From IMG/VR virus record IMGVR_UViG_3300015171_000004, positions 1 to 60,019 of that record: a stretch of 60,019 nt of DNA; one strand, 5' to 3'. Shown piece by piece: positions 1 through 60,019 of the stretch. The first letter of the stretch is position 1; each line of letters begins with the position of its first letter. The notes below the pieces were generated by a model. It saw only the letters and a program-made list of their open reading frames with translations. It had not been told where the DNA came from and did no database searches. The translations under genes and the position numbers were made by a program. This stretch comes from a virus.

Positions 1-80
1 GCCCGCGCCAACTCCTTCCATTCCTCTCGTGTGAGGGTAACGCTACCATCTTTGTTAGGTGTGATCTTTTTCTTATCCAT
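1..80 (-). CDS. Hypothetical protein, 3' part cut by window edge
   Basis: The start ATG (78-80) overlaps the stop of the gene upstream in an ATGGATAA junction, so the two are translationally coupled. Only about 26 residues are visible; they begin MDKKKITPNKDG and are basic then charged. It is the last visible gene of the operon driven by the boxed promoter at 1161-1205. No family recognised. Confidence 0.6.
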   Translation of the reverse strand, partial: MDKKKITPNKDGSVTLTREEWKELAR

Positions 81-267
81 TGTAAAACATCTCCATTAGC
101 GCCTGACTGTACGCTTCAACTAATTGGCCGCGCTGGGGGTCACTATCCCCCAACTCATGCATCCATGCGTGAAACTCTAGCTCCATCCATAATCTATCGC
201 TGTTTGCATCGTCCTGCATACAATGACGTATGTACGCAAGGTTGTTTAGGTATTCCTCTCTTCTCAT
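73..267 (-). CDS. Hypothetical early protein, 64 aa
   Basis: The start is placed at ATG 267 (MRREEY) because GGGGGAT lies 5 nt upstream; a longer in-frame reading lacks such a site and would overlap the preceding gene more. The protein is acidic with no recognised domain and ends FYNG. The neighbouring products end HENG and EYNG, which partly reflects the shared AATGGATAA-type stop/start junction. Confidence 0.65.
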   Translation of the reverse strand: MRREEYLNNLAYIRHCMQDDANSDRLWMELEFHAWMHELGDSDPQRGQLVEAYSQALMEMFYNG

Positions 268-277
268 TGCTATCCCC

Positions 278-520
278 CTATCCGTTCTCGTGTATCTGCA
301 TAAGGAAGTCGCTGTAGCAATCAATCAGCTTATCGTACATACCCGGCATGACGTTGGTATCCTGTTCAGGTAGCTGTAGCGAGAACCCTCTCATCATGTA
401 CAGCCAGTCTATCTCTGACCACATCAGCGACGTGTCAACGTGTTTAATGTCATGCGTGAACGTGTGTATCTCGAATACTCCTCGCGCCGGGTCATACCTG
501 CATGTCATTTGATTATCCAT
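278..520 (-). CDS. Hypothetical early protein, 80 aa
   Basis: ATG 520 overlaps the end of the preceding gene (stop at 513). The residues are mixed alpha/beta in character, with no membrane segment and no recognised motif. It is the fourth gene of the operon that starts at the boxed promoter 1161-1205. Confidence 0.65.
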   Translation of the reverse strand: MDNQMTCRYDPARGVFEIHTFTHDIKHVDTSLMWSEIDWLYMMRGFSLQLPEQDTNVMPGMYDKLIDCYSDFLMQIHENG

Positions 521-716
521 TGTATTCCTGTCCTTTCAATTTGTAGTACATTTCCCAGTGGTATTCGCATAACGTCATAGAAGTACAAAGACTACAGTAG
601 GTTCTAGACTCCATCTCGTCTGCGCTAAGCGGCGTACCGTCCATCATAAGATCCTGTTCGGGGTGCTCCTGCTTCACTACTTCGTCCTGGCGTCCTAATT
701 TGAATGGGTTACGCAT
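513..716 (-). CDS. Hypothetical early protein with Cys/His cluster, 67 aa
   Basis: The product carries a CSLC pair followed by C-x2-H (YCSLCTSMTLCEYH, about residues 40-53), a spacing that could bind one zinc ion. ATG 716 overlaps the stop of the gene upstream (709). A small zinc-binding host-interaction protein is possible, but this is inference; no family is recognised. Confidence 0.6.
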   Translation of the reverse strand: MRNPFKLGRQDEVVKQEHPEQDLMMDGTPLSADEMESRTYCSLCTSMTLCEYHWEMYYKLKGQEYNG

Positions 717-903
717 TGTTTGCCCCCTCCATTAGTTTATCACATACTTCGTCAACCAGCGCATCCTTGAATACGTCTTCGTCCTGATATGTCAGGAAGT
801 CCAATTCCTCCCACAACTCTATTGTCCTTGCGTTGTGCAGGCTAGAGACTCTATACAAGCGCCCCAACCAAAGTGACTCGGATCTAAATTCTGTGCTGTT
901 CAT
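709..903 (-). CDS. Hypothetical early protein, 64 aa
   Basis: Its ATG (901-903) overlaps the TAA of the upstream gene in TAATG, which marks it as co-translated. It is acidic overall, with no signal peptide and no recognised domain. Second gene of the operon under the promoter at 1161-1205. Confidence 0.65.
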   Translation of the reverse strand: MNSTEFRSESLWLGRLYRVSSLHNARTIELWEELDFLTYQDEDVFKDALVDEVCDKLMEGANNA

Positions 904-1106
904 TATTTGCTCTCCCTCATGTCCTCTAGCGACGCCATTATTTCGCGGGTTCTTGCTTCATACATGGCTGCGCGGATCACTAACACGTTATTGCTATAGG
1001 CCGGTACGTACGCAGGCTTGGTGGCTTTAGCGCCCTCAATCATCAACATTGCCATAGCGGCCAGGGACTGTAGCAGGAACACCGCGCACATAATTGTCAG
1101 GTTCAT
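903..1106 (-). CDS. Small membrane protein, first gene of early operon
   Basis: The 67-aa product has a hydrophobic N-terminal segment (about residues 3-23, MNLTIMCAVFLLQSLAAMAM) that would act as a membrane anchor or uncleaved signal, followed by a charged soluble tail. It is the first gene after the promoter at 1161-1205 and has a purine-rich ribosome binding region (GGAAAGAGGAG). No family recognised. Confidence 0.65.
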   Translation of the reverse strand: MNLTIMCAVFLLQSLAAMAMLMIEGAKATKPAYVPAYSNNVLVIRAAMYEARTREIMASLEDMRESK

Positions 1107-1160
1107 TGGTTTTATCCTCTCCTCTTTCCTTCGTTCGTTTATTCGTCATTCATTGGTGTA

Positions 1161-1205
1161 AGTATACATTGGCGTCCATGTCCTGTCAATGAGGCAAAAG
1201 TACTA
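1161..1205 (-). promoter_or_regulatory. Early boxed promoter, class I (single box)
   Basis: On the minus strand: AGTACT box (box region 1199-1205), 9 bp, -35 TTGACA (1184-1189), 17 bp, -10 TATACT (1161-1166). A start codon (ATG 1153) lies 7 nt after the -10 and opens a four-codon ORF (Met-Asn-Asp-Glu-stop). It drives the genes from 1106 down to the window edge. The upstream gene's TAG stop (1203-1205) is part of the box. Confidence 0.85.
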
Positions 1206-1307
1206 TACCTCGGTGTGATGTAGGCGCATCCATAGTTTCTTCAGTGTGCTGAATGCCTGCGGGCCTAAAGCGGCAATGATAACTAGGTCAACGACTGTCT
1301 GTAGCAT
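1203..1307 (-). CDS. Small hydrophobic protein, 34 aa
   Basis: ATG 1307 overlaps the upstream TAA in TAATG. The N-terminal half (LQTVVDLVIIAALG) is hydrophobic and the C-terminal half basic, as in a single-pass inner membrane peptide. The TAG stop lies inside the operator box of the next promoter. The tight coupling and location support a real gene despite its size. Confidence 0.6.
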   Translation of the reverse strand: MLQTVVDLVIIAALGPQAFSTLKKLWMRLHHTEV

Positions 1308-1522
1308 TACAGCACCCCCAGCACTGTCGTTATCGCGTCGTAACGCTGGTTGAGGTTCATCCCGGTATCCATAGCGGTCTGGTACCGTGCAATAATCTCC
1401 TCTATCTCTAGTCTCTTCTCGGCGTCCTGGGTAACGGCCAGACGGTCGTTGAAGTACAGGATGTAGTATGCTGTTGGATTGTATCCGGCTGTTAGGTCTT
1501 TGGCGAAATTGTTAGTGAACAT
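1307..1522 (-). CDS. Hypothetical early protein, 71 aa
   Basis: Starts at ATG 1522 behind AAAGGAAAGAACA. Predicted mostly helical; residues about 30-60 look amphipathic. First gene after the weak boxed promoter at 1577-1643. Its stop is coupled to the following 34-aa membrane peptide. No recognised family. Confidence 0.65.
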   Translation of the reverse strand: MFTNNFAKDLTAGYNPTAYYILYFNDRLAVTQDAEKRLEIEEIIARYQTAMDTGMNLNQRYDAITTVLGVL

Positions 1523-1576
1523 TGTTCTTTCCTTTTCTTTCTAGTAAACTTGTTTTTATGTTTCGTCCTTGTATAT

Positions 1577-1643
1577 GTTAATCGGCTGGCATCCATGCCA
1601 CTTAATGAGACGATAGTACTAATTTGACGACCTAAGGGTACTA
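1577..1643 (-). promoter_or_regulatory. Probable early boxed promoter, class I, weak core
   Basis: Two boxes are visible on the minus strand: a distal TAGTACCC (1636-1643) and a proximal TAGTACTA (1614-1621), 22 bp apart. Nine bp after AGTACT is TTAAGT (1600-1605) at the class I -35 position, and 17 bp further ATTAAC (1577-1582). The hexamers are poor, so activity is less certain than at the other boxed sites. Confidence 0.5.
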
Positions 1644-1730
1644 TTCTGTACGGGATGTTTGGTCACTGCCGAGGAACATCTCAGCAAACAGGTAGGCAGC
1701 GGCTCGTGCGATAATCAGTAGGTTTTTCAT
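1641..1730 (-). CDS. Small membrane peptide, 29 aa
   Basis: Starts at ATG 1730 behind AAAGGAATAACACC. The sequence has an N-terminal hydrophobic stretch (about residues 3-20, with one Arg) and a polar tail ending SRTE. The TAG stop coincides with the distal TAGTACC box of the next promoter. Short, but it has a good ribosome binding site and sits in a dense operon. Confidence 0.5.
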   Translation of the reverse strand: MKNLLIIARAAAYLFAEMFLGSDQTSRTE

Positions 1731-1734
1731 GGTG

Positions 1735-1836
1735 TTATTCCTTTTCTGTTGGGTACTCTAGATTGTTGATAACGTTGTAAATGGCAAGCGTTGCATACTT
1801 CAGCAACCCGATTAGCAGGGCGCGGCTTATTGTCAT
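1735..1836 (-). CDS. Small membrane-associated peptide, 33 aa
   Basis: The ATG overlaps the upstream stop in TAATG. The N-terminal two thirds are hydrophobic (RALLIGLLKYATLAIY) and the tail is charged. It is coupled between a 74-aa and a 29-aa gene. No family recognised. Confidence 0.55.
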   Translation of the reverse strand: MTISRALLIGLLKYATLAIYNVINNLEYPTEKE

Positions 1837-2060
1837 TAGTCTAGTCCTATCTCATCAATCATGAAGTCGATAGCCTTTAGGGCTTTGGCCTGGTACAGAG
1901 CATCTTGCAAACCCTCTTCGTGGCGGATGCTATCAACGGCCCTCTCGAACTCAAAGCGGCTAATTTCGTCGTTTATCATCCGCATGATGAGACCGTCAAC
2001 GCGCTCCGTATCAACCACCCCATCTGCTTTGGTAACGATGAATGTGTTGTAGTCGAACAT
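1836..2060 (-). CDS. Hypothetical early protein, 74 aa
   Basis: ATG 2060 follows AAAGGGATAACACA. Acidic and largely helical, with no membrane segment. Second gene after the class II promoter at 2351-2428. Its TAA overlaps the ATG of the next small gene. No recognised domain. Confidence 0.65.
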   Translation of the reverse strand: MFDYNTFIVTKADGVVDTERVDGLIMRMINDEISRFEFERAVDSIRHEEGLQDALYQAKALKAIDFMIDEIGLD

Positions 2061-2081
2061 TGTGTTATCCCTTTCTGGTGT

Positions 2082-2291
2082 CTATTTGTTGTAGTACATT
2101 TCGTTGTTTCGTCCCTGGCTGATGATTGTGGTGGTTGTGGTGTCCATCTCGATATCTTCGCCCATAAGAAGGGCCTTGATAACCTGCACCATTTGCTGGC
2201 GCTTCTCGGCGCTCTTTTCCTTAACCAGTTTGTTCAGGAGGAACTCGGCGTACTCTTCTCGACATGCGATGTTTTTGTATGGATCGAACAT
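2082..2291 (-). CDS. Hypothetical early protein, 69 aa
   Basis: ATG 2291 (MFDPYKN) is chosen because AAAGGGACAAAACA precedes it, matching the ribosome binding site of sister genes. An in-frame GTG at 2339 would add 16 very basic residues and lie near the transcription start. Helical, charged protein; no family recognised. Confidence 0.6.
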   Translation of the reverse strand: MFDPYKNIACREEYAEFLLNKLVKEKSAEKRQQMVQVIKALLMGEDIEMDTTTTTIISQGRNNEMYYNK

Positions 2292-2350
2292 TGTTTTGTC
2301 CCTTTCTTTTTCTTTCTTTGTTTCCGTGAGGCGCTTCACCTCACTTTCAT

Positions 2351-2428
2351 AGTATACGACATAATCAGGGGAAATATAAGGGCAAACAATGAGGTATAAG
2401 TACTATCATCGCTTACCCATTAGTACTA
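2351..2428 (-). promoter_or_regulatory. Early boxed promoter, class II
   Basis: Minus strand: distal TAGTACTA (2421-2428), proximal box (2399-2405), 19 bp, -35 TTATAT (2374-2379), 17 bp, -10 TATACT (2351-2356). Total length 78 bp, the same as most other class II sites. It drives the genes from 2291 to 1641. Confidence 0.8.
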
Positions 2429-2430
2429 TA

Positions 2431-3069
2431 CTATCTCCAACTATAGTAGTAGTAGATGCTTAGTGGCATGTACTGCCAAGCCCCACCGATGGGCGCGATA
2501 CCAACCGTTACAGGGATAACCTGGGGATGCTTCACGCCGTCAACACCCATCTGGTACGCCTGTGTCTGGACTATGAGGCGCCCGCCCGCAGGTAGCGTGC
2601 ATGTCGATCCTGTGCCGTTTACTGCGAGGGTGATGGTGGTGCATCCCCCGATAGAGATGTACTTTTGCATAGCAGGGTCTTGCGTTACGATGGAGTACTG
2701 ATAAGACGCTGGTACGGACCCATCAGCGTATGCAAGGTCATAGGCGTGTTGATCGTCCTGCTGGCCGATATAGTACGTTCCCAGGTTGCTGACATCCATG
2801 AGTCCATTAGGTAAGGTTGTGTACGTTGCGCTCCCACTAGAGAGGATTGCAGAGAAGTACAAGTGTGAAGTCTGCTGGGCCTGCTGCTGTACCGCTGCCC
2901 GTCTGACAACGGTTGTCTTGGTCGCAGTCTTTTTACCTATCGTTGCTGCGTGTGTTGGCGTTGCGTACATCAGTGGGGAAAACATAATCCCCATAACGAT
3001 AGACGCCCCAACGAAACAAACTGCTAGTGTGATGATAATTTGGGGGATGGATTTTCTTGTGATATTCAC
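2431..3069 (-). CDS. Exported early protein with Sec signal peptide, 212 aa
   Basis: The start is placed at GTG 3069: it follows the upstream TAG by one base and is preceded by AAGAAAGAAGAA. The N-terminus is a classical signal: basic NITRKS, a hydrophobic core (about residues 9-32), then YATPTHA|A as probable cleavage site near residue 38. The mature part has a Thr-rich linker, then a beta-rich domain with one Cys pair (GGCTTITL and GSTCTL). Last gene of an operon of five small genes, most encoding membrane proteins. The export apparatus would be the host Sec system. Function unknown; envelope modification or superinfection exclusion is inference. Confidence 0.7.
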   Translation of the reverse strand: MNITRKSIPQIIITLAVCFVGASIVMGIMFSPLMYATPTHAATIGKKTATKTTVVRRAAVQQQAQQTSHLYFSAILSSGSATYTTLPNGLMDVSNLGTYYIGQQDDQHAYDLAYADGSVPASYQYSIVTQDPAMQKYISIGGCTTITLAVNGTGSTCTLPAGGRLIVQTQAYQMGVDGVKHPQVIPVTVGIAPIGGAWQYMPLSIYYYYSWR

Positions 3070-3070
3070 G

Positions 3071-3229
3071 CTAATTCTTCTTTCTTTTTGTGTAGTCTGG
3101 TAAGAGTCCACAAAGCGCGTCTCTTAACTCATTGTCTTGTTGGATAATTCTCTTGGTACGCACTACGATAATTGTAAGAGGCGTACAGGATATTGTTAGC
3201 AACATTGCTATGATCACTGCTACGAACAT
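3071..3229 (-). CDS. Small membrane protein, 52 aa
   Basis: ATG 3229 opens an ORF with a hydrophobic N-terminal segment (residues about 2-22) followed by a basic tail ending KRKKN. The TAG is one base before the GTG of the exported protein downstream, indicating translational coupling. No family recognised. Confidence 0.6.
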   Translation of the reverse strand: MFVAVIIAMLLTISCTPLTIIVVRTKRIIQQDNELRDALCGLLPDYTKRKKN

Positions 3230-3270
3230 GGTAAGGCCCTCTCTTGCTTGTGTGGGCGTCGCTAGTACAA

Positions 3271-3450
3271 CTACTTAACGGCGTCTTTGATGTCTTGTAG
3301 CTTTGTTGCGTTGAACGATAGGTATACGAGGATTAAAATCAGGTACGACTCGGTGCTAAGGTGCGCTAGGTAGGATAACACAAACCAGAACACGAAGTAC
3401 ACGATAACCATTGCTATTATCTGACCCAAGCCTCTAAGAAAGGTTTCCAT
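3271..3450 (-). CDS. Small membrane protein, 59 aa
   Basis: Start at ATG 3450 (METFLRG) behind GGGAGATGGAAG; a longer reading frame upstream overlaps the previous gene and has no ribosome binding site. It has one or two membrane segments (about residues 9-28 and 33-47). It sits in a run of four consecutive small genes with hydrophobic segments. Confidence 0.6.
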   Translation of the reverse strand: METFLRGLGQIIAMVIVYFVFWFVLSYLAHLSTESYLILILVYLSFNATKLQDIKDAVK

Positions 3451-3610
3451 AATCTTCCATCTCCCTCTTTGTTTCCTGATAGTCTTGTTGCATAAGCTTA
3501 CGACGGGATGAGACGAACTTTGCGCCCCTAGCATCCTCAACCCTTCCCATAATCAATAGGAAGATGATAAAGGGTGCTGACATGATTGTGGCAAACAATA
3601 GACCTACCAT
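3434..3610 (-). CDS. Small membrane protein, 58 aa
   Basis: N-terminal hydrophobic segment (VGLLFATIMSAPFIIFLLIM) followed by a charged cytoplasmic-type tail. The ATG (3608-3610) overlaps the TAG of the preceding gene in ATGGTAG, and its end overlaps the next gene by 17 bp. No recognised family. Confidence 0.6.
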   Translation of the reverse strand: MVGLLFATIMSAPFIIFLLIMGRVEDARGAKFVSSRRKLMQQDYQETKREMEDYGNLS

Positions 3611-3729
3611 TCATTTCCGTCTTTCTTTCTAGACAACGCCCACATGAATAACAAAGCTACTCCGGTCAAGAATATTCCAATCAGGAGGGCAATTAATTCT
3701 ATCATTGCTGTATCTAGTGTTGCTGGCAT
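3604..3729 (-). CDS. Small membrane protein, 41 aa
   Basis: ATG 3729 directly follows the upstream TAA (TAAATG). One strong membrane segment (about residues 11-31, ELIALLIGIFLTGVALLFMW) and a short KKDGNEW tail. Coupled on both sides. Function unknown. Confidence 0.6.
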   Translation of the reverse strand: MPATLDTAMIELIALLIGIFLTGVALLFMWALSRKKDGNEW

Positions 3730-3993
3730 TTAGAGACCTTCCTTTTCTTCCTTAGTATACTTGGCTAGCAGGTTGTTGGTCACTTTGAAGTTCTTGCACC
3801 CCTCGTTACGGCGTGCCGTGTAGATGTTATCCGTATCACCGACTGGCGTGGTTACGTCAACGTAAATCCCGGTTACGTATTCGTTGGCACCTGATTTATA
3901 TGCCTTGACGCAATCCTTGATAGCAGATATGGAGCCAAATGTGGTTACGCGATTGTTATGGATGCTGCTTGTGATGAATAGTGTATAGGTCAT
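3730..3993 (-). CDS. Hypothetical early protein, 87 aa
   Basis: ATG 3993 follows GAAGGAGAAAACAAA. Soluble, with alternating beta-like segments; no motif recognised. First gene after the class II promoter at 4042-4119, so probably the most abundant product of that operon. Confidence 0.65.
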   Translation of the reverse strand: MTYTLFITSSIHNNRVTTFGSISAIKDCVKAYKSGANEYVTGIYVDVTTPVGDTDNIYTARRNEGCKNFKVTNNLLAKYTKEEKEGL

Positions 3994-4041
3994 TTTGTTT
4001 TCTCCTTCGGGACTCTCGTTTACGTTCGCTTCATTGATGTA

Positions 4042-4119
4042 AGAATACACTGCCGGTCACTACTTTGCAAGGCTTTTATATGAGGTAAAAGTACTGCTTC
4101 CTTGCAAACATTAGTACTA
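4042..4119 (-). promoter_or_regulatory. Early boxed promoter, class II
   Basis: Minus strand: distal TAGTACTA (4112-4119), proximal AGTACT (4090-4095), 19 bp, -35 TTGCAA (4065-4070), 17 bp, -10 TATTCT (4042-4047). An ATG (4034) 7 nt after the -10 opens Met-Lys-Arg-Thr-stop. The upstream gene's TAG (4117-4119) forms the end of the distal box. Confidence 0.85.
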
Positions 4120-4347
4120 TCTCTCGAACCAGTTGGCGGCCATCTGTCTACGTTCCCGGCGCTGGCGGTTAGTCTCGGCGTTGAACCTCTCAATCATGTT
4201 GTCAATCGTCACATGTACGAACACGTCAACGGTGTGGTGTGCTGGTATCTCAAGTTTCAGCATGGACTCTTCGTAGTAGGCGACTGTACAGCCGTTGCTG
4301 TTGGCGAGTGTTGTGATATTGGCTAGTGCTGTTCGTTGGTTCATCAT
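4117..4347 (-). CDS. Hypothetical early protein, 76 aa, monocistronic
   Basis: ATG 4347 follows AAAAGGAAAAACACA. Basic C-terminal half (NRQRRERRQ) that could contact nucleic acid, which is inference. It has its own class II promoter (4401-4478) and its stop is embedded in the next operator. No family recognised. Confidence 0.65.
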   Translation of the reverse strand: MMNQRTALANITTLANSNGCTVAYYEESMLKLEIPAHHTVDVFVHVTIDNMIERFNAETNRQRRERRQMAANWFER

Positions 4348-4400
4348 TGTGTTTTTCCTTTTCTTTATCCGTGTGTTTTTGTTTCGCGTTCCATGTATTT

Positions 4401-4478
4401 ATAATACGGCATTCCTGATATAAAAACAAGGCTTCTCTATAAGACATAGGTCCTATTTGAAAAGCCCCATTAGTACTA
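4401..4478 (-). promoter_or_regulatory. Early boxed promoter, class II
   Basis: Minus strand: distal TAGTACTA (4471-4478), degenerate proximal AGGACC (4449-4454), 19 bp, -35 TTGTTT (4424-4429), 17 bp, -10 TATTAT (4401-4406). An ATG at 4394, 6 nt after the -10, opens a nine-codon leader ORF (Met-Glu-Arg-Glu-Thr-Lys-Thr-His-Gly). Confidence 0.8.
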
Positions 4479-4628
4479 CTACATTCTCTCGATCTCGTGC
4501 ATCGAATAGAACACTATGTACGCAACAAAGGATACAAGCCAGGGTATCCACATTCCCCGTAGGATGAACAAGCACCCCAGGATGATTAGCGCCCATCTGA
4601 GAATGTTGTATTGTGTCTCTTTATCCAT
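4479..4628 (-). CDS. Small two-pass membrane protein, 49 aa
   Basis: The ATG overlaps the stop of the FtsK-like gene in ATGGATAA. Two hydrophobic segments (about residues 11-24 and 27-42) flank an Arg-Gly turn. The TAG abuts the TAGTACTA box of the next promoter. Coupling to the ATPase suggests the two may work at the same membrane site, which is inference. Confidence 0.6.
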   Translation of the reverse strand: MDKETQYNILRWALIILGCLFILRGMWIPWLVSFVAYIVFYSMHEIERM

Positions 4629-6219
4629 CTGCGTTAGCCTCATCTTCCTTTATCTTTGTGTACAATTGATAGCCCCTGTGTTGGGTCATGTTTGGGTGAC
4701 TCTTTAGTAGCGCTGCGTACAGCTTTCTCACGCTCTTGTTTCCCTCGGACCACGCAATCACTGCGTCCGCTATCTCATTGGCCTCTGACAAGTCCCTGGT
4801 GAAGTCCTCTGACATCTCCGGCTCCTGTGTGTTTGCCGGAACTGCTGTTTTCTGATGTTCGATACCTCGTTTCATCGGGATAGGCGGCATAATGTCCATA
4901 TCGTCGTACTCTTCTGGTGATGGGAGGTACAGGTCAAGCGCCTCGGTGGGAAGGGCATACTTCGCAAGGTCTCCGTTGAACATTGCGTACATCGCGTCGT
5001 TACCAAACATCGGTACACGTGTCTTGACGGCAGGCTCTCCGTTGGCCCTCATGTACAGCACGCCGCGCCCAAGACCCTGCTTGTCGATATCCTTAATGCT
5101 ATCAAGGTTCAGCAATGCCCGCGCCGTAACAGCATCTCCGCCAGTGTAGTAGCATAGTTGGAAACATGCGCTTGCGCCCGTCGATAGACCCAACGTCTTG
5201 ACTAGTGCATCCTGCATAGCGCACAGGATGGTTATCTTGTACTGCCGGGATAGCCTAAGCAATCTTGCCAGCGGCTCTATAATGTCCTTGTTTTCCGCAA
5301 TCGTGATAGCCATCTCTTCAAACACGATACAGATGTGGGGACCAATGTCCTCACCATTCCGCTCTCGTGCCATGCGCGCTGCCAACTCATCGAACGCTGC
5401 CCACTTCAGAAAGTCACAGATGGCTGTAGCAGTCGTGAGAGGCGGAATAGCTAGCCTATCCTCGATCGGGCCGTAGTCCAACACACTGCCGTCTCGCTGC
5501 TGTTTGTTGCGTGCGTACGTGATATCACAGTGGTACACGGTCAACCCCGCATAGATCAATTGACTCTCGATCATACGCATGAGGATCGTTTTTCCCCCGC
5601 CGCTATACCCTGCTAGAGCAAGGTGTGTCATTCCACTACAATCGGTGTACACAGGCCCGTCAATCGTACGACCCAGGAATATCTGGTTATAGCGTGGTTT
5701 CCAGTTATTTGACATCTCTTGAATGAAGTCATATACCCCTGGCAGCACACGCGGTACGTACGGTGTACCGATACTTAACGGCTGCGCCTGTTTGGTTGGC
5801 AGGTACTGTACGCTTCCCTGTACGGTGTTTTGTGGCAGCATAACAGCCGCCTCCTGTGTTGCGTCGGTTGGAGGCGCTAGTTGGTCCCCCGGTAGGATGA
5901 ACAATTTTCCCTTGACGTACACGCCTTGTGCGCGGTTGCCTATGCTATCGGGCCTGACTACCGACATCTCGCGGTACGTCTTTAGCAGATTGAGACCGCC
6001 AACGATACCTACGTACGATAGCGCACCAACCATGATTATTGCTGCTAGGTACGGGCCTGCCGATGGGAAGTACAGCGCGCCCACAATCACTACGATAGAC
6101 ACCACGACTATCTTGACTATTAGCTGGTATAGTTTAGCCGTCTCGACATGACCGGCCCTTTCCGCAGCCCAGCGGTCCCTGCCGCGCATGCTATTTTCTC
6201 CACTTCTTTGTTTTGACAT
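4621..6219 (-). CDS. Membrane-anchored FtsK/SpoIIIE/HerA-like ATPase, 532 aa
   Basis: Residues about 35-80 hold two membrane segments. The motor domain follows from about residue 190: Walker A GYSGGGKT (near 207), Walker B CIVFEE (near 300), and a later QxD-type motif (AMQDAL). The C-terminal 60 residues form a charged helical domain that could be a winged-helix like FtsK gamma. FtsK-family motors move double-stranded DNA at membranes in division, sporulation and conjugation. Start is ATG 6219, overlapping the upstream TGA in TGATG; a GTG 3 nt upstream is the alternative. Such motors are uncommon in tailed phages. Its early position suggests DNA entry, transfer or host chromosome handling rather than packaging, since a terminase is present. 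Confidence 0.8.
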   Translation of the reverse strand: MSKQRSGENSMRGRDRWAAERAGHVETAKLYQLIVKIVVVSIVVIVGALYFPSAGPYLAAIIMVGALSYVGIVGGLNLLKTYREMSVVRPDSIGNRAQGVYVKGKLFILPGDQLAPPTDATQEAAVMLPQNTVQGSVQYLPTKQAQPLSIGTPYVPRVLPGVYDFIQEMSNNWKPRYNQIFLGRTIDGPVYTDCSGMTHLALAGYSGGGKTILMRMIESQLIYAGLTVYHCDITYARNKQQRDGSVLDYGPIEDRLAIPPLTTATAICDFLKWAAFDELAARMARERNGEDIGPHICIVFEEMAITIAENKDIIEPLARLLRLSRQYKITILCAMQDALVKTLGLSTGASACFQLCYYTGGDAVTARALLNLDSIKDIDKQGLGRGVLYMRANGEPAVKTRVPMFGNDAMYAMFNGDLAKYALPTEALDLYLPSPEEYDDMDIMPPIPMKRGIEHQKTAVPANTQEPEMSEDFTRDLSEANEIADAVIAWSEGNKSVRKLYAALLKSHPNMTQHRGYQLYTKIKEDEANADG

Positions 6220-6467
6220 CACATCATCTCCTTTATGGTTGGCTGTCCGTTGCCGTCAAGCAGGTGCACCCAGTATCTCCGGCAGCCGAAACGTATGTAT
6301 CCGCGCTGCTTAGAGATTGCGTACCGAAGTTGGCGGCTCATGTAACTAACTTCGCTTGCGTTTACTAGCGGCCCTAGTTGGAACGTCCTTGCGTGCTTTT
6401 TCGTCTTGACGTGTAGGGCGTAAACTATTTGTGGGATACTGATATCTTTGTCCTGTTTTTCTTTCAT
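6219..6467 (-). CDS. Hypothetical early protein, 82 aa
   Basis: ATG 6467 follows AAAAGAGAAGAG. Basic, with mixed beta/alpha character and an HVKTKKHARTF segment. Its TGA overlaps the ATPase start. The 3' end of the upstream gene overlaps it by 122 bp in another frame, unusual here. Confidence 0.6.
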   Translation of the reverse strand: MKEKQDKDISIPQIVYALHVKTKKHARTFQLGPLVNASEVSYMSRQLRYAISKQRGYIRFGCRRYWVHLLDGNGQPTIKEMM

Positions 6468-6654
6468 CTCTTCTCTTTTCTGCTAACCAGCTATCTCCGA
6501 CCTTATCGAATAGGTACAACTTGCCAAAGTTCAGGAACGCCAGCCTCAATTCGTCTTCGTAGTGTATAATCCACACGCCTGGGCTATACCCGCCTACCAT
6601 AGCATAGGGGCATTCCTTGCCATCTACGTACAGGCTATACGCGACCATTTCCAT
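6346..6654 (-). CDS. Hypothetical early protein, 102 aa, with overlapping 3' end
   Basis: The first 60 residues look like a folded beta-rich domain. The last 40 are Arg/Lys-rich low complexity and overlap the following gene by 122 bp. Either this is a true long overlap or a small frameshift removed an earlier stop near 6480. ATG 6654 overlaps the upstream stop. Confidence 0.5.
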   Translation of the reverse strand: MEMVAYSLYVDGKECPYAMVGGYSPGVWIIHYEDELRLAFLNFGKLYLFDKVGDSWLAEKRRDERKTGQRYQYPTNSLRPTRQDEKARKDVPTRAASKRKRS

Positions 6655-6880
6655 ACACCCTACATGTAGAAACTACATGCCCCTCAAAGTCAACGCAGTA
6701 CACGGTATCGGTATAGATTGTTTCGTAGTTTGTTGGAGCCAGCTTCACAACCTCTAGGGTCATGTGGCAGGCGTTCAGGCGCTTCTCATATCGCTGGGCA
6801 TCTCCATAGTATCCGTTGGTTAGTGCTGCTGCATAGCGCATGGTAAGTTGTCGTGCAAAGTTCTGATATCCTAGTTTCAT
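6635..6880 (-). CDS. Hypothetical early protein, 81 aa
   Basis: ATG 6880 follows AAAGGAGAACATC. Helical N-terminal half then a beta-like half. No recognised family. Lies in the operon starting at the class II promoter 7604-7681. Confidence 0.65.
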   Translation of the reverse strand: MKLGYQNFARQLTMRYAAALTNGYYGDAQRYEKRLNACHMTLEVVKLAPTNYETIYTDTVYCVDFEGHVVSTCRVYGNGRV

Positions 6881-6904
6881 GATGTTCTCCTTTTGGTGTT
6901 TGGC

Positions 6905-7282
6905 TTAAGGTAGTGTGTACACGCTCTCAATATACCAGTAGTGGGCATGAGGTGGATTGATTAGGTTCATCGCGTAGAAGTGACTGTCTCTCTTGTGATC
7001 CATCTTCCACACGATGTAGAACGCTGCCGAGGCGGGCGTATTCTGGACCTGCATGTATATCGTACAAGATGTAACGTGATCATAGGTACGAAACTTGTCA
7101 GGGTCAACGCTAGTCATAATGTACGATAATCTATCGTAGTGTCTATGGCTAGTGACGATATTGCAGTATGCCTGCGCTGTTTGGCGGGCATTCAATCCGC
7201 TCGCCCCTGCTTTTTCGGTCTGGACAAACAACCCTAACAGGGCCATAATCACGAGACAAGAGACAACGATTAGTTTCTTCAT
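6905..7282 (-). CDS. Exported early protein with signal peptide, 125 aa
   Basis: The start is ATG 7282 (MKKLIVV) because AAAGGAGAAAGCT precedes it. Signal peptide: KK, hydrophobic core (VVSCLVIMALLGLFV), then EKAGAS as probable cleavage region near residue 25. The mature domain is rich in His, Tyr and Thr and has two Cys (AYCNIV, TSCTIY) that could form a disulfide. No family recognised. A small secreted protein inside an early operon is unusual. Confidence 0.65.
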   Translation of the reverse strand: MKKLIVVSCLVIMALLGLFVQTEKAGASGLNARQTAQAYCNIVTSHRHYDRLSYIMTSVDPDKFRTYDHVTSCTIYMQVQNTPASAAFYIVWKMDHKRDSHFYAMNLINPPHAHYWYIESVYTLP

Positions 7283-7311
7283 AGCTTTCTCCTTTGGAAT
7301 AGGCCGCCCCA

Positions 7312-7554
7312 CTAAAGGGACGGGCCTGCATATAAGCGTGTGATAGCGTGGGGTGATGTAGGTGAGATGTGTTCGTTGTAAGCATACACTCCAACAAGCG
7401 CATCCCCACACTTAGCGACGACTTCCTCGGTGTACTTGTCTTGGGTCTCGACGGTCGCCTCACCGACGAACTGGCGAACGAAGTTGTTTTTTAGGCGGGC
7501 ATAGATCTGGACTGTATCGTTTTTGTGGCTCGCGGCGTAGTTGTAAGTGTACAT
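7312..7554 (-). CDS. Hypothetical early protein, 80 aa
   Basis: First gene after the promoter at 7604-7681; ATG 7554 follows AGGGAGAGAACAA. Soluble, beta-like, no motif recognised. Confidence 0.65.
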   Translation of the reverse strand: MYTYNYAASHKNDTVQIYARLKNNFVRQFVGEATVETQDKYTEEVVAKCGDALVGVYAYNEHISPTSPHAITRLYAGPSL

Positions 7555-7603
7555 TTGTTCTCTCCCTTAGTGGTCGTATCTCGTTTCGTCATTCATTGTT
7601 ATT

Positions 7604-7681
7604 AGTATACTTTGTACTAAGGAGACTTACAAGCTTTTTCTATGAGGCAATAGTACTAGTTTTCGAGAACCATTAGTACTG
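7604..7681 (-). promoter_or_regulatory. Early boxed promoter, class II
   Basis: Minus strand: distal CAGTACTA (7674-7681), proximal TAGTACTA (7651-7658), 19 bp, -35 TTGTAA (7627-7632), 17 bp, -10 TATACT (7604-7609). An ATG at 7596, 7 nt after the -10, opens a nine-codon leader ORF beginning Met-Asn-Asp-Glu. It drives the operon ending with the FtsK-like ATPase and its small membrane partner. Confidence 0.85.
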
Positions 7682-7692
7682 GTCGCTAGCCG

Positions 7693-7935
7693 CTAGTCGA
7701 GAGGGTTGCTATTCATGCCCTCAATCAGACCAACCATACAATGATAGTACGCCGGTTGGATAACATTCTTGATATACGCCTCTTGGTTGCTGCGTACCTC
7801 AAAAACATGGTCTCCGCATGTCTCTATCTGGGTGACAATCACCGCCCCCTGCTTTGTGCGATACATAAACGCTATCTTGTACCGCGCCTCATTTGGGCAG
7901 CTTAGGATATCGCTTCGTTTACAATAATGTGCCAT
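7693..7935 (-). CDS. Hypothetical early protein with scattered Cys/His, 80 aa
   Basis: The sequence has CKRSD, SCPNE, ETCGDH and HCMVG segments, which could form a zinc site. ATG 7935 overlaps the stop of the previous gene. No family recognised. Confidence 0.6.
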   Translation of the reverse strand: MAHYCKRSDILSCPNEARYKIAFMYRTKQGAVIVTQIETCGDHVFEVRSNQEAYIKNVIQPAYYHCMVGLIEGMNSNPLD

Positions 7936-8128
7936 AACTTTTATTTAACTCCTGTTTGAACCATCCCTGTATCTGCTTTAAGGTGACATCGATAAGACAA
8001 ACTTTCCCGGTACGGTTATTGACAACCGCGTGACAGTTATAGTGTTTGGAGCAATTGTGAATGTCATAGCCGTGTGAATAGGCGAAGTCTTTTAGTTCAA
8101 GAATTGTCTCGATATTCTGTAGCGTCAT
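7919..8128 (-). CDS. Hypothetical early protein, 69 aa
   Basis: The start is ATG 8128 (MTLQNIE) behind ACGGAGACAACC; the longer frame runs back into promoter-like and palindromic sequence. Contains an HNCSKHYNCH stretch that could bind metal. No recognised family. Confidence 0.6.
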   Translation of the reverse strand: MTLQNIETILELKDFAYSHGYDIHNCSKHYNCHAVVNNRTGKVCLIDVTLKQIQGWFKQELNKSYGTLL

Positions 8129-8152
8129 GGTTGTCTCCGTTCGTTTGTTTGT

Positions 8153-8165
8153 CGATTGGCAATCG
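8153..8165. promoter_or_regulatory. Perfect 13-bp palindrome, possible operator
   Basis: CGATTG-G-CAATCG lies just downstream of a TATAAT-like element (minus strand, 8166-8171) and 25 bp before the start of the 8128 gene. The -35 is poor, so this may be an internal promoter with an operator at its start site, or only a small hairpin. Confidence 0.35.
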
Positions 8166-8171
8166 ATTATA

Positions 8172-8270
8172 CTATATATCGTCGTCGATAGGTGGCTGAA
8201 TGAAGAAATATCCAGCCACAAACAGCATACATACAAACACTAAGAGGCATGCGATAAAGAGGTGTGGCAT
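8172..8270 (-). CDS. Small membrane peptide, 32 aa
   Basis: The ATG overlaps the upstream TAA in TAATG. One membrane segment (about residues 4-24) followed by an acidic IDDDI tail. Good coupling, no recognised family. Confidence 0.6.
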   Translation of the reverse strand: MPHLFIACLLVFVCMLFVAGYFFIQPPIDDDI

Positions 8271-8449
8271 TAGTTGGGTACATATACGTCAAGGTTGTTG
8301 TAGTTTCTTACTTCGTCGTCAAGGGCGTTGTAGTCGCTGGGAAGGCCCGTCTCTTGCGCGGTTCTGACAAGCGCCTCAATCTCTGTGTTGCTGTCCTCAA
8401 TCGCTTCCATAAGGGTATCCCATAAGAGGGCCTCTATTCCTATCTCCAT
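8270..8449 (-). CDS. Hypothetical acidic early protein, 59 aa
   Basis: ATG 8449 follows AGGATAAAGGCA. Strongly acidic and helical for about 40 residues, then SDYNALDDE and an Asn/Tyr-rich end. Coupled to the next membrane peptide by TAATG. Function unknown. Confidence 0.6.
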   Translation of the reverse strand: MEIGIEALLWDTLMEAIEDSNTEIEALVRTAQETGLPSDYNALDDEVRNYNNLDVYVPN

Positions 8450-8459
8450 TGCCTTTATC

Positions 8460-8696
8460 CTATCTTTCTGAACATGCGCGATAATCGCACTGGTCGCTAT
8501 CTATATCGTAGTCGCTAACGCCGTCGAGAGAGGCGGGGACTTCATACACTTCAACCTTATTCCATCCCTCGCCCATAGAGTCAAGTTCGTGTCTGGCAAG
8601 ATCTTCGGCGCTATCGTCGAAAAACCCCATCGTTGTGTCGTACTTCTCTTCGGGGCTGTCATTGTAGAATGCTATCACCAAAAATCTTGCTTTCAT
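8460..8696 (-). CDS. Hypothetical early protein, 78 aa
   Basis: ATG 8696 is overlapped by the TGA of a leader ORF that begins at the predicted transcription start, so its translation could be coupled to the leader. Acidic, with a beta-like N-terminus (KARFLVIAFY). First gene after the promoter at 8744-8821. Confidence 0.65.
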   Translation of the reverse strand: MKARFLVIAFYNDSPEEKYDTTMGFFDDSAEDLARHELDSMGEGWNKVEVYEVPASLDGVSDYDIDSDQCDYRACSER

Positions 8697-8743
8697 TTTC
8701 TTTTCCCTTCGTCGCTCTCGTTCGTTCGTCGTTCCATGTATGA

Positions 8744-8821
8744 ATAATACCCGATGTCAGTGGTAAATACAAGGCTTTTATATGAGACATAAGTACCATA
8801 CAAAAGCCCCCATTAGTACTA
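8744..8821 (-). promoter_or_regulatory. Early boxed promoter, class II
   Basis: Minus strand: distal TAGTACTA (8814-8821), proximal GGTACT (8792-8797), 19 bp, -35 TTGTAT (8767-8772), 17 bp, -10 TATTAT (8744-8749). An ATG at 8737, 6 nt after the -10, opens a 14-codon leader (Met-Glu-Arg-Arg-Thr...) whose TGA overlaps the ATG of the 8696 gene. Confidence 0.85.
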
Positions 8822-9046
8822 CTGATTATCTACGTTACGTAGTCGTGTGAACCCTGACTTGCATACGTTCCATTCCCTTGTGCTGGTGTCGCGTACAAGC
8901 CAGTGAGAGGGTGTTTCCGATACTAACCTACCTTCTATCACGCATGCGTGTACGTTACCCTCAGCATCGATCATAGAGCCATTAGCGTACAGCGTGATAT
9001 AGGGCAGGTCGCTGATGTGGACGAAGGGGCGCTGCCTCGGTATCAT
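8819..9046 (-). CDS. Hypothetical early protein, 75 aa
   Basis: Its ATG overlaps the stop of the gene upstream and its own TAG lies within the distal operator of the next promoter. Beta-rich, possibly a small barrel. No family recognised. Confidence 0.6.
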   Translation of the reverse strand: MIPRQRPFVHISDLPYITLYANGSMIDAEGNVHACVIEGRLVSETPSHWLVRDTSTREWNVCKSGFTRLRNVDNQ

Positions 9047-9276
9047 TGTTTGCCCCGGTACTCTAGCAGGTCCGCATATGAGATGTAAGGATCGACTCCA
9101 TACCGAACTGTCTTGTGTATGATGTCGCTAGCGTCTATGTCATACAGAAGCGTAACGTCTAGGGCGTTAATCCAAAGCTTACCAGTCACATCAACTAAGG
9201 CGCGCAGGCTATGCCCCTGGCCGTCAATAGTTACTGACAGGGCCGCTGGCTCGGTATGTCCGTATAATCTAATCAT
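9043..9276 (-). CDS. Hypothetical early protein, 77 aa
   Basis: The second half (LWINALDVTLLYDIDASDII) weakly recalls the short helical repeat of phage BRO-N or antirepressor domains, but the match is too slight to assign. Coupled to the acidic gene upstream and to the next gene. Confidence 0.55.
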   Translation of the reverse strand: MIRLYGHTEPAALSVTIDGQGHSLRALVDVTGKLWINALDVTLLYDIDASDIIHKTVRYGVDPYISYADLLEYRGKQ

Positions 9277-9565
9277 CGTCGTCGTCTCCTTCTAATTCGT
9301 CAATCTCTTCGTCTATTTCTTCCATTTCTTCGTCTAGTTCCGCATCTTCCTCTTCGTCCTCGGCGTCGTAAGCCCCTTCTATGATGTCCTCTAAGAACTC
9401 GAATAGCTCGGCGTGTTCGTCGAACGAGGTTATTAGCCTGCGCTTGCCGTCTGACTTGTCGTACACGGCCCCAGACTCATCTGCGCGCATTATTAGGAAT
9501 GCCGTCTCGTCTAGAGCCTCAAGTTCTATCGCTTCAAGGAATAAATCCCAGATTGTCTCCATCAT
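9269..9565 (-). CDS. Extremely acidic protein, possible DNA mimic, 98 aa
   Basis: After a helical N-terminal half, the last 32 residues are about four fifths Asp and Glu and end DDDDD. Phage proteins that mimic DNA (the Ocr/Arn type of anti-restriction or nucleoid inhibitor) have such charge, but an acidic tail is also found in regulators of ssDNA-binding proteins. The start may be either of two adjacent ATGs. Early location fits an anti-host role; the assignment is inference. Confidence 0.55.
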   Translation of the reverse strand: MMETIWDLFLEAIELEALDETAFLIMRADESGAVYDKSDGKRRLITSFDEHAELFEFLEDIIEGAYDAEDEEEDAELDEEMEEIDEEIDELEGDDDDD

Positions 9566-10044
9566 TATAGCGTCCTCCCACTAAACAACATGCGGTACAA
9601 TGCTGCTGGCGTGACCGTAGCAGGGTCTATCTTTGACAACGATGGATAGCGGCCAGTCTCGATTAAGAACCGCGTGCATAGGTCGCTACAGTCGTATCCC
9701 TTGCTAGGAATACGAGATAACCAACGTATGATAGGGTTATGCGCGTCAATGTCCAGAATGATATCGGACCACCCATAAGAGTCGCCCACCTGCTTGTTTA
9801 ACCACACCATACCGTCAAACAACCCAACGTTGTCTACCGGATAGCTCCATAGGGCGTAGTTTTGGTCTCCGTTGGCTATCTCGTGCACGTGCACGCCGTC
9901 TGCTATAGCCCCTATGCTTTGCGTGGTGCTGATTGCTACCTCGCAGTGCGTGACTAGGCTGCGCGTCCATGCAGCAATCATTAAGTCAATGGGATTAAGG
10001 TGTGGATGGTAGAATAGAATGTCTCCCGCCTTAGGTTGGTTCAT
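9565..10044 (-). CDS. Permuted NlpC/P60 (YiiX/LRAT-like) papain-fold protein, 159 aa
   Basis: The order GDILFY (residue 7), SLVTHCEVAIS with His near residue 33, then YDCSDLCTRF with Cys near residue 118 is the circularly permuted NlpC/P60 arrangement, where the catalytic His precedes Cys. Family members are cysteine peptidases, amidases or acyltransferases acting on cell wall or lipids. No signal peptide is visible, so it would act inside the cell or be released at lysis. Its place in an early operon, far from the lysis genes, argues against a classical endolysin. Confidence 0.65.
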   Translation of the reverse strand: MNQPKAGDILFYHPHLNPIDLMIAAWTRSLVTHCEVAISTTQSIGAIADGVHVHEIANGDQNYALWSYPVDNVGLFDGMVWLNKQVGDSYGWSDIILDIDAHNPIIRWLSRIPSKGYDCSDLCTRFLIETGRYPSLSKIDPATVTPAALYRMLFSGRTL

Positions 10045-10364
10045 TATTTTTCTTCTTTCTTCTGTAGTGCCAGCTTCTTTAGTAGGGGCTTGCCAGTGTT
10101 TTTGTTAACCCATTGGTCTCCTGACACGTACACAAACTCCCCAGAATTGCTGCCATCTGAGAATGTCAGGCGTGTGCAGTTGTACTCTTTACGATACGCC
10201 TCGCGCTTGTTGACGAACTTCAGTAAGTCCTCTTCGTCCTCAAATTGGTACTCTGACATAATCTCTTCGTGGGGGATGCGCTCCTCCCCCAGCATGCGCT
10301 TGGCGGTTATATCGACAACTTGCTTGACTTCGTATCGCGTGCGGAACATGGTTAGGTTATACAT
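10044..10364 (-). CDS. Hypothetical early protein, 106 aa
   Basis: ATG 10364 (MYNLTMF) overlaps the upstream stop in ATGTATAA. Charged N-terminal helical half, beta-like middle, and a Lys-rich tail. No family recognised. Confidence 0.6.
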   Translation of the reverse strand: MYNLTMFRTRYEVKQVVDITAKRMLGEERIPHEEIMSEYQFEDEEDLLKFVNKREAYRKEYNCTRLTFSDGSNSGEFVYVSGDQWVNKNTGKPLLKKLALQKKEEK

Positions 10365-10689
10365 TGTACTTTGCAACCTCTCTCCGTATATCACTGACAT
10401 TGAACTTATCCGCTGGGCCTGCGCGGTACGTGGTAGTTACCTTAAGGCCGGTTACGCCCTTGCCAAACTTACGGGCGCTGCCGTCAATGTTTTCCTTGCT
10501 ATCGTTGTACCAGTACGCTATCGTACGCTCTAGGTGCTGTTCGCTATCCGTGCGTACCTCCATCCTCACTCCGTCAAGCATTGCGCTTGCGTGGTAGTGA
10601 GGCTTTACGTCGTTGCTGGTATCGCTGACAAGACGCGCCAGTGTTTTTGCTTCGTGCGATGTTAAGTTCATATCTTCGTATCTTCCCAT
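10357..10689 (-). CDS. Hypothetical early protein, 110 aa
   Basis: ATG 10689 (MGRYEDM) follows GTAGGAGCAAAGAT; longer frames overlap the preceding small gene. Mixed alpha/beta, basic. No recognised domain. Confidence 0.6.
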   Translation of the reverse strand: MGRYEDMNLTSHEAKTLARLVSDTSNDVKPHYHASAMLDGVRMEVRTDSEQHLERTIAYWYNDSKENIDGSARKFGKGVTGLKVTTTYRAGPADKFNVSDIRREVAKYNV

Positions 10690-10699
10690 ATCTTTGCTC

Positions 10700-10807
10700 C
10701 TACTTCCAGTCGTGAAACAATAGCCACATAGACACACACAATAACGCGATGGCAATAAGCACATACACAATCATCGGCAACCATGCATAGAGGGACTCCA
10801 TTATCAT
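10700..10807 (-). CDS. Small membrane peptide, 35 aa
   Basis: ATG 10807 follows AAAGGAGAAAACA, the standard site of this phage. One long membrane segment (about residues 10-31) and a short HDWK tail. An internal ATG at 10801 is an alternative start. Confidence 0.55.
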   Translation of the reverse strand: MIMESLYAWLPMIVYVLIAIALLCVSMWLLFHDWK

Positions 10808-10845
10808 TGTTTTCTCCTTTGGTGGGGCGTCCATGCCGTTGACTC

Positions 10846-11166
10846 TTATTTGGCGTATTTTGCAAAAGCTAAACGATATTGCTCCCAGTTTTTCATTTCC
10901 TGATTAGGGGCAAATACAAGCGTGTGTGTACGCATTGTGACACGACCGATTAGTTTACCGTTGTGGGTTAGATCGACGCCCTTACCTACGTAGAAGTGAT
11001 ATTTGGCGACGTATGCAGGTTGGATCACTACCTCGGTATTATATACGAGTCCTTTTTCGTTGGCAACAAGGTTGCTGAGGGGCAATTTACAGGCAATCGC
11101 TAATGTATCGAATAGAAAGCTGTTTACTTTTGCGTCGTACTGTTCTCTCGTGTATTCGTTTGTCAT
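10846..11166 (-). CDS. Hypothetical early protein, 106 aa
   Basis: First gene after the promoter at 11217-11294; its ATG is overlapped by the TGA of the leader ORF that begins at the predicted transcription start. Soluble alpha/beta protein, no motif recognised. Confidence 0.65.
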   Translation of the reverse strand: MTNEYTREQYDAKVNSFLFDTLAIACKLPLSNLVANEKGLVYNTEVVIQPAYVAKYHFYVGKGVDLTHNGKLIGRVTMRTHTLVFAPNQEMKNWEQYRLAFAKYAK

Positions 11167-11216
11167 TTCTGTATCCCTTTCAGGTGGCTTGTTTTACTTC
11201 GTCGTTCCATGTATTA

Positions 11217-11294
11217 AGAATACGGCATCTATAGAAGAATAACAAGCCTTTTATATGAGACATAAGTACCATTAAATCGAAACCAATAGTACTA
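11217..11294 (-). promoter_or_regulatory. Early boxed promoter, class II
   Basis: Minus strand: distal TAGTACTA (11287-11294), proximal GGTACT (11265-11270), 19 bp, -35 TTGTTA (11240-11245), 17 bp, -10 TATTCT (11217-11222). An ATG at 11210, 6 nt after the -10, opens a 15-codon leader (Met-Glu-Arg-Arg-Ser...) ending in TGA over the start of the 11166 gene. The upstream TAG stop lies in the distal box. Confidence 0.85.
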
Positions 11295-11549
11295 TGACTG
11301 TTTCGTGACGTATCGGTCACATACCCATAGCTGGACATGATAGAAATGTGTGCCGTATACGAGACAGTACCTGGCGCTCCGGCGCGTGCTAGCCTTATAC
11401 AGCACACACCTTGTTACAGGCGACAACTTGGTCTCATAATGCCCCCTAACACACTCCTGGTAGCTACACGCCGACGCTAGCACCACCATAGCACATAGGA
11501 CTAGTGAAACTACCATGCCGTTAATTGCTCTCCTGTACGGGCTTGTCAT
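11292..11549 (-). CDS. Putative early lipoprotein, 85 aa
   Basis: The start is ATG 11549 (MTSPYRR) because GGGGGT lies 8 nt upstream; an ATG at 11564 lacks a ribosome binding site. Basic start, hydrophobic core (GMVVSLVLCAMVVL), then ASAC at about residues 25-28, a lipobox-like site. The mature part is basic with several Cys. Phage lipoproteins made early commonly block superinfection by sitting on the outer face of the membrane; here that is inference from location. Confidence 0.55.
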   Translation of the reverse strand: MTSPYRRAINGMVVSLVLCAMVVLASACSYQECVRGHYETKLSPVTRCVLYKASTRRSARYCLVYGTHFYHVQLWVCDRYVTKQS

Positions 11550-11568
11550 TGCTTGTACCCCCATTCTG

Positions 11569-11922
11569 CTAACTAAACTTGAAGTGACTAAGGATTGCTA
11601 TAAGCACGCCTATAATTGCAATCCCGGTTGTGATGTACTGCATGTTGCGTCCCGGCGCGTTCTCCATCCGCTTCTCTAAGCGGTTGATATTTTCCGTGTT
11701 ATTCTTTATCACCTCCGCGAAACGAGATATTTCCTCTTGACGAAGTTCAAGTTCGTTAATCCTCACCGCGTTCTGATGTGTTGAGGATCTATTGGTCTCG
11801 AATAATCGATCAAATATCTCTTTATCAAGATACGACCTGCTGTATAGCTCCATCCGGTTGTTTAGCTGTACGAAGCCGTCTCTTATGGCATTCAGAACTG
11901 CCAGTGTGTTCTCGTCAATCAA
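11569..11922 (-). CDS. Coiled-coil protein with C-terminal membrane anchor, 117 aa
   Basis: TTG 11922 is the likely start, with GGAGGA 6 nt upstream. About 85 residues of heptad-like coiled coil are followed by a single membrane segment (YITTGIAIIGVLIAILSHF) at the very C-terminus. This build resembles the XhlA/hemolysin-type membrane proteins of Gram-positive phages, usually found with holins. Here it is early, next to a lipoprotein. The 32529-32966 gene has the same architecture. Confidence 0.6.
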   Translation of the reverse strand: MIDENTLAVLNAIRDGFVQLNNRMELYSRSYLDKEIFDRLFETNRSSTHQNAVRINELELRQEEISRFAEVIKNNTENINRLEKRMENAPGRNMQYITTGIAIIGVLIAILSHFKFS

Positions 11923-11923
11923 A

Positions 11924-12160
11924 CTAGTCCTCCAAACAAACTACTTTTTGAACGCTTACGCTATCAGCGAAGCCCTCTATGTATGAGTCCATAATCATAG
12001 CCAGTCCCTTGGCGGCAGACACGGCGTTCCCCATCGTATAGTGATAGTGACCGGCGCATGTTTCGGTATCCGTGATTGCATACTTGAACGTGTATTCAAA
12101 GCTCTCTCTTGAGCCGTTGCGGAGCCACCTAACACCGATAACGTGAAATTGTTTCTTCAT
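11924..12160 (-). CDS. Hypothetical early protein, 78 aa
   Basis: ATG 12160 overlaps the end of the upstream gene. Starts MKKQFHVIGVRW, beta then helix. Stop lies one base before the TTG of the coiled-coil gene. No family recognised. Confidence 0.6.
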   Translation of the reverse strand: MKKQFHVIGVRWLRNGSRESFEYTFKYAITDTETCAGHYHYTMGNAVSAAKGLAMIMDSYIEGFADSVSVQKVVCLED

Positions 12161-12378
12161 TTTTGTCCCTCCAACATTTCGGGGGTGAATGAGAATAGCA
12201 GGGTTCTATAGTCGGTCGTAACCACATACAGGGATACTATCATAGGTCTATCCGTGTTCGTCCCGTACGTGTCTCTCTGCGTCATAGTCCGTATGTCTTC
12301 GCGTTGCACTCCGTTCGATGCCAGCAAGTCCCTTATATCCTGGTATGCTGACTTATCAATCTCAAACAGTGGTTTCAT
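12157..12378 (-). CDS. Hypothetical early protein, 73 aa
   Basis: ATG 12378 (MKPLFEID) follows GGAGGACCAC. Short helical start then beta strands. No domain recognised. Confidence 0.6.
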   Translation of the reverse strand: MKPLFEIDKSAYQDIRDLLASNGVQREDIRTMTQRDTYGTNTDRPMIVSLYVVTTDYRTLLFSFTPEMLEGQK

Positions 12379-12413
12379 GTGGTCCTCCGGGGGGCGTCCC
12401 TGCCTGAACAATC

Positions 12414-13565
12414 CTATAGGGTTGCTTTACAGCGTGTGATAATCGTTACGTTGCCGTACTTCTCGCTTGTCTCATTCTTCTTAACGGTGAACTTGACGTT
12501 GTACATTTTGCCAACCTCTAGAGCGTTACCAGAAGACTGAAACCATGTGTACTTGTTGTTGTCGCTATCTACGAAACTGTGGATAGCGGTTGTTCCGTAT
12601 GCCCCATCAGAGAAGGTAACACGTGTGACCGTAAGAAGCTGGGACGGTTTCATGCCCTCTGCGAATAGGTGCTTGCTTGTGTCGCTAGTCCGCTCTAGTT
12701 GCGTCTTCATCGTTCCCGTATAGGCGCTGATTAGGCTAGCGGCGTATCCTGCGTGTTTCAGGTCCATCACCCCTGACTTACAGACGGTGTACAGGTTGTA
12801 CATGTAGTCACTGGTGGTATCCACGGCGTCGCTACGTATCCATGCTAGGGCGGCGTCAACCATCACACCGTCAATCTCTTCGCTGGGCTGTACGGTGCTT
12901 ACACGGTTCTTAAAGGCTTGCTCCATACCGAAGGCGTTGCTTTTTGTGGACTCCTTATCCAGCATCTCCGCCTTGGCGCGAGACACCCAGCCGTTTGTTC
13001 GTACAGACAGTGCAACCCATTTCAGGAAGTTCCGCAGCCCAACATGCTTGACGGCTCCGCCCCTCTCATCATCGGCATAGGCGTCAATCTCGCTGTCAAT
13101 CTGGTGTAGTAGCTCGCTGTATTCGGCAAAAGCGTGCACGTCCGTATGTCCTGTGAAGTCCTTTAGACAATTGCTACCAACCTGAAAACATGCGCCCTCT
13201 TCGTTGGCTAGGATGTAGGTCGTGTTCCGCGCCCTACTCTTCATGCAGTGAACACAGAAGTTGACCGATGTGCGGGCGGACGGGGGGAGCAAGTCCTCTT
13301 TATTAGGAACGACGTTTACCACGTTGCCATCTGGTGTATGATCGATGCTGGCGACGAACGTATAACCGTTGATCTTGGGTGACTGGCCGGTGATAACGAC
13401 GGTGTGTACTACGTTGTCGTTGGCGTCAATGTCCATGCTTGTGATGTCCATCTCAATTGCTTGCATGTGAAGCTTTGCGCAACGTTTGTTCAGTTTAGAT
13501 ACGAGGGCTTGCAGGTCACTTAAATTTTGATCCATGACTTTGTAGGTGTGTGTAAATTGTGTCAT
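12414..13565 (-). CDS. Zinc-finger-like conserved phage protein, 383 aa
   Basis: The middle region (about residues 100-135) has CVHCMKSRAR and, 21 residues on, VGSNCLKDFTGH, a CxxC...C...H set typical of a small zinc-binding fold. The C-terminal part (from about residue 300) is beta-rich and OB-like. Similar proteins occur in phages and plasmids without assigned function. ATG 13565 follows AAGGGAACAAAACA. An in-frame TTG at 13604 coincides with the predicted transcription start and could add 13 residues. A nucleic acid-binding role is inference. Confidence 0.6.
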   Translation of the reverse strand: MTQFTHTYKVMDQNLSDLQALVSKLNKRCAKLHMQAIEMDITSMDIDANDNVVHTVVITGQSPKINGYTFVASIDHTPDGNVVNVVPNKEDLLPPSARTSVNFCVHCMKSRARNTTYILANEEGACFQVGSNCLKDFTGHTDVHAFAEYSELLHQIDSEIDAYADDERGGAVKHVGLRNFLKWVALSVRTNGWVSRAKAEMLDKESTKSNAFGMEQAFKNRVSTVQPSEEIDGVMVDAALAWIRSDAVDTTSDYMYNLYTVCKSGVMDLKHAGYAASLISAYTGTMKTQLERTSDTSKHLFAEGMKPSQLLTVTRVTFSDGAYGTTAIHSFVDSDNNKYTWFQSSGNALEVGKMYNVKFTVKKNETSEKYGNVTIITRCKATL

Positions 13566-13611
13566 TGTTTTGTTCCCTTCGTTTGTCTCTCGTTCGTCAT
13601 TCAACTTTCTT

Positions 13612-13688
13612 AGTATAGACGATATACGAGAGACTTACAAGGGAATTTACTAGGGTAAAAGTACTAATTTGGGAAACCATTAGTACTA
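13612..13688 (-). promoter_or_regulatory. Early boxed promoter, class II
   Basis: Minus strand: distal TAGTACTA (13681-13688), proximal TAGTACT 22 bp downstream (13660-13666), 19 bp, -35 TTGTAA (13635-13640), 17 bp, -10 TATACT (13612-13617). A TTG at 13604, 7 nt after the -10, is in frame with the zinc-finger-like gene. The upstream TAG stop lies within the distal box. Confidence 0.85.
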
Positions 13689-13916
13689 CCTGTTTTTTAG
13701 TTGGTGTGCTTCGTATTTGCGCAGCAGTTCCTGCATTCCTCCATTCTCGTATGACCATTCTTTCATGGTGTCTGTGTTCAGTATCCCCACGGTTTCACTA
13801 GTCCGTAGCAACGTGGATAGGTACGCATCCTTAACGGCCTGCGCACCGGTTTCATAGAGGCTTTGTCTATCTACGCCGCCCTTGACATAAAAGCGCCGCC
13901 AGGGGAATGCGGTCAC
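13686..13916 (-). CDS. Hypothetical early protein, 76 aa
   Basis: GTG 13916 overlaps the upstream TGA (AAGTGA) and has GAGGGG upstream. Basic first 20 residues, helical remainder. Last gene of its operon; TAG embedded in an operator box. Confidence 0.6.
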   Translation of the reverse strand: MTAFPWRRFYVKGGVDRQSLYETGAQAVKDAYLSTLLRTSETVGILNTDTMKEWSYENGGMQELLRKYEAHQLKNR

Positions 13917-14182
13917 TTTATCCCCTCGCGAGGGTCGTATGGACGAAGCGGAGCCGCGCCCATAGGCTCTAAGTCACCACACAACGCATCGATAAACAGG
14001 GGGTCGCGGTATAATCTGACATCGACTATCTCATAATCCCGGCTGTTTTTGTTCAGGGCTATCTCGTAAACAACATAGGCCATTCCCTTGCTATCTGCTG
14101 TGGCTGTAACAAACTGCGCTATCCCGTTCTCTTCCACCCCACTGATTGCTTGCTGCCCAGGTGCCATATCCGTAACTCTCAT
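13913..14182 (-). CDS. Hypothetical early protein, 89 aa
   Basis: ATG 14182 follows AAAGGAAAGAAAACA. Beta-rich in its middle, acidic end. No family recognised. Confidence 0.6.
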   Translation of the reverse strand: MRVTDMAPGQQAISGVEENGIAQFVTATADSKGMAYVVYEIALNKNSRDYEIVDVRLYRDPLFIDALCGDLEPMGAAPLRPYDPREGIK

Positions 14183-14200
14183 TGTTTTCTTTCCTTTTGT

Positions 14201-14479
14201 TTACCATCCAACTATTTTTAACATCGATATAAATGGAGCATAGGACGACTCGCTGGCGCTTCCATCCGCTATGCCTGCTAGCACTCTGCTGGGTAACAGA
14301 GCGTCGTTACAGTCAGAGGCAAGGTATACGTGTATCGCATTCAGACAAACTTTCGTTACCTCAAGAGCCACCGCAGGAACCCCCCTTGTGTACAGCATTG
14401 CCATCCACATATTAATCATGCCCTCATGAACTTTCATCTGTGGGCGGCTTATTTTTTCCTCATAATAGTTGTGAGCCAC
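14201..14479 (-). CDS. Hypothetical early protein, 92 aa
   Basis: ATG 14479 starts 2 nt after the previous gene. Helical throughout, with no strong membrane segment and two Cys. No family recognised. Confidence 0.6.
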   Translation of the reverse strand: MAHNYYEEKISRPQMKVHEGMINMWMAMLYTRGVPAVALEVTKVCLNAIHVYLASDCNDALLPSRVLAGIADGSASESSYAPFISMLKIVGW

Positions 14480-14481
14480 AT

Positions 14482-14724
14482 TTATACTCCGTTCTTGTTT
14501 CTATCTACGCTGTATAGAGTTATACTGCCAGACATCGCTGACAACGTTAGATGTAGCATAGCGTCAATCATCTTCTCAGAAGGTACGACGCCTGTGTACT
14601 GACTTGTCGCTACATTGCTGGTAACGGTCTTGCTTTTGTATACGCCCTCAAAGATCGTTACCAGTAGGTTATAATCAATTGGTCGCTCACATACAAAGCT
14701 AATGATAAAACTTCTCGCTGACAT
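14482..14724 (-). CDS. Hypothetical early protein, 80 aa
   Basis: ATG 14724 (MSARSFI) overlaps the upstream TAA in TAATG, which decides this start over a longer frame. Mixed alpha/beta. No recognised domain. Confidence 0.6.
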   Translation of the reverse strand: MSARSFIISFVCERPIDYNLLVTIFEGVYKSKTVTSNVATSQYTGVVPSEKMIDAMLHLTLSAMSGSITLYSVDRNKNGV

Positions 14725-15179
14725 TAGGTCGCTCCCTCCATATGGGGATACCACCCATAGAATACATCGAAATCTGGCGCTTCGTCGTCGCCTCTTATTA
14801 GCGCATAGGCATACGCAATACTATGGTATGATACTGGCTTACCCCCATCAATAGCCACGGTTATCTTTTTCCCCTTCTTCGCGGCAGTGTACCGATGAAC
14901 GGGGCCGTTGTATATCGCTCGGCCCGCAGCCTCTAGGGCATCCTCCAACGACATGCCAGGGTCGTACAGCTTATCGTCTATTTCGTCTATCCCATCGTAC
15001 GCTGACAAGTATGTCCAATAGTTGGCGTCAAGGCAGATGTTTATGTCCTCTCGCATCGATATACGATCTTCTATAGCGCTTATGATTAGGGATGGTGAGA
15101 CCGCTATGGGCTTGTTGTGGTAGTCATAGCCAACGTACGCGCCCCTTGCGTCGTCATACCACATCTTGTTATTCGACAT
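14724..15179 (-). CDS. Hypothetical early protein, 151 aa
   Basis: Soluble, with a Tyr-rich start (MWYDDARGAYVGYDY), a helical acidic middle and a basic AAKKGKK loop. ATG 15179 overlaps the preceding gene by about 10 bp. No family recognised. Confidence 0.6.
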   Translation of the reverse strand: MSNNKMWYDDARGAYVGYDYHNKPIAVSPSLIISAIEDRISMREDINICLDANYWTYLSAYDGIDEIDDKLYDPGMSLEDALEAAGRAIYNGPVHRYTAAKKGKKITVAIDGGKPVSYHSIAYAYALIRGDDEAPDFDVFYGWYPHMEGAT

Positions 15180-15444
15180 GCCCGCCCTCGTTCTCCCACT
15201 GCCCTATGGTTGTATCCCACATGCGCCAGTCTGGGTTGTTTTTCTCCAACAACTCCGCCGTTTTTTCCAGTGGCGCGTGCGGGGCATCATCCTCCTGTGC
15301 GGGGCGCTTTACTAGTGTCGTCGTTAACGTGTCGATCCTTGTTGATAGATCCTTAATCCTCTCACCTAGAAACACGGCCAGCAGGATAAAGCCGCCAACT
15401 ATTATAAGCAAAATGACTACTTCGGCCTCAAGTCCTATGTACAC
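15169..15444 (-). CDS. Membrane protein with coiled-coil tail, 91 aa
   Basis: GTG 15444 overlaps the upstream TAG in TAGTG and has AAGGGAAGGA upstream. N-terminal membrane segment (about residues 7-27, VVILLIIVGGFILLAVFL), then a coiled-coil-like stretch and a Trp-rich end. The arrangement recalls small holin-accessory or spanin-like proteins, but no family is recognised. Confidence 0.6.
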   Translation of the reverse strand: MYIGLEAEVVILLIIVGGFILLAVFLGERIKDLSTRIDTLTTTLVKRPAQEDDAPHAPLEKTAELLEKNNPDWRMWDTTIGQWENEGGHVE

Positions 15445-15632
15445 TAATTAATCCTTCCCTTGCTCTCTTCTACCGATACGTGGCTAGCAGGCACTTTGAC
15501 GGTGCCAAATTTGGCTAGGGGCAGGTAGATGTACCCGGCGTCGATCCTCAAGTCACCTATACAAAGCGTGGCACCTTTGGCGATATCGATAGCGCCCGCC
15601 TTAAAGTTCTTCTCAAAAGTTACTGTATGCAT
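15444..15632 (-). CDS. Hypothetical early protein, 62 aa
   Basis: ATG 15632 follows AAGGAGAAAACAGA. Beta-rich throughout, perhaps an SH3-like or small barrel fold. First gene after the promoter at 15678-15722. Confidence 0.65.
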   Translation of the reverse strand: MHTVTFEKNFKAGAIDIAKGATLCIGDLRIDAGYIYLPLAKFGTVKVPASHVSVEESKGRIN

Positions 15633-15677
15633 TCTGTTTTCTCCTTGCTTTATTGCGGTTCAATGTTCTGTTCTATA

Positions 15678-15722
15678 AGTATAGACCGGCGTCCTTGCCT
15701 TGTCAATGGCATGATAGTACTA
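15678..15722 (-). promoter_or_regulatory. Early boxed promoter, class I (single box)
   Basis: Minus strand: TAGTACTA (15715-15722), 9 bp from AGTACT, -35 TTGACA (15701-15706), 17 bp, -10 TATACT (15678-15683). No start codon lies at the predicted start site here. Confidence 0.85.
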
Positions 15723-15725
15723 TAC

Positions 15726-16184
15726 CTAAATGAAACCGTACTTACGGGCGCATATCGCACACACATCGATGGGTTCTTTCCCCCCGGTCGTGGTTAGGGC
15801 GTCAACGGTCGTAAATCCGGTTGACTTGTTTCCCTGTATGTAACAGAATGCGCACACAAGACGCCCGTCAAGGTCGCTGGGCTTTTTGGCGTTGTCGGTG
15901 CCATACAGCCAGCCGAGTGATATGGTACTGTTGCTTGACGCCGTGCCATCGATGCCTGTGGCATTCGGCAGGGTCCATCGTTTGATATCGTTGGCGTCTT
16001 TGCTTCTCTTATCCATACCCAGACATGAGGAACAATAATTCTCGTGTACCAGCACGCCGCCAGTCTCGATATCTTCTAGAAGCTTTACGGTGATGTTATG
16101 TGCCACTTCAACCGGCGTAAGGGCGCTTGCGCATTCTTCACAAAGCATCTTCTCGGCCAGCGCATTCATGTTAGTCGTTTCCAT
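15726..16184 (-). CDS. Four-CxxC zinc-binding protein, 152 aa
   Basis: Four CxxC pairs are visible (CEEC, CSSC, CAFC, CAIC), enough for two zinc sites, separated by a beta-like insert. The pairs sit near residues 15, 51, 112 and 139. It is co-transcribed with the sigma factor and another zinc-ribbon protein, which may hint at a transcription role, but no family is recognised. Confidence 0.65.
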   Translation of the reverse strand: METTNMNALAEKMLCEECASALTPVEVAHNITVKLLEDIETGGVLVHENYCSSCLGMDKRSKDANDIKRWTLPNATGIDGTASSNSTISLGWLYGTDNAKKPSDLDGRLVCAFCYIQGNKSTGFTTVDALTTTGGKEPIDVCAICARKYGFI

Positions 16185-16416
16185 AGATGATTTTTCCCTT
16201 CTGTATCTCTTCTAACGTCTCTTCAAAGATCTGTTTGTACACCTGTACGGCATAGAAAACAGCGTACAACGGTTCTGTGCCCGCCTCAATCAGCGAATGG
16301 TATGGAGCTATGGCACCTGCCGGGACAAACCTCTCTAGGGTGTGTGGCGTCTCTAGCTCGGTATCTATGGTTTCTTTTTCCCCGCTAAACACATTGTATA
16401 GAACAACGTTTTTCAT
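16171..16416 (-). CDS. Hypothetical early protein, 81 aa
   Basis: ATG 16416 overlaps the upstream stop. Helical C-terminal half, acidic. No family recognised. Lies in the sigma-factor operon. Confidence 0.6.
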   Translation of the reverse strand: MKNVVLYNVFSGEKETIDTELETPHTLERFVPAGAIAPYHSLIEAGTEPLYAVFYAVQVYKQIFEETLEEIQKGKIIYGND

Positions 16417-16751
16417 AATTCACCTCTCTCTAGTAACTTCCTGGCTTTGTGGTGGTGGGTTGCGAACATCTTGTAGCATCCTTGACACACAAAGCGGTCT
16501 TTTTTCTCGCTAAATCTCATTGCGTATGACGTATCACCGCACGTTGGGCATTCAAATCCGCGCAGGATAACCTCCATAACGTATCGGCCCGCTAAGTCAC
16601 TCCTAGCATAATACGATACGGTCTCCGCGACGATGTAGTCTATCATCTTGTGCCTGCGTTCAATCCTGCATAGTTTGCATAGTGCTTTCTTTTTGCAGGG
16701 CGCTTCGCACACCATGCATAGGTGTACCTCTCTCTTCTTTATCTTCAGCAT
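16413..16751 (-). CDS. Zinc-ribbon protein, 112 aa
   Basis: Cys pairs lie at the N-terminus (CMVC, then CKLC) and C-terminus (CPTCGD and CQGCYKMF), consistent with two zinc ribbons linked by helices. The C-terminal ribbon resembles those found in transcription or DNA-binding adaptors. Coupled tightly to the sigma gene (2-bp gap). It could be a partner of the sigma factor, which is inference. Confidence 0.6.
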   Translation of the reverse strand: MLKIKKREVHLCMVCEAPCKKKALCKLCRIERRHKMIDYIVAETVSYYARSDLAGRYVMEVILRGFECPTCGDTSYAMRFSEKKDRFVCQGCYKMFATHHHKARKLLERGEL

Positions 16752-16753
16752 AA

Positions 16754-17314
16754 CTACCTTCCAGCGAAATCGTGAAACTTGGCAGCCAGCTTCGCTACTT
16801 TCTTGCTAACGGTGCCTTGTGCCATAGGCGCTCCGCCCTCAACTTCGGCAATGACCGCAGCCAACTTTGACATGCTAACGTCTTCGTTGTTGACGTAGTA
16901 CTTGACGCGCAGGGCCATAATGACCGCCTCGGACGGGTTCAGCTTTGATACAAATGTCGATAGCAAGTCGTTAAGATCGACTATGCTGTAGTCGTCTGCT
17001 AAGTCTTCTAGGGTCTCGCCAACGCTCTCGCCTTCTTCTGTAACGTAGTCAGAAGATAATTGTGGAAGGATGCGGGCGCGGGTCATTTGTTTACGCTGTA
17101 CGTCAATCATAGCATTCTTGATAGCGATTGCCGCGTATCCCCCGAAGTCGCCCTCCGTTTGATTGCTGATGAACTTGCGGGCCGATAGGAATAGCGCCTC
17201 ATGCCCAGCAGATACGGCGTCGTCAAAGTCTATGGTACGAAACTGTTTTGCAATCTTAGCAACCGTTGCGTAGTTGTCATTAACGAGTGCCTCAATCATT
17301 GCGTCTTTGTTCAT
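16754..17314 (-). CDS. Phage-encoded sigma-70-family factor, 186 aa
   Basis: Region 2 is recognisable at about residues 30-78: FDDAVSAGHEALFLSARKF, then GGYAAIAIKNAMIDVQRKQ, the core-binding and -10-recognition helices. An acidic linker follows, then a region 4-like helix-turn-helix (LNPSEAVIMALRVKYY, ending GTVSKKVAKLAAKF). The length and two-domain build match ECF or sporulation-type group 4 factors, which bind core RNA polymerase and redirect it. ATG 17314 follows TGGAGAACGCA; an ATG 12 nt upstream is possible. It has the strongest early promoter (17360-17404). The eight GGAAT-N18-GTT promoters at the replication genes are its natural candidate targets (inference). Confidence 0.8.
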   Translation of the reverse strand: MNKDAMIEALVNDNYATVAKIAKQFRTIDFDDAVSAGHEALFLSARKFISNQTEGDFGGYAAIAIKNAMIDVQRKQMTRARILPQLSSDYVTEEGESVGETLEDLADDYSIVDLNDLLSTFVSKLNPSEAVIMALRVKYYVNNEDVSMSKLAAVIAEVEGGAPMAQGTVSKKVAKLAAKFHDFAGR

Positions 17315-17359
17315 TGCGTTCTCCATCTCTCTCTTGTTTACGACTGCTTCATTGATGTA

Positions 17360-17404
17360 AGTATAATGTAGCATCCTTGCTATGTCAATGGGATAATAGT
17401 ACTA
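17360..17404 (-). promoter_or_regulatory. Early boxed promoter, class I, upstream of sigma factor
   Basis: Minus strand: TAGTACTA (17397-17404), 9 bp, -35 TTGACA (17383-17388), 17 bp, -10 TATACT (17360-17365). An ATG at 17352, 7 nt after the -10, opens Met-Lys-Gln-Ser-stop. The TAG of the upstream gene is the end of the box. The core is one of the closest to consensus in the window. Confidence 0.9.
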
Positions 17405-18049
17405 CCGAGTTGTTATCGTTTGCCAGTAGTTTCCCACCGTACCATCGGGGGATATCGTTAACAGTACGTAGGCGTTTTGAGCATAAGCCATAGTTTCATA
17501 GCGCATGCCGACATGTATGGTGGTTGTGCTGCTTCTGAGAGAGGGGTTGCTATCCGGAGTTGCAAAGCTCCTATCCTCGCCCGTGACCTGATTGAAGACG
17601 GTTCCTGGGGCATACAGGTACCCGCAGTTAACTTCATAAATCTCCGTGTAAACATTTGTGCACGTTATTGGGGTGCTATCGTCAAGCCACACGCTAGAGC
17701 CGTCGTAACAATACGGAATATCCATAGAAATTTTCCCCGGCGTCTCCCACTGCGTTTTTACCGATAAGTCAACAGAAACATAATGGTACGTTGTGCATGT
17801 CGATGGGTCGCTGGCGGCAACCGCTATGTGGGTAGGTGACATAAACTTTTCGGGCGCTTTTACTGGTGCCTTCGGTGCCACTTTCACTACTGGCTTGACG
17901 GCAACCTTTTTAACTACGGGCTTAACAACTACCTTAACGATGGCTGGTTTCTTTACTGCGGGCTTAGGTGCCGTTTTTGCTTCAACCGAAGTACCGATGG
18001 CAACAACCATAAACAGCGAAATTATCAGGGCGTAAAGTGTTTTGTTCAT
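17402..18049 (-). CDS. Exported early protein with Ala/Lys/Pro linker, 215 aa
   Basis: Signal peptide at the N-terminus (MNKTLYALIISLFMVVAIG, cleavage near SVEA), then a 55-residue Lys-Pro-Val-Ala repeat linker of the cell-wall-spanning type, then a beta-rich domain with four or five Cys. It would lie at or in the envelope. ATG 18049 follows GAGAGAGAAAAAACA. An in-frame ATG at 18088, at the predicted transcription start, would add 13 charged residues before the signal. Monocistronic, with its own class I promoter. Confidence 0.7.
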   Translation of the reverse strand: MNKTLYALIISLFMVVAIGTSVEAKTAPKPAVKKPAIVKVVVKPVVKKVAVKPVVKVAPKAPVKAPEKFMSPTHIAVAASDPSTCTTYHYVSVDLSVKTQWETPGKISMDIPYCYDGSSVWLDDSTPITCTNVYTEIYEVNCGYLYAPGTVFNQVTGEDRSFATPDSNPSLRSSTTTIHVGMRYETMAYAQNAYVLLTISPDGTVGNYWQTITTR

Positions 18050-18094
18050 TGTTTTTTCTCTCTCTCGTGTTTTTGTTTCTTCGTCCATGTATAT

Positions 18095-18162
18095 AGAATA
18101 CGGCAGAATGACAAATATGTCAATGAGACATAAGTACCATTCTGCCATAACCATTAGTCCTG
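18095..18162 (-). promoter_or_regulatory. Early boxed promoter, class I (two boxes)
   Basis: Minus strand: degenerate distal CAGGACTA (18155-18162), proximal GGTACT 23 bp on, 9 bp, -35 TTGACA (18118-18123), 17 bp, -10 TATTCT (18095-18100). An ATG at 18088, 6 nt after the -10, is in frame with the exported protein. The upstream TAA overlaps the distal box. Confidence 0.85.
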
Positions 18163-18702
18163 TATCAATTCTACCGTGTTTATCATTAGCTCTATGGTGC
18201 CACTTAATGAAGACATGCGTATGATATCAGCAACGCTATCCTCCACCAGTTCAAAAGCGTACTCGGTGGATACCCGGCGTATGTCCTTGTGATAGTAGCG
18301 TAGTTTATCGTCCCTAGTCCATACTCCGTCAAGCTCCCCAGGTTGCATAAAGAGTCTCAGCACCTCATGCTGGCTTACTTCGTATAAGTGGGGCGTAGGC
18401 ACAACTATGGGGGCATACCGCGCTGACAGGGCCGCCAGCCACCTCTCACCATTGACGCGCCCGAAGTTGCTGATGTTGTCGTCAAAGGACTTCATGTTTC
18501 GTTCCACCTTGACGAATACGCCCTCCTCTAGTGGGAATTGAAACGACATTGCATCGTTATCAGCAACCACACAAAAGTTAGGAGTCCAGACGGCCAGACC
18601 AACCTGGGTTAATAGCGCGTACATGTCTTGAGATGCGAGCGTGTCAAGGATAATCTTCTCGACGGGGGAAACTTTCTGTCTCTTCGCCTTGTGAATAGCC
18701 AT
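18154..18702 (-). CDS. Hypothetical protein of the recombination operon, 182 aa
   Basis: Soluble, with a basic N-terminus (AIHKAKRQK) and alternating helical and beta segments. Last gene of an operon with a RuvC-like resolvase and a Cas4-like nuclease, one base after the former. No family recognised; a role in recombination or genome handling is implied only by context. Confidence 0.6.
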   Translation of the reverse strand: MAIHKAKRQKVSPVEKIILDTLASQDMYALLTQVGLAVWTPNFCVVADNDAMSFQFPLEEGVFVKVERNMKSFDDNISNFGRVNGERWLAALSARYAPIVVPTPHLYEVSQHEVLRLFMQPGELDGVWTRDDKLRYYHKDIRRVSTEYAFELVEDSVADIIRMSSLSGTIELMINTVELIQD

Positions 18703-19164
18703 TTATAGAACCTCCGCATGTTTTACGCCCACCGAATAGGCGTATGCTATGCTAATTGCGTCTGCCACGTCGTCGTCAACGCGCATCATGTATCGAGAGA
18801 ATGCAGCATCAATAACTGCCTGCTTATCGCACTTTCCGTTACCCGTAAACGCTTTGTGATGGGTGGTTGTGTTCACGACGTATACGGGCAGGTCTATCGT
18901 ATCTACGATGTGGTACGTCATTGCAAACAATGCTACCATAGTCTTGATGGAAGGAAAGCGCCTGGGTTCTTCCATAACGATAGCCTCTATGTCCCAGAAG
19001 TCCATAAGGTACATGACCTTCTCTGCCATGAGGGCGCGCTTCTGTTTGCGCGTTGCCTTCTTATGGTATTCTGTATCTGCCGTCTCTAGCACCTCCATAG
19101 AGACGGTATCGAACACACAAAAGCCCGCATGCGTGTAACTCTGATCTATTGCTGCTATCTTCAT
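18703..19164 (-). CDS. RuvC-like Holliday junction resolvase, 153 aa
   Basis: RNase H-fold motifs in order: AIDQS (catalytic Asp near residue 6), VMEEP (Glu near residue 62), and DDVADAI (paired Asp near residues 131-135). Lacks the extended loops of bacterial RuvC, as usual for phage versions. It would cut branched DNA before packaging. ATG 19164 overlaps the upstream TGA (AAATGAAG). Confidence 0.75.
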   Translation of the reverse strand: MKIAAIDQSYTHAGFCVFDTVSMEVLETADTEYHKKATRKQKRALMAEKVMYLMDFWDIEAIVMEEPRRFPSIKTMVALFAMTYHIVDTIDLPVYVVNTTTHHKAFTGNGKCDKQAVIDAAFSRYMMRVDDDVADAISIAYAYSVGVKHAEVL

Positions 19165-19997
19165 TTCAGTAACCTCTCGAAACGCTTTTCCGGATGGAAG
19201 CAAACGTCTGACACTGGGCAGTTTTTAGCCCTACCGCTATTCTCATCTTTGCATACGCCCTTAACCAGTCGGTGGTTTATTTCATTCTCCTTTAGGCATC
19301 GTAGCAGGTCTTTAGAGCGTTGCACGTACGGCAGGACTAGTTCCCGGTCGTACTCTACTTCAAAGGCTAGGAAGTTTTGCGTGTTCTTATCCTCAAAGAT
19401 TAGCACGGCCTTATAAATTCCAGTAAGGTGCATGTACAGATTAGCCTGCCGCAGCGCGTCCTGGTACTTTGGGTTCATCTCAGGATTAGACGCTATCTTC
19501 TCGTATGTCTCATGTCCGTACCCCTTAATCTCGCATATGTATTGTTCACCGTCAACCTCTAATATGATATCTGGTGTAAACGAGAGGGCTATCTTTGACG
19601 GCTCATATTCAATGTGGTACCGCTTGCCAAGTCCAGTGATGTATCTGTATTCCCCTGGCAGGATCGATATGTTCGATAGACTGTCAAGGTTAATAAGGTG
19701 CTCCGTCTCATTGTATAGAGCCATCCCGGCGTCAAGTGCCAATTTCTGCCATTTTTCGTGAATTGTCCACCCCGCCAGGAATATCCGTAGCAGGGGCGCA
19801 TCAATCTCCGGCGTGTCGCGTTCGTACCTCGTCCCTAGAACATGTTCACGGTGGCAATACTTGCTAGTGCCTACGGTTGCGTGTGCCAATAGGCTAGAGG
19901 CGTGAAAACCGCTCCGCGCCCCCTTGTTGTCGTTCCAAACGTGAAACAATCCATCTAGCCTGCGCTTCCATAGTGCGTTCTTTATCACGTTTCCCAT
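19161..19997 (-). CDS. Cas4/RecB-like PD-(D/E)XK nuclease with Fe-S cysteines, 278 aa
   Basis: The nuclease core is FTPDIILEVDG followed by CEIKGYG (about residues 152-170), the D...ExK metal site. A Cys near residue 49 (KYCHREH) and three near the C-terminus (KGVCKD, KNCPVSDVCF) have the spacing of the 4Fe-4S cluster of Cas4 and AddB-type nucleases. Known members are 5'-3' exonucleases. ATG 19997 overlaps the upstream TAA in TAATG. No CRISPR array or cas1/cas2 is nearby, so a replication or recombination role is more likely. Confidence 0.75.
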   Translation of the reverse strand: MGNVIKNALWKRRLDGLFHVWNDNKGARSGFHASSLLAHATVGTSKYCHREHVLGTRYERDTPEIDAPLLRIFLAGWTIHEKWQKLALDAGMALYNETEHLINLDSLSNISILPGEYRYITGLGKRYHIEYEPSKIALSFTPDIILEVDGEQYICEIKGYGHETYEKIASNPEMNPKYQDALRQANLYMHLTGIYKAVLIFEDKNTQNFLAFEVEYDRELVLPYVQRSKDLLRCLKENEINHRLVKGVCKDENSGRAKNCPVSDVCFHPEKRFERLLK

Positions 19998-20311
19998 TAT
20001 TTGGTCTCGACATATTCCCACGACTTGATAGAGCCGTGATTAACGAGGTAAGTGAGGATGGACTCCACAATAGGGCCGTCCTCAATATCCGCAACCAACA
20101 CGCGACCGACACGAGGAACGAGGATGCGCTTTTCAATCTTCAGCGCCTCAAATGGGTTGCTCCATGCCTTATCAATCTCTTCTCCATACATTTCGCGGGC
20201 TTTTTCTCCCAGGTCTTTTAGTGACAGGATGGACTCGTCAATCAAGTGACCCATCACTTTTAACTGTATCTCATCATCAACATTCATCTCGATTGCTATT
20301 TTACGTAACAT
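19997..20311 (-). CDS. Hypothetical protein of the recombination operon, 104 aa
   Basis: ATG 20311 follows AAAGGAAAACAAAA. Helical N-terminal two thirds, beta-like end. First gene after the middle-type promoter at 20349-20381. No family recognised. Confidence 0.6.
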   Translation of the reverse strand: MLRKIAIEMNVDDEIQLKVMGHLIDESILSLKDLGEKAREMYGEEIDKAWSNPFEALKIEKRILVPRVGRVLVADIEDGPIVESILTYLVNHGSIKSWEYVETK

Positions 20312-20348
20312 TTTTGTTTTCCTTTACTGATATCTACGTCTCTCTCTC

Positions 20349-20381
20349 TAATACAAACGGATGCCGCGCCCTAGTTATTCC
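20349..20381 (-). promoter_or_regulatory. Middle promoter, ECF-like (GGAAT-N18-GTTTGTATTA)
   Basis: Minus strand: GGAAT (20377-20381), 18 bp, GTT (20356-20358) within GTTTGTATTA. Same layout as seven other sites in 20-31.5 kb. Heads the operon of the Cas4-like and RuvC-like nucleases. Confidence 0.8.
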
Positions 20382-20402
20382 ATCAAATGAGAGCCACGTA
20401 GA

Positions 20403-20456
20403 AGGGCCTTGCAAGGAAGAAACGTATAATCTACCGTCTCATCCCCACAAGGCCCT
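20403..20456. terminator. Long-loop inverted repeat after DNA polymerase gene
   Basis: Arms AGGGCCTTG (20403-20411) and CAAGGCCCT (20448-20456) enclose a 36-nt loop, starting 21 bp after the polymerase stop. The T-tract is weak. It probably ends or attenuates the polymerase transcript before the next middle promoter. Confidence 0.5.
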
Positions 20457-20477
20457 GTGTTGAGTCTCTCCTAAAGA

Positions 20478-23177
20478 CTACTTGCCATTCCTGGCTTTTG
20501 CCCTCGCTTGTTTCAGCTTTTGATAGAGCGTCTTGCAATATCGTCTGGATAATTCAACGATATCCTTATCGTCGAACACTAACGCGCCCGCTTTTTCCAG
20601 AACATCATAGGCACGCTCGTTTACCTGCCGCTTGGGGATAAGTGAACGCATATGCCCGGCACTCTCGTATGGACCCATCTCGATAATAGACCGCGCTGCC
20701 ACAGGCCCGATACCTGCTATGGAGGATATCCCCTTCTGTATCCACTTATCACCATCCTTGTCGGTCACTACCTGATAGTCGCTAGAGGAATTGACCGTTG
20801 CTATCATAATCGATACCCCGCTGTTTAGCGCGTCAAGTTCGTACTCTATGCGCTTCACTTCTTTCTCTTCAGACATTAGCAGGGCGCAGTAGTACTCCAC
20901 AGGGTGGTAGTGTTTCAGGTATGCCGTATAGTAGGAGAATAGCCCGTACCCAACGGCGTGCGCTTTCTTGAACCCATAGAGAGACAAGCAATCGAACATG
21001 TCCTGGGCGTTCTCATCACTTAGGCCGCGCCCCTTTAGGCCCGCAAGCATTTTGTCCTGCAACCCCTTGTACTGGCCTATCGTCTTTTTCGAGACCGCTT
21101 TGATTAGCTTGTCGGTCTCTTGCCTATCAAGTCCAGCCCACAAACAAAGTTTAATAATGTGGTCGCTATACAGGAATACGCCGTACGTGTCTGGCGCTAT
21201 CTCCATTTCATAGCTGGGTATATCCGCTCTATCAACTCCGTCAAGCAGGCGCTCGGCATATTTATCTAGGTATCCGAAGGCTAGCGGACCCGGCCTATTG
21301 ATGCCATTCAGTGCGAATATGTCCATATCCGTTTGTGGAGACACCTGATAAGCGTACTCCTTAGCCTGGCGGCTATCGAATTGGAACACGCCCGTTAGTA
21401 TGCCCTCTCTGAAGTCATTCAGTACGGCGTCGTCATTGCGTATAGAGTAGATGTCGTATTTCTTCCCTATCATCTTCTCACAGTTCGCTACGGTATCCAG
21501 CGTGCCAAGACCCAACACATCAAACTTGACGATACCGATATGTCCCAGGTCGTTCAGGTCAAAAGCAGTTTGCAGTCCATTCTTGCTATGCTGCAAAGGT
21601 ACCATTGTATCAATGTCCTTGGTTGCAATGGCTATGCCTGCTGGGTGCATTCCAATGTATCGCACCTGTCCATACAGGCGTACGAAGTGGGTGACTGCCT
21701 TGCACTCTTGCTCGGCGTCCCTTAACGCGCCCGCAGTCATAAGGTACGACCGCAGGGTTATCTTATCCATGTCACTGCTTGTTTTCCCCTCCAACATTGC
21801 GTCAAGGCGCATCTTGAATGCACGCCCTTCGTCCTCTGACATCTCTAGGGCTTTCACCAGATCGTTAGCAAGGTTTTTCACCTGATAGTATCCGTACGTG
21901 GATATCTGCGCGGCCCGCCCCTCATACTTGCGCATGATGTAGGCAACAACCTCGCCACGACGTGACCGGGGAAAGTCCATATCAATGTCAGGCGTTGTCT
22001 CCTTATCCTCTCGCAAGAATGTATCGAACGGGATATCATATAGGATAGGGTCTATTTCTGTCACACCGATAGCAAAAGCCAGCAGAGAGCCACACACGGA
22101 CCCGCGCCCGAAGTTGGCACGTATCCCGTTGTCTCTTGCGAACTTGTACAGGTCATAGCAGAGAAGGAAGTAGTCAATGAATCCCTTTTTCATGACCGTG
22201 TTAAATTCGTACGCTAGCCTATCCCGGTATACCTTGTTGGCGTCTCCAACATATAGGCCCGCCCGCTTTAGGCCATTCTTACAGATGTTATACAGCTTTG
22301 TCTTGCTATCCTCTCCCCATTCAAGGCTAGGGATTTCTTCCTTATTGAAGATGTCCACCAAATCGCACTTATCGGCTATGCGGTCGGTCTCAGCGATACA
22401 AGCAACGTCGTCACAACTATAGGGAGTATCCCCCATAAGTTCCTGCCAAGCACACACCAACTCAATCTCGTTGCCTATGTGTCGGTTATGGTACGTCGCT
22501 TCGTCCATCGTCTTGTTTCCCATCTTCATCATTAGTTGATGGGTCTCTTCTTCTTCCTTGCGTATGAAGTGGCTATCCTGGGTCATGACTCCCTTGACGC
22601 CGTGCTTTTTCCCTAGCTCTAGTACTTTTCCGTTGACCATCTTCTGATGGCCTGTCTCATCTCCGTACGGTTGCACCTCCATATAGAAGTTATCGCCAAA
22701 CAGTTTCTTGAACGCCGCAGTGGACTTATCGGCAAGTTCATCCTGGCCGTTCAGGATGGCCTGGGGGATGAATGCGCCTAAGCATCCACTAGTGACTATC
22801 AGTCCCTTACTAAAGCGCTTCAACAAGTCCCAGGTGATGATAGGGTGATAGTAGTATTGTGTCTCAGAAGCGATAGAGACCATTTGACATAGGTTCTTGT
22901 ATCCCTCCAACGTCTGACATAGAACGGTCATGTGATAACGTTTGTGTTCCTTGTCAGGGTGGAATGTATGCTGCCAGTATATTTCGCATCCGTGTATCCA
23001 CTTGATACCTGCCGCCTGACAACCCAGCTGGTGTCGGACTAGTCCAGACATGGTGCCGTGGTCTGTGTTTGCTAGGGCGTTTAGTCCCTGATCTTTGGCA
23101 TGTTGGGCCGCCTCTTCACACGTACCCATTCCATCAAAGTTTGAAAAGCAACTATGTTTATGCAGTGCACTAGCCAT
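20478..23177 (-). CDS. dnaE: DnaE-type DNA polymerase III alpha subunit, 899 aa
   Basis: The N-terminal PHP domain is clear (HKHSCFSNFDG, ANTDHG, GCEIYW, all within the first 70 residues). The C-family polymerase core has the catalytic PDIDMDFPRSRR near residue 405 and GVFQFDS and NRPGP segments. A helix-hairpin-helix (ISSIAGIGPVAARSI) lies near residue 840. At 899 aa it is about 250 shorter than bacterial DnaE and seems to lack the C-terminal OB and tau-binding regions, as in other phage versions. It is the replicative polymerase. ATG 23177 overlaps the stop of the HNH gene. Confidence 0.95.
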   Translation of the reverse strand: MASALHKHSCFSNFDGMGTCEEAAQHAKDQGLNALANTDHGTMSGLVRHQLGCQAAGIKWIHGCEIYWQHTFHPDKEHKRYHMTVLCQTLEGYKNLCQMVSIASETQYYYHPIITWDLLKRFSKGLIVTSGCLGAFIPQAILNGQDELADKSTAAFKKLFGDNFYMEVQPYGDETGHQKMVNGKVLELGKKHGVKGVMTQDSHFIRKEEEETHQLMMKMGNKTMDEATYHNRHIGNEIELVCAWQELMGDTPYSCDDVACIAETDRIADKCDLVDIFNKEEIPSLEWGEDSKTKLYNICKNGLKRAGLYVGDANKVYRDRLAYEFNTVMKKGFIDYFLLCYDLYKFARDNGIRANFGRGSVCGSLLAFAIGVTEIDPILYDIPFDTFLREDKETTPDIDMDFPRSRRGEVVAYIMRKYEGRAAQISTYGYYQVKNLANDLVKALEMSEDEGRAFKMRLDAMLEGKTSSDMDKITLRSYLMTAGALRDAEQECKAVTHFVRLYGQVRYIGMHPAGIAIATKDIDTMVPLQHSKNGLQTAFDLNDLGHIGIVKFDVLGLGTLDTVANCEKMIGKKYDIYSIRNDDAVLNDFREGILTGVFQFDSRQAKEYAYQVSPQTDMDIFALNGINRPGPLAFGYLDKYAERLLDGVDRADIPSYEMEIAPDTYGVFLYSDHIIKLCLWAGLDRQETDKLIKAVSKKTIGQYKGLQDKMLAGLKGRGLSDENAQDMFDCLSLYGFKKAHAVGYGLFSYYTAYLKHYHPVEYYCALLMSEEKEVKRIEYELDALNSGVSIMIATVNSSSDYQVVTDKDGDKWIQKGISSIAGIGPVAARSIIEMGPYESAGHMRSLIPKRQVNERAYDVLEKAGALVFDDKDIVELSRRYCKTLYQKLKQARAKARNGK

Positions 23178-23604
23178 TATTTTTCCATTCCTTTACATTT
23201 TCGTCAAGCCAACTATCTCGTAACTCAATTAGAGCCACAATATTTTTAGACTCTCTAGTTATTCGCTTTTCACCGTGTCTTACTTGCAGTATGTAAGACC
23301 CCCTAGATTCCCTATAGTGTATGTTTTTATGCCCCGTCTTATTGTTGGCTTGTTTGGGCCTGTTCATCATGTTAAGGGCCTTGGTAGCCAGTCTTAGGTT
23401 ACATCTGCGGTTATCTAATTTATCATTATTTATGTGGTCAATCTGGTAATCAGAAATTTCGCCAAACATGCGCTCCGCTATCACGCGATGAAGCATGACG
23501 TGCTTACCTTTTTTCTTTGTCTCGGCATATCCGCGCCTACAAGCATACACGTTGCTAGCATACAGGTCTGCGTCAATCTCATCAAACTTAAATCTTTCGT
23601 CCAT
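23170..23604 (-). CDS. HNH endonuclease (homing-type), 144 aa
   Basis: The HNH core is YQIDHINNDKLDNRRCNLR (about residues 77-95), followed by an AP2-like DNA-binding segment (GHKNIHYRESRGSYILQV). This is the common free-standing phage homing endonuclease build. It lies directly in front of the polymerase gene and overlaps its start, so its promoter (23622-23654) also serves the polymerase. A paralogue is at 24995-25450. Confidence 0.9.
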   Translation of the reverse strand: MDERFKFDEIDADLYASNVYACRRGYAETKKKGKHVMLHRVIAERMFGEISDYQIDHINNDKLDNRRCNLRLATKALNMMNRPKQANNKTGHKNIHYRESRGSYILQVRHGEKRITRESKNIVALIELRDSWLDENVKEWKNNG

Positions 23605-23621
23605 TATATTTATCTCCTTAA

Positions 23622-23654
23622 TAATATTAACGGTTGTCGCGGAGCAAATATTCC
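23622..23654 (-). promoter_or_regulatory. Middle promoter, ECF-like
   Basis: Minus strand: GGAAT (23650-23654), 18 bp, GTT (23629-23631) within GTTAATATTA. Heads the HNH-DNA polymerase operon. The ribosome binding site AAGGAG is only a few bases downstream, giving a very short leader. Confidence 0.75.
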
Positions 23655-23685
23655 CCCACCTCGTGAGAAGCGGGGGGGCTTAGTA

Positions 23686-24120
23686 CTATTGGTTTTCGCT
23701 GGCTAGCCGCTCTTCTTCAATCTGAATGAGGTACTTGATATAGAACTCTGCCTTGCGCAAGTCCTTTAGGCCATCTTTGCGCCGCCAACGGCTAACGTAT
23801 TTAACCACGTTTCCTTCGCTGAATGAAAGTTTGTTCAGTTCGCTAAAGTCAATTGACCGGATAACTTCGGCCTTGTAGTGGTCGCTGTGGGGTGCGCTTG
23901 CTAACAGTTCGTCGTGCTTGCTGGTTGGTTGTTTCTCCACTTTTGTTTCTCCTTTATCGTTGTATGCTGCTACGATATCAACAAGATATCGCTCTTCTAC
24001 GCCCGCCGTACCAGTCCATGACAGACCGATTTCAAATGTATCGCTGACATAATTGTACCAGTAGCGAGCGCCCGCAACCGCTGCGGCGTTTTGTACGTCT
24101 GCTATCGTTGGTCGTGACAT
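23686..24120 (-). CDS. DUF3310 (SaV-like / T7 gp1.7-like) protein, 144 aa
   Basis: The C-terminal 65 residues carry the DUF3310 pattern: SDHYKAEVIRSIDF, then GNVVKYVSRWRRKDGLKDL and KAEFYIKYLI. Family members occur near replication genes; the T7 relative gp1.7 is a nucleotide kinase. The N-terminal 75 residues are an unassigned extension. ATG 24120 follows TGGAGAAAACA. Downstream of the ssDNA-binding protein gene. Confidence 0.75.
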   Translation of the reverse strand: MSRPTIADVQNAAAVAGARYWYNYVSDTFEIGLSWTGTAGVEERYLVDIVAAYNDKGETKVEKQPTSKHDELLASAPHSDHYKAEVIRSIDFSELNKLSFSEGNVVKYVSRWRRKDGLKDLRKAEFYIKYLIQIEEERLASENQ

Positions 24121-24159
24121 TGTTTTCTCCATATGGGGCGCGTCCCTGCGCCTCGTTAA

Positions 24160-24990
24160 CTAGTCTTCGTCCTCGAAACTAATTTCGTCGGATGTTTCAA
24201 CCTTTGGCGCTGGCTTGGCACGTTTTACAGGAGCTTTCTTTTCCGGCTGTAAGCTTTCCGGTACCTCAACCTCAACTCCTTCGTCGTCGTCATGTACGAC
24301 TACTGCTGGCGCGTTCTTGCGCTTGTTGACGGCGCTTGCAATCGCGTTACCTGCATGCGCTTCGTCCTTCTTCTCAGAAGGTTTCACAATGCTATCGGCA
24401 GGAACGTACTCCATAGCCTTTGCAAGTTCAGGACCACGCGCCAACACGAGAGAACGGATGATTGCCTCTTCTTTTGGTGCCTTGACTTTACCCTCAAACT
24501 GGAAGGGGGTTTCTTTCAGGCTAGGGGTGATGGAATAATCCATGCCGTTCAACTTGATAGTGAAGTCACGACCAACCAATGAGCCAGCCTCTTCGTACAG
24601 GTCAAACAGTTTCCCGGCAAGCGTCTTAGGGTTGTTTTTGCCGGTCACTAGACGTACCATGTTTTCCTCATAATCCCAAACAGGCCAAATGTACAGGAAT
24701 GTATTGTTGCGTGTCTGGCGGTCGGTGCTATCGCAATATTCGCACGTCTCGAAATCAAAGTGTTCGTCTTTCCAGCATGGCGTAGAAATTCCGTATTCAC
24801 CATACTCTTTGTTTTTGGACTTGTGCCACTTCATAACAATGCCGCCGTCAAAGTCAGTCAGGAAACGTACCCGGCTTTTCCCGGTCTCTTTGTTCGCACG
24901 GAACTCTACCTTCCATAAGAGGACTCCGCCAGTATCTTGTGATTTCTGTTTAGCCTGCTCCGCAGCGAACATTTGTGCAAGTGATGCCAT
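24160..24990 (-). CDS. Zinc-containing ssDNA-binding protein, T4 gp32-like, 276 aa
   Basis: The order is: Ala/Gln-rich N-terminal arm, OB-like core with PCWKDEHFDFETCEYCD (C-x4-H-x5-C-x2-C zinc site, about residues 71-87), and a Lys/Pro-rich linker ending in acidic SFEDED. An acidic tail is the partner-recruiting end of phage SSBs. The start ATG 24990 (MASLAQMF) lies 4 nt after the HNH stop. It would coat ssDNA at the fork. Confidence 0.85.
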   Translation of the reverse strand: MASLAQMFAAEQAKQKSQDTGGVLLWKVEFRANKETGKSRVRFLTDFDGGIVMKWHKSKNKEYGEYGISTPCWKDEHFDFETCEYCDSTDRQTRNNTFLYIWPVWDYEENMVRLVTGKNNPKTLAGKLFDLYEEAGSLVGRDFTIKLNGMDYSITPSLKETPFQFEGKVKAPKEEAIIRSLVLARGPELAKAMEYVPADSIVKPSEKKDEAHAGNAIASAVNKRKNAPAVVVHDDDEGVEVEVPESLQPEKKAPVKRAKPAPKVETSDEISFEDED

Positions 24991-24994
24991 GATT

Positions 24995-25450
24995 TTAGCT
25001 CTCTTTCTTTCTTGTGTTCTTGAATTCCCCAGCAACTGCTGTAAGGAAGTTATCTCTCTCTTCTATAAGTCTGTTTAGGTCTTTAGAGACCCTAACTAGT
25101 TTTTGCCCCGATATCCTAACCTGTAGGACGTATTTTTGTATCTTGCTATCGAAGTGTATGTTTTTTATTCCTAGCCTGTTATCCTTGTGTGTCGTTGTAT
25201 TCATGCAATTCTGTTTGCGTGTCGCTAGTCTCAGGTTGCATCTACGATTGTCAAGTTTATCACCGTTTATGTGGTCTATGTCAAGACCTATGCAAGAATC
25301 GTAACCAAAAATCTCCTCTCCTGTCTCTCTGTGAACATAGACGCCCGCCCACTTCCCACATTCCCAAGACACTCTCTGCGCATATCCGCTAGGTGTCATT
25401 CTTACGCAACCTTCGTATTTTTTGGCGTCTATCTCGTCATACCTAAGCAT
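24995..25450 (-). CDS. HNH endonuclease (homing-type), 151 aa
   Basis: Core IDHINGDKLDNRRCNLR (about residues 58-74) and GIKNIHFDSKIQKYVLQV show it is a paralogue of the 23170-23604 enzyme. It precedes the ssDNA-binding protein gene and shares its middle promoter (25499-25531). Both copies thus sit first in a replication operon. Confidence 0.9.
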   Translation of the reverse strand: MLRYDEIDAKKYEGCVRMTPSGYAQRVSWECGKWAGVYVHRETGEEIFGYDSCIGLDIDHINGDKLDNRRCNLRLATRKQNCMNTTTHKDNRLGIKNIHFDSKIQKYVLQVRISGQKLVRVSKDLNRLIEERDNFLTAVAGEFKNTRKKES

Positions 25451-25498
25451 TTTTCTACCTCCTCGTTTCGTTTCCCGTCCGCCGCGCTCCCCTTACAT

Positions 25499-25531
25499 TA
25501 ATACTAACGTTTGGGGTATCCGGATTATTCC
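25499..25531 (-). promoter_or_regulatory. Middle promoter, ECF-like
   Basis: Minus strand: GGAAT (25527-25531), 18 bp, GTT (25506-25508) within GTTAGTATTA. It overlaps the last codons of the primase gene and heads the HNH-SSB-DUF3310 operon. Confidence 0.85.
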
Positions 25532-26460
25532 ACCAATTCGTAAGAAGTTTCTACGCAGTGCTTCATCTCCTCTCTAGACTCAATTTCTCCCAAGTCATTT
25601 CTCCCACCGAAGTAGAAGCGCGTGACCGGGATGCTGGGGGCGTTCTTCTCAAACCACTGTCTAGCTACCCTATACCCACGCTCCCCCGCCGTATCGTTGT
25701 CTGTGCTCCATAGAACACCGCTAGCGTACGACGCTATCTTCTTTAGTTGTGGCTCCGATGGAGTGCAGCCAAGAATGCACGCCGTGTTTTTGTATCCGTT
25801 CTGGTATGCCTTAATCCGGTCAAACATTCCCTCGGCAACAATCACGCGCTTACCAGCTACCAATGTTCCCGGCAGCGTCGTCTCTTTAATGAGTCCCAGA
25901 TTGTTCTTGTATTTTCTGTCCTTTACATCGTCAACGCGCCGCGCCACGTATCCCTTAAAGTTTCCCTGTTCAATCAGGGGAATGACGATGGGATTAGTGC
26001 TAGTGTCGTTTGTGCGTATGTGGAACGCCCGCTGCGTCTCGTATGACACGCCCCTATCACTTAGGTAGGGTATCGGTGCCTGCGGTTTCATGAGGCTCTT
26101 ATAGAACCTGTATACGTCGTCTAGCTCCTCTATCGGTTGTTGGCGTATCGATCTGGTAACACTGCTTTGCATTTTGCCGTCGTACTTTGCTATCTCAACT
26201 CCTGATAGCGAACGATGCGCCCGCAGGATTGCTTGCATGATAGAAAGATGTGGGTTTTCCTCTATCTCGTATCTTGCGATAAGTTCTAGGATGTCCCCCT
26301 CTTCGTTACAGGCCATACACCGAAAACTTCCATACGTCATATTGATGGATAGGCTTGGCGTGTTGTCGTCATGGAAGGGGCATATGATAGCAACGAAGTC
26401 CTTGTGTTCATCCCTCTCTTGTATAATGCCCCTGTCAATCAGGATGTCACTTAGTAGCAT
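25525..26460 (-). CDS. DnaG-type primase (CHC2 zinc finger + TOPRIM), 311 aa
   Basis: CHC2 zinc finger at about residues 27-52: CPFHDDNTPSLSI then FRCMAC. The TOPRIM domain has VIVAEGMFDRIKA (Glu near 207) and STDNDTAGERG (DxD near 255). It synthesises RNA primers. No helicase domain is fused, and no separate DnaB-like helicase was recognised in the window. ATG 26460 follows GGAGGGACTGGAC. Coupled to the small gene upstream. Confidence 0.9.
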   Translation of the reverse strand: MLLSDILIDRGIIQERDEHKDFVAIICPFHDDNTPSLSINMTYGSFRCMACNEEGDILELIARYEIEENPHLSIMQAILRAHRSLSGVEIAKYDGKMQSSVTRSIRQQPIEELDDVYRFYKSLMKPQAPIPYLSDRGVSYETQRAFHIRTNDTSTNPIVIPLIEQGNFKGYVARRVDDVKDRKYKNNLGLIKETTLPGTLVAGKRVIVAEGMFDRIKAYQNGYKNTACILGCTPSEPQLKKIASYASGVLWSTDNDTAGERGYRVARQWFEKNAPSIPVTRFYFGGRNDLGEIESREEMKHCVETSYELVE

Positions 26461-26651
26461 GTCCAGTCCCTCCAATGGGGAACGTATTCACCTAGTATCT
26501 GGCTCTCTAGGACGATGTGCGCATGCCCCCTGGCAATAATGACATACTTTTGTTCCTCTAGCTCTTCTCGCTTCATGACCTGCACAATAGAGCCGCTTCG
26601 GGCGCAGTCACAATCCCTAGCGAATACTACTCTGTCTCCGATGTCGTACAT
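26451..26651 (-). CDS. Hypothetical small protein, 66 aa
   Basis: Beta-rich, SH3/KOW-like start (DIGDRVVFARDCD). ATG 26651 overlaps the methyltransferase end, and its stop overlaps the primase start. No family recognised. Confidence 0.6.
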   Translation of the reverse strand: MYDIGDRVVFARDCDCARSGSIVQVMKREELEEQKYVIIARGHAHIVLESQILGEYVPHWRDWTCY

Positions 26652-27410
26652 TCTGATATCTCCTTTTTAACTCTCTCTATCCTCTCGCATCCACGCACGA
26701 AGTAAGCTTCGTCTTTTTCAAATGCGAGATACTTTCTATTTGTTAACAGACATGCATGAACCGTTGACATACTACCTGCGCAACTATCGAGAACTAAATC
26801 CCCCTCATTGGTATAGGTTTTCAACAGGTATTCCAGCAATGGTACAGCTTTTCTCGTGGGGTGCCAGGCGTCAAGTCCATTGTTTGGATTAGCGAACTTT
26901 AGCACGCTGCGGGGATATCGTTCGTCGCTCTCCGTAACCCTACCTACCCTGTCCTGTTTTCCGTAGTTTGTGCTGTTGTCGATGCCCGCGACCTTCCTGT
27001 ACGGCTCTCCCTTTGTCATTTGTGGGTTGTACGTTGGGAGATGTTTGTAGAAGACTAGTATCTCTTCGTGGGCTTTTAGTGGTGCTTTCTTAGCATTCAG
27101 GTGACCCACAGCCATCGTCTTTTCCCATATGAGATTATACCTAAGCATCTCTAGGTTAGACGCACCCAGGACTATGCTAAATGGCACCTGCGCGAATAAG
27201 ACGATAGCACCATTGTCTTTTATCACCCTCTTGTATTGCGCCCACAATGCATCTAGAGGGATAACGCTGTCCCAGGAGTTGCGTGTGGTGCCGTCAATAG
27301 GGCAAATCAGTCAATATCATGTCAATTGATTTGCTAGGTACTAGTGGCAGAAGCTCTAAGCAGTCTCCGTTATAGCAAGCGTTACGACGTAATTTACTAA
27401 TTTGCCCCAT
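26627..27410 (-). pseudogene. DNA N4/N6 methyltransferase, beta class, frameshifted
   Basis: The first 38 codons run from ATG 27410 (AAAGGAGGAAAAA upstream) through NGDCLELLP and the catalytic DLPY, then hit TGA (27294-27296). The rest, in the +1 frame, continues GTTRNSWD and on through FAQVPFS, NLIWEK and the SAM-binding VLDSCAGSMST near the end. Motif IV before motif I marks the beta class. A 4-bp TGAC insertion after the Tyr codon explains the break, because removing it restores DLPYGTTRN. As written the gene should be inactive, unless a ribosomal frameshift or a sequencing error is involved. The shorter frame from 27247 lacks the catalytic motif. Confidence 0.75.
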
Positions 27411-27492
27411 TTTTTCCTCCTTTCATTATGCTATCGATAAACAAACTACTTTGACTAGAGGTTGACTTCTTGAATTCTTCCCATTCTTCCAT
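27397..27492 (-). CDS. Small hypothetical protein, 31 aa
   Basis: The ATG overlaps the upstream TAA in TAATG; it ends 14 bp inside the methyltransferase start. Acidic helical start, polar end. Tight coupling supports it, but it could also serve only to couple translation. Confidence 0.45.
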   Translation of the reverse strand: MEEWEEFKKSTSSQSSLFIDSIMKGGKNGAN

Positions 27493-27647
27493 TAGTATAC
27501 TCCGTCTCTATCCGATGCCCGGGGGCGTCGGTGGTATCGTATCATTTGCCAGAATGGTATGTGTATGCTCTCACTACCAATGTACCATACATACATCCTA
27601 ATTGCTATCCATATCCTATATGGACTGAATAGGGGTTCATCTTCCAT
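27492..27647 (-). CDS. Small hypothetical protein, 51 aa
   Basis: ATG 27647 follows GAGAGGAGAAATCT and is the first ORF after the middle promoter at 27664-27696. Aromatic-rich middle (YRIWIAIRMYVWY) that may associate with membrane, and a basic HRRPR end. No family recognised. Confidence 0.55.
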   Translation of the reverse strand: MEDEPLFSPYRIWIAIRMYVWYIGSESIHIPFWQMIRYHRRPRASDRDGVY

Positions 27648-27663
27648 AGATTTCTCCTCTCAC

Positions 27664-27696
27664 GAATACTAACGTTTGCCAGGGGTAAATTATTCC
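27664..27696 (-). promoter_or_regulatory. Middle promoter, ECF-like
   Basis: Minus strand: GGAAT (27692-27696), 18 bp, GTT (27671-27673) within GTTAGTATTC. Heads the operon with two small genes, methyltransferase, a small gene and primase. Lies directly after a strong terminator. Confidence 0.85.
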
Positions 27697-27706
27697 AAAT
27701 AAAGAA

Positions 27707-27728
27707 CCCGTAAGCAGAAACTTACGGG
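27707..27728 (-). terminator. Rho-independent terminator
   Basis: On the minus strand CCCGTAAG-TTTCTG-CTTACGGG followed by TTCTTTATTT. Ends the 29566-27740 operon, 12 bp after the last stop. Confidence 0.9.
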
Positions 27729-27739
27729 CCTTGTGTGCG

Positions 27740-27985
27740 CTAATCGTTGGCGGGCGGCTTTGGTAACTTGTCGATCTCCTTAGTGATATGCTTGCGCATC
27801 TTTAACAGCGACATGTAGATCTCGGTATCGTCGTCGTCCATGACTTCGTTTACTTCTTTCCCCATCTCATCGGACGCGGAAACTAGGGCTAGTCTAGCTG
27901 TTACCAAATGTTCCCGGCGTCTTCGCGCCCTTGTCTGATCTTCCTCTGTGGTCTCGACGTTCTTGCTAAATCCTATCTGTGGCAT
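27740..27985 (-). CDS. Hypothetical protein, 81 aa
   Basis: ATG 27985 follows AAGGAAAGGTACTCTA and overlaps the upstream stop. Basic helical start, acidic DDDDTE turn, basic helical end, suggesting a helical hairpin. No family recognised. Last gene of the metallophosphoesterase operon. Confidence 0.6.
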   Translation of the reverse strand: MPQIGFSKNVETTEEDQTRARRRREHLVTARLALVSASDEMGKEVNEVMDDDDTEIYMSLLKMRKHITKEIDKLPKPPAND

Positions 27986-28167
27986 TAGAGTACCTTTCCT
28001 TCTATCCATTCAACTTCCATATTCATGAAAGCTACGTTCTCTCCTAAGTTTTTCAGGTGTCGCTCTAGGTTTTCCGACACCATCCGGAGCGCCTCGTATG
28101 CGCTGTTGACGTTGACGAAGAATTTTACTTCTTCGCCTCCGCTAAGTGTAACAGTAACCTTATACAT
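27985..28167 (-). CDS. Hypothetical protein, 60 aa
   Basis: ATG 28167 overlaps the end of the phosphoesterase gene; TAATG couples it to the next. Beta-beta-alpha-like pattern. No family recognised. Confidence 0.6.
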   Translation of the reverse strand: MYKVTVTLSGGEEVKFFVNVNSAYEALRMVSENLERHLKNLGENVAFMNMEVEWIEGKVL

Positions 28168-29566
28168 TCTCGAAATCGCCTCTCGACTGTTTGCGCACTA
28201 CATCTAGGTACACATGTGACACCGATACAACGCCCTTGCTATCGTTGACCGTCATAAGAGTCTGGGAGGGACGGTGAATGCTCTTGTGGGCGCTTAGTAC
28301 GTACGGAGACGTGGGTGGGAAAGAACCGTTCACTACACACATCGTATCGTACCCCGTATTGAACTGTACGGCGTTATGGAAGTGACCAATGACGTACACG
28401 TCAATCACGCCCTCAAAATGCTGGTACTTGTTTACGGCAGTGATCATTGCGTTCATCGGTACACCAACCGCGCCGCCAGCACCCCGGATGCTAGATCCGT
28501 GTTCAAACAGGACATTCAGGTCTCCAACCTGGGTTACAGCGTAGATGCTTTCGTGGTTAGTGAGAGTCACGCGACCGGCGCCAATTGGTCCCTCTAGTAT
28601 CTGTCTTGCAACCTCGCCAGCCATCCAGTCATACGAGCTAGCTGGGTCAATTTCGGCAAGCCCGCCGAGTCCTGCTTTTTGGCTTGTGCGTGCATGGTTT
28701 CCAGACACACGTTCCACTTGCACTTCGGCAACGAATGGTAGGAGCGAGGCGACGAACTGCGCCAACAAGCGACCGTATGCAACCGACTGTTTGACCGCGA
28801 TAGGCCCAACGAAACGATGCTGTGATGGGCGCATATCGTCACCGTCAACGTCGTCACCTAAGTCAAGAATGATCAACTTGCGAAACTGCTGTTTAATGGA
28901 CTCCTTAACGACGCCTGCATGCAGCATCTCAAACTGGCGCTCCGCATCTTTGGAGGTGTATTCGTATCCGCTAGTGAGGCGGGCAGGAACATGCATGCCG
29001 TAGTGTACATCTGAGATGATAAGCAAGCCGACATTCTCACTGTGTTCGTTGTTGTAAGCAATCAATTTGGGTGTCTCAACACGTGCCGATACGCTTCTAA
29101 CGGACTCGGTGTACTGACGACGAACTGCCTCACGCTGCGCAAGTTCCCGAAGCTCCCTAACGCTTTCCATATTGGCAAGCTTATCACCGTACTCTTGTAC
29201 CGCGTCTTCGGTGTCTTGGCTTACGGCCATCTGCATTAGCTTGTCACCCAACTCCCTGACCTGCTCGGCAGTCGTTCCCTGCTGTTGTGCGTACAGAGGA
29301 TAGGAGGTGTCTGCGGTGATATTTACCTTGATATCGGATGGTGATGTGTACCGTGCATCCTCGTGACCCTGCACAAAGTCAAAGCCCCTTGTGTCTTCGG
29401 TTACTGCTTTCTTCGCGGCAGACTCTGCATAGTGTGCCTTGACGATATTCTTAGCGGCGTGTCTGGTTACTCCAAAGGCGCGGCCCAGGTCTGCATACGA
29501 TAGCTTAGGGTTGCCATCGAACATGTTTACTAGTTGTTTTGCAATCTGGTTATATTTACTGGACAT
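28160..29566 (-). CDS. HTH-metallophosphoesterase (SbcD/Mre11-like), 468 aa
   Basis: Calcineurin-like metal motifs occur in order: SDVHYG (about residue 186), LGDDVDG (about 238), SGNHART (about 288), and VIGHFH (about 395). The N-terminal 60 residues look like a helix-turn-helix (YADLGRAFGVTRHAAKNIV), followed by a coiled linker. Such phage proteins are probable DNA nucleases or phosphatases acting in replication or repair. No SbcC/Rad50 partner is seen. Start is ATG 29566; a TTG at 29590 is close to the promoter. Confidence 0.8.
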   Translation of the reverse strand: MSSKYNQIAKQLVNMFDGNPKLSYADLGRAFGVTRHAAKNIVKAHYAESAAKKAVTEDTRGFDFVQGHEDARYTSPSDIKVNITADTSYPLYAQQQGTTAEQVRELGDKLMQMAVSQDTEDAVQEYGDKLANMESVRELRELAQREAVRRQYTESVRSVSARVETPKLIAYNNEHSENVGLLIISDVHYGMHVPARLTSGYEYTSKDAERQFEMLHAGVVKESIKQQFRKLIILDLGDDVDGDDMRPSQHRFVGPIAVKQSVAYGRLLAQFVASLLPFVAEVQVERVSGNHARTSQKAGLGGLAEIDPASSYDWMAGEVARQILEGPIGAGRVTLTNHESIYAVTQVGDLNVLFEHGSSIRGAGGAVGVPMNAMITAVNKYQHFEGVIDVYVIGHFHNAVQFNTGYDTMCVVNGSFPPTSPYVLSAHKSIHRPSQTLMTVNDSKGVVSVSHVYLDVVRKQSRGDFENV

Positions 29567-29600
29567 GTTTTCTACTTTCTTGCTATTCAATTTCTCTCAC

Positions 29601-29633
29601 TAGTACTAACGTGCGTCCCTGCAAGATTATTCC
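29601..29633 (-). promoter_or_regulatory. Middle promoter, ECF-like
   Basis: Minus strand: GGAAT (29629-29633), 18 bp, GTT (29608-29610) within GTTAGTACTA. Heads the metallophosphoesterase operon. Confidence 0.85.
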
Positions 29634-29634
29634 A

Positions 29635-30090
29635 CTACTTTTTGTTGGCTCTCTTCTGCCAAAAGTTTTTCTCATAGGTATCGGACTTAAAAATGTCTTC
29701 AATGCGTCCATTCTTCTCGTTGTATGTGTATCCCTCAAGTTCCGGTAACTCTTCCCAAACTGTCAGGAAACAGGTCATTTCATCTTCGGTGGCTCTGAAT
29801 GTGGTTATGGCATGATAGCCAAGTTCCCTAAAATGATCTACCATATCGTTACGCATCGTTGCCGGAATAACTACGGTGGTGTATGCGAACGGGCCTGTGT
29901 CCTTCTGGCTCAATCCGAAAAACACCATATCCGTGTAGGTACTGCGGCTTAACTGTGGCTCACGTGTTCCCGGCCTTCCGATAAGTTCATCTATCTGTTT
30001 TTTCATCGTTGCGTCCATCTCGTTTATGTTCTCCCATTTCTTTCTTGCTAAATCTATCCGTTTGTTTAGTCGTCTTCGTTTCCGTGTCAA
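29635..30090 (-). CDS. Hypothetical protein, 151 aa
   Basis: The likely start is TTG 30090, behind AGAGAGAAACA; ATG 30018 (GGGAGAA upstream) is an alternative. The first 25 residues are strongly basic (TRKRRRLNKR), the rest alpha/beta. Single gene between two middle promoters. No family recognised. Confidence 0.6.
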   Translation of the reverse strand: MTRKRRRLNKRIDLARKKWENINEMDATMKKQIDELIGRPGTREPQLSRSTYTDMVFFGLSQKDTGPFAYTTVVIPATMRNDMVDHFRELGYHAITTFRATEDEMTCFLTVWEELPELEGYTYNEKNGRIEDIFKSDTYEKNFWQKRANKK

Positions 30091-30104
30091 TGTTTCTCTC
30101 TCAC

Positions 30105-30137
30105 TAATACTAACGCATGCCGTGGGCGGATTATTCC
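30105..30137 (-). promoter_or_regulatory. Middle promoter, ECF-like
   Basis: Minus strand: GGAAT (30133-30137), 18 bp, GTT (30112-30114) within GTTAGTATTA. Drives the 151-aa gene. Confidence 0.85.
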
Positions 30138-30661
30138 ATCAGTTAGAAACAGGTGCACCAATGCGCCCAAGGACAAGTATACCATAGCGGTTGTGTCGTG
30201 TATAGGGTGGTGTGTTCGCATGCGTGTGTACGTGTGTATACGAGAAAGCATAGTAGCGTTGATGAGAGGGTTGTCAGGGGCTTCGTGTGGTCAAAGTGGT
30301 ATGATTATGGGTCTATGCATTTACAGGCCATCTCTTGACCGTCTCATTAGATATATAACTGAGGCGAATGATTTGGATGAAAACCATAACGAATGTTTCC
30401 CCTTAGTAAACCCCTTCTCTCCGGTTGACTACCTAAGTATAATAGTATTCTTGTATCTTGTCAAGGGTATATATTATGGAAGATATATAGTATACATATT
30501 GGAGTAAGGATAGTCCTATATCTATAGATATTATACTGGGATATATATATAGTCTTATATTTGGGAGTAAGAGTTATGGAAGATACATAGTGAGGATACA
30601 TATCTACAATCCTTATATTGTGAGGATATAAAGCCCTGATATATGGGTATTTTATATTGGA
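30138..30661. other. AT-rich non-coding region with degenerate repeats, possible replication origin or control region
   Basis: No convincing gene. It lies at the only divergence point of transcription. The part from about 30430 to 30670 is very AT-rich and has four ATATTGGAG-like motifs (30496-30508, 30557-30571, 30615-30628, 30654-30667) and two copies of TTATGGAAGATAYATAGT (from 30474 and from 30574). The last motif overlaps the promoter of the antirepressor gene. Iteron-like repeats in an AT-rich gap next to replication genes fit an origin or a multi-site operator. Confidence 0.4.
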
Positions 30662-30694
30662 GGAATATTTCATCTCTCGCATACGTTGGTATTA
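30662..30694 (+). promoter_or_regulatory. Middle promoter, ECF-like, plus strand
   Basis: GGAAT (30662-30666), 18 bp, GTT (30685-30687) within GTTGGTATTA. Upstream of the Rha-like gene. Confidence 0.8.
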
Positions 30695-30750
30695 ATGTGA
30701 GGGAAAGTACCCCACAATTAAAATGAAAGAAAGAAAGAAAAGAGAAAACA

Positions 30751-31479
30751 ATGACAAACGAACTTACCATTATTGAAGTAAACAATGAGAGCCGTATTGA
30801 TAGCCGGTTGGTTGCTGCTAGGTTGGAAGTTGACCACAAAGTGATTAAGGAAAATATTAGAGAGTACAAGTCAGCTTTTGAGACGCTCGGCTCACTGCCC
30901 CCTCTTGAAACGGCGGCAGTCAAAGAAGAGGGCGCAAGAGGGACTAAATACGCAACCTACTACATGTTGAATGAAGATCAATCGGTCTTTCTCATAACGC
31001 TATCGAGAAACACTAGCGCAGTGGTTGGTGCTAAGTTGGCAGTGACCCAGGCATTCAGTCAAGCACGCAAACAACCCGCCAAAGTAGACTTCAGTAACCT
31101 TACTACTGATCAAATGGACATGTTTGTGGGAGTCGTGAGCCAGGCAAAGATAGATAAGCTGGGGAGAATTGAGGCTGAGAAACAACTATCCATAGCAGCA
31201 CCCAAAGCCAGCAAGTGGGAGAAGTTTCTCGATACAGAAGGGTACATATCCTCCAACGAATTAGCAAAGCTGCTGGGGCTTAGAAGAAATAAGATGTTAT
31301 CGTCATTCCGTGATAGTGGTATTCTCACCAACACCAACCTAGCCACACAGTCTATGATCGACCGACATCCCGATTTTTTCAAGGTTGGAGTGACCGAAGA
31401 CGGCTATGCATACACGCGATACTCCGCAAGGTTCATCGACTGGTACACCACAAAGCAGGGGATGACATTGGTCTCGTAA
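30751..31479 (+). CDS. Rha-type / KilAC antirepressor-like regulator, 242 aa
   Basis: The N-terminal part has the phage Rha pattern (DSRLVAARLEVDHKVIKENI, then YYMLNEDQSVFLITLSRN, residues about 13-90). The C-terminal part fits the KilAC/ANT domain (KWEKFLDTEGYISSNELAKL, residues about 150-185). Such proteins counter prophage repressors or regulate the lytic switch. ATG 30751 follows GAAAGAAAAGAGAAAACA. One of two plus-strand genes, beside the AT-rich gap. No matching repressor or integrase was recognised, so the phage's lifestyle stays open. Confidence 0.85.
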   Translation: MTNELTIIEVNNESRIDSRLVAARLEVDHKVIKENIREYKSAFETLGSLPPLETAAVKEEGARGTKYATYYMLNEDQSVFLITLSRNTSAVVGAKLAVTQAFSQARKQPAKVDFSNLTTDQMDMFVGVVSQAKIDKLGRIEAEKQLSIAAPKASKWEKFLDTEGYISSNELAKLLGLRRNKMLSSFRDSGILTNTNLATQSMIDRHPDFFKVGVTEDGYAYTRYSARFIDWYTTKQGMTLVS

Positions 31480-31481
31480 AT

Positions 31482-31514
31482 GGAATAACCTGGGGACGGG
31501 AAACGTTAGTATTA
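31482..31514 (+). promoter_or_regulatory. Middle promoter, ECF-like, plus strand
   Basis: GGAAT (31482-31486), 18 bp, GTT (31505-31507) within GTTAGTATTA. It begins 3 bp after the antirepressor stop and stands in tandem with an early boxed promoter, both pointing at the exported protein. Confidence 0.85.
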
Positions 31515-31521
31515 GTGAGGT

Positions 31522-31589
31522 TAGTACAAATGGTTCTCTCCCCATAGTACTATTGCCTCATTGACCTAGCGGAATAAATGCCGTATAAC
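31522..31589 (+). promoter_or_regulatory. Early boxed promoter, class I (two boxes), plus strand
   Basis: Distal TAGTACA (31522-31528), proximal TAGTACT (31545-31551) 23 bp on, 9 bp, -35 TTGACC (31561-31566), 17 bp, -10 TATAAC (31584-31589). It is the only boxed promoter on the plus strand and outside 0-18.2 kb. Confidence 0.85.
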
Positions 31590-31644
31590 TAGTACATAGA
31601 AACAAGTTACGGAACACACAATAAAGAAAGAAGTGGAAAACACA

Positions 31645-32469
31645 GTGAACAAAATTTACGCAACAATCGCAGGCATTCTCATCACACTAACATTCATTCT
31701 ATCGTCCGGTATCGGTCAGGCACACGCGGCAACCGGAGCATCATTTAGCATGCGCCCAACGCACGGCAACCCCGGTGACACCAATTCGATGTACTACTTT
31801 GTCATTAACGGCTCCGCTGGGGACGTAGTCTCGAATAGCTTGCACGTATTCAATGCTGGTGGTTCATACGGGCAGGCAACACTTAAGCCAACCGACGCAA
31901 CGACAATGCAGTATGGAGGGATCGCGTTCCCAACCACTACTCCGGTCGCGGTTGGTACATGGATATCCCCGCTGCCCTCTGTCGTCTCTCTTAATGCCGT
32001 CTCTAGTACCGACATTCCTTTTACCGTTTCGATACCTAGCGACGCCACAGCAGGGTTACATATGGGCGGCGTAGTTCTACAGCCTGTGGTTCCATCCAGC
32101 AACGGAGTTTTAAAGACAGTCGGCCAGATGGCTATCCCCGTTATGGTGAATGTTTCAGGCCCGCTAAACAACTCTCTTGTGTCTAACGGAAAAGCATCGT
32201 ACAGCGTGAATGGCACGTACACATCTGTGGGTCTTCCTATCCTTAATGCCGGGAACACGCTCCTGCATCCATCTATCACCGCCACAGTGTACGACCACAA
32301 CGGAGTAGCGGTTACGAATATCACACGAAACATTCTAGCAATGCTTCCTGGTTCATCCATGACATACCCGGTGTCGTTGAATGCGCCAAGCGGAACATAC
32401 AAGATTGACGCGACCCTCACATACGAGGGCGGAAATGTTCTCCACTTATTCAAGTGTTTCACTGTCTAG
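31645..32469 (+). CDS. Exported beta-sandwich protein, WxL-associated DUF916-like, 274 aa
   Basis: The start is put at GTG 31645 because GTGGAAAACACA precedes it, as in sister genes; a GTG at 31633 is the alternative. Signal peptide: NKIYATIAGILITLTFILSS, cleavage near AHA. The mature part has two Ig-like beta domains with the feel of bacterial DUF916 (residual RPTHGNPGDTNSMYYF, HMGGVVL, MAIPVMVNV), proteins known to bind cell-wall surface partners. The long C-terminal anchor seen in the bacterial family is absent, so it may be secreted. Dual promoters suggest use both early and mid infection. Confidence 0.6.
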   Translation: MNKIYATIAGILITLTFILSSGIGQAHAATGASFSMRPTHGNPGDTNSMYYFVINGSAGDVVSNSLHVFNAGGSYGQATLKPTDATTMQYGGIAFPTTTPVAVGTWISPLPSVVSLNAVSSTDIPFTVSIPSDATAGLHMGGVVLQPVVPSSNGVLKTVGQMAIPVMVNVSGPLNNSLVSNGKASYSVNGTYTSVGLPILNAGNTLLHPSITATVYDHNGVAVTNITRNILAMLPGSSMTYPVSLNAPSGTYKIDATLTYEGGNVLHLFKCFTV

Positions 32470-32484
32470 TCAGAGGATAACACA

Positions 32485-32516
32485 AAAGGGACGCCCCATA
32501 AAACAGGCGTCCCTTT
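32485..32516. terminator. Bidirectional terminator between convergent genes
   Basis: AAAGGGACGCC (32485-32495) and GGCGTCCCTTT (32506-32516) form an 11-bp stem with A and T tracts on both sides. Ends the plus-strand gene at 32469 and the late minus-strand operon at 32529. Confidence 0.9.
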
Positions 32517-32528
32517 CTTGCTTCATCG

Positions 32529-32966
32529 CTATTTTATAGGATGCGTTGCGAAGAAATACACAAGCCCCAGCACAACGGAAAGGACCGATATAATAGCAGA
32601 TATGAGACATCCGCCAGCGCTGATTGCAATACCTATCCAGCCACGCACACCGTTAGGAGACTCTTCAATCTTCGTCACGCGCCGCTCTATGGAGTTGTAG
32701 GCGTCAAGACTAACCTTCTCGCTTAGCGCATGCTCCATAGGGGCTATCTTACTGACTGCTGCCTGAATGGCTATCTTCAGTTCATTCTGTGAGTTGGTAA
32801 GATCTTTCATCTGTACGTCAATCGATGTCTCGATTGAAGTCAGTTTGTTCTCCATCTTGTTTTCAAAGTTACGAAAATCCTGGGTGTTTAGGTAGTTTTG
32901 TAAGTCAACGTTGCTAGCGTTATGGCCGTTGTTCTGTCTGCCCCCTCCCTGTTGTCTGCTATTCAT
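32529..32966 (-). CDS. Coiled-coil protein with C-terminal membrane segment, 145 aa
   Basis: A Gln/Asn-rich start, then about 90 residues of coiled coil, and a final hydrophobic segment (AISAGGCLISAIISVLSVVLGLVYFF) just before the C-terminus. This is XhlA-like in build. Last gene of the tail module; it could be a tail-associated or accessory lysis membrane protein. Mirrors the 11569-11922 gene. Confidence 0.6.
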   Translation of the reverse strand: MNSRQQGGGRQNNGHNASNVDLQNYLNTQDFRNFENKMENKLTSIETSIDVQMKDLTNSQNELKIAIQAAVSKIAPMEHALSEKVSLDAYNSIERRVTKIEESPNGVRGWIGIAISAGGCLISAIISVLSVVLGLVYFFATHPIK

Positions 32967-32990
32967 CGGTTTATCTTTCTTCTACAATGC

Positions 32991-33470
32991 TTAACTAAAT
33001 GTATCGGTTCTTACTATGGTTAGTGTTTGGGCGCTTGTCTTGGATAGCGGGAATGGACTGCCGGGAACAACCCGCGCTATCATAACCCCGCTATTTGCCG
33101 CTGACTTTGCGCTGGGGCTTGCGAACCACCCAACTTCGCGCAGTGTGTATCCGTTCGCTTGCGTCGTGCTAAAAACCGCAGTGCTAGTCATAACGCCCGT
33201 ACCCCCGGCGCCGTATGCTGTGATGGCGTTTCTATACACCTCTGTTACCAGCGTGCGTTGAGATACCGACGCCGTTGTGCTGTCGGTGCCAAGAGCGCAA
33301 TAGCGTATCTTCGTGTCAGCGACGGCCCCCCTAGCGCAGTCCCTTTGGAGGTTACGACCGCTATCTACGATAAGATTGTATCCCTCCCATATGCGTGTGA
33401 CAATCCCGGTCTCTTCGTCGGTTAGGTCAACTGTGATGTATCCGCTTCGTTTCTGGTATTCGTTAATCAT
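32991..33470 (-). CDS. Probable tail/baseplate accessory protein, 159 aa
   Basis: Beta-rich, with a GYTLREVGWF motif seen in phage tail-fibre-like proteins. ATG 33470 follows GAGGAAGCA. Position after the large distal tail protein supports a tail role; no exact family is assigned. Confidence 0.55.
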   Translation of the reverse strand: MINEYQKRSGYITVDLTDEETGIVTRIWEGYNLIVDSGRNLQRDCARGAVADTKIRYCALGTDSTTASVSQRTLVTEVYRNAITAYGAGGTGVMTSTAVFSTTQANGYTLREVGWFASPSAKSAANSGVMIARVVPGSPFPLSKTSAQTLTIVRTDTFS

Positions 33471-33495
33471 TGCTTCCTCGTTTCTTTCCTTTGCG

Positions 33496-36400
33496 CTAGG
33501 TTATGGTGTAGGTTACGCTCTCAGATTGCGCTATGCCCTCGCTAAAGGTTAGGCTATTGCTTACAATTGTTCCCGTACCCAGGTTGATGTTAGCAATACT
33601 GCTAACGGTGGATAATTTGCCTATGGCACGCTCCCACGACCCGGTTAGAGGGCCGTTCGTTGCTTGCACATCAAAGTATAGCAACGGCCAGTCGTCGGTC
33701 ACGTCAACCTTCTCGACTACGAATTGAGTCTCCGTTATTCCATATTGAGGCAGGTATACTGTTATCATCATACCCGGTTTTATGGAATTATTCAAGGTTC
33801 TAAAGGTTATCTGTTGACCCTGCACACAAAACTCTGACATAAGACCGTTCGCAAGATCGTACGACGCCTGTAAGGTGAGTATGTTTGTACCATCGGTTAC
33901 CTCCTCCACAATGCCCGTACCAAATCCCTCGTTATTTTGCGTATATTGCACCTGTCCAGTGTCTACCACTTTCACCACCGTGTCATAGTACCCAACGTAC
34001 TTGACTAGCATCTTAGAGTTACCCTTTAGGATAACGCCGCTGGTGTCCTGGGATATCACGGTAGAACCTAGTTGCCAGTAAAAATCCTTGCCTCCATCCA
34101 CCCCAGATATCCCCACCGTCTTAACCACGTTATTCACGGTTATTCGTGGTGGTTGTGCTAGTGGATAGTTGGCATTCCATGATGTTTGATACCCATTCCC
34201 CACGAAGTTAAAGTTTTGTTCAGACGTGAGGTTCTTTCCGCCTACAACCCACTGATAATTTCGATAGAGGGGGTTTCCGAAGGTAACCTTCGGCAGTCCT
34301 ATGATATTGCCGCCGTGTACGATAACAGGCGCCCACCTTGACGCCCCGCCTTTATACCACAACACTCCGTCCGCATCGATGTTAGACCAAAAGTTAGACC
34401 GGGAAACAAGGTCTCGTATGCAGTCAGAAACGTACGCATAATTAAACGTCGCCTGATTGACCACAGGCCCAGCGTCGATCTGGTAAGGTCTCACACCAAA
34501 GTTTAGATCACTTACGTATGGAGTATAATCGGGGTCAGTGCTAGTGAAGTTTGCTTTGACACGTATGGTTTTAGATCCTATGTTGTTGCCGTACGGCATA
34601 ACTGCAAACGTCGTGACGACACCATGCGCCGGGTAACTCCCCGTACCATTTACCAGTCTCGGCCCGCCAACGCAAGAGACGGGGGGATAGGGATCTACCC
34701 ACTGATTGAGGATGATTTTTCCGTTTATCGTTACGGTGCATATCCCGTCAAAGTAGTCAATGATTAGTCTATGATAATCCCCGCGCTTCAGTTCGAAGGG
34801 TACGGTTACGCTGAAGTACTGCGTGCTTGCCGCCCACTTCTCAAACACAATCGTATTCTTGGTTATTCCTGGGTTTGCCGTGTGGTCGTCATTGCAGGTG
34901 ACATAGAACCATATTCCGCCCCCATATCCGGCCAATAGACCCAGGCCCTCTGCCTCTGTGAAGTCGAGATAGTACTTCGCGCTATCATACGACCCATAGT
35001 TGGTATACTTTATGGTTGCACTGCTCGTGCAGTCCATCGTAAGGTTATAGTTTACTTCGTCAACTATCCTATTCGTGAACGTCCCTAGCTGGGTGTAGTT
35101 CCCGGCTATGTCGTCGGTTGTGAAGTTGTCGATGAATGGGGTAGGCGACAAGCTAAGGTTAGGAATAGTTGATCCTGCTGTAACGCTCTGATAGGTGCTG
35201 CCGCCGTCCGTAGACGTAAACATGTTTAGCGTCTTTGTGCTATCGATGTTTCCCGGTTGCCACGATATGGTAGCGTTCCCGGCGCGTGGTATTGGCGTAA
35301 GGACTAGGGCGGACGATATCCACGTACCGCTAGTGCTGTAGGGAGCCAAGACGTAGTACGTTATGCCCGTTAGCGTCGGTGTAACCGTTGGGTCTAGCGT
35401 TGTCAGCGTGACCCTAAAGCGGACCTGAACGCCCGACAAGCTTTGACCGACCGTAAGGTTAGGGTTAACGACACCCCCATTGCTAACTAGTTGCCATGTT
35501 GACCCGCTATTGATGGAGGACTCCACTATCATAGCCGTGCTAAATGGAAGATTAGAACCCCATCCCACGATAGAAGTCTGGTACGTGCCAGCCGCCTGAA
35601 TGAAGTTATCTGCCGATGTCCATGTACCCTTGTAGACGCCCGCGATAGCCGGGGTGGTTGCGAGACACACAAGGTTCTGATATGTTGCGTACTTCTGAAG
35701 CGTGTCGGTGCTTGCCAGTATTAATCCTGACTTCGCGTTAGTTGTGTACGTGCTATCGGTTACTGTCATATACAAGGCACCGTCAACATACACGAGATGG
35801 GAGCTACCATTTATCTCGATACGGAGCCGCAGCATGGTGCCAGCCGCCCACGACGTTGTATTGGTTGATATGGTGGTTATTGCCCCGCCCGCACTGTTGT
35901 TTTGCCCCTTTACCAGCTTCATTCCGATGTTACTGCCCACCTCGTTAAAGAGCACGACGGCATAAGCAAAACATCCCTTATTTGCTGAGAACGCCGCCTG
36001 CGCAGTGTTGTATATAAGCCCCGTCCATTGATTTTGTGGTGGGAATGGAATGTCAACGCTAACGGTGTATGTGTGACCTGCTGTTATGGTGGGGATGTCA
36101 GCACAATACACGTACGTTTGCCCCTGGGCAGCCGTTCCGCTTCTTAGGCGCATGCCCTGATAAGCCTGCCCGGTATCGATAACAGAAGAACCCACTCCAT
36201 AGGTCGTTATATTTGGCGTTCCCTTTAGGTCAACCGTGTGAATGTCGAGAGTGAGGTTTCTATCCCCGAAGTCGTGCGTGTCTATCTTTGTTGTGCCTGT
36301 TCCCGACCAGTCGGTGCTTTGAAAAAGGGCGTTCACTACGTCCTGTTTCCCCGTACCGTTATATCTGTAGCTAGTTCTGATGTTACTCTGAAACCCATAT

Positions 36401-37869
36401 ACGATGGGCGTGTATATGGGGTCTGTATTATTGTTGTTGAGAACGATCTTTACTCTGTACCCCATATCCGAGCTATTCACGGATAGACCGGGAACGACGC
36501 CGGGAACGGAGTCATTTTGCGTAGATGGGTCGTGCAAGTAGTATGTTAATCCCTGATCTACGGAAGTGTAGAACTGTGCGTCTGCTTTGGCGTTTCCCAT
36601 ATCATAATTGATGCTAAAGAAACTTGTTTTCATAATGCCAATGGAGGACATGCTTTTTACTGGCGATGTCCACACGCCCTGCTGATTGTAGGCTTGCATG
36701 GTTGTTAGGGATATATTGTAATAGCACTGCGCGGAAACATTGATGTTCTGCTGTAGCGTCCCGGTGAATATTGCTAGTTGGGTTGACCCTGTGCTGCTCG
36801 CTATTCTAGCGTTGCGGATATAGAAGCGATAATCACCCTGATTGTCAGACTCACACGCAACCATGAAGTAGTCAACAACGGACCCAACGCCAATTTCGTA
36901 CAGTGGGAAGTAGCGCGTGTACCATTGGTCGGTGTACCCTGACAAGTCCGTACCAGGATGTAGGAGTAGTCCGTTTTGGTCGGTTAGCGAGTACTTATCG
37001 GGGGATGTGCCTGCGTTGTATTTGTAGTCTCGCAAGAAACCTATGGTTCCAGTGCTGCTATGGCCGTCGAGACCCATATAGTGTTGTGCATTGTCAGAAG
37101 GCACCCATATATCGTATACGAGATAGTCCCCTGCTACTATGGTGTAGGGGGTTGTACATATCTTATTGTAGAAGTAGCTGTTAGCGTTGGCTGCGGGCGT
37201 GCACGAGGCGGCGACCTTTAGTACCGTGTTCGTTTGTATCTGTAGCGTGTTTCCGACGACCGAGACAACCTGCTGTGTAACGCCCGAAGCATTCCAGTCG
37301 CTTGCGTTGGCAACGTTGTATACTAGATCGGTGCCAGCCGCCTGTAACTCTATGTCCCCGTTATTATTGGCCGTAGGTACAACGTTCGTCCCTGTTCCAA
37401 GTACGAATTGATCGTAGCTTTGGTAGCGGGCGTATGCTTGCGATACCTGAATGCCCTCAGTTACCATGTATAATGCAGCGAGATCGCTTAGGATATCCCC
37501 CGCAAAGTATCCGGAGTATGCCTTGATTGCAACACGCCTATCTGCACTCTCGTTTAGGTCAACACACGCTATCTCGTGCTCTGTCATGTTCGTGCCGTGG
37601 TCAACAAGCTCTCGTTTGCAGGTGTGCACGCGACCCGTAAAGATATTAATGTTGGGCGTGACAGAGATGTCTTGCACTTGTACATATTGTCCAGTGACGA
37701 ATGTCCATAGGCCGCCCGTCGCCTCAAAGACAGTAAAATCTAGCGTGCTTCTCTCGTTAGTGATGTCTGACATGTGGAACGACCCGGCCTTAATTGCGGG
37801 CGTGGTTATGCCGTCTCCGTTGATGGGGTATCCCCCTACCGTGATAGAATAGTTAAAGCCTGTTGCCAT
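33496..37869 (-). CDS. Large distal tail / receptor-binding protein, 1457 aa
   Basis: The N-terminal 150 residues (GGYPINGDGITTPAIKAG, VTGQYVQVQD, EIACVDLN) look like the tail-hub/Tal region that joins the baseplate. The middle (from about 200 to 1150) is a chain of beta-sandwich modules with concanavalin/LamG-like segments (SHLVYVDGALYMTV, DYHRLIIDYFDG). The C-terminal 300 residues return to a hub-like fold. It follows the tape measure, as expected for the tip protein that binds cell-wall carbohydrate. ATG 37869 follows AAGGAAAGAAGAC. Confidence 0.75.
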   Translation of the reverse strand: MATGFNYSITVGGYPINGDGITTPAIKAGSFHMSDITNERSTLDFTVFEATGGLWTFVTGQYVQVQDISVTPNINIFTGRVHTCKRELVDHGTNMTEHEIACVDLNESADRRVAIKAYSGYFAGDILSDLAALYMVTEGIQVSQAYARYQSYDQFVLGTGTNVVPTANNNGDIELQAAGTDLVYNVANASDWNASGVTQQVVSVVGNTLQIQTNTVLKVAASCTPAANANSYFYNKICTTPYTIVAGDYLVYDIWVPSDNAQHYMGLDGHSSTGTIGFLRDYKYNAGTSPDKYSLTDQNGLLLHPGTDLSGYTDQWYTRYFPLYEIGVGSVVDYFMVACESDNQGDYRFYIRNARIASSTGSTQLAIFTGTLQQNINVSAQCYYNISLTTMQAYNQQGVWTSPVKSMSSIGIMKTSFFSINYDMGNAKADAQFYTSVDQGLTYYLHDPSTQNDSVPGVVPGLSVNSSDMGYRVKIVLNNNNTDPIYTPIVYGFQSNIRTSYRYNGTGKQDVVNALFQSTDWSGTGTTKIDTHDFGDRNLTLDIHTVDLKGTPNITTYGVGSSVIDTGQAYQGMRLRSGTAAQGQTYVYCADIPTITAGHTYTVSVDIPFPPQNQWTGLIYNTAQAAFSANKGCFAYAVVLFNEVGSNIGMKLVKGQNNSAGGAITTISTNTTSWAAGTMLRLRIEINGSSHLVYVDGALYMTVTDSTYTTNAKSGLILASTDTLQKYATYQNLVCLATTPAIAGVYKGTWTSADNFIQAAGTYQTSIVGWGSNLPFSTAMIVESSINSGSTWQLVSNGGVVNPNLTVGQSLSGVQVRFRVTLTTLDPTVTPTLTGITYYVLAPYSTSGTWISSALVLTPIPRAGNATISWQPGNIDSTKTLNMFTSTDGGSTYQSVTAGSTIPNLSLSPTPFIDNFTTDDIAGNYTQLGTFTNRIVDEVNYNLTMDCTSSATIKYTNYGSYDSAKYYLDFTEAEGLGLLAGYGGGIWFYVTCNDDHTANPGITKNTIVFEKWAASTQYFSVTVPFELKRGDYHRLIIDYFDGICTVTINGKIILNQWVDPYPPVSCVGGPRLVNGTGSYPAHGVVTTFAVMPYGNNIGSKTIRVKANFTSTDPDYTPYVSDLNFGVRPYQIDAGPVVNQATFNYAYVSDCIRDLVSRSNFWSNIDADGVLWYKGGASRWAPVIVHGGNIIGLPKVTFGNPLYRNYQWVVGGKNLTSEQNFNFVGNGYQTSWNANYPLAQPPRITVNNVVKTVGISGVDGGKDFYWQLGSTVISQDTSGVILKGNSKMLVKYVGYYDTVVKVVDTGQVQYTQNNEGFGTGIVEEVTDGTNILTLQASYDLANGLMSEFCVQGQQITFRTLNNSIKPGMMITVYLPQYGITETQFVVEKVDVTDDWPLLYFDVQATNGPLTGSWERAIGKLSTVSSIANINLGTGTIVSNSLTFSEGIAQSESVTYTIT

Positions 37870-37905
37870 GTCTTCTTTCCTTGCCTATGTAACAGATAAT
37901 AAAAT

Positions 37906-37987
37906 GAGAGGCTCGCCAGTGCCCTGTGATAGAGTATACCATAGAATGTATACCCTGTCCATACACAAAGCCACTAGTAAGCCTCTC
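37906..37987 (-). promoter_or_regulatory. Promoter (37933-37961) in the loop of an intercistronic inverted repeat
   Basis: Arms GAGAGGCT (37906-37913) and AGCCTCTC (37980-37987) flank a 66-nt loop. Inside it, on the minus strand, -35 TGGACA (37956-37961), 17 bp, -10 TATACT (37933-37938). The downstream arm is followed by ATTTTATT. Read-through from the tape measure can form the hairpin, but RNA begun at the internal promoter cannot, so the tail-tip genes would gain an independent supply. Confidence 0.55.
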
Positions 37988-38001
37988 AGTTTGTTTGCGG
38001 G

Positions 38002-41000
38002 CTATATACGAACGCCCTTCTTGCGAAGTTCCGCAACTATGTACGGACCCTCTAGTTGTGCAAGCTTTTTACCGTCAATAGTTATCGGTATTGTGATAGC
38101 GCCGATAATTTGCGCCGCTTGCGAGTCTCCATATGTTGTGCCGCCCCCGCCGCCAGTGGCGAAGGTACTGCTTCCATAATCCCACCCGCTGCCGGAGTCA
38201 GAGTTCGCATCCGAGCTTCCAAATGGGTTCATGCTAGCATTAAAGCCCTTGTCGTAGGTAACTTTCCCGTACTTGTTGGTCTTTTTACCGTGCGCCCTAT
38301 CCCAGGCGCGGGCCTTTTTGCGTCGTTCCTGTTCATGCTTCCTATGGGCCGCCTTTTTCTCACGTTCGGATTTCTTTTCCGCCCGCAACTTTTCGCGCTC
38401 TGCCTTTTTGTGTGCGCGGTCTGTAAGGAGCTTTTTATGTTTCTCTTCCCTAAGCTTTTTCTTCTCTGCGCGCAGCTTTTCGCGCTCGGCTTTTTTGTGC
38501 GCCCTGTCATGCAGAAGCTTCTTATGCTTTTCTTCTCTAAGTTTTTTCTTGTGCTCTCGATCCTTTAGTAGCTTTGCGTGTTTCTGGTCTCTCAGTTTTT
38601 TCGCTTTGGCGCGCTTGGCAAGCAACTCCTTATGCTTTTTGTCTCGTTCCGCTTTTTTCTTAGCTTTGAGGGCCGCCGCTTTTTTGCGCTTCTCAGCCGC
38701 CTCTAACTGCATTTGGGCGGCTTTCATCTGCTTTTCGGCAGCCCCCTGGTTGGCGCTTGTCATGAGTCCTGATTGTAGGGAAGAGTTTCCTGGGCCGCCC
38801 TTTGTGCTTGCTATCGGGATAAGTTGACCGTGTGCAATCATAAGCCCTCCGCCCGCTTGTGCCATGCCCGCAGCCGTTGCGAAGTTCCCTAGCGCACTCT
38901 TGCCGCCGTGCATAGCGCCGGTTCCTGCGCCAGCGTGGTGGGTCGTGTGCGTCGTCTTTGTGTGTGTGCTTTTGGTATGAATGGGATTGCTAGAAGATCC
39001 CGGCTTGTTTGCGCCCGCTCCTCCGCGCTTGTTCCCGGCGTCGCCAATAGTACCAGCAGACCCAGTGCCGTACTTGTGTGGGTCGTGTTGTACGATGTGG
39101 CTGGGTGGCTGTTTGATAATCGGCCCCTGTGCGTTCTTGGCATACATACCAGACTGTGCAACGTTGGAGGGCGCTGCGGCCTTTAGTACGCTGGCCGTCT
39201 GTCCGTTCGTAAGAACCCTTGTTCCTGCCTGTAGGTTCACGATCTCAGGGCCATTTTCACCGACTAGGGCAGGACCACCTGGGGCGCTGTTTGTGCCCGT
39301 TGCGAAGTGTGGTATACTTGCGCCGGTCACACTATTCACCTTGTCGATAACGCTATTGGCAGCGCCGCCAATTTTGCCGAATATTCCCGAAACAGTGTTC
39401 CACATGCCCTGCACTACGTTGACGATACCCGCAACGATACCGGATATGAGACCGGCAGCCGATGTGAATGGACCCGACATAGCGGCCATAATCCCCGCGC
39501 CAGCCGCTCCGATAATCCCCACAATGCTGTTCCATATGGCCTGTACTTTTGCCACGATAGCAGCAAGCAACGCCGAGACGACTGCTACAATAGCGCTCCA
39601 CCCCGCGCTAATAACGCCACGCACAGCCGCTATAGCCGCGCCAACTACCGACGTAACCCTGGCCCAGCCCGCCTGTATCACGCCGCCTATAGCGGACATC
39701 CAGCCGGATATCGTAGATTTGACCACGCCCGCAGCCGCAGACACCAGGGCCTTTACTTTGTTCCATGCGTCCTCAATCGGCTTGTGAAAATTCTTCCATA
39801 TTGCCATAATTGCCAGGATAGCCAGCGTGAACGGCAGGAAGACCGTCAAGGCAAGGAACGCGATAGCTATCTTGAATATCGTCTTGATAACTTCCCACGA
39901 CGCTTGAAAGAACTTTTGCAGTCCGCCCCAGATGTTCTTGGCAACCGCAACCGTACCATTCCAGAAACCGGATAAGAAGTTACCTATGGCAGAGAACGCC
40001 ATCTTAAAGCCCGATATCAGGGGCGCAAATGTGGTAAGCAACCACTTAGTGAACGCATCCCATATTCCCTTGAGGAATGCGGTTACTTGTGTCCAGTGTG
40101 TCACTAGCAGGACGATACCGACGACTAGAAGGGCTATGGCCGCTATGATAAGCATTATAGGCCAGGTGGCTGCAATCATCCCGGCTGCGGCTGCCCAAGC
40201 GCCCGCTGCCCACGCTCCGAAGCCCGCAACCATAGCCGGTATCGAGGCGATAAACGACGGGATAGACTCCGTTACGAACGTCACCACACCCAGAGCCATT
40301 TTTTGCATCGATGCGACGAACTGAGGGATGGACTCCGTTACAAAGGTCATAACGCCCGCGCCCATCTTCTTCATGCTACCTATGAATTCAACGGCGGCCT
40401 TAATATTGAAGTCAGCAAACTGTTTGATCATTCCTGCTATCTTCATGGCACCGATAGCGACGCCCAGGCCGATAAGGGCGCGTGTTACAGCGTCAACTAG
40501 GGGCTTGTTCTTGCTGAATGCGTTAGCGCCGTCTGTTAGACCTTTCATGAGGCCCGTAAGCATAGGTAGTATCTGAGTCTGTATCATCTTTGCGAAGTCA
40601 CGCAAGGGACCATTAGCGGATTGATTGATAACCGCGCTAATTCTCAAGACCGCAGCCACGAGGTTAGCCGCCTGAACGCTGAACGCCCTCATTTGAGGAG
40701 ACGTTAAGACATCCATAAATATCTTTATGCGCTCCCTAGTGGAGTCTACTATTGACTTAACGCTGTTCATGGCGGAGTCGAATGCTGGCTTTAAGGCCAT
40801 GACAAGCCCTATTATTTTATTGATGGGGCCGGGTATTTGCCCCGTAGTGGATGTTATGACCTTTACGAAGTCCGCCGCCTTTTGAGCCGCGCCTGACAGC
40901 GTTGTACCTATCCTGGCTATCATGTTGGCTATCGGCCCGCCCTGCACTGCAAGCCCAGAGAACGCGCCTATAAGGGGGGTTATAGCCCCCATAATGGACC

Positions 41001-42090
41001 CTAGAGCCGGTAGAAGAGACGTACCGATGTTAATCTTGACAACATCAAACGCCGCTTTCATCTTGTTGGCTTGTGCGTGGAAAGTTTGTTCTGTAAGCTT
41101 AAATGCGTCGTCGGTTGTTCCCTGCGCATGATTAAGGTCGTTTAGGGTGCTTTTGTAGTCCTTGATGTGGTCGCGCAGCATCATATAGGACTTCGCTGCA
41201 ACGGAGTTGTTGTTCATCAGCTTCAACGCCACAGAGTCGTTACCCTTAGTTACCTTGTTTACGTATTCAATTTGATCCCCCAGGCTCATTGTCTTAAACT
41301 TGGTGGCATCGAATGATATGCCCAGGGCCGTGGCGTTCTTCGCCATTGACGCCGTTTTGAGGGACATCATCGTCATGGCGTTTTGGAGGTAGGTACTGCC
41401 CTTTTGTGCCGACATACCGGAGTTAGTGAACGTTGCTAGGGCCGCGTTAGCCTCTTGAAAGGTGTGCCCGCTTGCTTTGGTGGTGACAGATAGCATACCG
41501 ACGACGTGCGCATAGTTGCCGTACTCCATCTTGCCTGCGGATACGGTCTTCGTCATGATGTCGACTGCCGATTGAGCCGATAGGTTATTTTTCCCGAACG
41601 TATTAATCGCGCTTGTTGCGCCGTCTGCTACCGTGAGGGTGTCGGTCATACCAGCCGCAGCGGCCTTAGCAGATGTCTTTAGCAGGTCTAGAGCCGCCTT
41701 GCCGTGAAACCCCGCCGACTCTACAAAATAAAGACCCTCGGCCAGGGATTTAGGGGACTGCCCAACGTCTGAGGCCATCTTTAGAACCGAGTCAGACATC
41801 TGTTTCATGTTTTCGGTCGCGGGCGCAGCAAGGGCCTTGACCTTTGTCATAGCTGACTGAAAGTCCGCCGCGCTTTTTACCGATGCAACGCCAAAAGCGC
41901 CAGCCGCTAAGCCGACGCCGCCAACCACGCCCGCAAGAGGGGCGAGGTGTCCAACCATGCCAGCTAACCCGCCGCCAGCCTTATCGCTGGCATCCTTAAC
42001 GGTGCTTCCCACCTTCGCCATCTTGTTTTGAAGATCGGAAATGTCGCCAGTTACTCTGACAACCAATTCACCTATGACATCATCTGACAT
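38002..42090 (-). CDS. Tail tape measure protein, 1362 aa
   Basis: N-terminal coiled region then a Gly/Ala hydrophobic stretch (about residues 40-80), TP901-type tape-measure core (SAMTKVKALAAPATENM), a central multi-pass hydrophobic block (about 630-670), and a lytic-hinge-like GG-rich part. Unusually, about residues 1150-1290 are Lys/Arg/Glu/His-rich, with two near-identical 28-residue repeats. From the usual 0.15 nm per residue the tail would be about 200 nm. ATG 42090 is preferred to GTG 42099 because GGACGGGGTG lies upstream of the ATG. Confidence 0.9.
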   Translation of the reverse strand: MSDDVIGELVVRVTGDISDLQNKMAKVGSTVKDASDKAGGGLAGMVGHLAPLAGVVGGVGLAAGAFGVASVKSAADFQSAMTKVKALAAPATENMKQMSDSVLKMASDVGQSPKSLAEGLYFVESAGFHGKAALDLLKTSAKAAAAGMTDTLTVADGATSAINTFGKNNLSAQSAVDIMTKTVSAGKMEYGNYAHVVGMLSVTTKASGHTFQEANAALATFTNSGMSAQKGSTYLQNAMTMMSLKTASMAKNATALGISFDATKFKTMSLGDQIEYVNKVTKGNDSVALKLMNNNSVAAKSYMMLRDHIKDYKSTLNDLNHAQGTTDDAFKLTEQTFHAQANKMKAAFDVVKINIGTSLLPALGSIMGAITPLIGAFSGLAVQGGPIANMIARIGTTLSGAAQKAADFVKVITSTTGQIPGPINKIIGLVMALKPAFDSAMNSVKSIVDSTRERIKIFMDVLTSPQMRAFSVQAANLVAAVLRISAVINQSANGPLRDFAKMIQTQILPMLTGLMKGLTDGANAFSKNKPLVDAVTRALIGLGVAIGAMKIAGMIKQFADFNIKAAVEFIGSMKKMGAGVMTFVTESIPQFVASMQKMALGVVTFVTESIPSFIASIPAMVAGFGAWAAGAWAAAAGMIAATWPIMLIIAAIALLVVGIVLLVTHWTQVTAFLKGIWDAFTKWLLTTFAPLISGFKMAFSAIGNFLSGFWNGTVAVAKNIWGGLQKFFQASWEVIKTIFKIAIAFLALTVFLPFTLAILAIMAIWKNFHKPIEDAWNKVKALVSAAAGVVKSTISGWMSAIGGVIQAGWARVTSVVGAAIAAVRGVISAGWSAIVAVVSALLAAIVAKVQAIWNSIVGIIGAAGAGIMAAMSGPFTSAAGLISGIVAGIVNVVQGMWNTVSGIFGKIGGAANSVIDKVNSVTGASIPHFATGTNSAPGGPALVGENGPEIVNLQAGTRVLTNGQTASVLKAAAPSNVAQSGMYAKNAQGPIIKQPPSHIVQHDPHKYGTGSAGTIGDAGNKRGGAGANKPGSSSNPIHTKSTHTKTTHTTHHAGAGTGAMHGGKSALGNFATAAGMAQAGGGLMIAHGQLIPIASTKGGPGNSSLQSGLMTSANQGAAEKQMKAAQMQLEAAEKRKKAAALKAKKKAERDKKHKELLAKRAKAKKLRDQKHAKLLKDREHKKKLREEKHKKLLHDRAHKKAEREKLRAEKKKLREEKHKKLLTDRAHKKAEREKLRAEKKSEREKKAAHRKHEQERRKKARAWDRAHGKKTNKYGKVTYDKGFNASMNPFGSSDANSDSGSGWDYGSSTFATGGGGGTTYGDSQAAQIIGAITIPITIDGKKLAQLEGPYIVAELRKKGVRI

Positions 42091-42105
42091 GCTTGTCACC
42101 CCGTC

Positions 42106-42653
42106 CTATCTGTTCTCGTTCTTGGCTTTTTCTATTTCGTCTTGTTCCTCTTGATATTCGATCTCAAACAGGACGCCCCACTGCATGATTTCGTAAGCGG
42201 ACATTCTTTCCAGAAGTTCAGCAACGGTCATGCCCCCCAACCTAGAAGCTATACGGAAATATAACCTCTCTTCAGTTAGGGTGCTGGTTAGTTTTTTCTT
42301 GCTTGTTCCTTAGCATCGGCATTCAGGCCGGATACTTCCATAACCTTAGCAGCGATCTTTTCCTGGGCCTCGCCTGACTTCTCGAATACTACGTCCTTGT
42401 CGGTGTCTTCAAAGATGCGCTCGCGGCTCTCAGGATCATAGCAGCATTCCACGATGAGGAATGGATACAACTTTGAGATGTCCGGGTTGCCGTCTTTGTC
42501 CATGCAGGTGTTCAGCATGATTGCGCGAGCCTTGCCTGACAATCCACGTACCAGGATTTCGGTATCCCACTCTTCAATGTACAGTTTCTCGCTTCGGATA
42601 TCGTCCTTAGCTAAAATTGCCTGCCGTAAGTTCTTAGCGCTGATTGATGCCAT
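42106..42653 (-). CDS. Tail assembly chaperone GT fusion made by -1 frameshift
   Basis: At 42291-42297 (minus strand) the slippery heptamer A-AAA-AAC precedes the TAA of the first chaperone. A -1 shift continues into about 60 codons (LTSTLTEERLYFRIASRLGG onward, ending KNENR) to TAG 42106-42108. The extension has no good start of its own, and lies just before the tape measure gene, the classic G/GT layout. The two products help fold the tape measure and recruit tube subunits. Confidence 0.85.
42288..42653 (-). CDS. Tail assembly chaperone G, 121 aa
   Basis: Small alpha/beta protein between tail tube and tape measure genes, starting MASISAKNLRQ at ATG 42653 with AAGGAAAAATATC upstream. It ends QARKN-stop at the slippery site. 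Acidic, as usual for this family. Made in excess over the frameshifted GT form. Confidence 0.8.
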   Translation of the reverse strand: MASISAKNLRQAILAKDDIRSEKLYIEEWDTEILVRGLSGKARAIMLNTCMDKDGNPDISKLYPFLIVECCYDPESRERIFEDTDKDVVFEKSGEAQEKIAAKVMEVSGLNADAKEQARKN

Positions 42654-42711
42654 GATATTTTTCCTTCTTTCATCTGACTGTCGAAACTAAGTGAACAACT
42701 ATAACTGTAAT

Positions 42712-43308
42712 TTAGAAGTAGTAAATTTGACCTACCGAGACAAACGTTACATCTTCCATAACAAGATCCTGGGCCGCAGCCTTAATGGAGTCCTGAGACA
42801 TGAGGGCATACATCGCGTAACCGTGATTGTTCACCGTGTCGGTGTACATAATCACGCCGAGTGGTGTCCCTGCATTGATCTTTGACAACATGTTGGTTGT
42901 CGATAGTTCAATCTGATAGAACCTCGTGAACTTTGCCGAGGCGCTTCTGATAACTGGTTGCTGTATCTTCCATGAGCTATTTAGGACGGTGGTATCCTTA
43001 AGGTCCACTTGAACGTCAAGCGACCAGTCCGTAGCATCGGCAACGATGGCCGTTGGAAGATAAGACATAACCGATAAGCGTACCTGCGTACCTGCTGAAT
43101 TAGCAACCGTGAACACGACCTTGCCTATCGGATATTGGATAGTGAACCCGGTTGTTACCGGCGTCCATGTCGTACCGTCTGGCGAAGTTTGCACTGTCGT
43201 CGTCGCTGTATTGTCAATGACTCTGTGAGCCGCGTTAGTAATGGTATAGACGGTTAGATCTGGTGACGTGGTTGCTTCGTTAGTCGTTGCAACGCTTGTA
43301 CCAGACAT
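42712..43308 (-). CDS. Second tail tube-like protein, 198 aa
   Basis: Residues about 96-115 (DWSLDVQVDLKDTTVL) match the same segment of the 128-aa tail tube protein (DWNLDVQVNILDTTIM), and the remaining core aligns in character. The N-terminal 85 residues are an extra beta-rich, Thr-rich domain. It may be a decorated tube subunit or a tube variant placed at one end of the tail. ATG 43308 follows GGCGCGATATAC, a weak site. Confidence 0.7.
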   Translation of the reverse strand: MSGTSVATTNEATTSPDLTVYTITNAAHRVIDNTATTTVQTSPDGTTWTPVTTGFTIQYPIGKVVFTVANSAGTQVRLSVMSYLPTAIVADATDWSLDVQVDLKDTTVLNSSWKIQQPVIRSASAKFTRFYQIELSTTNMLSKINAGTPLGVIMYTDTVNNHGYAMYALMSQDSIKAAAQDLVMEDVTFVSVGQIYYF

Positions 43309-43381
43309 GTATATCGCGCCTACGTTCCCGAATATGGCAGTGATAATGCACCTTCCTTGCTATTCGATACGATAAATAGTT

Positions 43382-43401
43382 GTGGGGATATTTCACCCCA
43401 C
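43382..43401. terminator. Hairpin after tail tube gene
   Basis: GTGGGG-ATATTTCA-CCCCAC, 7 bp after the stop of the tail tube gene, with only a weak T run. Closely resembles the hairpin after the major capsid gene. It probably stabilises the upstream mRNA or partially terminates. Confidence 0.6.
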
Positions 43402-43408
43402 CGTAAAG

Positions 43409-43795
43409 CTATGCGTAGGTAATTGCGCCCGTACCGTCGAATGTGAGATCGAAAGTTACGACTGCTTGCGCGGCGTCCTTAATACTAAACTGCTTAATCC
43501 ACGCGCTGCCTGAGTAGCTATTTGTGCCACCGTTCACGGATAGGGCCAGTGCTACGGAGCTTGTACCCGTCAAGATTGCATTCTGAATGGTGGTCTGCTG
43601 TGCATCGGTCATGTACCAGTTGCAAGTAATCTTGCCAGACCATGACTTAATGCCGCCGATTTGGTCTTTCCAGGCGTCTGCCATGATGGTAGTATCAAGG
43701 ATGTTTACCTGAACATCTAAGTTCCAATCGGTCACTTCGGCAATTAAAGCGCCGCCTACTTTGGCCGTTCCACCATACCCAGCGAGTGCTGCCAT
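43409..43795 (-). CDS. Major tail tube protein, 128 aa
   Basis: Short beta-sandwich tube subunit with DWNLDVQVNILDTTIM at about residues 22-37 and a regular WSGKITCNWYM/VALALSVNG pattern. Upstream of the chaperones and tape measure. It has its own promoter (43856-43884) and a following hairpin, as expected for an abundant virion protein. Confidence 0.8.
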   Translation of the reverse strand: MAALAGYGGTAKVGGALIAEVTDWNLDVQVNILDTTIMADAWKDQIGGIKSWSGKITCNWYMTDAQQTTIQNAILTGTSSVALALSVNGGTNSYSGSAWIKQFSIKDAAQAVVTFDLTFDGTGAITYA

Positions 43796-43855
43796 GTTTG
43801 TATTCCTATTCTATAGCCAATGTAGGCTATGCTTGTGTGCTTTTCTACTGATAGT

Positions 43856-43884
43856 AGTATAACACTATTACTAGATAAAAGTAA
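43856..43884 (-). promoter_or_regulatory. Late promoter for tail tube gene
   Basis: Minus strand: -35 TTACTT (43879-43884), 17 bp, -10 TATACT (43856-43861). Embedded in an imperfect palindrome around TAGTANTA. No boxes of the early type. Confidence 0.6.
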
Positions 43885-43898
43885 AGGGTCTTAGAAAA

Positions 43899-45440
43899 CT
43901 AGGAATTTTCCTGCGTGTACACCCTGAACTGACAGATTTGGTGTCGTATCTCGTATGGGGCGTCGTATTCGGTAGTCGTGCGCGATAGTGTGGCAATCGT
44001 TCCCGTATGCGTGTGACCGACTAGCGTAAGGGGTTTCTCGTCAATGAGATTGTCAACAAGGTTCTTTAGTTGCTGTATCTCTATGTTTCCCTTGTGTCTG
44101 CTATAGATGTCGATCGTAGCAATGATATTCTTTCCCTTTTTACCGAATACATTAAAGGGCGTCTCGCTTGCGAATCCTATCTGAATGTATGGGAATATCC
44201 CGTCCTTTGGCGCGGAGTCGAATATTCTATCTCCAACGATGTTGGTTACTGCTGTAGTATTTGTTAGCAATGAGAAGAACGCCATCTGGACTGCCCACTG
44301 AGCCGTAACCGTTGGATGTAGCACCACCTGGGACGATGTCTTAAACTTCTCTACCGTAGTGGTCGCTAGCTTTATGGAGGTTAGTGACTTCTCTATTGCG
44401 GGCGTCGTCATATGAAACGACATCCTAAACTTCTCTACCGTGACAGATTTAAGTCGCGCCCTAACGCTAGATTTCTCTATGGCAGGCGTGGATAGCTTGC
44501 TACGGACTTGAGAGGGCGCTAGGACGGGCGTAGATCCTTTAGACCTAACCTTACTAGTCTCGACTGCTGAAGCCCTCAATTTGGCTCTAGTTACGTTTTT
44601 CTCTATGGCCTGCGTCTTGAGAGATGCGAGTGTCTTGTCTTTTTCCACTAGAGGCAGCGACATCTTTGCGCGTACGACGTCCTTCTCGACTGCTTTGGTG
44701 GTTATCCCCACCCTAACAGCATCCTTGGCTATGCCTTTTGTGTATATTTTAGAAGCAACCTTGTTTTTCTCCACCGACGCAGTTCTCATAGCGGCGCGGA
44801 TATAGGTTTTTGCTATCGATGTGGTGGCGCATGCCACCGTAGGCACAACAAGGTCGTCATATGAATAACTATTTAACTCGGCGTTGATCCCGTTTCCCAG
44901 CTCCCCAAATCCCGTTTTTCCTGTCGCGTTAATCGTTGCTGATTGCGTGCTAAAGCTTTGGGTTACGTTCCATGTTCCCGGCTCTGAAGTACCGTCTGCC
45001 CAATATCGCACGTATACGGTTGTGCCTTGTACCCTAGTCCTAGTCCAGTACCACGTACCATCTGTCATTGGTGCAGATGTATTAGCTATAGTCGTGGGTG
45101 TCGATCCGTTGTAGTACGCTACCTGAATGCTGCCGTTGAACCTAACGTATAGGCAGTTATTGATTGAGGCGCTTGATAGTCTGAAGAAAACATGCAGCCT
45201 GTGTCCTGGCGAAAAACCGTACAGAAATCTTGCTAGTACTTCACTATCTGCCTGCGTGCTAGCGCTGTTAAGCGTCATGACCTGCGGACCGCCAACGCTA
45301 CCATTGACTATACCCACGTTAGACGTTATGGTAGTGTTGCCGAGACTCCCCAAGAACGCAGACCAAGCATGCCCATCGGACGCCGTGCCTAGCGTAGATG
45401 CGTTTGCCCTTGTAAAATTGTCTGTTCCTACAACCGTCAT
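43899..45440 (-). CDS. Lectin-like / 14-residue repeat / DUF3168 tail terminator fusion, 513 aa
   Basis: Three parts: a concanavalin/LamG-like beta-sandwich (residues 1 to about 200, starting DNFTRANASTLGTASDG), about 12 tandem 14-residue repeats (about 205-375, consensus EKxxVRAKLxTxAV), and a C-terminal DUF3168 domain (about 385-513, GDRIFDSAPKDGIFPYIQIG). DUF3168 is the siphophage tail-terminator/completion protein, normally only 120-150 aa. Location between head-tail connectors and tube agrees. The extra domains would put a glycan-binding arm at the head-tail junction. ATG 45440 follows GAAGGGGGGC. Confidence 0.8.
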   Translation of the reverse strand: MTVVGTDNFTRANASTLGTASDGHAWSAFLGSLGNTTITSNVGIVNGSVGGPQVMTLNSASTQADSEVLARFLYGFSPGHRLHVFFRLSSASINNCLYVRFNGSIQVAYYNGSTPTTIANTSAPMTDGTWYWTRTRVQGTTVYVRYWADGTSEPGTWNVTQSFSTQSATINATGKTGFGELGNGINAELNSYSYDDLVVPTVACATTSIAKTYIRAAMRTASVEKNKVASKIYTKGIAKDAVRVGITTKAVEKDVVRAKMSLPLVEKDKTLASLKTQAIEKNVTRAKLRASAVETSKVRSKGSTPVLAPSQVRSKLSTPAIEKSSVRARLKSVTVEKFRMSFHMTTPAIEKSLTSIKLATTTVEKFKTSSQVVLHPTVTAQWAVQMAFFSLLTNTTAVTNIVGDRIFDSAPKDGIFPYIQIGFASETPFNVFGKKGKNIIATIDIYSRHKGNIEIQQLKNLVDNLIDEKPLTLVGHTHTGTIATLSRTTTEYDAPYEIRHQICQFRVYTQENS

Positions 45441-45470
45441 GCACGGCCCCCTTCCTGATGATACTGCTTA

Positions 45471-46109
45471 CTAGATGGTGTTATAGGTGATATTGATGAG
45501 ACATTGCTGAGGGTTGCCAATAGGTGACTGGCCGCTAGGAATAAACGCCCCTATCCAAAATTGCTGCTGAGAGCCGGATGCAATGCTACCAACCGACTGA
45601 GACCCTGCAAAGCCCGCGCTAATGGACGTGATAGACACGTTACAGTCAGCGAAGCCGCTTGTTGTCGATGGAGATGAATTAGACGGTGTGATGGCCGTGC
45701 TTTGTGCCGTTTGATCCCCGGCGTTGTATGCGTACCATGTGCCGACATTCGTGGTTCCGTTGGCTGCGGCGTTGGTCCCGTCGTTGCTAATTCCGTTCGT
45801 CTGATCTCCAACGGCAAGAACATAGTTCCACTGCACAACCGCAACGCTATTGGCGTGTGAGATGGTTGTTGCTTTGGCAAGGTTCAGGGTGTTGCTTGTG
45901 ATGCTGGTGTATGCGATTGTCTCAAGGTTCCCGGCTGTATCAATATCGATGATACCCTGTGCTGGCATGCCCGCAGTAGTTGTGCAGATGATGGCAGTAG
46001 CACCGATGGCAAGCGTGCCGCCGTTGTTTAGGGTGGTGCTAACATTGGCCGTGTGTGCCACTTCGCTAGCGTGTGCGTTGTCGGTATAGACCTTAATGAT
46101 TGCTGGCAT
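45471..46109 (-). CDS. Probable virion surface protein, 212 aa
   Basis: Thr/Ser/Ala-rich and beta-sandwich in character, with no catalytic motif. It sits between the HK97 gp10-like protein and the tail-terminator fusion, a place where many phages carry Ig-like or decoration proteins. ATG 46109 follows AGGAGGGCATTAC. Confidence 0.6.
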   Translation of the reverse strand: MPAIIKVYTDNAHASEVAHTANVSTTLNNGGTLAIGATAIICTTTAGMPAQGIIDIDTAGNLETIAYTSITSNTLNLAKATTISHANSVAVVQWNYVLAVGDQTNGISNDGTNAAANGTTNVGTWYAYNAGDQTAQSTAITPSNSSPSTTSGFADCNVSITSISAGFAGSQSVGSIASGSQQQFWIGAFIPSGQSPIGNPQQCLINITYNTI

Positions 46110-46120
46110 GTAATGCCCTC

Positions 46121-46507
46121 CTATGCTTTCAAAGCTAATGCCATTAGAGCGGCAAAGCTAGCAACTAATAACTCACGTTCAATTTCTAAAGACGGTATCA
46201 TGTACGGCTGGGCGTCCATCTTAGACGTTCCAAACTCTAGGAATGCTGCATATTCGGTATCGGCCAGTGCCTCGGCGCTGAACATTCCCGGCGCAAGATA
46301 GGCCACAACCCTAGAGCGTATGCTATCCCTAAGCATGCCAGTGTCAACGGGCGCAAGATATGCAGCACCAATTGCTATGCGTTCTGCGCTTGCAGTTATC
46401 TCTTTTTCCATTGCCGCAGTAACCGCCGCCAACTTCCTCGCTATCGCTAGCTCTATCATTGACGCGCCCGATACAGAAACCCTAATGCTAGACACCCTGT
46501 ATCCCAC
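46121..46507 (-). CDS. HK97 gp10-like head-tail component, 128 aa
   Basis: APVDTGMLRDSIRSRV (residues about 53-68) followed by YAAFLEFGTSKMDAQPYMIPSL (about 87-108) is the gp10 family signature. The start is uncertain: GTG 46507 gives the longest form and overlaps the previous gene by 20 bp, GTG 46495 is also possible. Confidence 0.8.
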   Translation of the reverse strand: MGYRVSSIRVSVSGASMIELAIARKLAAVTAAMEKEITASAERIAIGAAYLAPVDTGMLRDSIRSRVVAYLAPGMFSAEALADTEYAAFLEFGTSKMDAQPYMIPSLEIERELLVASFAALMALALKA

Positions 46508-46874
46508 TTTCTGTACAGAACAATTGCATGTACTTGCGCCGACTGTTTACGTCGCTAACCCTGGTTATCTCTAGGATAGCCCCAGACTCTTTCATGTGTA
46601 CCCGGCAGGCTTTTGTTATTCTAGCATCGTAGCGAACGGTGATAACGGTGGTTATCGTTGTGGCTAGTTGACCTGCTGCAATAACCATGCCCCCAGATTT
46701 ATCCTCAACGGCTCCCCAAACGGTTGCTATGGTTGACCACGTTGGAGTACGACCGCCGCCAGCGTCAATAGCGTTTCCCGATATCGCCTCTATATACAGT
46801 TGGTCCCTCAAGAATGAGGCGGGCATAATTCCTAATTTAATAAGTTGTGCTAGGCTTTGTGGTGGCTTAGGCAT
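46488..46874 (-). CDS. Head-tail adaptor/stopper protein, 128 aa
   Basis: The pattern LRDQLYIEAISG, WSTIATVWGAVEDKSG, VRYDARITKACRV and LEITRVSDVNSRRKYMQLFC fits phage head-tail joining proteins of the gp16/SPP1-stopper type. ATG 46874 overlaps the stop of the connector gene. Confidence 0.75.
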   Translation of the reverse strand: MPKPPQSLAQLIKLGIMPASFLRDQLYIEAISGNAIDAGGGRTPTWSTIATVWGAVEDKSGGMVIAAGQLATTITTVITVRYDARITKACRVHMKESGAILEITRVSDVNSRRKYMQLFCTESGIQGV

Positions 46875-47503
46875 TATATGAGATTGATCCTCTCTTGATT
46901 AAGCAGGCACATAGCCCCGGTCTCCATAGCCGCCCCGTCCCTATCATCAAAGTAGGACATGATAAGCATATACATAGCCTCTAAAATGTTCTCGCTTAGC
47001 AGTGAGAAGTCGCTGTACCCGGCTATGTATGTTAGCTTGACCCTGTGTGTGTATTCGCGTGTGAGGAACGCGGTCGTAAATGCGCCGTAGCGTGTCGTAA
47101 CGATCGCTGGGACGCTGTCAAGGTCTATATCCAAATAGTTGGCGGGCATAACGTTCCATACCCGGTAGTGGTCCTCATAATAGATTGACGCCGTTGGGTT
47201 TCCGGTCGTTGGATCGGTTACAGACAGGAAAGATTGCACTGGCGACATCGGGACAAAGATCTCTCTAGACTGTCCTCTAGTGCCTCCCAGGTGACCGACA
47301 AGTGGTCTGTCTGTTTCGACGATACTCTGATAGGTCTGAGAGGCTATAGCCATCCCTAGCACGTTCTCACACGTCCTACGGGCAGACTTAATGATCCTCG
47401 TTATGGTAGCATTGTTTGCATCGTCGGTCACGCGAAGATAATCCTTCGCATCCGCTAATAAAATGGGTTCAACGGTTGATGCTACGATAACTTTAGTGCT
47501 CAT
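46874..47503 (-). CDS. gp6-like head-tail connector, 209 aa
   Basis: The N-terminal segment ILLADAKDYLRVTDDANNATI then IIKSARRTCENVLGMAI is the classic connector motif of HK97 gp6/phiE125 gp8. An extended C-terminus ends in a helix. It forms a ring under the portal. ATG 47503 follows AGAGAGGGGCATACA. Confidence 0.8.
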   Translation of the reverse strand: MSTKVIVASTVEPILLADAKDYLRVTDDANNATITRIIKSARRTCENVLGMAIASQTYQSIVETDRPLVGHLGGTRGQSREIFVPMSPVQSFLSVTDPTTGNPTASIYYEDHYRVWNVMPANYLDIDLDSVPAIVTTRYGAFTTAFLTREYTHRVKLTYIAGYSDFSLLSENILEAMYMLIMSYFDDRDGAAMETGAMCLLNQERINLI

Positions 47504-47529
47504 TGTATGCCCCTCTCTTTAAAATAGGT

Positions 47530-47575
47530 GGGCGCGGTTGCACCCATATTATGTAGTGCATAGTCCCCCGCGCCC
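47530..47575. terminator. Nested hairpin between decoration and connector genes
   Basis: GGGCGCGG (47530-47537) pairs with CCGCGCCC (47568-47575); a smaller TGCAC/GTGCA stem fits in the loop. On the minus strand it is followed by ACCTATTTT, so partial termination is likely. Confidence 0.55.
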
Positions 47576-47582
47576 GATAAAA

Positions 47583-48011
47583 TCAGATTACTAGTGTGGT
47601 CATTGCTCCGCCGAGGTGACGTGCGTGTGACAGGACTGCGACCGCGCCAACCGAAGCGCCGGTGCTAACAGTTCCGCCCAAGGCAACCTGGGCCTTGAGG
47701 AAACGCTTGCTACCTTTGTATCCGATAGCGTTGGTGACGTTTGCCGTACCGGTATTCGTCGCTGGGTATGCCCCGCCGATAATATCAGACGTAGCTACAG
47801 CCGTGTATGTGCCGTTGACTGTCGCACACTCTACCAGCGACAAGTCAACCGTGCATGCGCCGGAAACCGCGCCAGTGTTGAATACGAAGGTTGCGCTCTC
47901 GTATCCCTGGGTATCAACCGCAACCGCGCCGGTTGTCGTGCTAGCAGTAGCAAGAACCGGAGGTACGCTGAGTACCAGGGAAATGTTATTTACTAAATCT
48001 CGTGTTGCCAT
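47583..48011 (-). CDS. Possible capsid decoration protein, 142 aa
   Basis: Small, Ala/Thr/Val/Gly-rich beta protein with no charge clusters, directly after the capsid region. Size and composition fit head decoration proteins, but no family can be named. ATG 48011. Confidence 0.5.
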   Translation of the reverse strand: MATRDLVNNISLVLSVPPVLATASTTTGAVAVDTQGYESATFVFNTGAVSGACTVDLSLVECATVNGTYTAVATSDIIGGAYPATNTGTANVTNAIGYKGSKRFLKAQVALGGTVSTGASVGAVAVLSHARHLGGAMTTLVI

Positions 48012-48034
48012 TGTATAATTCTCCTAATTGGATG

Positions 48035-48601
48035 CTATCCTAATTCAACCTCAAAGCCCTTGAGGGTGATAATGATCGGTAGTGCTGAGCCGCCCGCAGT
48101 AAGGTAGTCTAGATAGACTTCCAATCCCTGGCCGGGATCAATTTCGTACAGTTCGTCATGCCCCATAATGTTTAACACTGTTGGGTTTGATGGGTCCGTA
48201 CTACTAACATAGACGGGCGTTCCATTTACCGGCCCTGTCGGTGTCGTTTGCGTGTCGTATTCTAACGTGACTACCGACGCCGTACCAGCAGCGTGCATGC
48301 TCTTGGCAGATCCGCCAGCCGTTAGACCGGGATCACTTGCTAGGGCGGACATCATCGTTACAACGTTTGTCTGGCCGGTTCTTACTTCAGCACTGTAAAT
48401 GAATACGCTCTTTACGTTAGTAGATGGGTTCCAAAGGACGAACTTCGTGTTTTTGTTCGTGACTCCGATTGCCAGGGGCGCGCCAGTCGTGGTATTCACG
48501 TTCTGGTATACAAACGTTTGCCCGGCCAGTGCCATCTTCCATACGAGATTGTTCTCTACTACGTTGGCCGACTGGTCGTACAAATTTATCTTAAATGCCA
48601 T
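48035..48601 (-). CDS. Possible head fibre or decoration protein, 188 aa
   Basis: Beta-rich virion-type protein immediately after the major capsid gene and its hairpin. Contains GQTFVYQNVN and DPGQGLEVYLDYL segments. ATG 48601 follows GGAGGTAACAAC, one of the strongest sites in the window, pointing to high expression. Confidence 0.55.
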   Translation of the reverse strand: MAFKINLYDQSANVVENNLVWKMALAGQTFVYQNVNTTTGAPLAIGVTNKNTKFVLWNPSTNVKSVFIYSAEVRTGQTNVVTMMSALASDPGLTAGGSAKSMHAAGTASVVTLEYDTQTTPTGPVNGTPVYVSSTDPSNPTVLNIMGHDELYEIDPGQGLEVYLDYLTAGGSALPIIITLKGFEVELG

Positions 48602-48620
48602 GTTGTTACCTCCATGCTAT

Positions 48621-48644
48621 GGTGGGGAATGTTTCATCCCCACC
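48621..48644. terminator. Hairpin after major capsid gene
   Basis: GGTGGGG (48621-48627) pairs with CCCCACC (48638-48644) around a 10-nt loop, 8 bp past the capsid stop. No long T tract, so mRNA stabilisation or partial termination is more likely. Similar in sequence to the hairpin at 43382-43401. Confidence 0.65.
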
Positions 48645-48651
48645 TTACGAA

Positions 48652-49815
48652 CTAGGAAACGGAGGTTTTAATTTTCAGCATTGCCTCTGGCAAGAGAACC
48701 TGGCCGCCAACACGTTTACGAACGATCAAAGCAATCTGACCGGACTCGGCGTATTTTTCCACCAAACGCTTGACAACCATAGTCACGCGGTCAACAACGA
48801 TGTACCCACGACGGAAATCACCGAACATCACCGAGTAGCTGTTACCAGACACCAGGGGCATGTCAATGCATTCACGATAGGGCTGCGCGAGGATAGTGTT
48901 AGGTTGTGATCCGAATGCAGGCGCCCAAAGGTACTGGCCGTATGCGTCTTTCATCGTACGGACCTGACCAACGGTTGCGCGGCGCATTAACCACGTTGCG
49001 TTCGTTGCGTATGTCTCCGGTAAGGAGTAGTAAGCGCCAATGAGTCCATCAGGAGTCAATGCACTTGCGCCCAGTCCTGGGGCATAGTTCACGAGGGCAT
49101 TGGTCAACAAGCCTTCGGGTTTGCCAATTCCATCACCGGAAACGAAGGCCGCGCCCTCAGCAACACCGAACTGTTCCGAACATTCTTTACGGATTTCTGC
49201 TTCAATGTCGAACGCGCTATCTTCAAGATCCTGCTCGCTGACAATGACTTCGGCATACAGTTCATGGTTAGGAATATCTTCCATACCATACTTCAGACCG
49301 GCAGTTTCAGACTTCGCGCCCGTCTCAGAAATCCAGCGTGCTGCGAACGTGCCTTTACGAACTGGCTGGCGGATAGAGCGGTTAGAGGTGCTGCGAACGG
49401 TCGCAACTTCACGGACTGGTGAGAAGTTGATGATACCCTTGATAATGTCGTTGACCATCTCAGAGTAGGCCAACCAACCGCCAGCGCTATCATCAGACAA
49501 GCTTAAGGCTTTTGCTTCTGTCTGGGAAACGATAGGGAGTTGTTTGCGCTCGTCACCGCTTAGGCTAGTGTATCCGCCGCGCATCGCTTTTAGGAGAATG
49601 CCCTTGTACTGTGCATTGCTCTCGTCGGTTGTGGTGTGGCTTGTGCTGAAGTCTGGACGGCTGGCTTTTGTCTCTAGTTCGTCGATGCGTGCATTCAAGG
49701 CGTTGACCTTGTTAATGCTTTCCTGCAAAGCGGCGTCCTTAGAGTCCATAGCGTCTTTCATTTGGTGCCAATTAGATCGGATCTCGTCGGCAACTTTTTT
49801 CATTTCATCGGTCAT
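48652..49815 (-). CDS. HK97-fold major capsid protein, 387 aa
   Basis: An N-terminal coiled-coil scaffold-like delta domain (about residues 1-100) is followed by the HK97 core: VREVATVRSTSNRSIRQPV, AARWISETGAKSET, the ELYAEVIVSEQDLEDS helix, and GDGIGKPEGLLTN. The order protease-capsid supports cleavage of the delta domain during maturation. ATG 49815 is 2 nt after the protease stop. Confidence 0.95.
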   Translation of the reverse strand: MTDEMKKVADEIRSNWHQMKDAMDSKDAALQESINKVNALNARIDELETKASRPDFSTSHTTTDESNAQYKGILLKAMRGGYTSLSGDERKQLPIVSQTEAKALSLSDDSAGGWLAYSEMVNDIIKGIINFSPVREVATVRSTSNRSIRQPVRKGTFAARWISETGAKSETAGLKYGMEDIPNHELYAEVIVSEQDLEDSAFDIEAEIRKECSEQFGVAEGAAFVSGDGIGKPEGLLTNALVNYAPGLGASALTPDGLIGAYYSLPETYATNATWLMRRATVGQVRTMKDAYGQYLWAPAFGSQPNTILAQPYRECIDMPLVSGNSYSVMFGDFRRGYIVVDRVTMVVKRLVEKYAESGQIALIVRKRVGGQVLLPEAMLKIKTSVS

Positions 49816-49817
49816 GA

Positions 49818-50966
49818 TTAAATGTCCTTCTGACTTGGTGTCATGAGTTTCAATAGGTCGTTGAATGGATTTACATCCTTCGTTGACACTTCCAATAAAA
49901 GGGATTGCATAGCCGCGAGACCACTTTCTTTTGTCTCGGTTTCATCGGTTGGAGTGACCACTTCGTCTTCTGACTTTGTGACCGGCTCTTCTTCCGTATG
50001 CTTAGCGACATCTTCCAGCCCACCAGAAGTAGACATATCAATGTTGTCGCCACCATTTACAATCTTATGTAATTCGTTCAAGTGACCAACCGCGCCCTTA
50101 ACGTGGGTTACGATAGCCGTCTTGTTTTTATCTGAGAACGTCGCCCCGGCTTTTGCCGATAGCTCCGTATCATCACTACAGTAGTATGAGGCCCCAGGCC
50201 CCTCTGTCTGTTCCTGCTGATCGAGGTAGTCAGCGACGCCCAGGTCTATACCCTCTTGAACATACGCCCTAAGGGCGGATAGAAAACCCTTACCATCAGG
50301 CCCATCATTTAAGATGGTGTTGTCGAGATCTTCCATAGGTTGATCCCCAATGTCGAACGCATCCATTAGTGCTGACTTCAAGGCCCCCACCAATGTATAG
50401 AAGTCTGCGTTCATCCAATGACCAATTTGTGCTACCCTGTATTCGTCGCCAAAAGCTTTGCGCCCTGTCTTATCCATTGCTTTTACCGTATTCCTTGCCA
50501 CCAGTGCAGCGCCGTTAGCGGGCATAGTAACAATACTTCCCTCGAATAGTTGTATCTCTTTTAGGAGACGTACGTTGCTGCCCTTCTGCATGCCGTCCTG
50601 TAAGACCCTGTAACCGATAGACATAGCCCGCAGATAGCCCTTCTTAATTCCGGAATATGCACGCCTTCCCTGTTCGATGTCCAGATCTAACTGACCCACA
50701 ACCCAGAGTCCATCTTTCCGCTCCTCCATCTCCACAAAGCCGCCAATAGGCTCCTCGGTTTGGTGTTGCCATAAAATCGGGTAAAGATAGGGATTCTCTT
50801 CGCTCTTCATTGCGTACGCTTCTGATAGTGTTTTCTTGTATGCCCCAGGTACTACTGCGTCTTTCACCTTGTCAACGTCGTACGTGCTGAGATAGCCCTG
50901 AAAGCTACCGTCGTCGTCGTTTGTTGACTTGATGCTAAACGCTAAGTTTTTCGTCTGATACTTCAA
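49818..50966 (-). CDS. HK97-family prohead protease with C-terminal extension, 382 aa
   Basis: The S78/U35 protease domain covers about residues 1-170: GYLSTYDVDKVKDAVVPGAY, catalytic His in LWQHQTEEPIG, catalytic Ser in RAMSIGY. The other 210 residues are a helical, acidic extension that may act as scaffold. Start TTG 50966 is chosen because AGGAGAA lies 6 nt upstream; no ATG is suitably placed. The gene has its own promoter at 51050-51078. Confidence 0.85.
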   Translation of the reverse strand: MKYQTKNLAFSIKSTNDDDGSFQGYLSTYDVDKVKDAVVPGAYKKTLSEAYAMKSEENPYLYPILWQHQTEEPIGGFVEMEERKDGLWVVGQLDLDIEQGRRAYSGIKKGYLRAMSIGYRVLQDGMQKGSNVRLLKEIQLFEGSIVTMPANGAALVARNTVKAMDKTGRKAFGDEYRVAQIGHWMNADFYTLVGALKSALMDAFDIGDQPMEDLDNTILNDGPDGKGFLSALRAYVQEGIDLGVADYLDQQEQTEGPGASYYCSDDTELSAKAGATFSDKNKTAIVTHVKGAVGHLNELHKIVNGGDNIDMSTSGGLEDVAKHTEEEPVTKSEDEVVTPTDETETKESGLAAMQSLLLEVSTKDVNPFNDLLKLMTPSQKDI

Positions 50967-51049
50967 AATGTTTTCTCCTGTAAATACGACTAAGGCAAGC
51001 AACCGAGCCAGGAAGAAAGGAGAGAAAGACCTGCCCGATTGCTATACTT

Positions 51050-51078
51050 AGTATACACGCTTCTACGAATAGTGTCAA
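51050..51078 (-). promoter_or_regulatory. Late promoter for protease-capsid genes
   Basis: Minus strand: -35 TTGACA (51073-51078), 17 bp, -10 TATACT (51050-51055). Perfect or near-perfect hexamers, no early boxes. Placed to boost capsid expression over portal. Confidence 0.8.
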
Positions 51079-51080
51079 GC

Positions 51081-52508
51081 TTATTGCACTATACCTTTAG
51101 TAATTGTCTTCACCTCGTTGATAACTTTGGAAAAGAGAAGGTTTTCTACTGACTTATCGCCCTCTGTTTGGTCGCCCGCTGCCGGTTGCTTTGGCGCGTC
51201 CGCTGCCGGGTTTCCACCCTGCGCCCCCGATGCCTGGGGTTTATTCCCTGGTACCGTTGCAGGTGGTGGTGGAAGTATCTGTGGTGGCTCCGGCTCGGTG
51301 TTGATCTTTTCCGCATCCTCTAGGATAACGTTCTTAGTGTTGTAAAGCATTTCAACTTCCTTGTCAACGTCATACCCTAGTTCCTTGCGTGCCTCACCAT
51401 GACTAAGCAAGCCAGCATTCCATACGGTGGTGACACGTGTGACAAGTGAGTCCCTGTTGTCTTGCAACGCCTCTATATCGTCCTTATTGTAGTCATAGTA
51501 ACAATCGAACCGCGCCCCCAGGAATGCGTTAAGCTCCTCACGTAGCGTATCCATAGTTGGGAGCGCCGTCTCCATTAGGAAGGACTTGCGAGCCTCACCA
51601 TAGTTGCTGTACGTCTTGTTGGCGCTATCCCCCAGCAGTTCAGGAGGGACGCCGATGATAAGGGCTATTTCCTTAGAGTGTTGGCGCTTATCGTTTAGCC
51701 AGTCCACATCCATAGGCGATAAGCTAAACTGCTTCCAGTCTACGTCACCCTGCAACACGAGGGGGCGGCCAGCGTTACGTGCACTGCTGTATGTGCGTGC
51801 AATCTCTTTTTTGATCTGTGCTAGGGCCTGCGGGGATAGTTGACCCTTGCTAACAATCGCGCCCGATGGCTTACCACTGTTTTGTTTAAGGGCTAAGTTC
51901 CAATCTTCGCCAGCTTCCATACTGTCAACTATGGTAGCAGCAACCGCGACCGGGGATAATCCCAGGAAGTCGTCAAACGGATTGAACGCCCTCCACTGCA
52001 TAATCACCTCTGCCGGGAATACCTTCTCGTTATTGCCTACACGGTAAATGTAGGAGTCAACGAGAGACTTACCGGGAACAATCGTCATACGGTCTGGGCG
52101 CAGCGTCCATAACTCCTTGGGCAGTCCGTTCTTCGGTCCTGCTGTAGTTAGGTAACTGTTACCAGCGATGTAGTAGAAGCTGACCATTTGCTTAATCAGT
52201 GCCGATTGCCGTGTTTGTGGGTTGGGTGTGCGCAGGATATCGAGACCTGGGTGTGTGTCGAACTTTTTCTTCTTGGTCTCGTCTGCGTACACCGACCAAC
52301 TAATGCCCGCGCATGCATCGGCAATGTAGCTAATTGCGCGGTACAGATACGGATTAGCTCCATATGCCTGGGCATAGAGGTTATAGTTGCGAGGGCTTTT
52401 GTATGGCTGCCCGTTACCACTTGACACGCTTGACGTTATCAATGCGCCAACCGGGTTATCCTTGCGTTCAAGTCCTATCGCCCCCAGCACCCTATCGAAT
52501 AAGTCCAT
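51081..52508 (-). CDS. HK97-family portal protein, 475 aa
   Basis: Typical portal features: YRAISYIADACAGISWSVY near residue 58, GNSYLTTAG, a GLSPVAVAATIVDS helix and IIGVPPELLGDSANKTYSNYGEARKSF near residue 285. A Pro/Ala/Gly-rich tail after residue 410 is disordered. It forms the dodecameric DNA channel. ATG 52508 follows AAAAGGAAAGGTGTAACCAC. Confidence 0.95.
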   Translation of the reverse strand: MDLFDRVLGAIGLERKDNPVGALITSSVSSGNGQPYKSPRNYNLYAQAYGANPYLYRAISYIADACAGISWSVYADETKKKKFDTHPGLDILRTPNPQTRQSALIKQMVSFYYIAGNSYLTTAGPKNGLPKELWTLRPDRMTIVPGKSLVDSYIYRVGNNEKVFPAEVIMQWRAFNPFDDFLGLSPVAVAATIVDSMEAGEDWNLALKQNSGKPSGAIVSKGQLSPQALAQIKKEIARTYSSARNAGRPLVLQGDVDWKQFSLSPMDVDWLNDKRQHSKEIALIIGVPPELLGDSANKTYSNYGEARKSFLMETALPTMDTLREELNAFLGARFDCYYDYNKDDIEALQDNRDSLVTRVTTVWNAGLLSHGEARKELGYDVDKEVEMLYNTKNVILEDAEKINTEPEPPQILPPPPATVPGNKPQASGAQGGNPAADAPKQPAAGDQTEGDKSVENLLFSKVINEVKTITKGIVQ

Positions 52509-52547
52509 GTGTGGTTACACCTTTCCTTTTGTAGTCGTTATACAAAT

Positions 52548-52576
52548 AGTATACACTATGCCCATCGTTATAGCAA
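52548..52576 (-). promoter_or_regulatory. Late promoter for portal gene
   Basis: Minus strand: -35 TTGCTA (52571-52576), 17 bp, -10 TATACT (52548-52553). Flanked by direct repeats of TCGTTATA (52535-52542 and 52565-52572) 30 bp apart. Confidence 0.75.
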
Positions 52577-52579
52577 TCT

Positions 52580-54217
52580 TTAAAAGTCGTCCTGCATAAA
52601 GTCGCGTTCCTCAGCATCTTCTATTTCCTCAAACGTTGGGAACGATTGATCTAGTGTGTGACGTTTCGATGCATCCCCTCGTATGTCATCGTCTAGCAAA
52701 TGTACGCTAGGAGTTACCATAGAGGACATGTAGTAAGCGGCCATAGATAGCGTATCCACGAAGTCGTCATGTGACCCTAACGGAAACATTGCCATCTCGT
52801 TTACTACTATCCCACTGAAGTGTACGTGCTTAGGAAAGTACACCTTGCCATTCCCCATCATGACTGCCGCAGGCGTGGCTCTCACAACCTTGTCACCCTT
52901 GCCGTTAGGAGAATATGCGACGACTGGTATGCCCTGCTGTAGCAACTGCTGTACGACCGATAGCTGATACCCTACGCTCTCGATTGCCATAAAGGACGGG
53001 CTATATCTATAGAACGCATCCTTAAATAACGCTATCTGCTGCGGGTTGTCAAGCCTATCCCGAAGCATGTCTATCAGAATAAGATCGCAGTCAGGAGTAA
53101 GCGCCCAGACAGACACGACCGTGTAGTCGCTGGTTGTGTTCTTGGTGATGGCTAAGTCTGCTGTAACGAATACTTGGCAGTCGTTCTCGTCAATCGTTTT
53201 GGCCGTGCCATCTTTGGTAGTGAACTGATAGTATTTGTGTAGTCCATCGTCGAACGTTGTGTAGTGCCTTATCCATGCCGTCTTGAATATTTGCCCACCT
53301 GCCGGGGTCGGTCGCTGCTGGAACTGTGAGGCAAAGGACTGTGGACCTATCTGTGTCTCTAGTTTGTCCAGTTCGTTCTTTCCTATGCGTTCCTTCCATA
53401 GCGCCTCGTTTTCTTCGTTGCGTGGGTCTTCGTATGCCAGGGATGTAGAAAAGGTTTTCTTTCCCTCGTATCGCGCCGGGATAACAAGAGACTCCCACGT
53501 ACCGCCAAGTTCCATAAGCATGCCGGGGATGTCGTTCTCATGCAACCTCTGTGAAACGTTTACTATCGCGCCCGTCTTCTGATTGTTTAGGCGTGTACAG
53601 AATGCCTCGTTAAACCACATATTGGCCGCCTCACGTGTGGCTCCACTGCCACTATCCATAGCGTTTAGCAGGTCGTCCGCAACAAGGAAGTCAGCACCGA
53701 AGCCAGTTACGCTGCCGCCAGTTGAGGTTGCGAACATGCCGCCGCCTGATGTGTTCTCGTAACTACCCTTGGCGTTTTGATCCTTGGCTAGCTGGACTAC
53801 ATCGCCCCATAAGCGCTTGTACCAGTCGCTCTCTAGGATAAGACGCCTGCGCCGCGACATGCTATTCGAGAGTGCAAGCGCATACGACGATGTGATGAAC
53901 CGCTTATCTGGTTGCGTAGTCCATACCCAGCAGGGGAATGCGATTGACACCATGATAGACTTCATATGCCGTGGGGGGATGTTGATGTTCAGGCGCTTTA
54001 TCTGGCCGTCCCTTACCGCAGTCATGTGTTCTGAGATGCAATCGATAAACCACCCATCGGTGTATTCGACTCCCGGCTCTATGACGTGCCAGCACCCTGC
54101 TATGAAGTCCTTGAGAGATGCACCATACAAGATTGACTCCATCATGTCGCGCTTCATTTGATGTAGATCTTGCATGGTGTATTGCTGGATAACGTTTTCT
54201 TTCTTGCTTGTTGGCAT
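52580..54217 (-). CDS. Terminase large subunit, 545 aa
   Basis: ATPase domain: an atypical Walker A in NIPPRHMKSIMVS (about residue 80), Walker B FLVADDLL (about 178), and coupling SQRLHE. Nuclease domain: FVTADLAITKNTTSDYTV (about 340), SVGYQ and the terminal SHDDFVDTLSMA (about 485). It packages DNA into proheads. ATG 54217 lies just after the small subunit stop. Confidence 0.95.
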   Translation of the reverse strand: MPTSKKENVIQQYTMQDLHQMKRDMMESILYGASLKDFIAGCWHVIEPGVEYTDGWFIDCISEHMTAVRDGQIKRLNINIPPRHMKSIMVSIAFPCWVWTTQPDKRFITSSYALALSNSMSRRRRLILESDWYKRLWGDVVQLAKDQNAKGSYENTSGGGMFATSTGGSVTGFGADFLVADDLLNAMDSGSGATREAANMWFNEAFCTRLNNQKTGAIVNVSQRLHENDIPGMLMELGGTWESLVIPARYEGKKTFSTSLAYEDPRNEENEALWKERIGKNELDKLETQIGPQSFASQFQQRPTPAGGQIFKTAWIRHYTTFDDGLHKYYQFTTKDGTAKTIDENDCQVFVTADLAITKNTTSDYTVVSVWALTPDCDLILIDMLRDRLDNPQQIALFKDAFYRYSPSFMAIESVGYQLSVVQQLLQQGIPVVAYSPNGKGDKVVRATPAAVMMGNGKVYFPKHVHFSGIVVNEMAMFPLGSHDDFVDTLSMAAYYMSSMVTPSVHLLDDDIRGDASKRHTLDQSFPTFEEIEDAEERDFMQDDF

Positions 54218-54218
54218 G

Positions 54219-54833
54219 CTACAGCCCCAACTGTCTGCGGATCTCGGCTAGCGGCATATCAACCAACGACATGCGCAGATCGTCTTTGATCGTCTCGATA
54301 TCTGGACCCTTCTCTTGCGGGCCTTCGTCGTTGGTATTCATGTTCTGTCTGATGTCCGTAGCGACGCCTAACGCGATACGTCCAACCTTCTGATACTCCA
54401 TCACTTGACGGGATACTGACTTAATGATCTGGTACTTCTCGTCTAGATCTTCGGCAGCCTCTAGTTTGTCGAGAATGATCTGTAGTGCCTCTTCGGCAAG
54501 CGTACGGCACACACCATCAAATTGTTCGATTGCCGCAGCCCTATCCTCTATGGTGCGTGCTAGTGCAGTCTTGTATGCTGCTTCCTCAGCGCCTATACGT
54601 TGCCGTGACCACTTTTCCTCGGCAGCGCGTACCCGTATCTGCTGTACGGGGATGTTCAGGCGTTCTCCCACTTCTACCATAGTAGGATATTCAATTGTGC
54701 CGTCGTCGCTCTTCTCACCCTGCACATAGAGGATGCGGGCCTCATTCCAGGGATGTCGTACCTGATTGCCTGCCTTACCAAAGTTGCCTTTATTGTTTGC
54801 CCGCTTGTCGTCGGGCCGTGTGCTTTGTGCCAT
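54219..54833 (-). CDS. Terminase small subunit, 204 aa
   Basis: An N-terminal helix-turn-helix-like segment (TMVEVGERLNIPVQQIRVRAA, about residues 50-70) is followed by long helices for oligomerisation and a C-terminal tail ending in VDMPLAEIRRQLGL. Position directly before the large subunit supports the assignment. It recognises the packaging site. Confidence 0.75.
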   Translation of the reverse strand: MAQSTRPDDKRANNKGNFGKAGNQVRHPWNEARILYVQGEKSDDGTIEYPTMVEVGERLNIPVQQIRVRAAEEKWSRQRIGAEEAAYKTALARTIEDRAAAIEQFDGVCRTLAEEALQIILDKLEAAEDLDEKYQIIKSVSRQVMEYQKVGRIALGVATDIRQNMNTNDEGPQEKGPDIETIKDDLRMSLVDMPLAEIRRQLGL

Positions 54834-54839
54834 AGTAGT

Positions 54840-54910
54840 AAACCTTTTCTTCCTAACTAGAGAACGTTTTCTTCCAATACTAAATAATGCATCCTTGCAA
54901 GAAAAGGTTT
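54840..54910. repeat. Perfect 12-bp inverted repeat before terminase genes
   Basis: AAACCTTTTCTT (54840-54851) and AAGAAAAGGTTT (54899-54910), 47 bp apart, between the holin-like gene and the terminase small subunit. The loop has a weak promoter-like TTTTCT-N17-TAGTAT on the minus strand. It could be a regulatory hairpin or a packaging-related site. Confidence 0.5.
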
Positions 54911-54911
54911 T

Positions 54912-55484
54912 CTATCCCTGAACTTCTGGCTTCGGTGTCGCGTTGAACACTACGCCCGCAGGCACGGAGTCAGGAACGATGGGTGTAGTAACCGGGGCAA
55001 TCGGAGCTTCTGGCATACCAGCATGCGAGACATCAACCATAGCAGGTGCCTGCGCTGGGGCGTTCCCTCTGATTATGTCCTGTAAGCGCTTGCCTAGTTC
55101 AGCGTACACTTCGTCAAGTGCTTTAGGGTCAAGAGCGATCTGTTGCGTGGTCGCTTTGTCGATGGTTGGCTTACCAGCAAGACTAATGTTATTGTACGAT
55201 GCTTTGGCGCTATCACTTACGAGATTAAGGGCCGTTGCTACTCCGCTATCGCCTTGTGCATTGAAGTACTTAGCAATGGCCTGTAACAGCGACACGACTG
55301 CGGCAGTAACGCTTGCAATGATGAGGGTTCCATTGATAGGCGCTCCGGTTGCAACGGCACTAGTGACCACTACGCCAGCACTAGTAAAGGCACCGATTAG
55401 CAGGGACTTGCCGAAGCGTAGTATAGCGCGTTCCATAGGAGTCATAACTTGGTTGTTCGACGCCTTAGCAATAATGTTTGTCAT
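54912..55484 (-). CDS. Holin-like membrane protein, 190 aa
   Basis: Start at ATG 55484 (MTNIIAKAS) behind AAAGGAAAAACAACAGA; the longer frame reads back through its promoter. Two membrane segments (about residues 24-42 and 50-70) are followed by a 120-residue soluble, Pro/Ala-rich tail. Lies next to two peptidoglycan hydrolases, so a holin or anti-holin is likely. The long tail is unusual. Controlled by a promoter flanked by two operator-like palindromes. Confidence 0.6.
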   Translation of the reverse strand: MTNIIAKASNNQVMTPMERAILRFGKSLLIGAFTSAGVVVTSAVATGAPINGTLIIASVTAAVVSLLQAIAKYFNAQGDSGVATALNLVSDSAKASYNNISLAGKPTIDKATTQQIALDPKALDEVYAELGKRLQDIIRGNAPAQAPAMVDVSHAGMPEAPIAPVTTPIVPDSVPAGVVFNATPKPEVQG

Positions 55485-55523
55485 TCTGTTGTTTTTCCTT
55501 TGTGTGTTGTATGCGTACAGGAA

Positions 55524-55594
55524 GGTCACTAGAGACCCTGCGTTATTCGTTAGTATGATTATACCACAAACTAGTACATAAGTCACTAGCGACC
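55524..55594 (-). promoter_or_regulatory. Promoter with two CTAG-centred operators before the holin-like gene
   Basis: Near-palindromes GGTCACTAGAGACC (55524-55537) and AGTCACTAGCGACC (55581-55594) flank a promoter with perfect -10 TATAAT (55558-55563, minus strand). The second palindrome covers the -35 position (55581-55586, GTGACT); the first lies at about +14 to +27. The layout suggests repression by a dimeric protein at both sites. Confidence 0.65.
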
Positions 55595-55617
55595 CTCTCA
55601 TTGACGCTACGGATACG

Positions 55618-56634
55618 CTATAGCCACGTTGCTACGTTGTCTTTAAGATCCCACGAACACGACGCTTTACTGAAGTGCTGTAGGGCAATCGGGTTGCCTT
55701 TAACGTTTACCAGTGGCTTACCGGATGCGTCATTCTTCTGCTCGGCGTTCAGGGGGACGCCCTTGAAGTCGTGGTTCACAAGGTGGTCAAGCCAACTATT
55801 GTAAATTCCCCCGCCTTTGGGATAGGTCACGCCCGTACCGCTCCATAGCGCATCGGCGTATGCGTTGAACTCTGCTGTTGCCACGCTCTTGTCATAGACA
55901 CGTACCAGGGGCTTATCTGGCGCTGGCTTCGGATGCGTTGCCGTGCTAAGTTGGTTTAGCTTAGCGCCGGTCTTTGGGTTCCATCCTGCCGGGAACGGTG
56001 CAAGCCAGGGTTGACGTATCATGCACGCCCAATGAATGCCTAGGGCGGAGGCCCTATATGTGCGTGGTTGCGGTCGTGGTACGTTGTTTCCCTGCAATGC
56101 GCCCGTTACGTTGGCTGGGTCGTGTACAATGTAGTCACCTGTATCCTTGTGATATCCGGTGATGGTGAAAATGTGTGATCCTGCTGCGCCCCACCAATAG
56201 GGATTAGCGCCGAGTCCAACGTCGAACACGGTGTTTTCGGGAACGGTCACGATAACAGGATAGCCGCTATCTAATGCGCCGTGTATGCATGCGATATCAC
56301 TTGCTTGCACGCTATTAGGCCCGATGTCCACAATATCAAGGTAGTGGGAAGACCCGCTATTCGGCAGCGCTTTGGTGATGAGACGATGCATATCTGGTAT
56401 GGATACGCCGCCGTCCATGTTAGCGCCGTTACTTCCATACTGGTTGGAATATTCTTGCAACCACCATGCGTCAATTGTGCCTAAGCTAGCACGCACGCCT
56501 GCCCCAGGTGCACCTGCATAGCACTGTAGTGCCGCAGCAACGAAGCCACATGCGAATTCTGTTCTCCCTGCCAAGAACTGACTCAGCGTAGCCAGATCTA
56601 TCACCTCGCCTGTACTGTTTAGTTTCACTGTCAA
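55618..56634 (-). CDS. C39-like papain-fold cysteine peptidase, probable lysin, 338 aa
   Basis: Catalytic-type residues are in order: FACGFVAAAL (Cys near 29), GSHIFTITGYHK (His near 153), YIVHDPAN (Asp near 168). This is the Peptidase_C39_2-type core (about residues 20-200). The last 130 residues are a separate module with PxP and GTGVTYPKGGGIYNSW segments. No signal peptide, so release would need the holin. TTG 56634 follows GGAGGAAAATAGA. It pairs with the amidase upstream. Confidence 0.75.
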   Translation of the reverse strand: MTVKLNSTGEVIDLATLSQFLAGRTEFACGFVAAALQCYAGAPGAGVRASLGTIDAWWLQEYSNQYGSNGANMDGGVSIPDMHRLITKALPNSGSSHYLDIVDIGPNSVQASDIACIHGALDSGYPVIVTVPENTVFDVGLGANPYWWGAAGSHIFTITGYHKDTGDYIVHDPANVTGALQGNNVPRPQPRTYRASALGIHWACMIRQPWLAPFPAGWNPKTGAKLNQLSTATHPKPAPDKPLVRVYDKSVATAEFNAYADALWSGTGVTYPKGGGIYNSWLDHLVNHDFKGVPLNAEQKNDASGKPLVNVKGNPIALQHFSKASCSWDLKDNVATWL

Positions 56635-56635
56635 T

Positions 56636-57817
56636 CTATTTTCCTCCTGCTATTTGTGCGTCGCTGATAAGAGACTGGATAGCGTGTACTAGTGTGACTG
56701 CCTTAAGAGCTTCGTCGGTTGCGGTTGTGGATGCGTTGGCGGTTGCGTCGGCCAGTGCTTTCTCAGCATCGGAAAGTTTCGCGTTAATGCCAGCGATCTC
56801 AGTAGAAAACGATTTCTGTAGATCGTCTTTTTCCTTCTGTAGCAACGTGTTGGACTCGGTTGAGGCAAGAAGCTTACCATTCAGCGCGGCTATAACCTTC
56901 TCATTCTCTAGGATAGCGAGGTTCATGTTCGTATCGACGTGTGCAGCATACACGGAGCCGGTATGTCCTGCCGGGGAATCGTACTTGCTTAGTGGGTCGT
57001 ATACGAGGATACCCCTCTCGAATACCTGAAACACGTTACCCGCCGTGTCCAGTGGAACTTCGTTTGTCTTTGGCAGTCCCAGGAACGTCAATCCACATAG
57101 ATCACTATTGCCGTACGCTACGTACTTCGCCAGGATGCCGCCCTTTAGTTGTTTCAACGTTTGTTTGCATACCCACACGCCACCGAGTGCAGCACTAAAG
57201 TAGTTCTGTACTTCCTTGTTATTCAGGTCAATAATCATTTCCACCTCCATAGGTTGGTTGGCTAAGAATGCCACTAGCTCTTTAATCGGATATGGACCTG
57301 GGCAAAAACTTCGGTTCACGCCGTCGATATCACTATGGAATACAATGCTTCCACCGTCGTCACCATATTTGCGAACTAGATTAAAGTGCCTCGTTAATAA
57401 ATCCACTAGTGCGAAGCTAGTTTCTTGTTGTGGTGCTGTTAGCACGTCACTGTTACGCACAGCATCATACTTGCAGTGTTCGATGCTGATGATATCGTAG
57501 TTGTGGTTACGAACCGGTATGTATGGCTTGTGCGTGGTTGTTGCCCCCGCACTCCACATTGCATAGCCTGGCATAAGCAGGGGTGCACACTGCACTAGTG
57601 ATCCGTCCTTGTCGATAATGAAGTGAGTCCCGGCTTGTCTACTGCTGTTACGAAAATCGTTCCCGATGTTTACAGCCGATGCATTAGGGCTTGCCGTGCC
57701 ATGCAGCACAATAAAGTTGACCTGCTTCATGCTGCCGGGTCCAAACGACTTGCTAGTCGCGTCAATATACGTTGCCTCTTTAATAATTCCGTTGGGTTGA
57801 AGTGTTAGTGTTTTCAA
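56636..57817 (-). CDS. N-acetylmuramoyl-L-alanine amidase (Amidase_2) endolysin, 393 aa
   Basis: Zinc ligands of the T7-lysozyme/PGRP fold are visible: IVLHGTA (His near residue 39), VFHSDIDG (His near 162) and SFCPGPYP (Cys near 173). A central unassigned domain (about 195-300) may bind the wall, and a coiled coil fills the last 90 residues. It cleaves the bond between muramic acid and the stem peptide. Start is TTG 57817 with GGGAGGG upstream. Adjacent to holin-like genes. Confidence 0.85.
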   Translation of the reverse strand: MKTLTLQPNGIIKEATYIDATSKSFGPGSMKQVNFIVLHGTASPNASAVNIGNDFRNSSRQAGTHFIIDKDGSLVQCAPLLMPGYAMWSAGATTTHKPYIPVRNHNYDIISIEHCKYDAVRNSDVLTAPQQETSFALVDLLTRHFNLVRKYGDDGGSIVFHSDIDGVNRSFCPGPYPIKELVAFLANQPMEVEMIIDLNNKEVQNYFSAALGGVWVCKQTLKQLKGGILAKYVAYGNSDLCGLTFLGLPKTNEVPLDTAGNVFQVFERGILVYDPLSKYDSPAGHTGSVYAAHVDTNMNLAILENEKVIAALNGKLLASTESNTLLQKEKDDLQKSFSTEIAGINAKLSDAEKALADATANASTTATDEALKAVTLVHAIQSLISDAQIAGGK

Positions 57818-57821
57818 TCCC

Positions 57822-58064
57822 TTAGTCCCTCCCGTCGTCGTTCAGATCTGCAATCCGTCTGACAACATTTAAGCCGCCCTGATAATTCGATAGCATGGAC
57901 ATAAAGACGCCCAGCGCAATAGCCACCAGCGTTAGTAGTCGTGGGTCAACGTTGACGCCCTCTAGAGCCTGTACGGTCATGACACCTAAGCTACAGAACA
58001 ACGTAGCGAATACAAACAGCGTTCCTAGCACCCTCACTAGCGGCCCGGATAATAGATCTTTCAA
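57822..58064 (-). CDS. Holin-like two-pass membrane protein, 80 aa
   Basis: Two membrane segments (about residues 9-33 and 40-60) and a charged DLNDDGRD tail, the size and shape of class II holins. TTG 58064 overlaps the upstream TGA. Directly before the amidase. Confidence 0.65.
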   Translation of the reverse strand: MKDLLSGPLVRVLGTLFVFATLFCSLGVMTVQALEGVNVDPRLLTLVAIALGVFMSMLSNYQGGLNVVRRIADLNDDGRD

Positions 58065-58378
58065 TTGCCTTGTTCCCTTCTATGCTGTGTGGCGAGGACG
58101 ATGGCACGCGCCCCCATACATATAGTGATGAACGTAAACGTGGCACAATAGAGAGCGGTCGTATAACTATGCGCCAGTAGTGTCTGGACTGTCACCAGAA
58201 GGCCAAAGCATGCATAGGACAATACGCACATACTTGCAAGTATCATCTGTACACGATACAGCCAAGCGTCAAGACGTAAGTCAGCGTCTATCACAAGCAC
58301 GCCGCCCCTGATATTCATGACTGTACATACCTTGCGTATCCCCCGGTGATAATAGTGTGTGATGTGAAACTTACCCAT
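58061..58378 (-). CDS. Membrane protein of the lysis region, 105 aa
   Basis: An N-terminal soluble 40 residues, then two hydrophobic segments (about 49-70 and 76-98). ATG 58378 overlaps the upstream stop in ATGGGTAA. It could be an antiholin or a second holin; no family recognised. Confidence 0.6.
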   Translation of the reverse strand: MGKFHITHYYHRGIRKVCTVMNIRGGVLVIDADLRLDAWLYRVQMILASMCVLSYACFGLLVTVQTLLAHSYTTALYCATFTFITICMGARAIVLATQHRREQGN

Positions 58379-58622
58379 CGTATACTTCACCTGTCTCTAC
58401 TTCGTTGGTCTTCGTCCATTCAACGTCAACGACTGACAGGGGGAATTGCATTGCTAATCTTTGCCCGTACTTATGGCCTGTGTAGAAAACGATTTCTAGC
58501 TTCTCTTCCTTGCCTGCCTCGGCCAGGATGGAGTACGCAATCAGTCGATCAACCTTCTCGCCATCTAGGTATACCTCGCTGTTGAATGATCCTAGTCGCC
58601 TCAGCAATACGTGCTCTATCAT
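58371..58622 (-). CDS. Hypothetical protein, 83 aa
   Basis: ATG 58622 (MIEHVLL) follows AAAGGGAAAAGAA; the longer frame would read through the promoter. Soluble and acidic. First gene of the lysis operon, coupled to the next gene. No family recognised. Confidence 0.6.
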   Translation of the reverse strand: MIEHVLLRRLGSFNSEVYLDGEKVDRLIAYSILAEAGKEEKLEIVFYTGHKYGQRLAMQFPLSVVDVEWTKTNEVETGEVYDG

Positions 58623-58670
58623 TTCTTTTCCCTTTAGATTATGTGTGCAGTCGATTATTCGTGTAGTCTT

Positions 58671-58699
58671 AGTGTACCATATCGTAGTGGTGCTGACAA
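58671..58699 (-). promoter_or_regulatory. Late promoter for lysis operon
   Basis: Minus strand: -35 TTGTCA (58694-58699), 17 bp, -10 TACACT (58671-58676). No early boxes. Confidence 0.6.
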
Positions 58700-58831
58700 G
58701 TGGGGAAAGAAAACGTATTCTTCTGTATCGCTTTGGCGTCCATAGGTCCATGCCACATAGCCCTATTGGAAGTATCGTTCTTACGACGAAGCGCCAATAC
58801 TTATATATATACTAGTGGGATTGTTGCGGGC

Positions 58832-58906
58832 AAATAAAAAGGGTACAAATTAATGTACCCTGCGTGGATGTTCTTTTCTTTTTCCTTCGGACCATATCGC
58901 TCTCAT
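58832..58906 (-). ncRNA. Candidate small RNA, about 75 nt
   Basis: A strong promoter (58913-58941) is followed, after about 46 nt of purine-rich sequence, by a perfect terminator (stem GGGTAC/GTACCC at 58841-58860 plus T tract to 58836). No ORF with a ribosome binding site fits. The next gene has its own promoter, so this unit makes a separate short transcript. Function unknown. Confidence 0.55.
58836..58860 (-). terminator. Rho-independent terminator
   Basis: Stem GGGTAC...GTACCC with an 8-nt loop, followed on the minus strand by TTTTT. Ends the small RNA and any read-through from the 59359 gene. Confidence 0.9.
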
Positions 58907-58912
58907 ACGCGA

Positions 58913-58941
58913 AGTATAACATGATTTCGAGGGTGTGTCAA
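58913..58941 (-). promoter_or_regulatory. Strong sigma70-type promoter of candidate small RNA
   Basis: Minus strand: TTGACA (58936-58941), 17 bp, TATACT (58913-58918). Located in the 100 bp between the stop of the 59359 gene and a terminator. Confidence 0.85.
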
Positions 58942-59008
58942 CCCTATTTTTGGGCATTGAAAAGAAGCTGGACTTTTGTACAGTATGATACACTGTATAT
59001 CATAACTA

Positions 59009-59359
59009 TTAGGCTGGTTGGCTAACTTCTGGCTCGCTTGCTGGCTCTTCAACTTCCGGGGCGCCCGCCTCATTAATGGGTTGTTCGACGACTGGCTGGG
59101 CTGGCTGGACATCTTCCTGTACGGGCGCGGCCATCGGTGCACCTAGTGGAAGTGCGAACGTATCGTAGCTATCCCCGCGCAGGAATGTGAAGCTAATCAT
59201 CTGCCGAGACTCGCGGTCATTCTCAGATGATACAATCGTGTGATCCATGATATCGGACTCTTGGGCATTCTTCGCTGACAAGCTACGGTCAAGCATGTCG
59301 CCAAAGTCAGCGTACTGCGCCCGCAGCACTTGTATAAGATCGTTAGTTGGATTTGACAT
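59009..59359 (-). CDS. Hypothetical protein with acidic Pro-rich tail, 116 aa
   Basis: ATG 59359 (MSNPTND) follows ACAGGAGAAAGAAT. The first 70 residues are folded-like; the last 45 are Pro/Glu/Val/Ala-rich with repeated acidic PxP units. No family recognised. An attenuator-like hairpin lies between promoter and start. Confidence 0.6.
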   Translation of the reverse strand: MSNPTNDLIQVLRAQYADFGDMLDRSLSAKNAQESDIMDHTIVSSENDRESRQMISFTFLRGDSYDTFALPLGAPMAAPVQEDVQPAQPVVEQPINEAGAPEVEEPASEPEVSQPA

Positions 59360-59384
59360 ATTCTTTCTCCTGTGCAATAAAAAA

Positions 59385-59406
59385 GGCAAGCCACGAATAG
59401 CCTGCC
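59385..59406 (-). terminator. Attenuator-like terminator in 5' leader
   Basis: Stem GGCAGGC/GCTTGCC (one G-T pair) with TTTTTT directly after, on the minus strand. It stands about 55 nt after the predicted start of transcription and 19 nt before the ribosome binding site of the 59359 gene, so most transcripts may stop before the gene. Confidence 0.65.
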
Positions 59407-59469
59407 CTTCTTCTGAATGTGCTACATTGTGTAGCGTTGCGTCGTTACTAGTACGCCTCTGTTGAAACA

Positions 59470-59498
59470 AGCATACCATAGAAGCGGGCCGTTGTCAA
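59470..59498 (-). promoter_or_regulatory. Promoter upstream of attenuator
   Basis: Minus strand: TTGACA (59493-59498), 17 bp, TATGCT (59470-59475). No early boxes. Drives the leader with the hairpin at 59385-59406. Confidence 0.75.
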
Positions 59499-59554
59499 CA
59501 CTGGAATAATAAGTAAGTATCTGCTTACCAATATCCCATTAATTTGTGGAAGGT

Positions 59555-59863
59555 CTATCGTTCTATCGCGGCCATAATACCATGACCGGAAAAGAAAAGC
59601 ACTAGTTCAGGGATGCGCTTCTCAGGAACAAGCCCGCACGTCTGAACGGTGCCATCGTTTGAGGCAACGAACATACAGAATGATGCTTGCGTATCCCTGC
59701 TTAGTAGCACGCTTGTAACGCCCTCTAGCGATACCTGCCATTTAGCCTTATGCTGGTTCCATAATCCGTACAAGCCTATCGTGTTGTGTCTGTGGTTGTC
59801 TCTCAGTATGCCGTTGAGGGTGGGGATAAACAATCCACCCATATCTTCGCGGTCGTTAATCAT
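59555..59863 (-). CDS. Hypothetical protein, 102 aa
   Basis: ATG 59863 (MINDRED) follows CGAGGAAAGCA and overlaps the stop of the upstream partial gene. Beta-rich with no signal peptide. No family recognised. A weak stem (GTAAG/CTTAC) at 59513-59528 follows it. Confidence 0.6.
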   Translation of the reverse strand: MINDREDMGGLFIPTLNGILRDNHRHNTIGLYGLWNQHKAKWQVSLEGVTSVLLSRDTQASFCMFVASNDGTVQTCGLVPEKRIPELVLFFSGHGIMAAIER

Positions 59864-60019
59864 TGCTTTCCTCGTATTCGTTGTCGCTTGCAAAGTCCAG
59901 CCGGTCAAATGTGTACCCGCTTAGGTAGCAATCCCACTTCGCAGCGGACATATAGTCCTCGTGATTGTCGAAGTAGTCCCGTATTGTGCTGGGGCCATCT
60001 GATATGATACTATGTAGCA
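59856..60019 (-). CDS. Hypothetical protein, 5' part cut by window edge
   Basis: The last 54 codons are visible and end EYEESND-stop, with an acidic, aromatic composition (IRDYFDNHEDYM). The stop overlaps the start of the next gene in ATGATTAA. No family recognised from this part. Confidence 0.55.
   Translation of the reverse strand, partial: LHSIISDGPSTIRDYFDNHEDYMSAAKWDCYLSGYTFDRLDFASDNEYEESND

Follow-up and report, generated by a model that had tools for sequence, protein, structure and literature searches.

A phage-encoded sigma factor that likely directs early-to-middle transcription in an uncultured siphophage

What turns on the replication genes of this phage: its own sigma factor, a factor of the host, or something else? 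The window analysed here is the whole stretch of 60,019 bases, which is a complete IMG/VR record. Its recognised phage genes include those for the large terminase, portal, HK97-type capsid, tape measure and DnaE-type polymerase. The tape-measure gene carries tandem repeats of 87 bp (38371-38544) and 66 bp (40241-40372). A preliminary description of the locus proposed a cascade in which an ECF-like phage sigma factor, not a phage polymerase, drives the replication genes. In SPO1, an early phage sigma factor, gp28, turns the host polymerase to the middle genes; SPO1 is of a type unrelated to the present phage, and its promoter sequence is different.

The candidate factor, P0001, belongs to the sigma-70 family with good confidence. 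The mechanical open reading frame at the locus (16754-17374) would encode 206 residues. Its start codon, ATG 17374, sits within a sigmaA promoter and was rejected; because the ATG at 17314 is preceded by a purine-rich leader and the upstream ATG lies inside the promoter, P0001 is assigned a length of 186 residues. The NCBIfam model TIGR02937 (sigma70-ECF superfamily) aligns to residues 7-175 over model positions 3-156 of 165 (E = 4.7e-11), spanning sigma2 and sigma4 in order, with a score of 42.6 bits that is 0.3 bit short of the curated cut-off of 42.9. PHROG 351, annotated as 'RNA polymerase sigma factor', matches at E = 1.3e-7, and Pfam Sigma70_r2 matches at E = 6e-4, under the Pfam cut-off. 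An AlphaFold model computed from the single sequence, without an alignment, has a pLDDT of about 80-89 across most of sigma2 and below 50 beyond residue 137; its C-terminal 50 residues are poor, yet the helices expected of sigma4 are present. All 50 Foldseek matches listed from the PDB are sigma factors, every one with an E-value above 0.01, and the top match among those listed is the N-terminal domain of SigE (rmsd 2.0, TM 0.84 by target length). A profile of P0001 and two phage sigma factors from another record, and thus only partly P0001, matches both domains of solved SigH (E = 3e-10). The superfamily alignment, PHROG 351 and the sigma-only fold matches uphold the initial assignment of a 186-residue sigma-70-family protein with regions 2 and 4.

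The label 'ECF-like', in contrast, is only partly right. ECF factors have two domains and lack regions 1.1 and 3. The modelled sigma2 helices of P0001 end at residue 89 and sigma4 starts at 114, which would leave no room for a region 3, although these limits depend on the low-confidence C-terminal half of the model. Size and two-domain plan therefore fit the label, but no named ECF subfamily gave a significant match (TIGR02999, E = 0.08; TIGR02985, E = 0.06). Besides the superfamily model, the best matches of region 2 are of the FliA/WhiG type (E = 5.7e-7 to 3e-6), ahead of the named ECF subfamilies.

The factor is encoded in an early-type operon. Immediately upstream of its TTGACA-17-TATACT promoter lies GTACTATTATCCCA, a copy of the early box with two mismatches; the window holds seven copies of this box at up to three mismatches, against none in shuffled sequences. 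The promoter had been ranked among the strongest early boxed promoters, a view that its core sustains, being among the window's best, but its box does not, since closer copies exist elsewhere. P0002, P0003 and P0004 follow P0001 in touching or overlapping frames, and the next sigmaA promoter is at 15706. The two proteins earlier described as co-expressed and zinc-binding are Cys-rich and share this operon; from their Cys patterns, P0002 and P0004 probably bind zinc, with weak HMM support (for P0002, weak Elf1-like and zinc-ribbon matches).

The boxes recur elsewhere in the window. The form GTACTWWTGYCTCAT abuts the -35 of early promoters on the minus strand at 1184-1203, 7637-7656, 8777-8796, 11250-11269, 17383-17402 and 18118-18137, and a plus-strand copy does so at 31547-31566. 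Several early promoters carry a second box, TAGTACTA, about 23 nt upstream. On the plus strand the outer boxes have the sequence CATTAGTACTA (2418-2428, 4109-4119, 4468-4478, 8811-8821 and 13678-13688), one base away from the block CGTTAGTAYTA of the middle -10 element described below. Signal-peptide-like proteins are encoded in early-type units at 17402-18049 (-) and 31633-32469 (+).

A second promoter class, TGGAATAA-N15-CGTTAGTATTA, was found at eight sites with one invariant spacing and at most three mismatches (Table 1). It consists of a -35 element GGAATAA, a 15-nt spacer and the -10 element CGTTAGTATTA. At up to three mismatches the pattern yields 10 register hits, where shuffled sequences predict 0.1, and when spaced hexamer pairs are counted without bias, this class and the sigmaA class both come out on top. 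GGAATA and CGTT are invariant in all eight sites, and conservation amounts to about 40 bits in all. None of the eight has a sigmaA -35 at a distance of 16-18 nt from the -10. The sites are confined to 20.3-31.5 kb of the window.

Table 1 Coordinates of the sigma operon and of the putative middle promoters in the window
Feature	Position	Strand	Detail
P0001, 186-aa sigma-70-family factor	16757-17314	-	start ATG 17314
SigmaA-type promoter of sigma operon, TTGACA-17-TATACT	17360-17388	-	11/12 consensus matches
Early box TAGTACTATTATCCCA abutting -35 of sigma operon promoter	17383-17404	-	2-mismatch copy of GTACTWWTGYCTCATTGACA
P0002, 112-aa Cys-rich protein with CxxC pairs, operon gene 2	16413-16751	-	from sequence
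P0003, 81-aa protein, operon gene 3	16171-16416	-	overlapping frame
P0004, 152-aa Cys-rich protein with several CxxC pairs, operon gene 4	15726-16184	-	from sequence
Putative middle promoter before P0009, Cas4-like nuclease and RuvC resolvase	20349-20382	-	1 mismatch
Putative middle promoter before HNH gene 23170-23604 and DnaE 20478-23177	23622-23655	-	3 mismatches; GGAATA, CGTT kept
Putative middle promoter before HNH endonuclease gene 24995-25450 (PHROG 99)	25499-25532	-	0 mismatches
Putative middle promoter after hairpin 27730-27705, upstream of DNA methylase region	27664-27697	-	1 mismatch
Putative middle promoter before SbcD-like exonuclease gene 28160-29590	29601-29634	-	1 mismatch
Putative middle promoter before 151-aa ORF 29635-30090	30105-30138	-	0 mismatches
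Putative middle promoter before Rha/KilAC antirepressor gene 30751-31479 (+)	30661-30694	+	3 mismatches; GGAATA, CGTT kept
Putative middle promoter before secreted DUF916/WxLIP-like gene 31633-32469 (+)	31481-31514	+	0 mismatches; gene named from Pfam matches

Each site lies 10-118 nt 5' of the start of an ORF on the same strand, and the two plus-strand sites precede plus-strand genes. Two of the eight sit directly after terminator-like hairpins, one of which (23676-23653) precedes the promoter at 23622-23655. Given the similarity of their block TAGTAYTA to TAGTACTA, the palindromic early box, the sites might be operators for a repressor or antirepressor rather than promoters. We find this reading barely tenable: the strict gene-ward orientation, the single fixed spacing, the promoter-sized span, the nearby start codons, the two preceding hairpins and the lack of another promoter in most of these gaps all argue against it.

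The -10 part also contains TAGTAT, with four of six matches to TATAAT, and the phage has many small early genes without an assigned role. The sites could accordingly be sigmaA promoters that depend on a phage activator occupying the -35, in the manner of T4 MotA. The CGTT just 5' of TAGTAT is invariant throughout, the -35 block stands at ECF spacing, and no MotA-like protein was seen among the genes scanned, which together make an activator very unlikely.

The class does resemble known ECF targets, as had been proposed: its sites combine a -35 of the ECF type (GGAA) with a short -10 at ECF spacing. All eight sites match GGAAT-N18-GTT, the consensus of the actinobacterial ECF factor SigH, given for Corynebacterium glutamicum as GGAAT-N18-19-GTT (PMC10012870). 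GGAAT-N18-GTT alone retrieves exactly these eight and two more, which fall within the long ORFs of the tail and capsid; the total of 10 compares with an expected 1.5. The likeness also feeds the chief rival to a phage-driven switch: a host SigH/SigR-type factor of the thiol-stress class, released on infection, would read the middle promoters, and P0001 would have another task, such as displacing sigmaA or reading other sites. The pattern GGAATA-N17-GTT, which fits all eight, is identical to that of verified C. glutamicum SigH promoters, among them mshC and trxB1 (PMC10012870). A host with SigH is possible, on two weak hints: a weak LGFP-repeat match in the endolysin, and neighbouring genes for DUF916/WxLIP-like proteins that have relatives in actinomycetes and Paenibacillus. 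Two properties of P0001 count against it as the reader: it matches no named ECF subfamily significantly, and its sigma4 half is modelled with low confidence. Against a host reader, the roughly 40 bits of conservation far exceed the host consensus, as one would expect if a factor were devoted to these sites; timing would be poorly served by a stress factor under anti-sigma control; and the phage's own sigma factor would have no other promoter class left. We consider a host reader unlikely.

The middle promoters share the core GGAAT-N18-GTT with those of SigH/SigR (PMC10012870), but they have far more positions in common with one another, and P0001 is not recognisably of the SigH/SigR subfamily. 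A further reading, to which we assign a distinctly low probability, is that the promoters of P0001 copy the host stress core and are shared by phage and host holoenzymes. If so, both P0001 and the thiol-stress factor of the host could read the replication module, and phage replication would be coupled to host stress.

The genes behind the sites lie in the replication region (Table 1). The exonuclease matches PHROG 284 (E = 4e-36) and the antirepressor PHROG 63 (E = 5e-20), and a DnaG-like primase lies between the sites at 27664 and 25532. The DUF916/WxLIP-like gene also has a boxed sigmaA promoter (box 31547-31566). The DNA methylase frame (26627-27409, minus strand) is broken by a frameshift within its DLPY motif, which may be real, programmed or an assembly error. 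The two minus-strand HNH genes, each right behind a middle promoter, have partly repeated coding DNA.

We conclude that P0001 reading the eight middle promoters, in an early-to-middle switch, is the best and a likely explanation. Host RNA polymerase with sigmaA would transcribe the sigma operon early, from its boxed promoter. P0001 would then bind the host core polymerase and direct it to the eight bipartite promoters, which would stand at the head of the operons for replication and recombination and of the divergent antirepressor and DUF916-like genes. The family of the factor, its early promoter, and the class, place, spacing and orientation of the sites can be read directly from the DNA. 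The match of reader to sites, and the timing, we infer, the former because P0001 is the sole sigma factor recognised in the phage and this is the sole non-sigmaA class found. The structural region has its own unboxed sigmaA-like promoters, and none of the larger ORFs scanned was recognised as a phage RNA polymerase. The cascade first proposed is thereby supported in its sigmaA-type early promoter, its ECF-type class in the replication region and its lack of a recognised phage polymerase, and the step from P0001 to the sites is its conditional part.

Searches for relatives returned no homologue of P0001 by tblastn in INPHARED, in a single-protein scan of IMG/VR or in a scan with a three-sequence alignment. 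A phmmer search over the ORFs of 80 IMG/VR DnaE relatives and phage loci found only P0001 itself. Neither IMG/VR nor INPHARED yielded a homologous phage or a genuine copy of the middle promoters. When 36 DnaE relatives were screened for sigma genes, three records gave matches to PHROG 351, of which two were short. An exact-pattern scan for the middle promoter gave two single-copy matches in IMG/VR, at least one within coding sequence and both taken as chance, and one in GTDB genomes, within a diguanylate-cyclase-type ORF. The early-box scan of IMG/VR gave no match.

The nearest relatives in gene order are Andromeda-type Bacillus phages, Geobacillus phage GBK1 and BpsS-36, with which the sigma gene shares its neighbourhood. 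As in Andromeda-type phages and GBK1, the genes for DnaE, a PD-(D/E)XK/Cas4-like nuclease, a Holliday resolvase and a sigma factor occur together: P0001 comes after the other three (window 16754-23177). In Andromeda and GBK1, however, the sigma gene is inside the replication operon, whereas that of P0001 is separated by two intervening genes and has its own early promoter. No pairwise BLASTP similarity links P0001 to the sigma factors of Andromeda, GBK1 and BpsS-36, and a profile of those three misses it. No promoter class of the middle type was found in Andromeda, GBK1 and 44 relatives. GBK1 carries intergenic copies of AAAAGTGTAACC...TGATATATATTTAGTGAG at 5711-5748 and 42983-43020 (34 of 38 positions identical), possibly a GBK1-specific promoter. 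A published note on two phages of this group suggests polymerase modulation and maps no promoters (PMC9658697).

The predicted arrangement resembles that of phiEco32, SU10 and 7-11, which combine a phage ECF-type sigma factor, early genes read by host sigma70 and conserved, low-copy phage-specific promoters (PMC4281155, PMC4331800, PMC7881722). The sigma factor gp36 of phiEco32 reads both middle and late promoters (PMC4281155). In that group, unlike here, the phage factor drives structural genes too, and the reported motif is of a -10 type, tAATGTATAtA. The promoters of the present class have two parts, one of them a strong -35, and are restricted to the replication region; the structural genes keep sigmaA-like promoters. 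The switch looks self-made by the phage, and its kind is already known from other phages.

The window thus contains a predicted full switch for a divergent uncultured siphophage: a factor, its early promoter and eight putative cognate sites. The compact pair of sigma factor and promoter might find use as a tool for orthogonal expression. If P0001 reads these sites, replication genes alone, without the structural genes, can sit under a phage ECF-type sigma factor.

Follow-up and report, generated by a model that had tools for sequence, protein, structure and literature searches.

Eight copies of a bipartite motif, GGAATA-N16-CGTT (equivalently GGAAT-N18-GTT or GGAATA-N17-GTT), are present in the 60,019 bases of viral DNA analyzed here (the window), where 200 dinucleotide shuffles gave a mean of 0.085 and a maximum of 1. 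The observation is confirmed as real and far above chance. All eight copies are intergenic, located at operon heads between 20.3 and 31.5 kb, and their assignment to promoters of the ECF type is well supported by their sequence. The best explanation appears to be that replication, recombination and antirepressor genes are expressed via a redirected host polymerase. The eight sites probably act as the promoters of a single regulon, which host core RNA polymerase reads with the help of the phage's own small sigma factor.

Sequence and position of the eight sites

The spacing is invariant, as had been proposed in the initial annotation: when GGAATA-Nk-CGTT was scanned from k = 10 to 26, matches were found at k = 16 only. 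Conservation covers a block of about 43 bases, GGAATAWY followed by a spacer and CGTTAGTATTA(g)TGAGAG. The "TATTA-like run" described earlier is present, but its extent was drawn too short, as the conserved discriminator and start region reach further. The -35 region holds 12.2 bits of information and CGTT, invariant in 8/8 sites, holds 6.9 bits. The discriminator AGTATTA (9.4 bits) and the start region (6.5 bits) together contribute 15.9 bits over 14 positions, and the spacer sequence is unconserved (3.2 bits over 10 positions).

With a 43-column matrix, the eight sites score 41.6-58.9 (20.6-51.9 in leave-one-out) and shuffled windows 10.7 or less. The runner-up within the window (3636-3678, minus strand) is a possible ninth site; it is weak (19.1 vs at least 41.6), lacks the G of GTT and was not counted. 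Save for this candidate, the family is missing from the early and late regions, as claimed, and the genome-wide pattern search returned no equal matches in late genes; outside the cluster, 32.5-60 kb included, no matrix score exceeded 19.1. In 2.07 Mb of fetched loci outside the window, the top place that was not itself fetched by the motif scored 17.3. Two further GGAAT-N18-GTT matches, at 34844 and 49106 (10 in total in the window), were rejected; they have neither CGTT nor the TATT/AGTATTA block. Matches with other spacings at 5676, 8850, 18534 and 33784 were discarded because the CGTT-AGTATTA block is absent.

The initial annotation had placed the sites just upstream of operon starts, and all eight were found exactly at the stated positions. 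All are in non-coding gaps, which make up 16% of 19997-32528, although site 3 shares 7 bases with the end of the primase gene. The orientation is always sense to the operon, with both strands used to match gene direction, and the predicted +1 lies about 13-129 nt upstream of the start codon.

Six of these predicted ECF-type promoters are on the minus strand. Site 1 (20339-20381, GGAATAACTAGGGCGCGGCATCCGTTTGTATTAGAGAGAGAGA) heads a 104-aa gene, a RecB/Cas4-like nuclease and a RuvC-like resolvase. Site 2 (23612-23654), with a terminator-like hairpin immediately before it (23653-23676), heads an HNH gene and a DNA polymerase III alpha-type (DnaE-like) gene (20478-23177, minus). Site 3 (25489-25531) heads HNH, 276-aa zinc-ribbon/SSB-like and MazG-like genes, so that HNH genes lie downstream of two copies. 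Site 4 (27654-27696), preceded by a second terminator-like hairpin (27705-27730), heads a short ORF, a broken-frame DNA methyltransferase and a DnaG-type primase (25525-26460, minus). Site 5 (29591-29633) heads an SbcD/Mre11-like exonuclease gene (28160-29566) and two small genes, and site 6 (30095-30137), the top consensus match, heads a 127/151-aa gene (29635-30018/30090). On the plus strand, site 7 (30662-30704) heads an antirepressor (Rha/KilAC) gene (30751-31479) and site 8 (31482-31524) heads a gene for a secreted WxLIP-like protein (31645-32469). The sites flank a repeat-rich non-coding center of 520 bp. The proposal that every replication operon carries a site stands for the 17-31 kb operons, which encode the polymerase, primase, nucleases, resolvase and SSB-like protein; a replicative helicase is not among the genes identified, and the set may therefore be incomplete.

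A conserved stretch of about 43 bases could also be something other than a promoter, such as a replication or regulator-binding site in the DNA or an RNA leader element copied before operons. HNH genes are mobile and follow two of the copies, and the sites ring the repeat-rich center. We give this reading very little credence, as the copies are always sense at operon starts, with the strand following gene direction, and have a split -35/-10 grammar around a spacer of unconserved sequence.

Host-type (sigma-A) promoters were also identified. One (TTGACA-N17-TATACT, 30436-30464, minus) sits in the central non-coding stretch and points the same way as site 6, which lies downstream of it; another (TTGACC-N17-TATAAC, 31561-31589, plus) lies downstream of site 8, giving tandem promoters. 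A plain sigma-A reading of the eight sites themselves is rejected because there is no -35 element at the proper distance. In a modified form, GGAATA would be bound by a phage activator or by a sigma appropriator, possibly the small sigma-like protein itself, and TAGTAT/TATTA a weak sigma-A -10 element. Phage middle promoters with such logic exist, T4 MotA being an example, and a conserved TAGTATTA run is found just downstream. We nevertheless consider this highly unlikely: TAGTAT has no -35 at 16-18 bp and is at best a 4/6 match to the -10 in most sites, broken in site 5 (TAGTAC), whereas CGTT is invariant.

The putative phage sigma factor and its proposed promoter code

The proposed reader of the eight sites is encoded by one sigma-70-family gene of the same genome, at 16754-17314 (minus strand). 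The 186-aa product comprises sigma-2 and sigma-4 only, with no room for sigma-3 and no sigma-1.1, and its predicted helices fit the layout of ECF (group IV) factors. By sequence models it falls only just at the margin of the sigma-70/ECF families: it matches TIGR02937 over residues 7-175 at 42.6 bits (cut-off 42.9), Sigma70_r2 at 19.9 (cut-off 24) and PHROG 351 with an E-value of 1e-7. AlphaFold and Foldseek analysis recovered a sigma-2 fold whose top match is the N-terminal domain of the ECF factor SigE (TM 0.82 by target, 1.9 A). The model is poor over sigma-4 (pLDDT 31-52), so it cannot judge -35 recognition. The analysis supports the phage sigma factor proposed in the initial annotation as a member of the sigma-70 family that has just sigma-2 and sigma-4, but no SigR/SigH-specific model is among its 15 NCBIfam matches (E up to 0.1), and the runners-up after TIGR02937 are of the FliA/WhiG/SigI type, over sigma-2.

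A host-type promoter, TTGACA-N17-TATACT, lies upstream of the sigma gene (17360-17388, minus), and the new motif is absent there. This arrangement fits a regulator of the next class of genes. Together with the gene content behind the eight sites, it leads us to infer that they form a middle temporal class.

The main rival to a phage-encoded reader is a host sigma factor of the SigR/SigH type (or an EcfG-like general stress sigma) acting on the sites, which would couple replication to the host stress response and leave the 186-aa protein with some other target. GGAATA-N17-GTT is exactly the SigH/SigR optimum, and the cell-wall proteins (the WxLIP-like one and an amidase that matches LGFP weakly) suggest that the host is Gram-positive and could belong to the Actinobacteria. 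However, the DnaE and portal relatives are mainly from Bacillus and Geobacillus phages, and the conserved discriminator and start region (~16 bits) extend past the consensus published for host ECF promoters. An anti-sigma normally keeps SigR-type factors of the host in check, and it would be surprising for polymerase and primase to depend on such a factor alone. In GTDB genomes, moreover, the extended motif occurs as single, taxonomically scattered copies (10 found vs ~7-8 expected). We therefore regard a host reader as unlikely.

Proposed middle programme

With the phage's own sigma as reader, ECF-type promoters on replication genes suggest that the phage reprograms host RNA polymerase with a stress-type code. 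On infection, the host housekeeping sigma would transcribe the sigma gene from the promoter seen at 17388. The 186-aa sigma may then join core polymerase, with sigma-4 reading GGAATA at -35 and sigma-2 reading CGTT at -10 across a rigid 17-bp spacer from GGAATA to GTT. In SigR/SigH-class promoters, an ECF holoenzyme starts transcription 9-11 nt after GTT; by sigma-H geometry, +1 would be near the conserved GTGAGAG, making the AGTATTA block the discriminator and giving the transcripts a shared purine-rich leader. The polymerase, primase, SSB-like protein, nucleases, resolvase, antirepressor and secreted protein would be co-activated as the presumed middle class. Finally, transcription running on from site 1 through co-directional genes might extend into the sigma gene, creating positive feedback.

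It is also conceivable, if quite unlikely, that the phage code is the host SigR/SigH-type stress code itself: phage sigma and host stress sigma would both fire the replication genes, the phage sigma would reach host stress promoters, and the AGTATTA discriminator would favor the phage sigma. If true, this would be a two-way hook joining host redox or envelope stress to phage replication.

The sigma-plus-promoter pair is unusually clean and complete for one legible from sequence alone: a single small sigma gene follows a host-type promoter, and eight putative cognate sites, nearly identical to each other, precede replication genes. If confirmed, it would show ECF promoter grammar at work in the middle programme of a phage, supply synthetic biology with an orthogonal sigma/promoter set, and test how a very divergent sigma-4 can read GGAAT.

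Comparison with known systems

The source is an unclassified tailed phage whose early genes are mostly without family assignment. No relatives were found in IMG/VR by sigma, DNA polymerase or TerL proteins, and none of 80 loci from a polymerase profile search (27-35% identity) has the sigma (phmmer) or the motif family. Searches of IMG/VR and GTDB genomes with the extended motif, backed by a matrix check, showed single, scattered, chance-like copies only; one apparent match was rejected as chance, a single copy in an AT-rich contig. The phage, viral-contig and genome collections yielded no relative with either the motif or the sigma.

Gene order is shared with Andromedavirus, Geobacillus phage GBK1 and Bacillus phages vB_BpsS-36 and PS1, in which a sigma gene also follows DnaE, a RecB-like nuclease and a RuvC/Holliday resolvase. 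However, homology of the 186-aa sigma to these same-position sigmas, including that of Andromedavirus, was tested and not detected, and the GGAAT-CGTT family is absent from those genomes. No GGAAT-CGTT enrichment was found in GBK1, BpsS-36, Andromeda, PS1, MT835501 or AB434P2, where repeated intergenic motifs are mostly of sigma-A type with operator-like repeats.

Phages with their own sigma factors (SPO1, phiEco32, 7-11) are already known. The middle promoters of SPO1 have a consensus that differs from the GGAAT-CGTT family. The likeness is in the logic, in that the gp28 (middle)/gp34 (late) cascade redirects host polymerase to middle genes by a phage sigma (PMC9429907), as we propose here. 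In phiEco32 and 7-11, a divergent phage sigma has its own sequence-predicted promoter set alongside host-type early promoters (PMC4331800), and the present phage likewise combines, in silico, a sigma, a promoter family and a host-type promoter at the sigma gene. Those two phages, however, also express late structural genes from their phage promoters, whereas the structural region here is without sites, and they have a known anti-sigma.

The initial identification of GGAAT-N18-GTT as a SigR/SigH-type ECF consensus agrees with published SigH promoters: GGAAT-N18-19-GTT in Corynebacterium (PMC10012870), and GGAAYA and GTT with 17 bp as the best spacing between them in M. tuberculosis (PMC6411747). 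Like those of SigR (Streptomyces) and SigH (Mycobacterium, Corynebacterium), the phage sites combine GGAAT/GGAAYA at -35 with GTT (often cGTT) at -10 across a strict 17-bp GGAATA-GTT spacer (PMC10012870, PMC6411747); GGAAY and (c)GTT are exact in 8/8 sites, as is the rigid N17 spacer. What differs is their position on replication genes and a consensus not limited to -35 and -10, with the AGTATTA discriminator and GTGAGAG start region conserved beyond, as well as a sigma that by model search is no SigR/SigH relative. The novelty lies in this predicted use of ECF promoter grammar for a replication regulon, together with the conservation of the discriminator and start region; given the block beyond -10, the sites resemble the SigR/SigH class yet do not appear to be simple SigR/SigH promoters.

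Eight promoter-like sites with a long conserved block

The eight ECF-type sites proposed in the initial annotation, spread over 20.3-31.5 kb (sites 1-6 on the minus strand, sites 7-8 on the plus strand), are all present and exactly placed. Its GGAAT-N18-GTT equals GGAATA-N16-CGTT from the -35 side, found eight times in the window versus a mean of 0.085 and a maximum of one in 200 dinucleotide shuffles; other gaps (GGAATA-Nk-CGTT, k 10 to 26) give zero matches. The shorter GGAAT-N16..20-GTT alone is only mildly enriched (14 in the window versus 7.9 expected), so the strength of the claim rests on the longer block. No site deviates from GGAATA, from CGTT or, within the AGTATTA run, from the TA and the second T; conservation extends past this run as (g)TGAGAG.

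Scored with a 43-column matrix built on them, the eight sites reach 41.6-58.9 (20.6-51.9 in leave-one-out) and shuffled windows at most 10.7. Across ~2 Mb of other DNA from phages and bacteria, the highest score is 17.3 once places retrieved with the motif are set aside. Further sites had not been seen by eye in the early or late regions, and window-wide the best other place scores only 19.1. This place (3636-3678, minus strand), upstream of a small ORF and carrying CTTT instead of CGTT, would count as no more than a degenerate ninth copy. The motif family is real and non-random.

The proposed SigH/SigR-class reading holds in that the -35 and -10 words and their spacing are the same as in the published consensus, GGAAT-N18-19-GTT in Corynebacterium (PMC10012870) and, in M. 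tuberculosis, GGAAYA followed after an optimal 17 bp by G-11 T-10 T-9 (PMC6411747). With GTT set at -11 to -9, the predicted +1 falls in the conserved GTGAGAG, leaders are ~13-129 nt, and AGTATTA would make a discriminator. Discriminator and start region hold 15.9 bits over 14 positions, more than CGTT itself, whereas the published consensus lacks this block. A reading by sigma-A, the host housekeeping sigma, was rejected: no -35 is placed 16-18 bp from TAGTAT, a hexamer that site 5 does not preserve.

Genes behind the sites

All eight sites lie in intergenic gaps, which make up 16% of 19997-32528, and are directed into the following genes, changing strand along with them (six minus, two plus). 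Site 1 precedes a 104-aa gene, a RecB/Cas4-like nuclease and a RuvC-like resolvase; site 2 an HNH gene and a DnaE-like polymerase; site 3 an HNH gene, a 276-aa SSB-like protein and a MazG-like protein (the latter two labels come from reading the sequence and from weak matches rather than from a curated family); site 4 a methyltransferase and a DnaG-type primase; site 5 an SbcD-like exonuclease; site 6 a 127/151-aa protein; site 7 a Rha/KilAC antirepressor; and site 8 a secreted WxLIP-like protein. Terminator-like hairpins adjoin sites 2 and 4. The sites do head replication genes as claimed, but "every replication operon" cannot be closed, as no replicative helicase was recognised in the window.

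The two HNH endonuclease genes in this block (23170-23604 and 24995-25450) resemble each other and follow immediately after sites 2 and 3, respectively. The DNA methyltransferase frame is broken (27116-27650), its N-terminal (..TDLPY) and C-terminal parts lying in different frames through sequencing error, frameshift or decay. The WxLIP-like gene (31645-32469) has tandem promoters, site 8 and then a host-type one; its product hints at a surface function in a Gram-positive host. The divergent non-coding centre (30138-30661, 520 bp), AT-rich near 30470-30660, contains imperfect direct repeats (TTATGGAAGATAYATAGT, ATATTGGAGTAA) and a host-type promoter at 30464, and is a possible replication origin or control region.

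The phage sigma factor and a proposed cascade

The window encodes a predicted 186-aa sigma factor (16754-17314, minus strand) that matches Sigma70_r2, PHROG 351 "RNA polymerase sigma factor" (1e-7) and, over residues 7-175, the sigma70-ECF superfamily model (42.6 bits, just under the cut-off of 42.9). AlphaFold, run on the single sequence, models sigma-2 fairly well but sigma-4 poorly; the model's top Foldseek PDB matches are almost all sigma factors, none reaching E 0.001, the best being a SigE N-terminal domain at 1.9 A rmsd and a target-normalised TM of 0.82. Because there is room for sigma-2 and sigma-4 only and no SigR/SigH-specific family model matches, the protein appears ECF-like in architecture, yet cannot be classed as an orthologue of SigR/SigH.

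Its gene has a host-type promoter (TTGACA-N17-TATACT, 17388-17360, minus strand), the arrangement expected of a cascade in which the host sigma would switch on the phage sigma and the latter, via the eight sites, the replication gene set; transcription running on from site 1 could provide feedback to the sigma gene. Judged from sequence, a dedicated class of middle promoters accounts well for the eight sites. The phage sigma is probably their reader; that a host ECF sigma reads these SigH/SigR-class words instead seems improbable.

Near-identical host-type promoters lie at 1189, 15706, 30464, 51078 and 58941 (minus strand). In the structural half, TTGACA/TGGACA-N17-TATACT occurs at 37961, 51078 and 58941 (minus strand), and no separate late promoter family is evident there. 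AGTACT, intergenic in 18 of its 27 copies in the window, occurs in the early region as pairs spaced 22-23 bp (2399/2422, 4090/4113, 7652/7675, 13660/13682) and stands singly, close upstream of host-type -35 hexamers, at 1199, 15716, 17398 and 31546; it resembles an operator or an activator site serving the early promoter class.

Relatives and known phage sigma systems

The nearest annotated polymerase relatives belong to Bacillus, Geobacillus and Agathobaculum phages (30-35% identity). In Andromedavirus, GBK1 (a Geobacillus phage), vB_BpsS-36 and PS1, a sigma gene follows DnaE, RecB-like nuclease and Holliday resolvase, an order shared with the window except that two extra genes intervene in the latter. 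Their sigma proteins form one family with no detectable similarity to the window's, and the GGAATA-CGTT family is absent from their genomes. Another 80 DnaE loci from IMG/VR have neither the sigma nor a comparable multi-copy motif family, and the extended motif occurs in GTDB and IMG/VR only as single scattered copies, in about chance number. As no relative with the motif family or the sigma was found, their association rests on one genome. GBK1 itself carries two copies, at 5710 and 42982, of a near-identical 40-bp intergenic element (AAAAGTGTAACC...CTGATATATATTTAGTGAGA), a possible promoter of its own sigma factor.

A partial literature collection yielded no description of a family of phage promoters that follows this ECF grammar. 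Phages known to encode a sigma factor with its own promoter set include SPO1 (PMC9429907) and phiEco32/7-11 (PMC4331800). In phiEco32/7-11 the phage promoters drive structural genes too (PMC4331800), whereas in the window none of the eight sites do.
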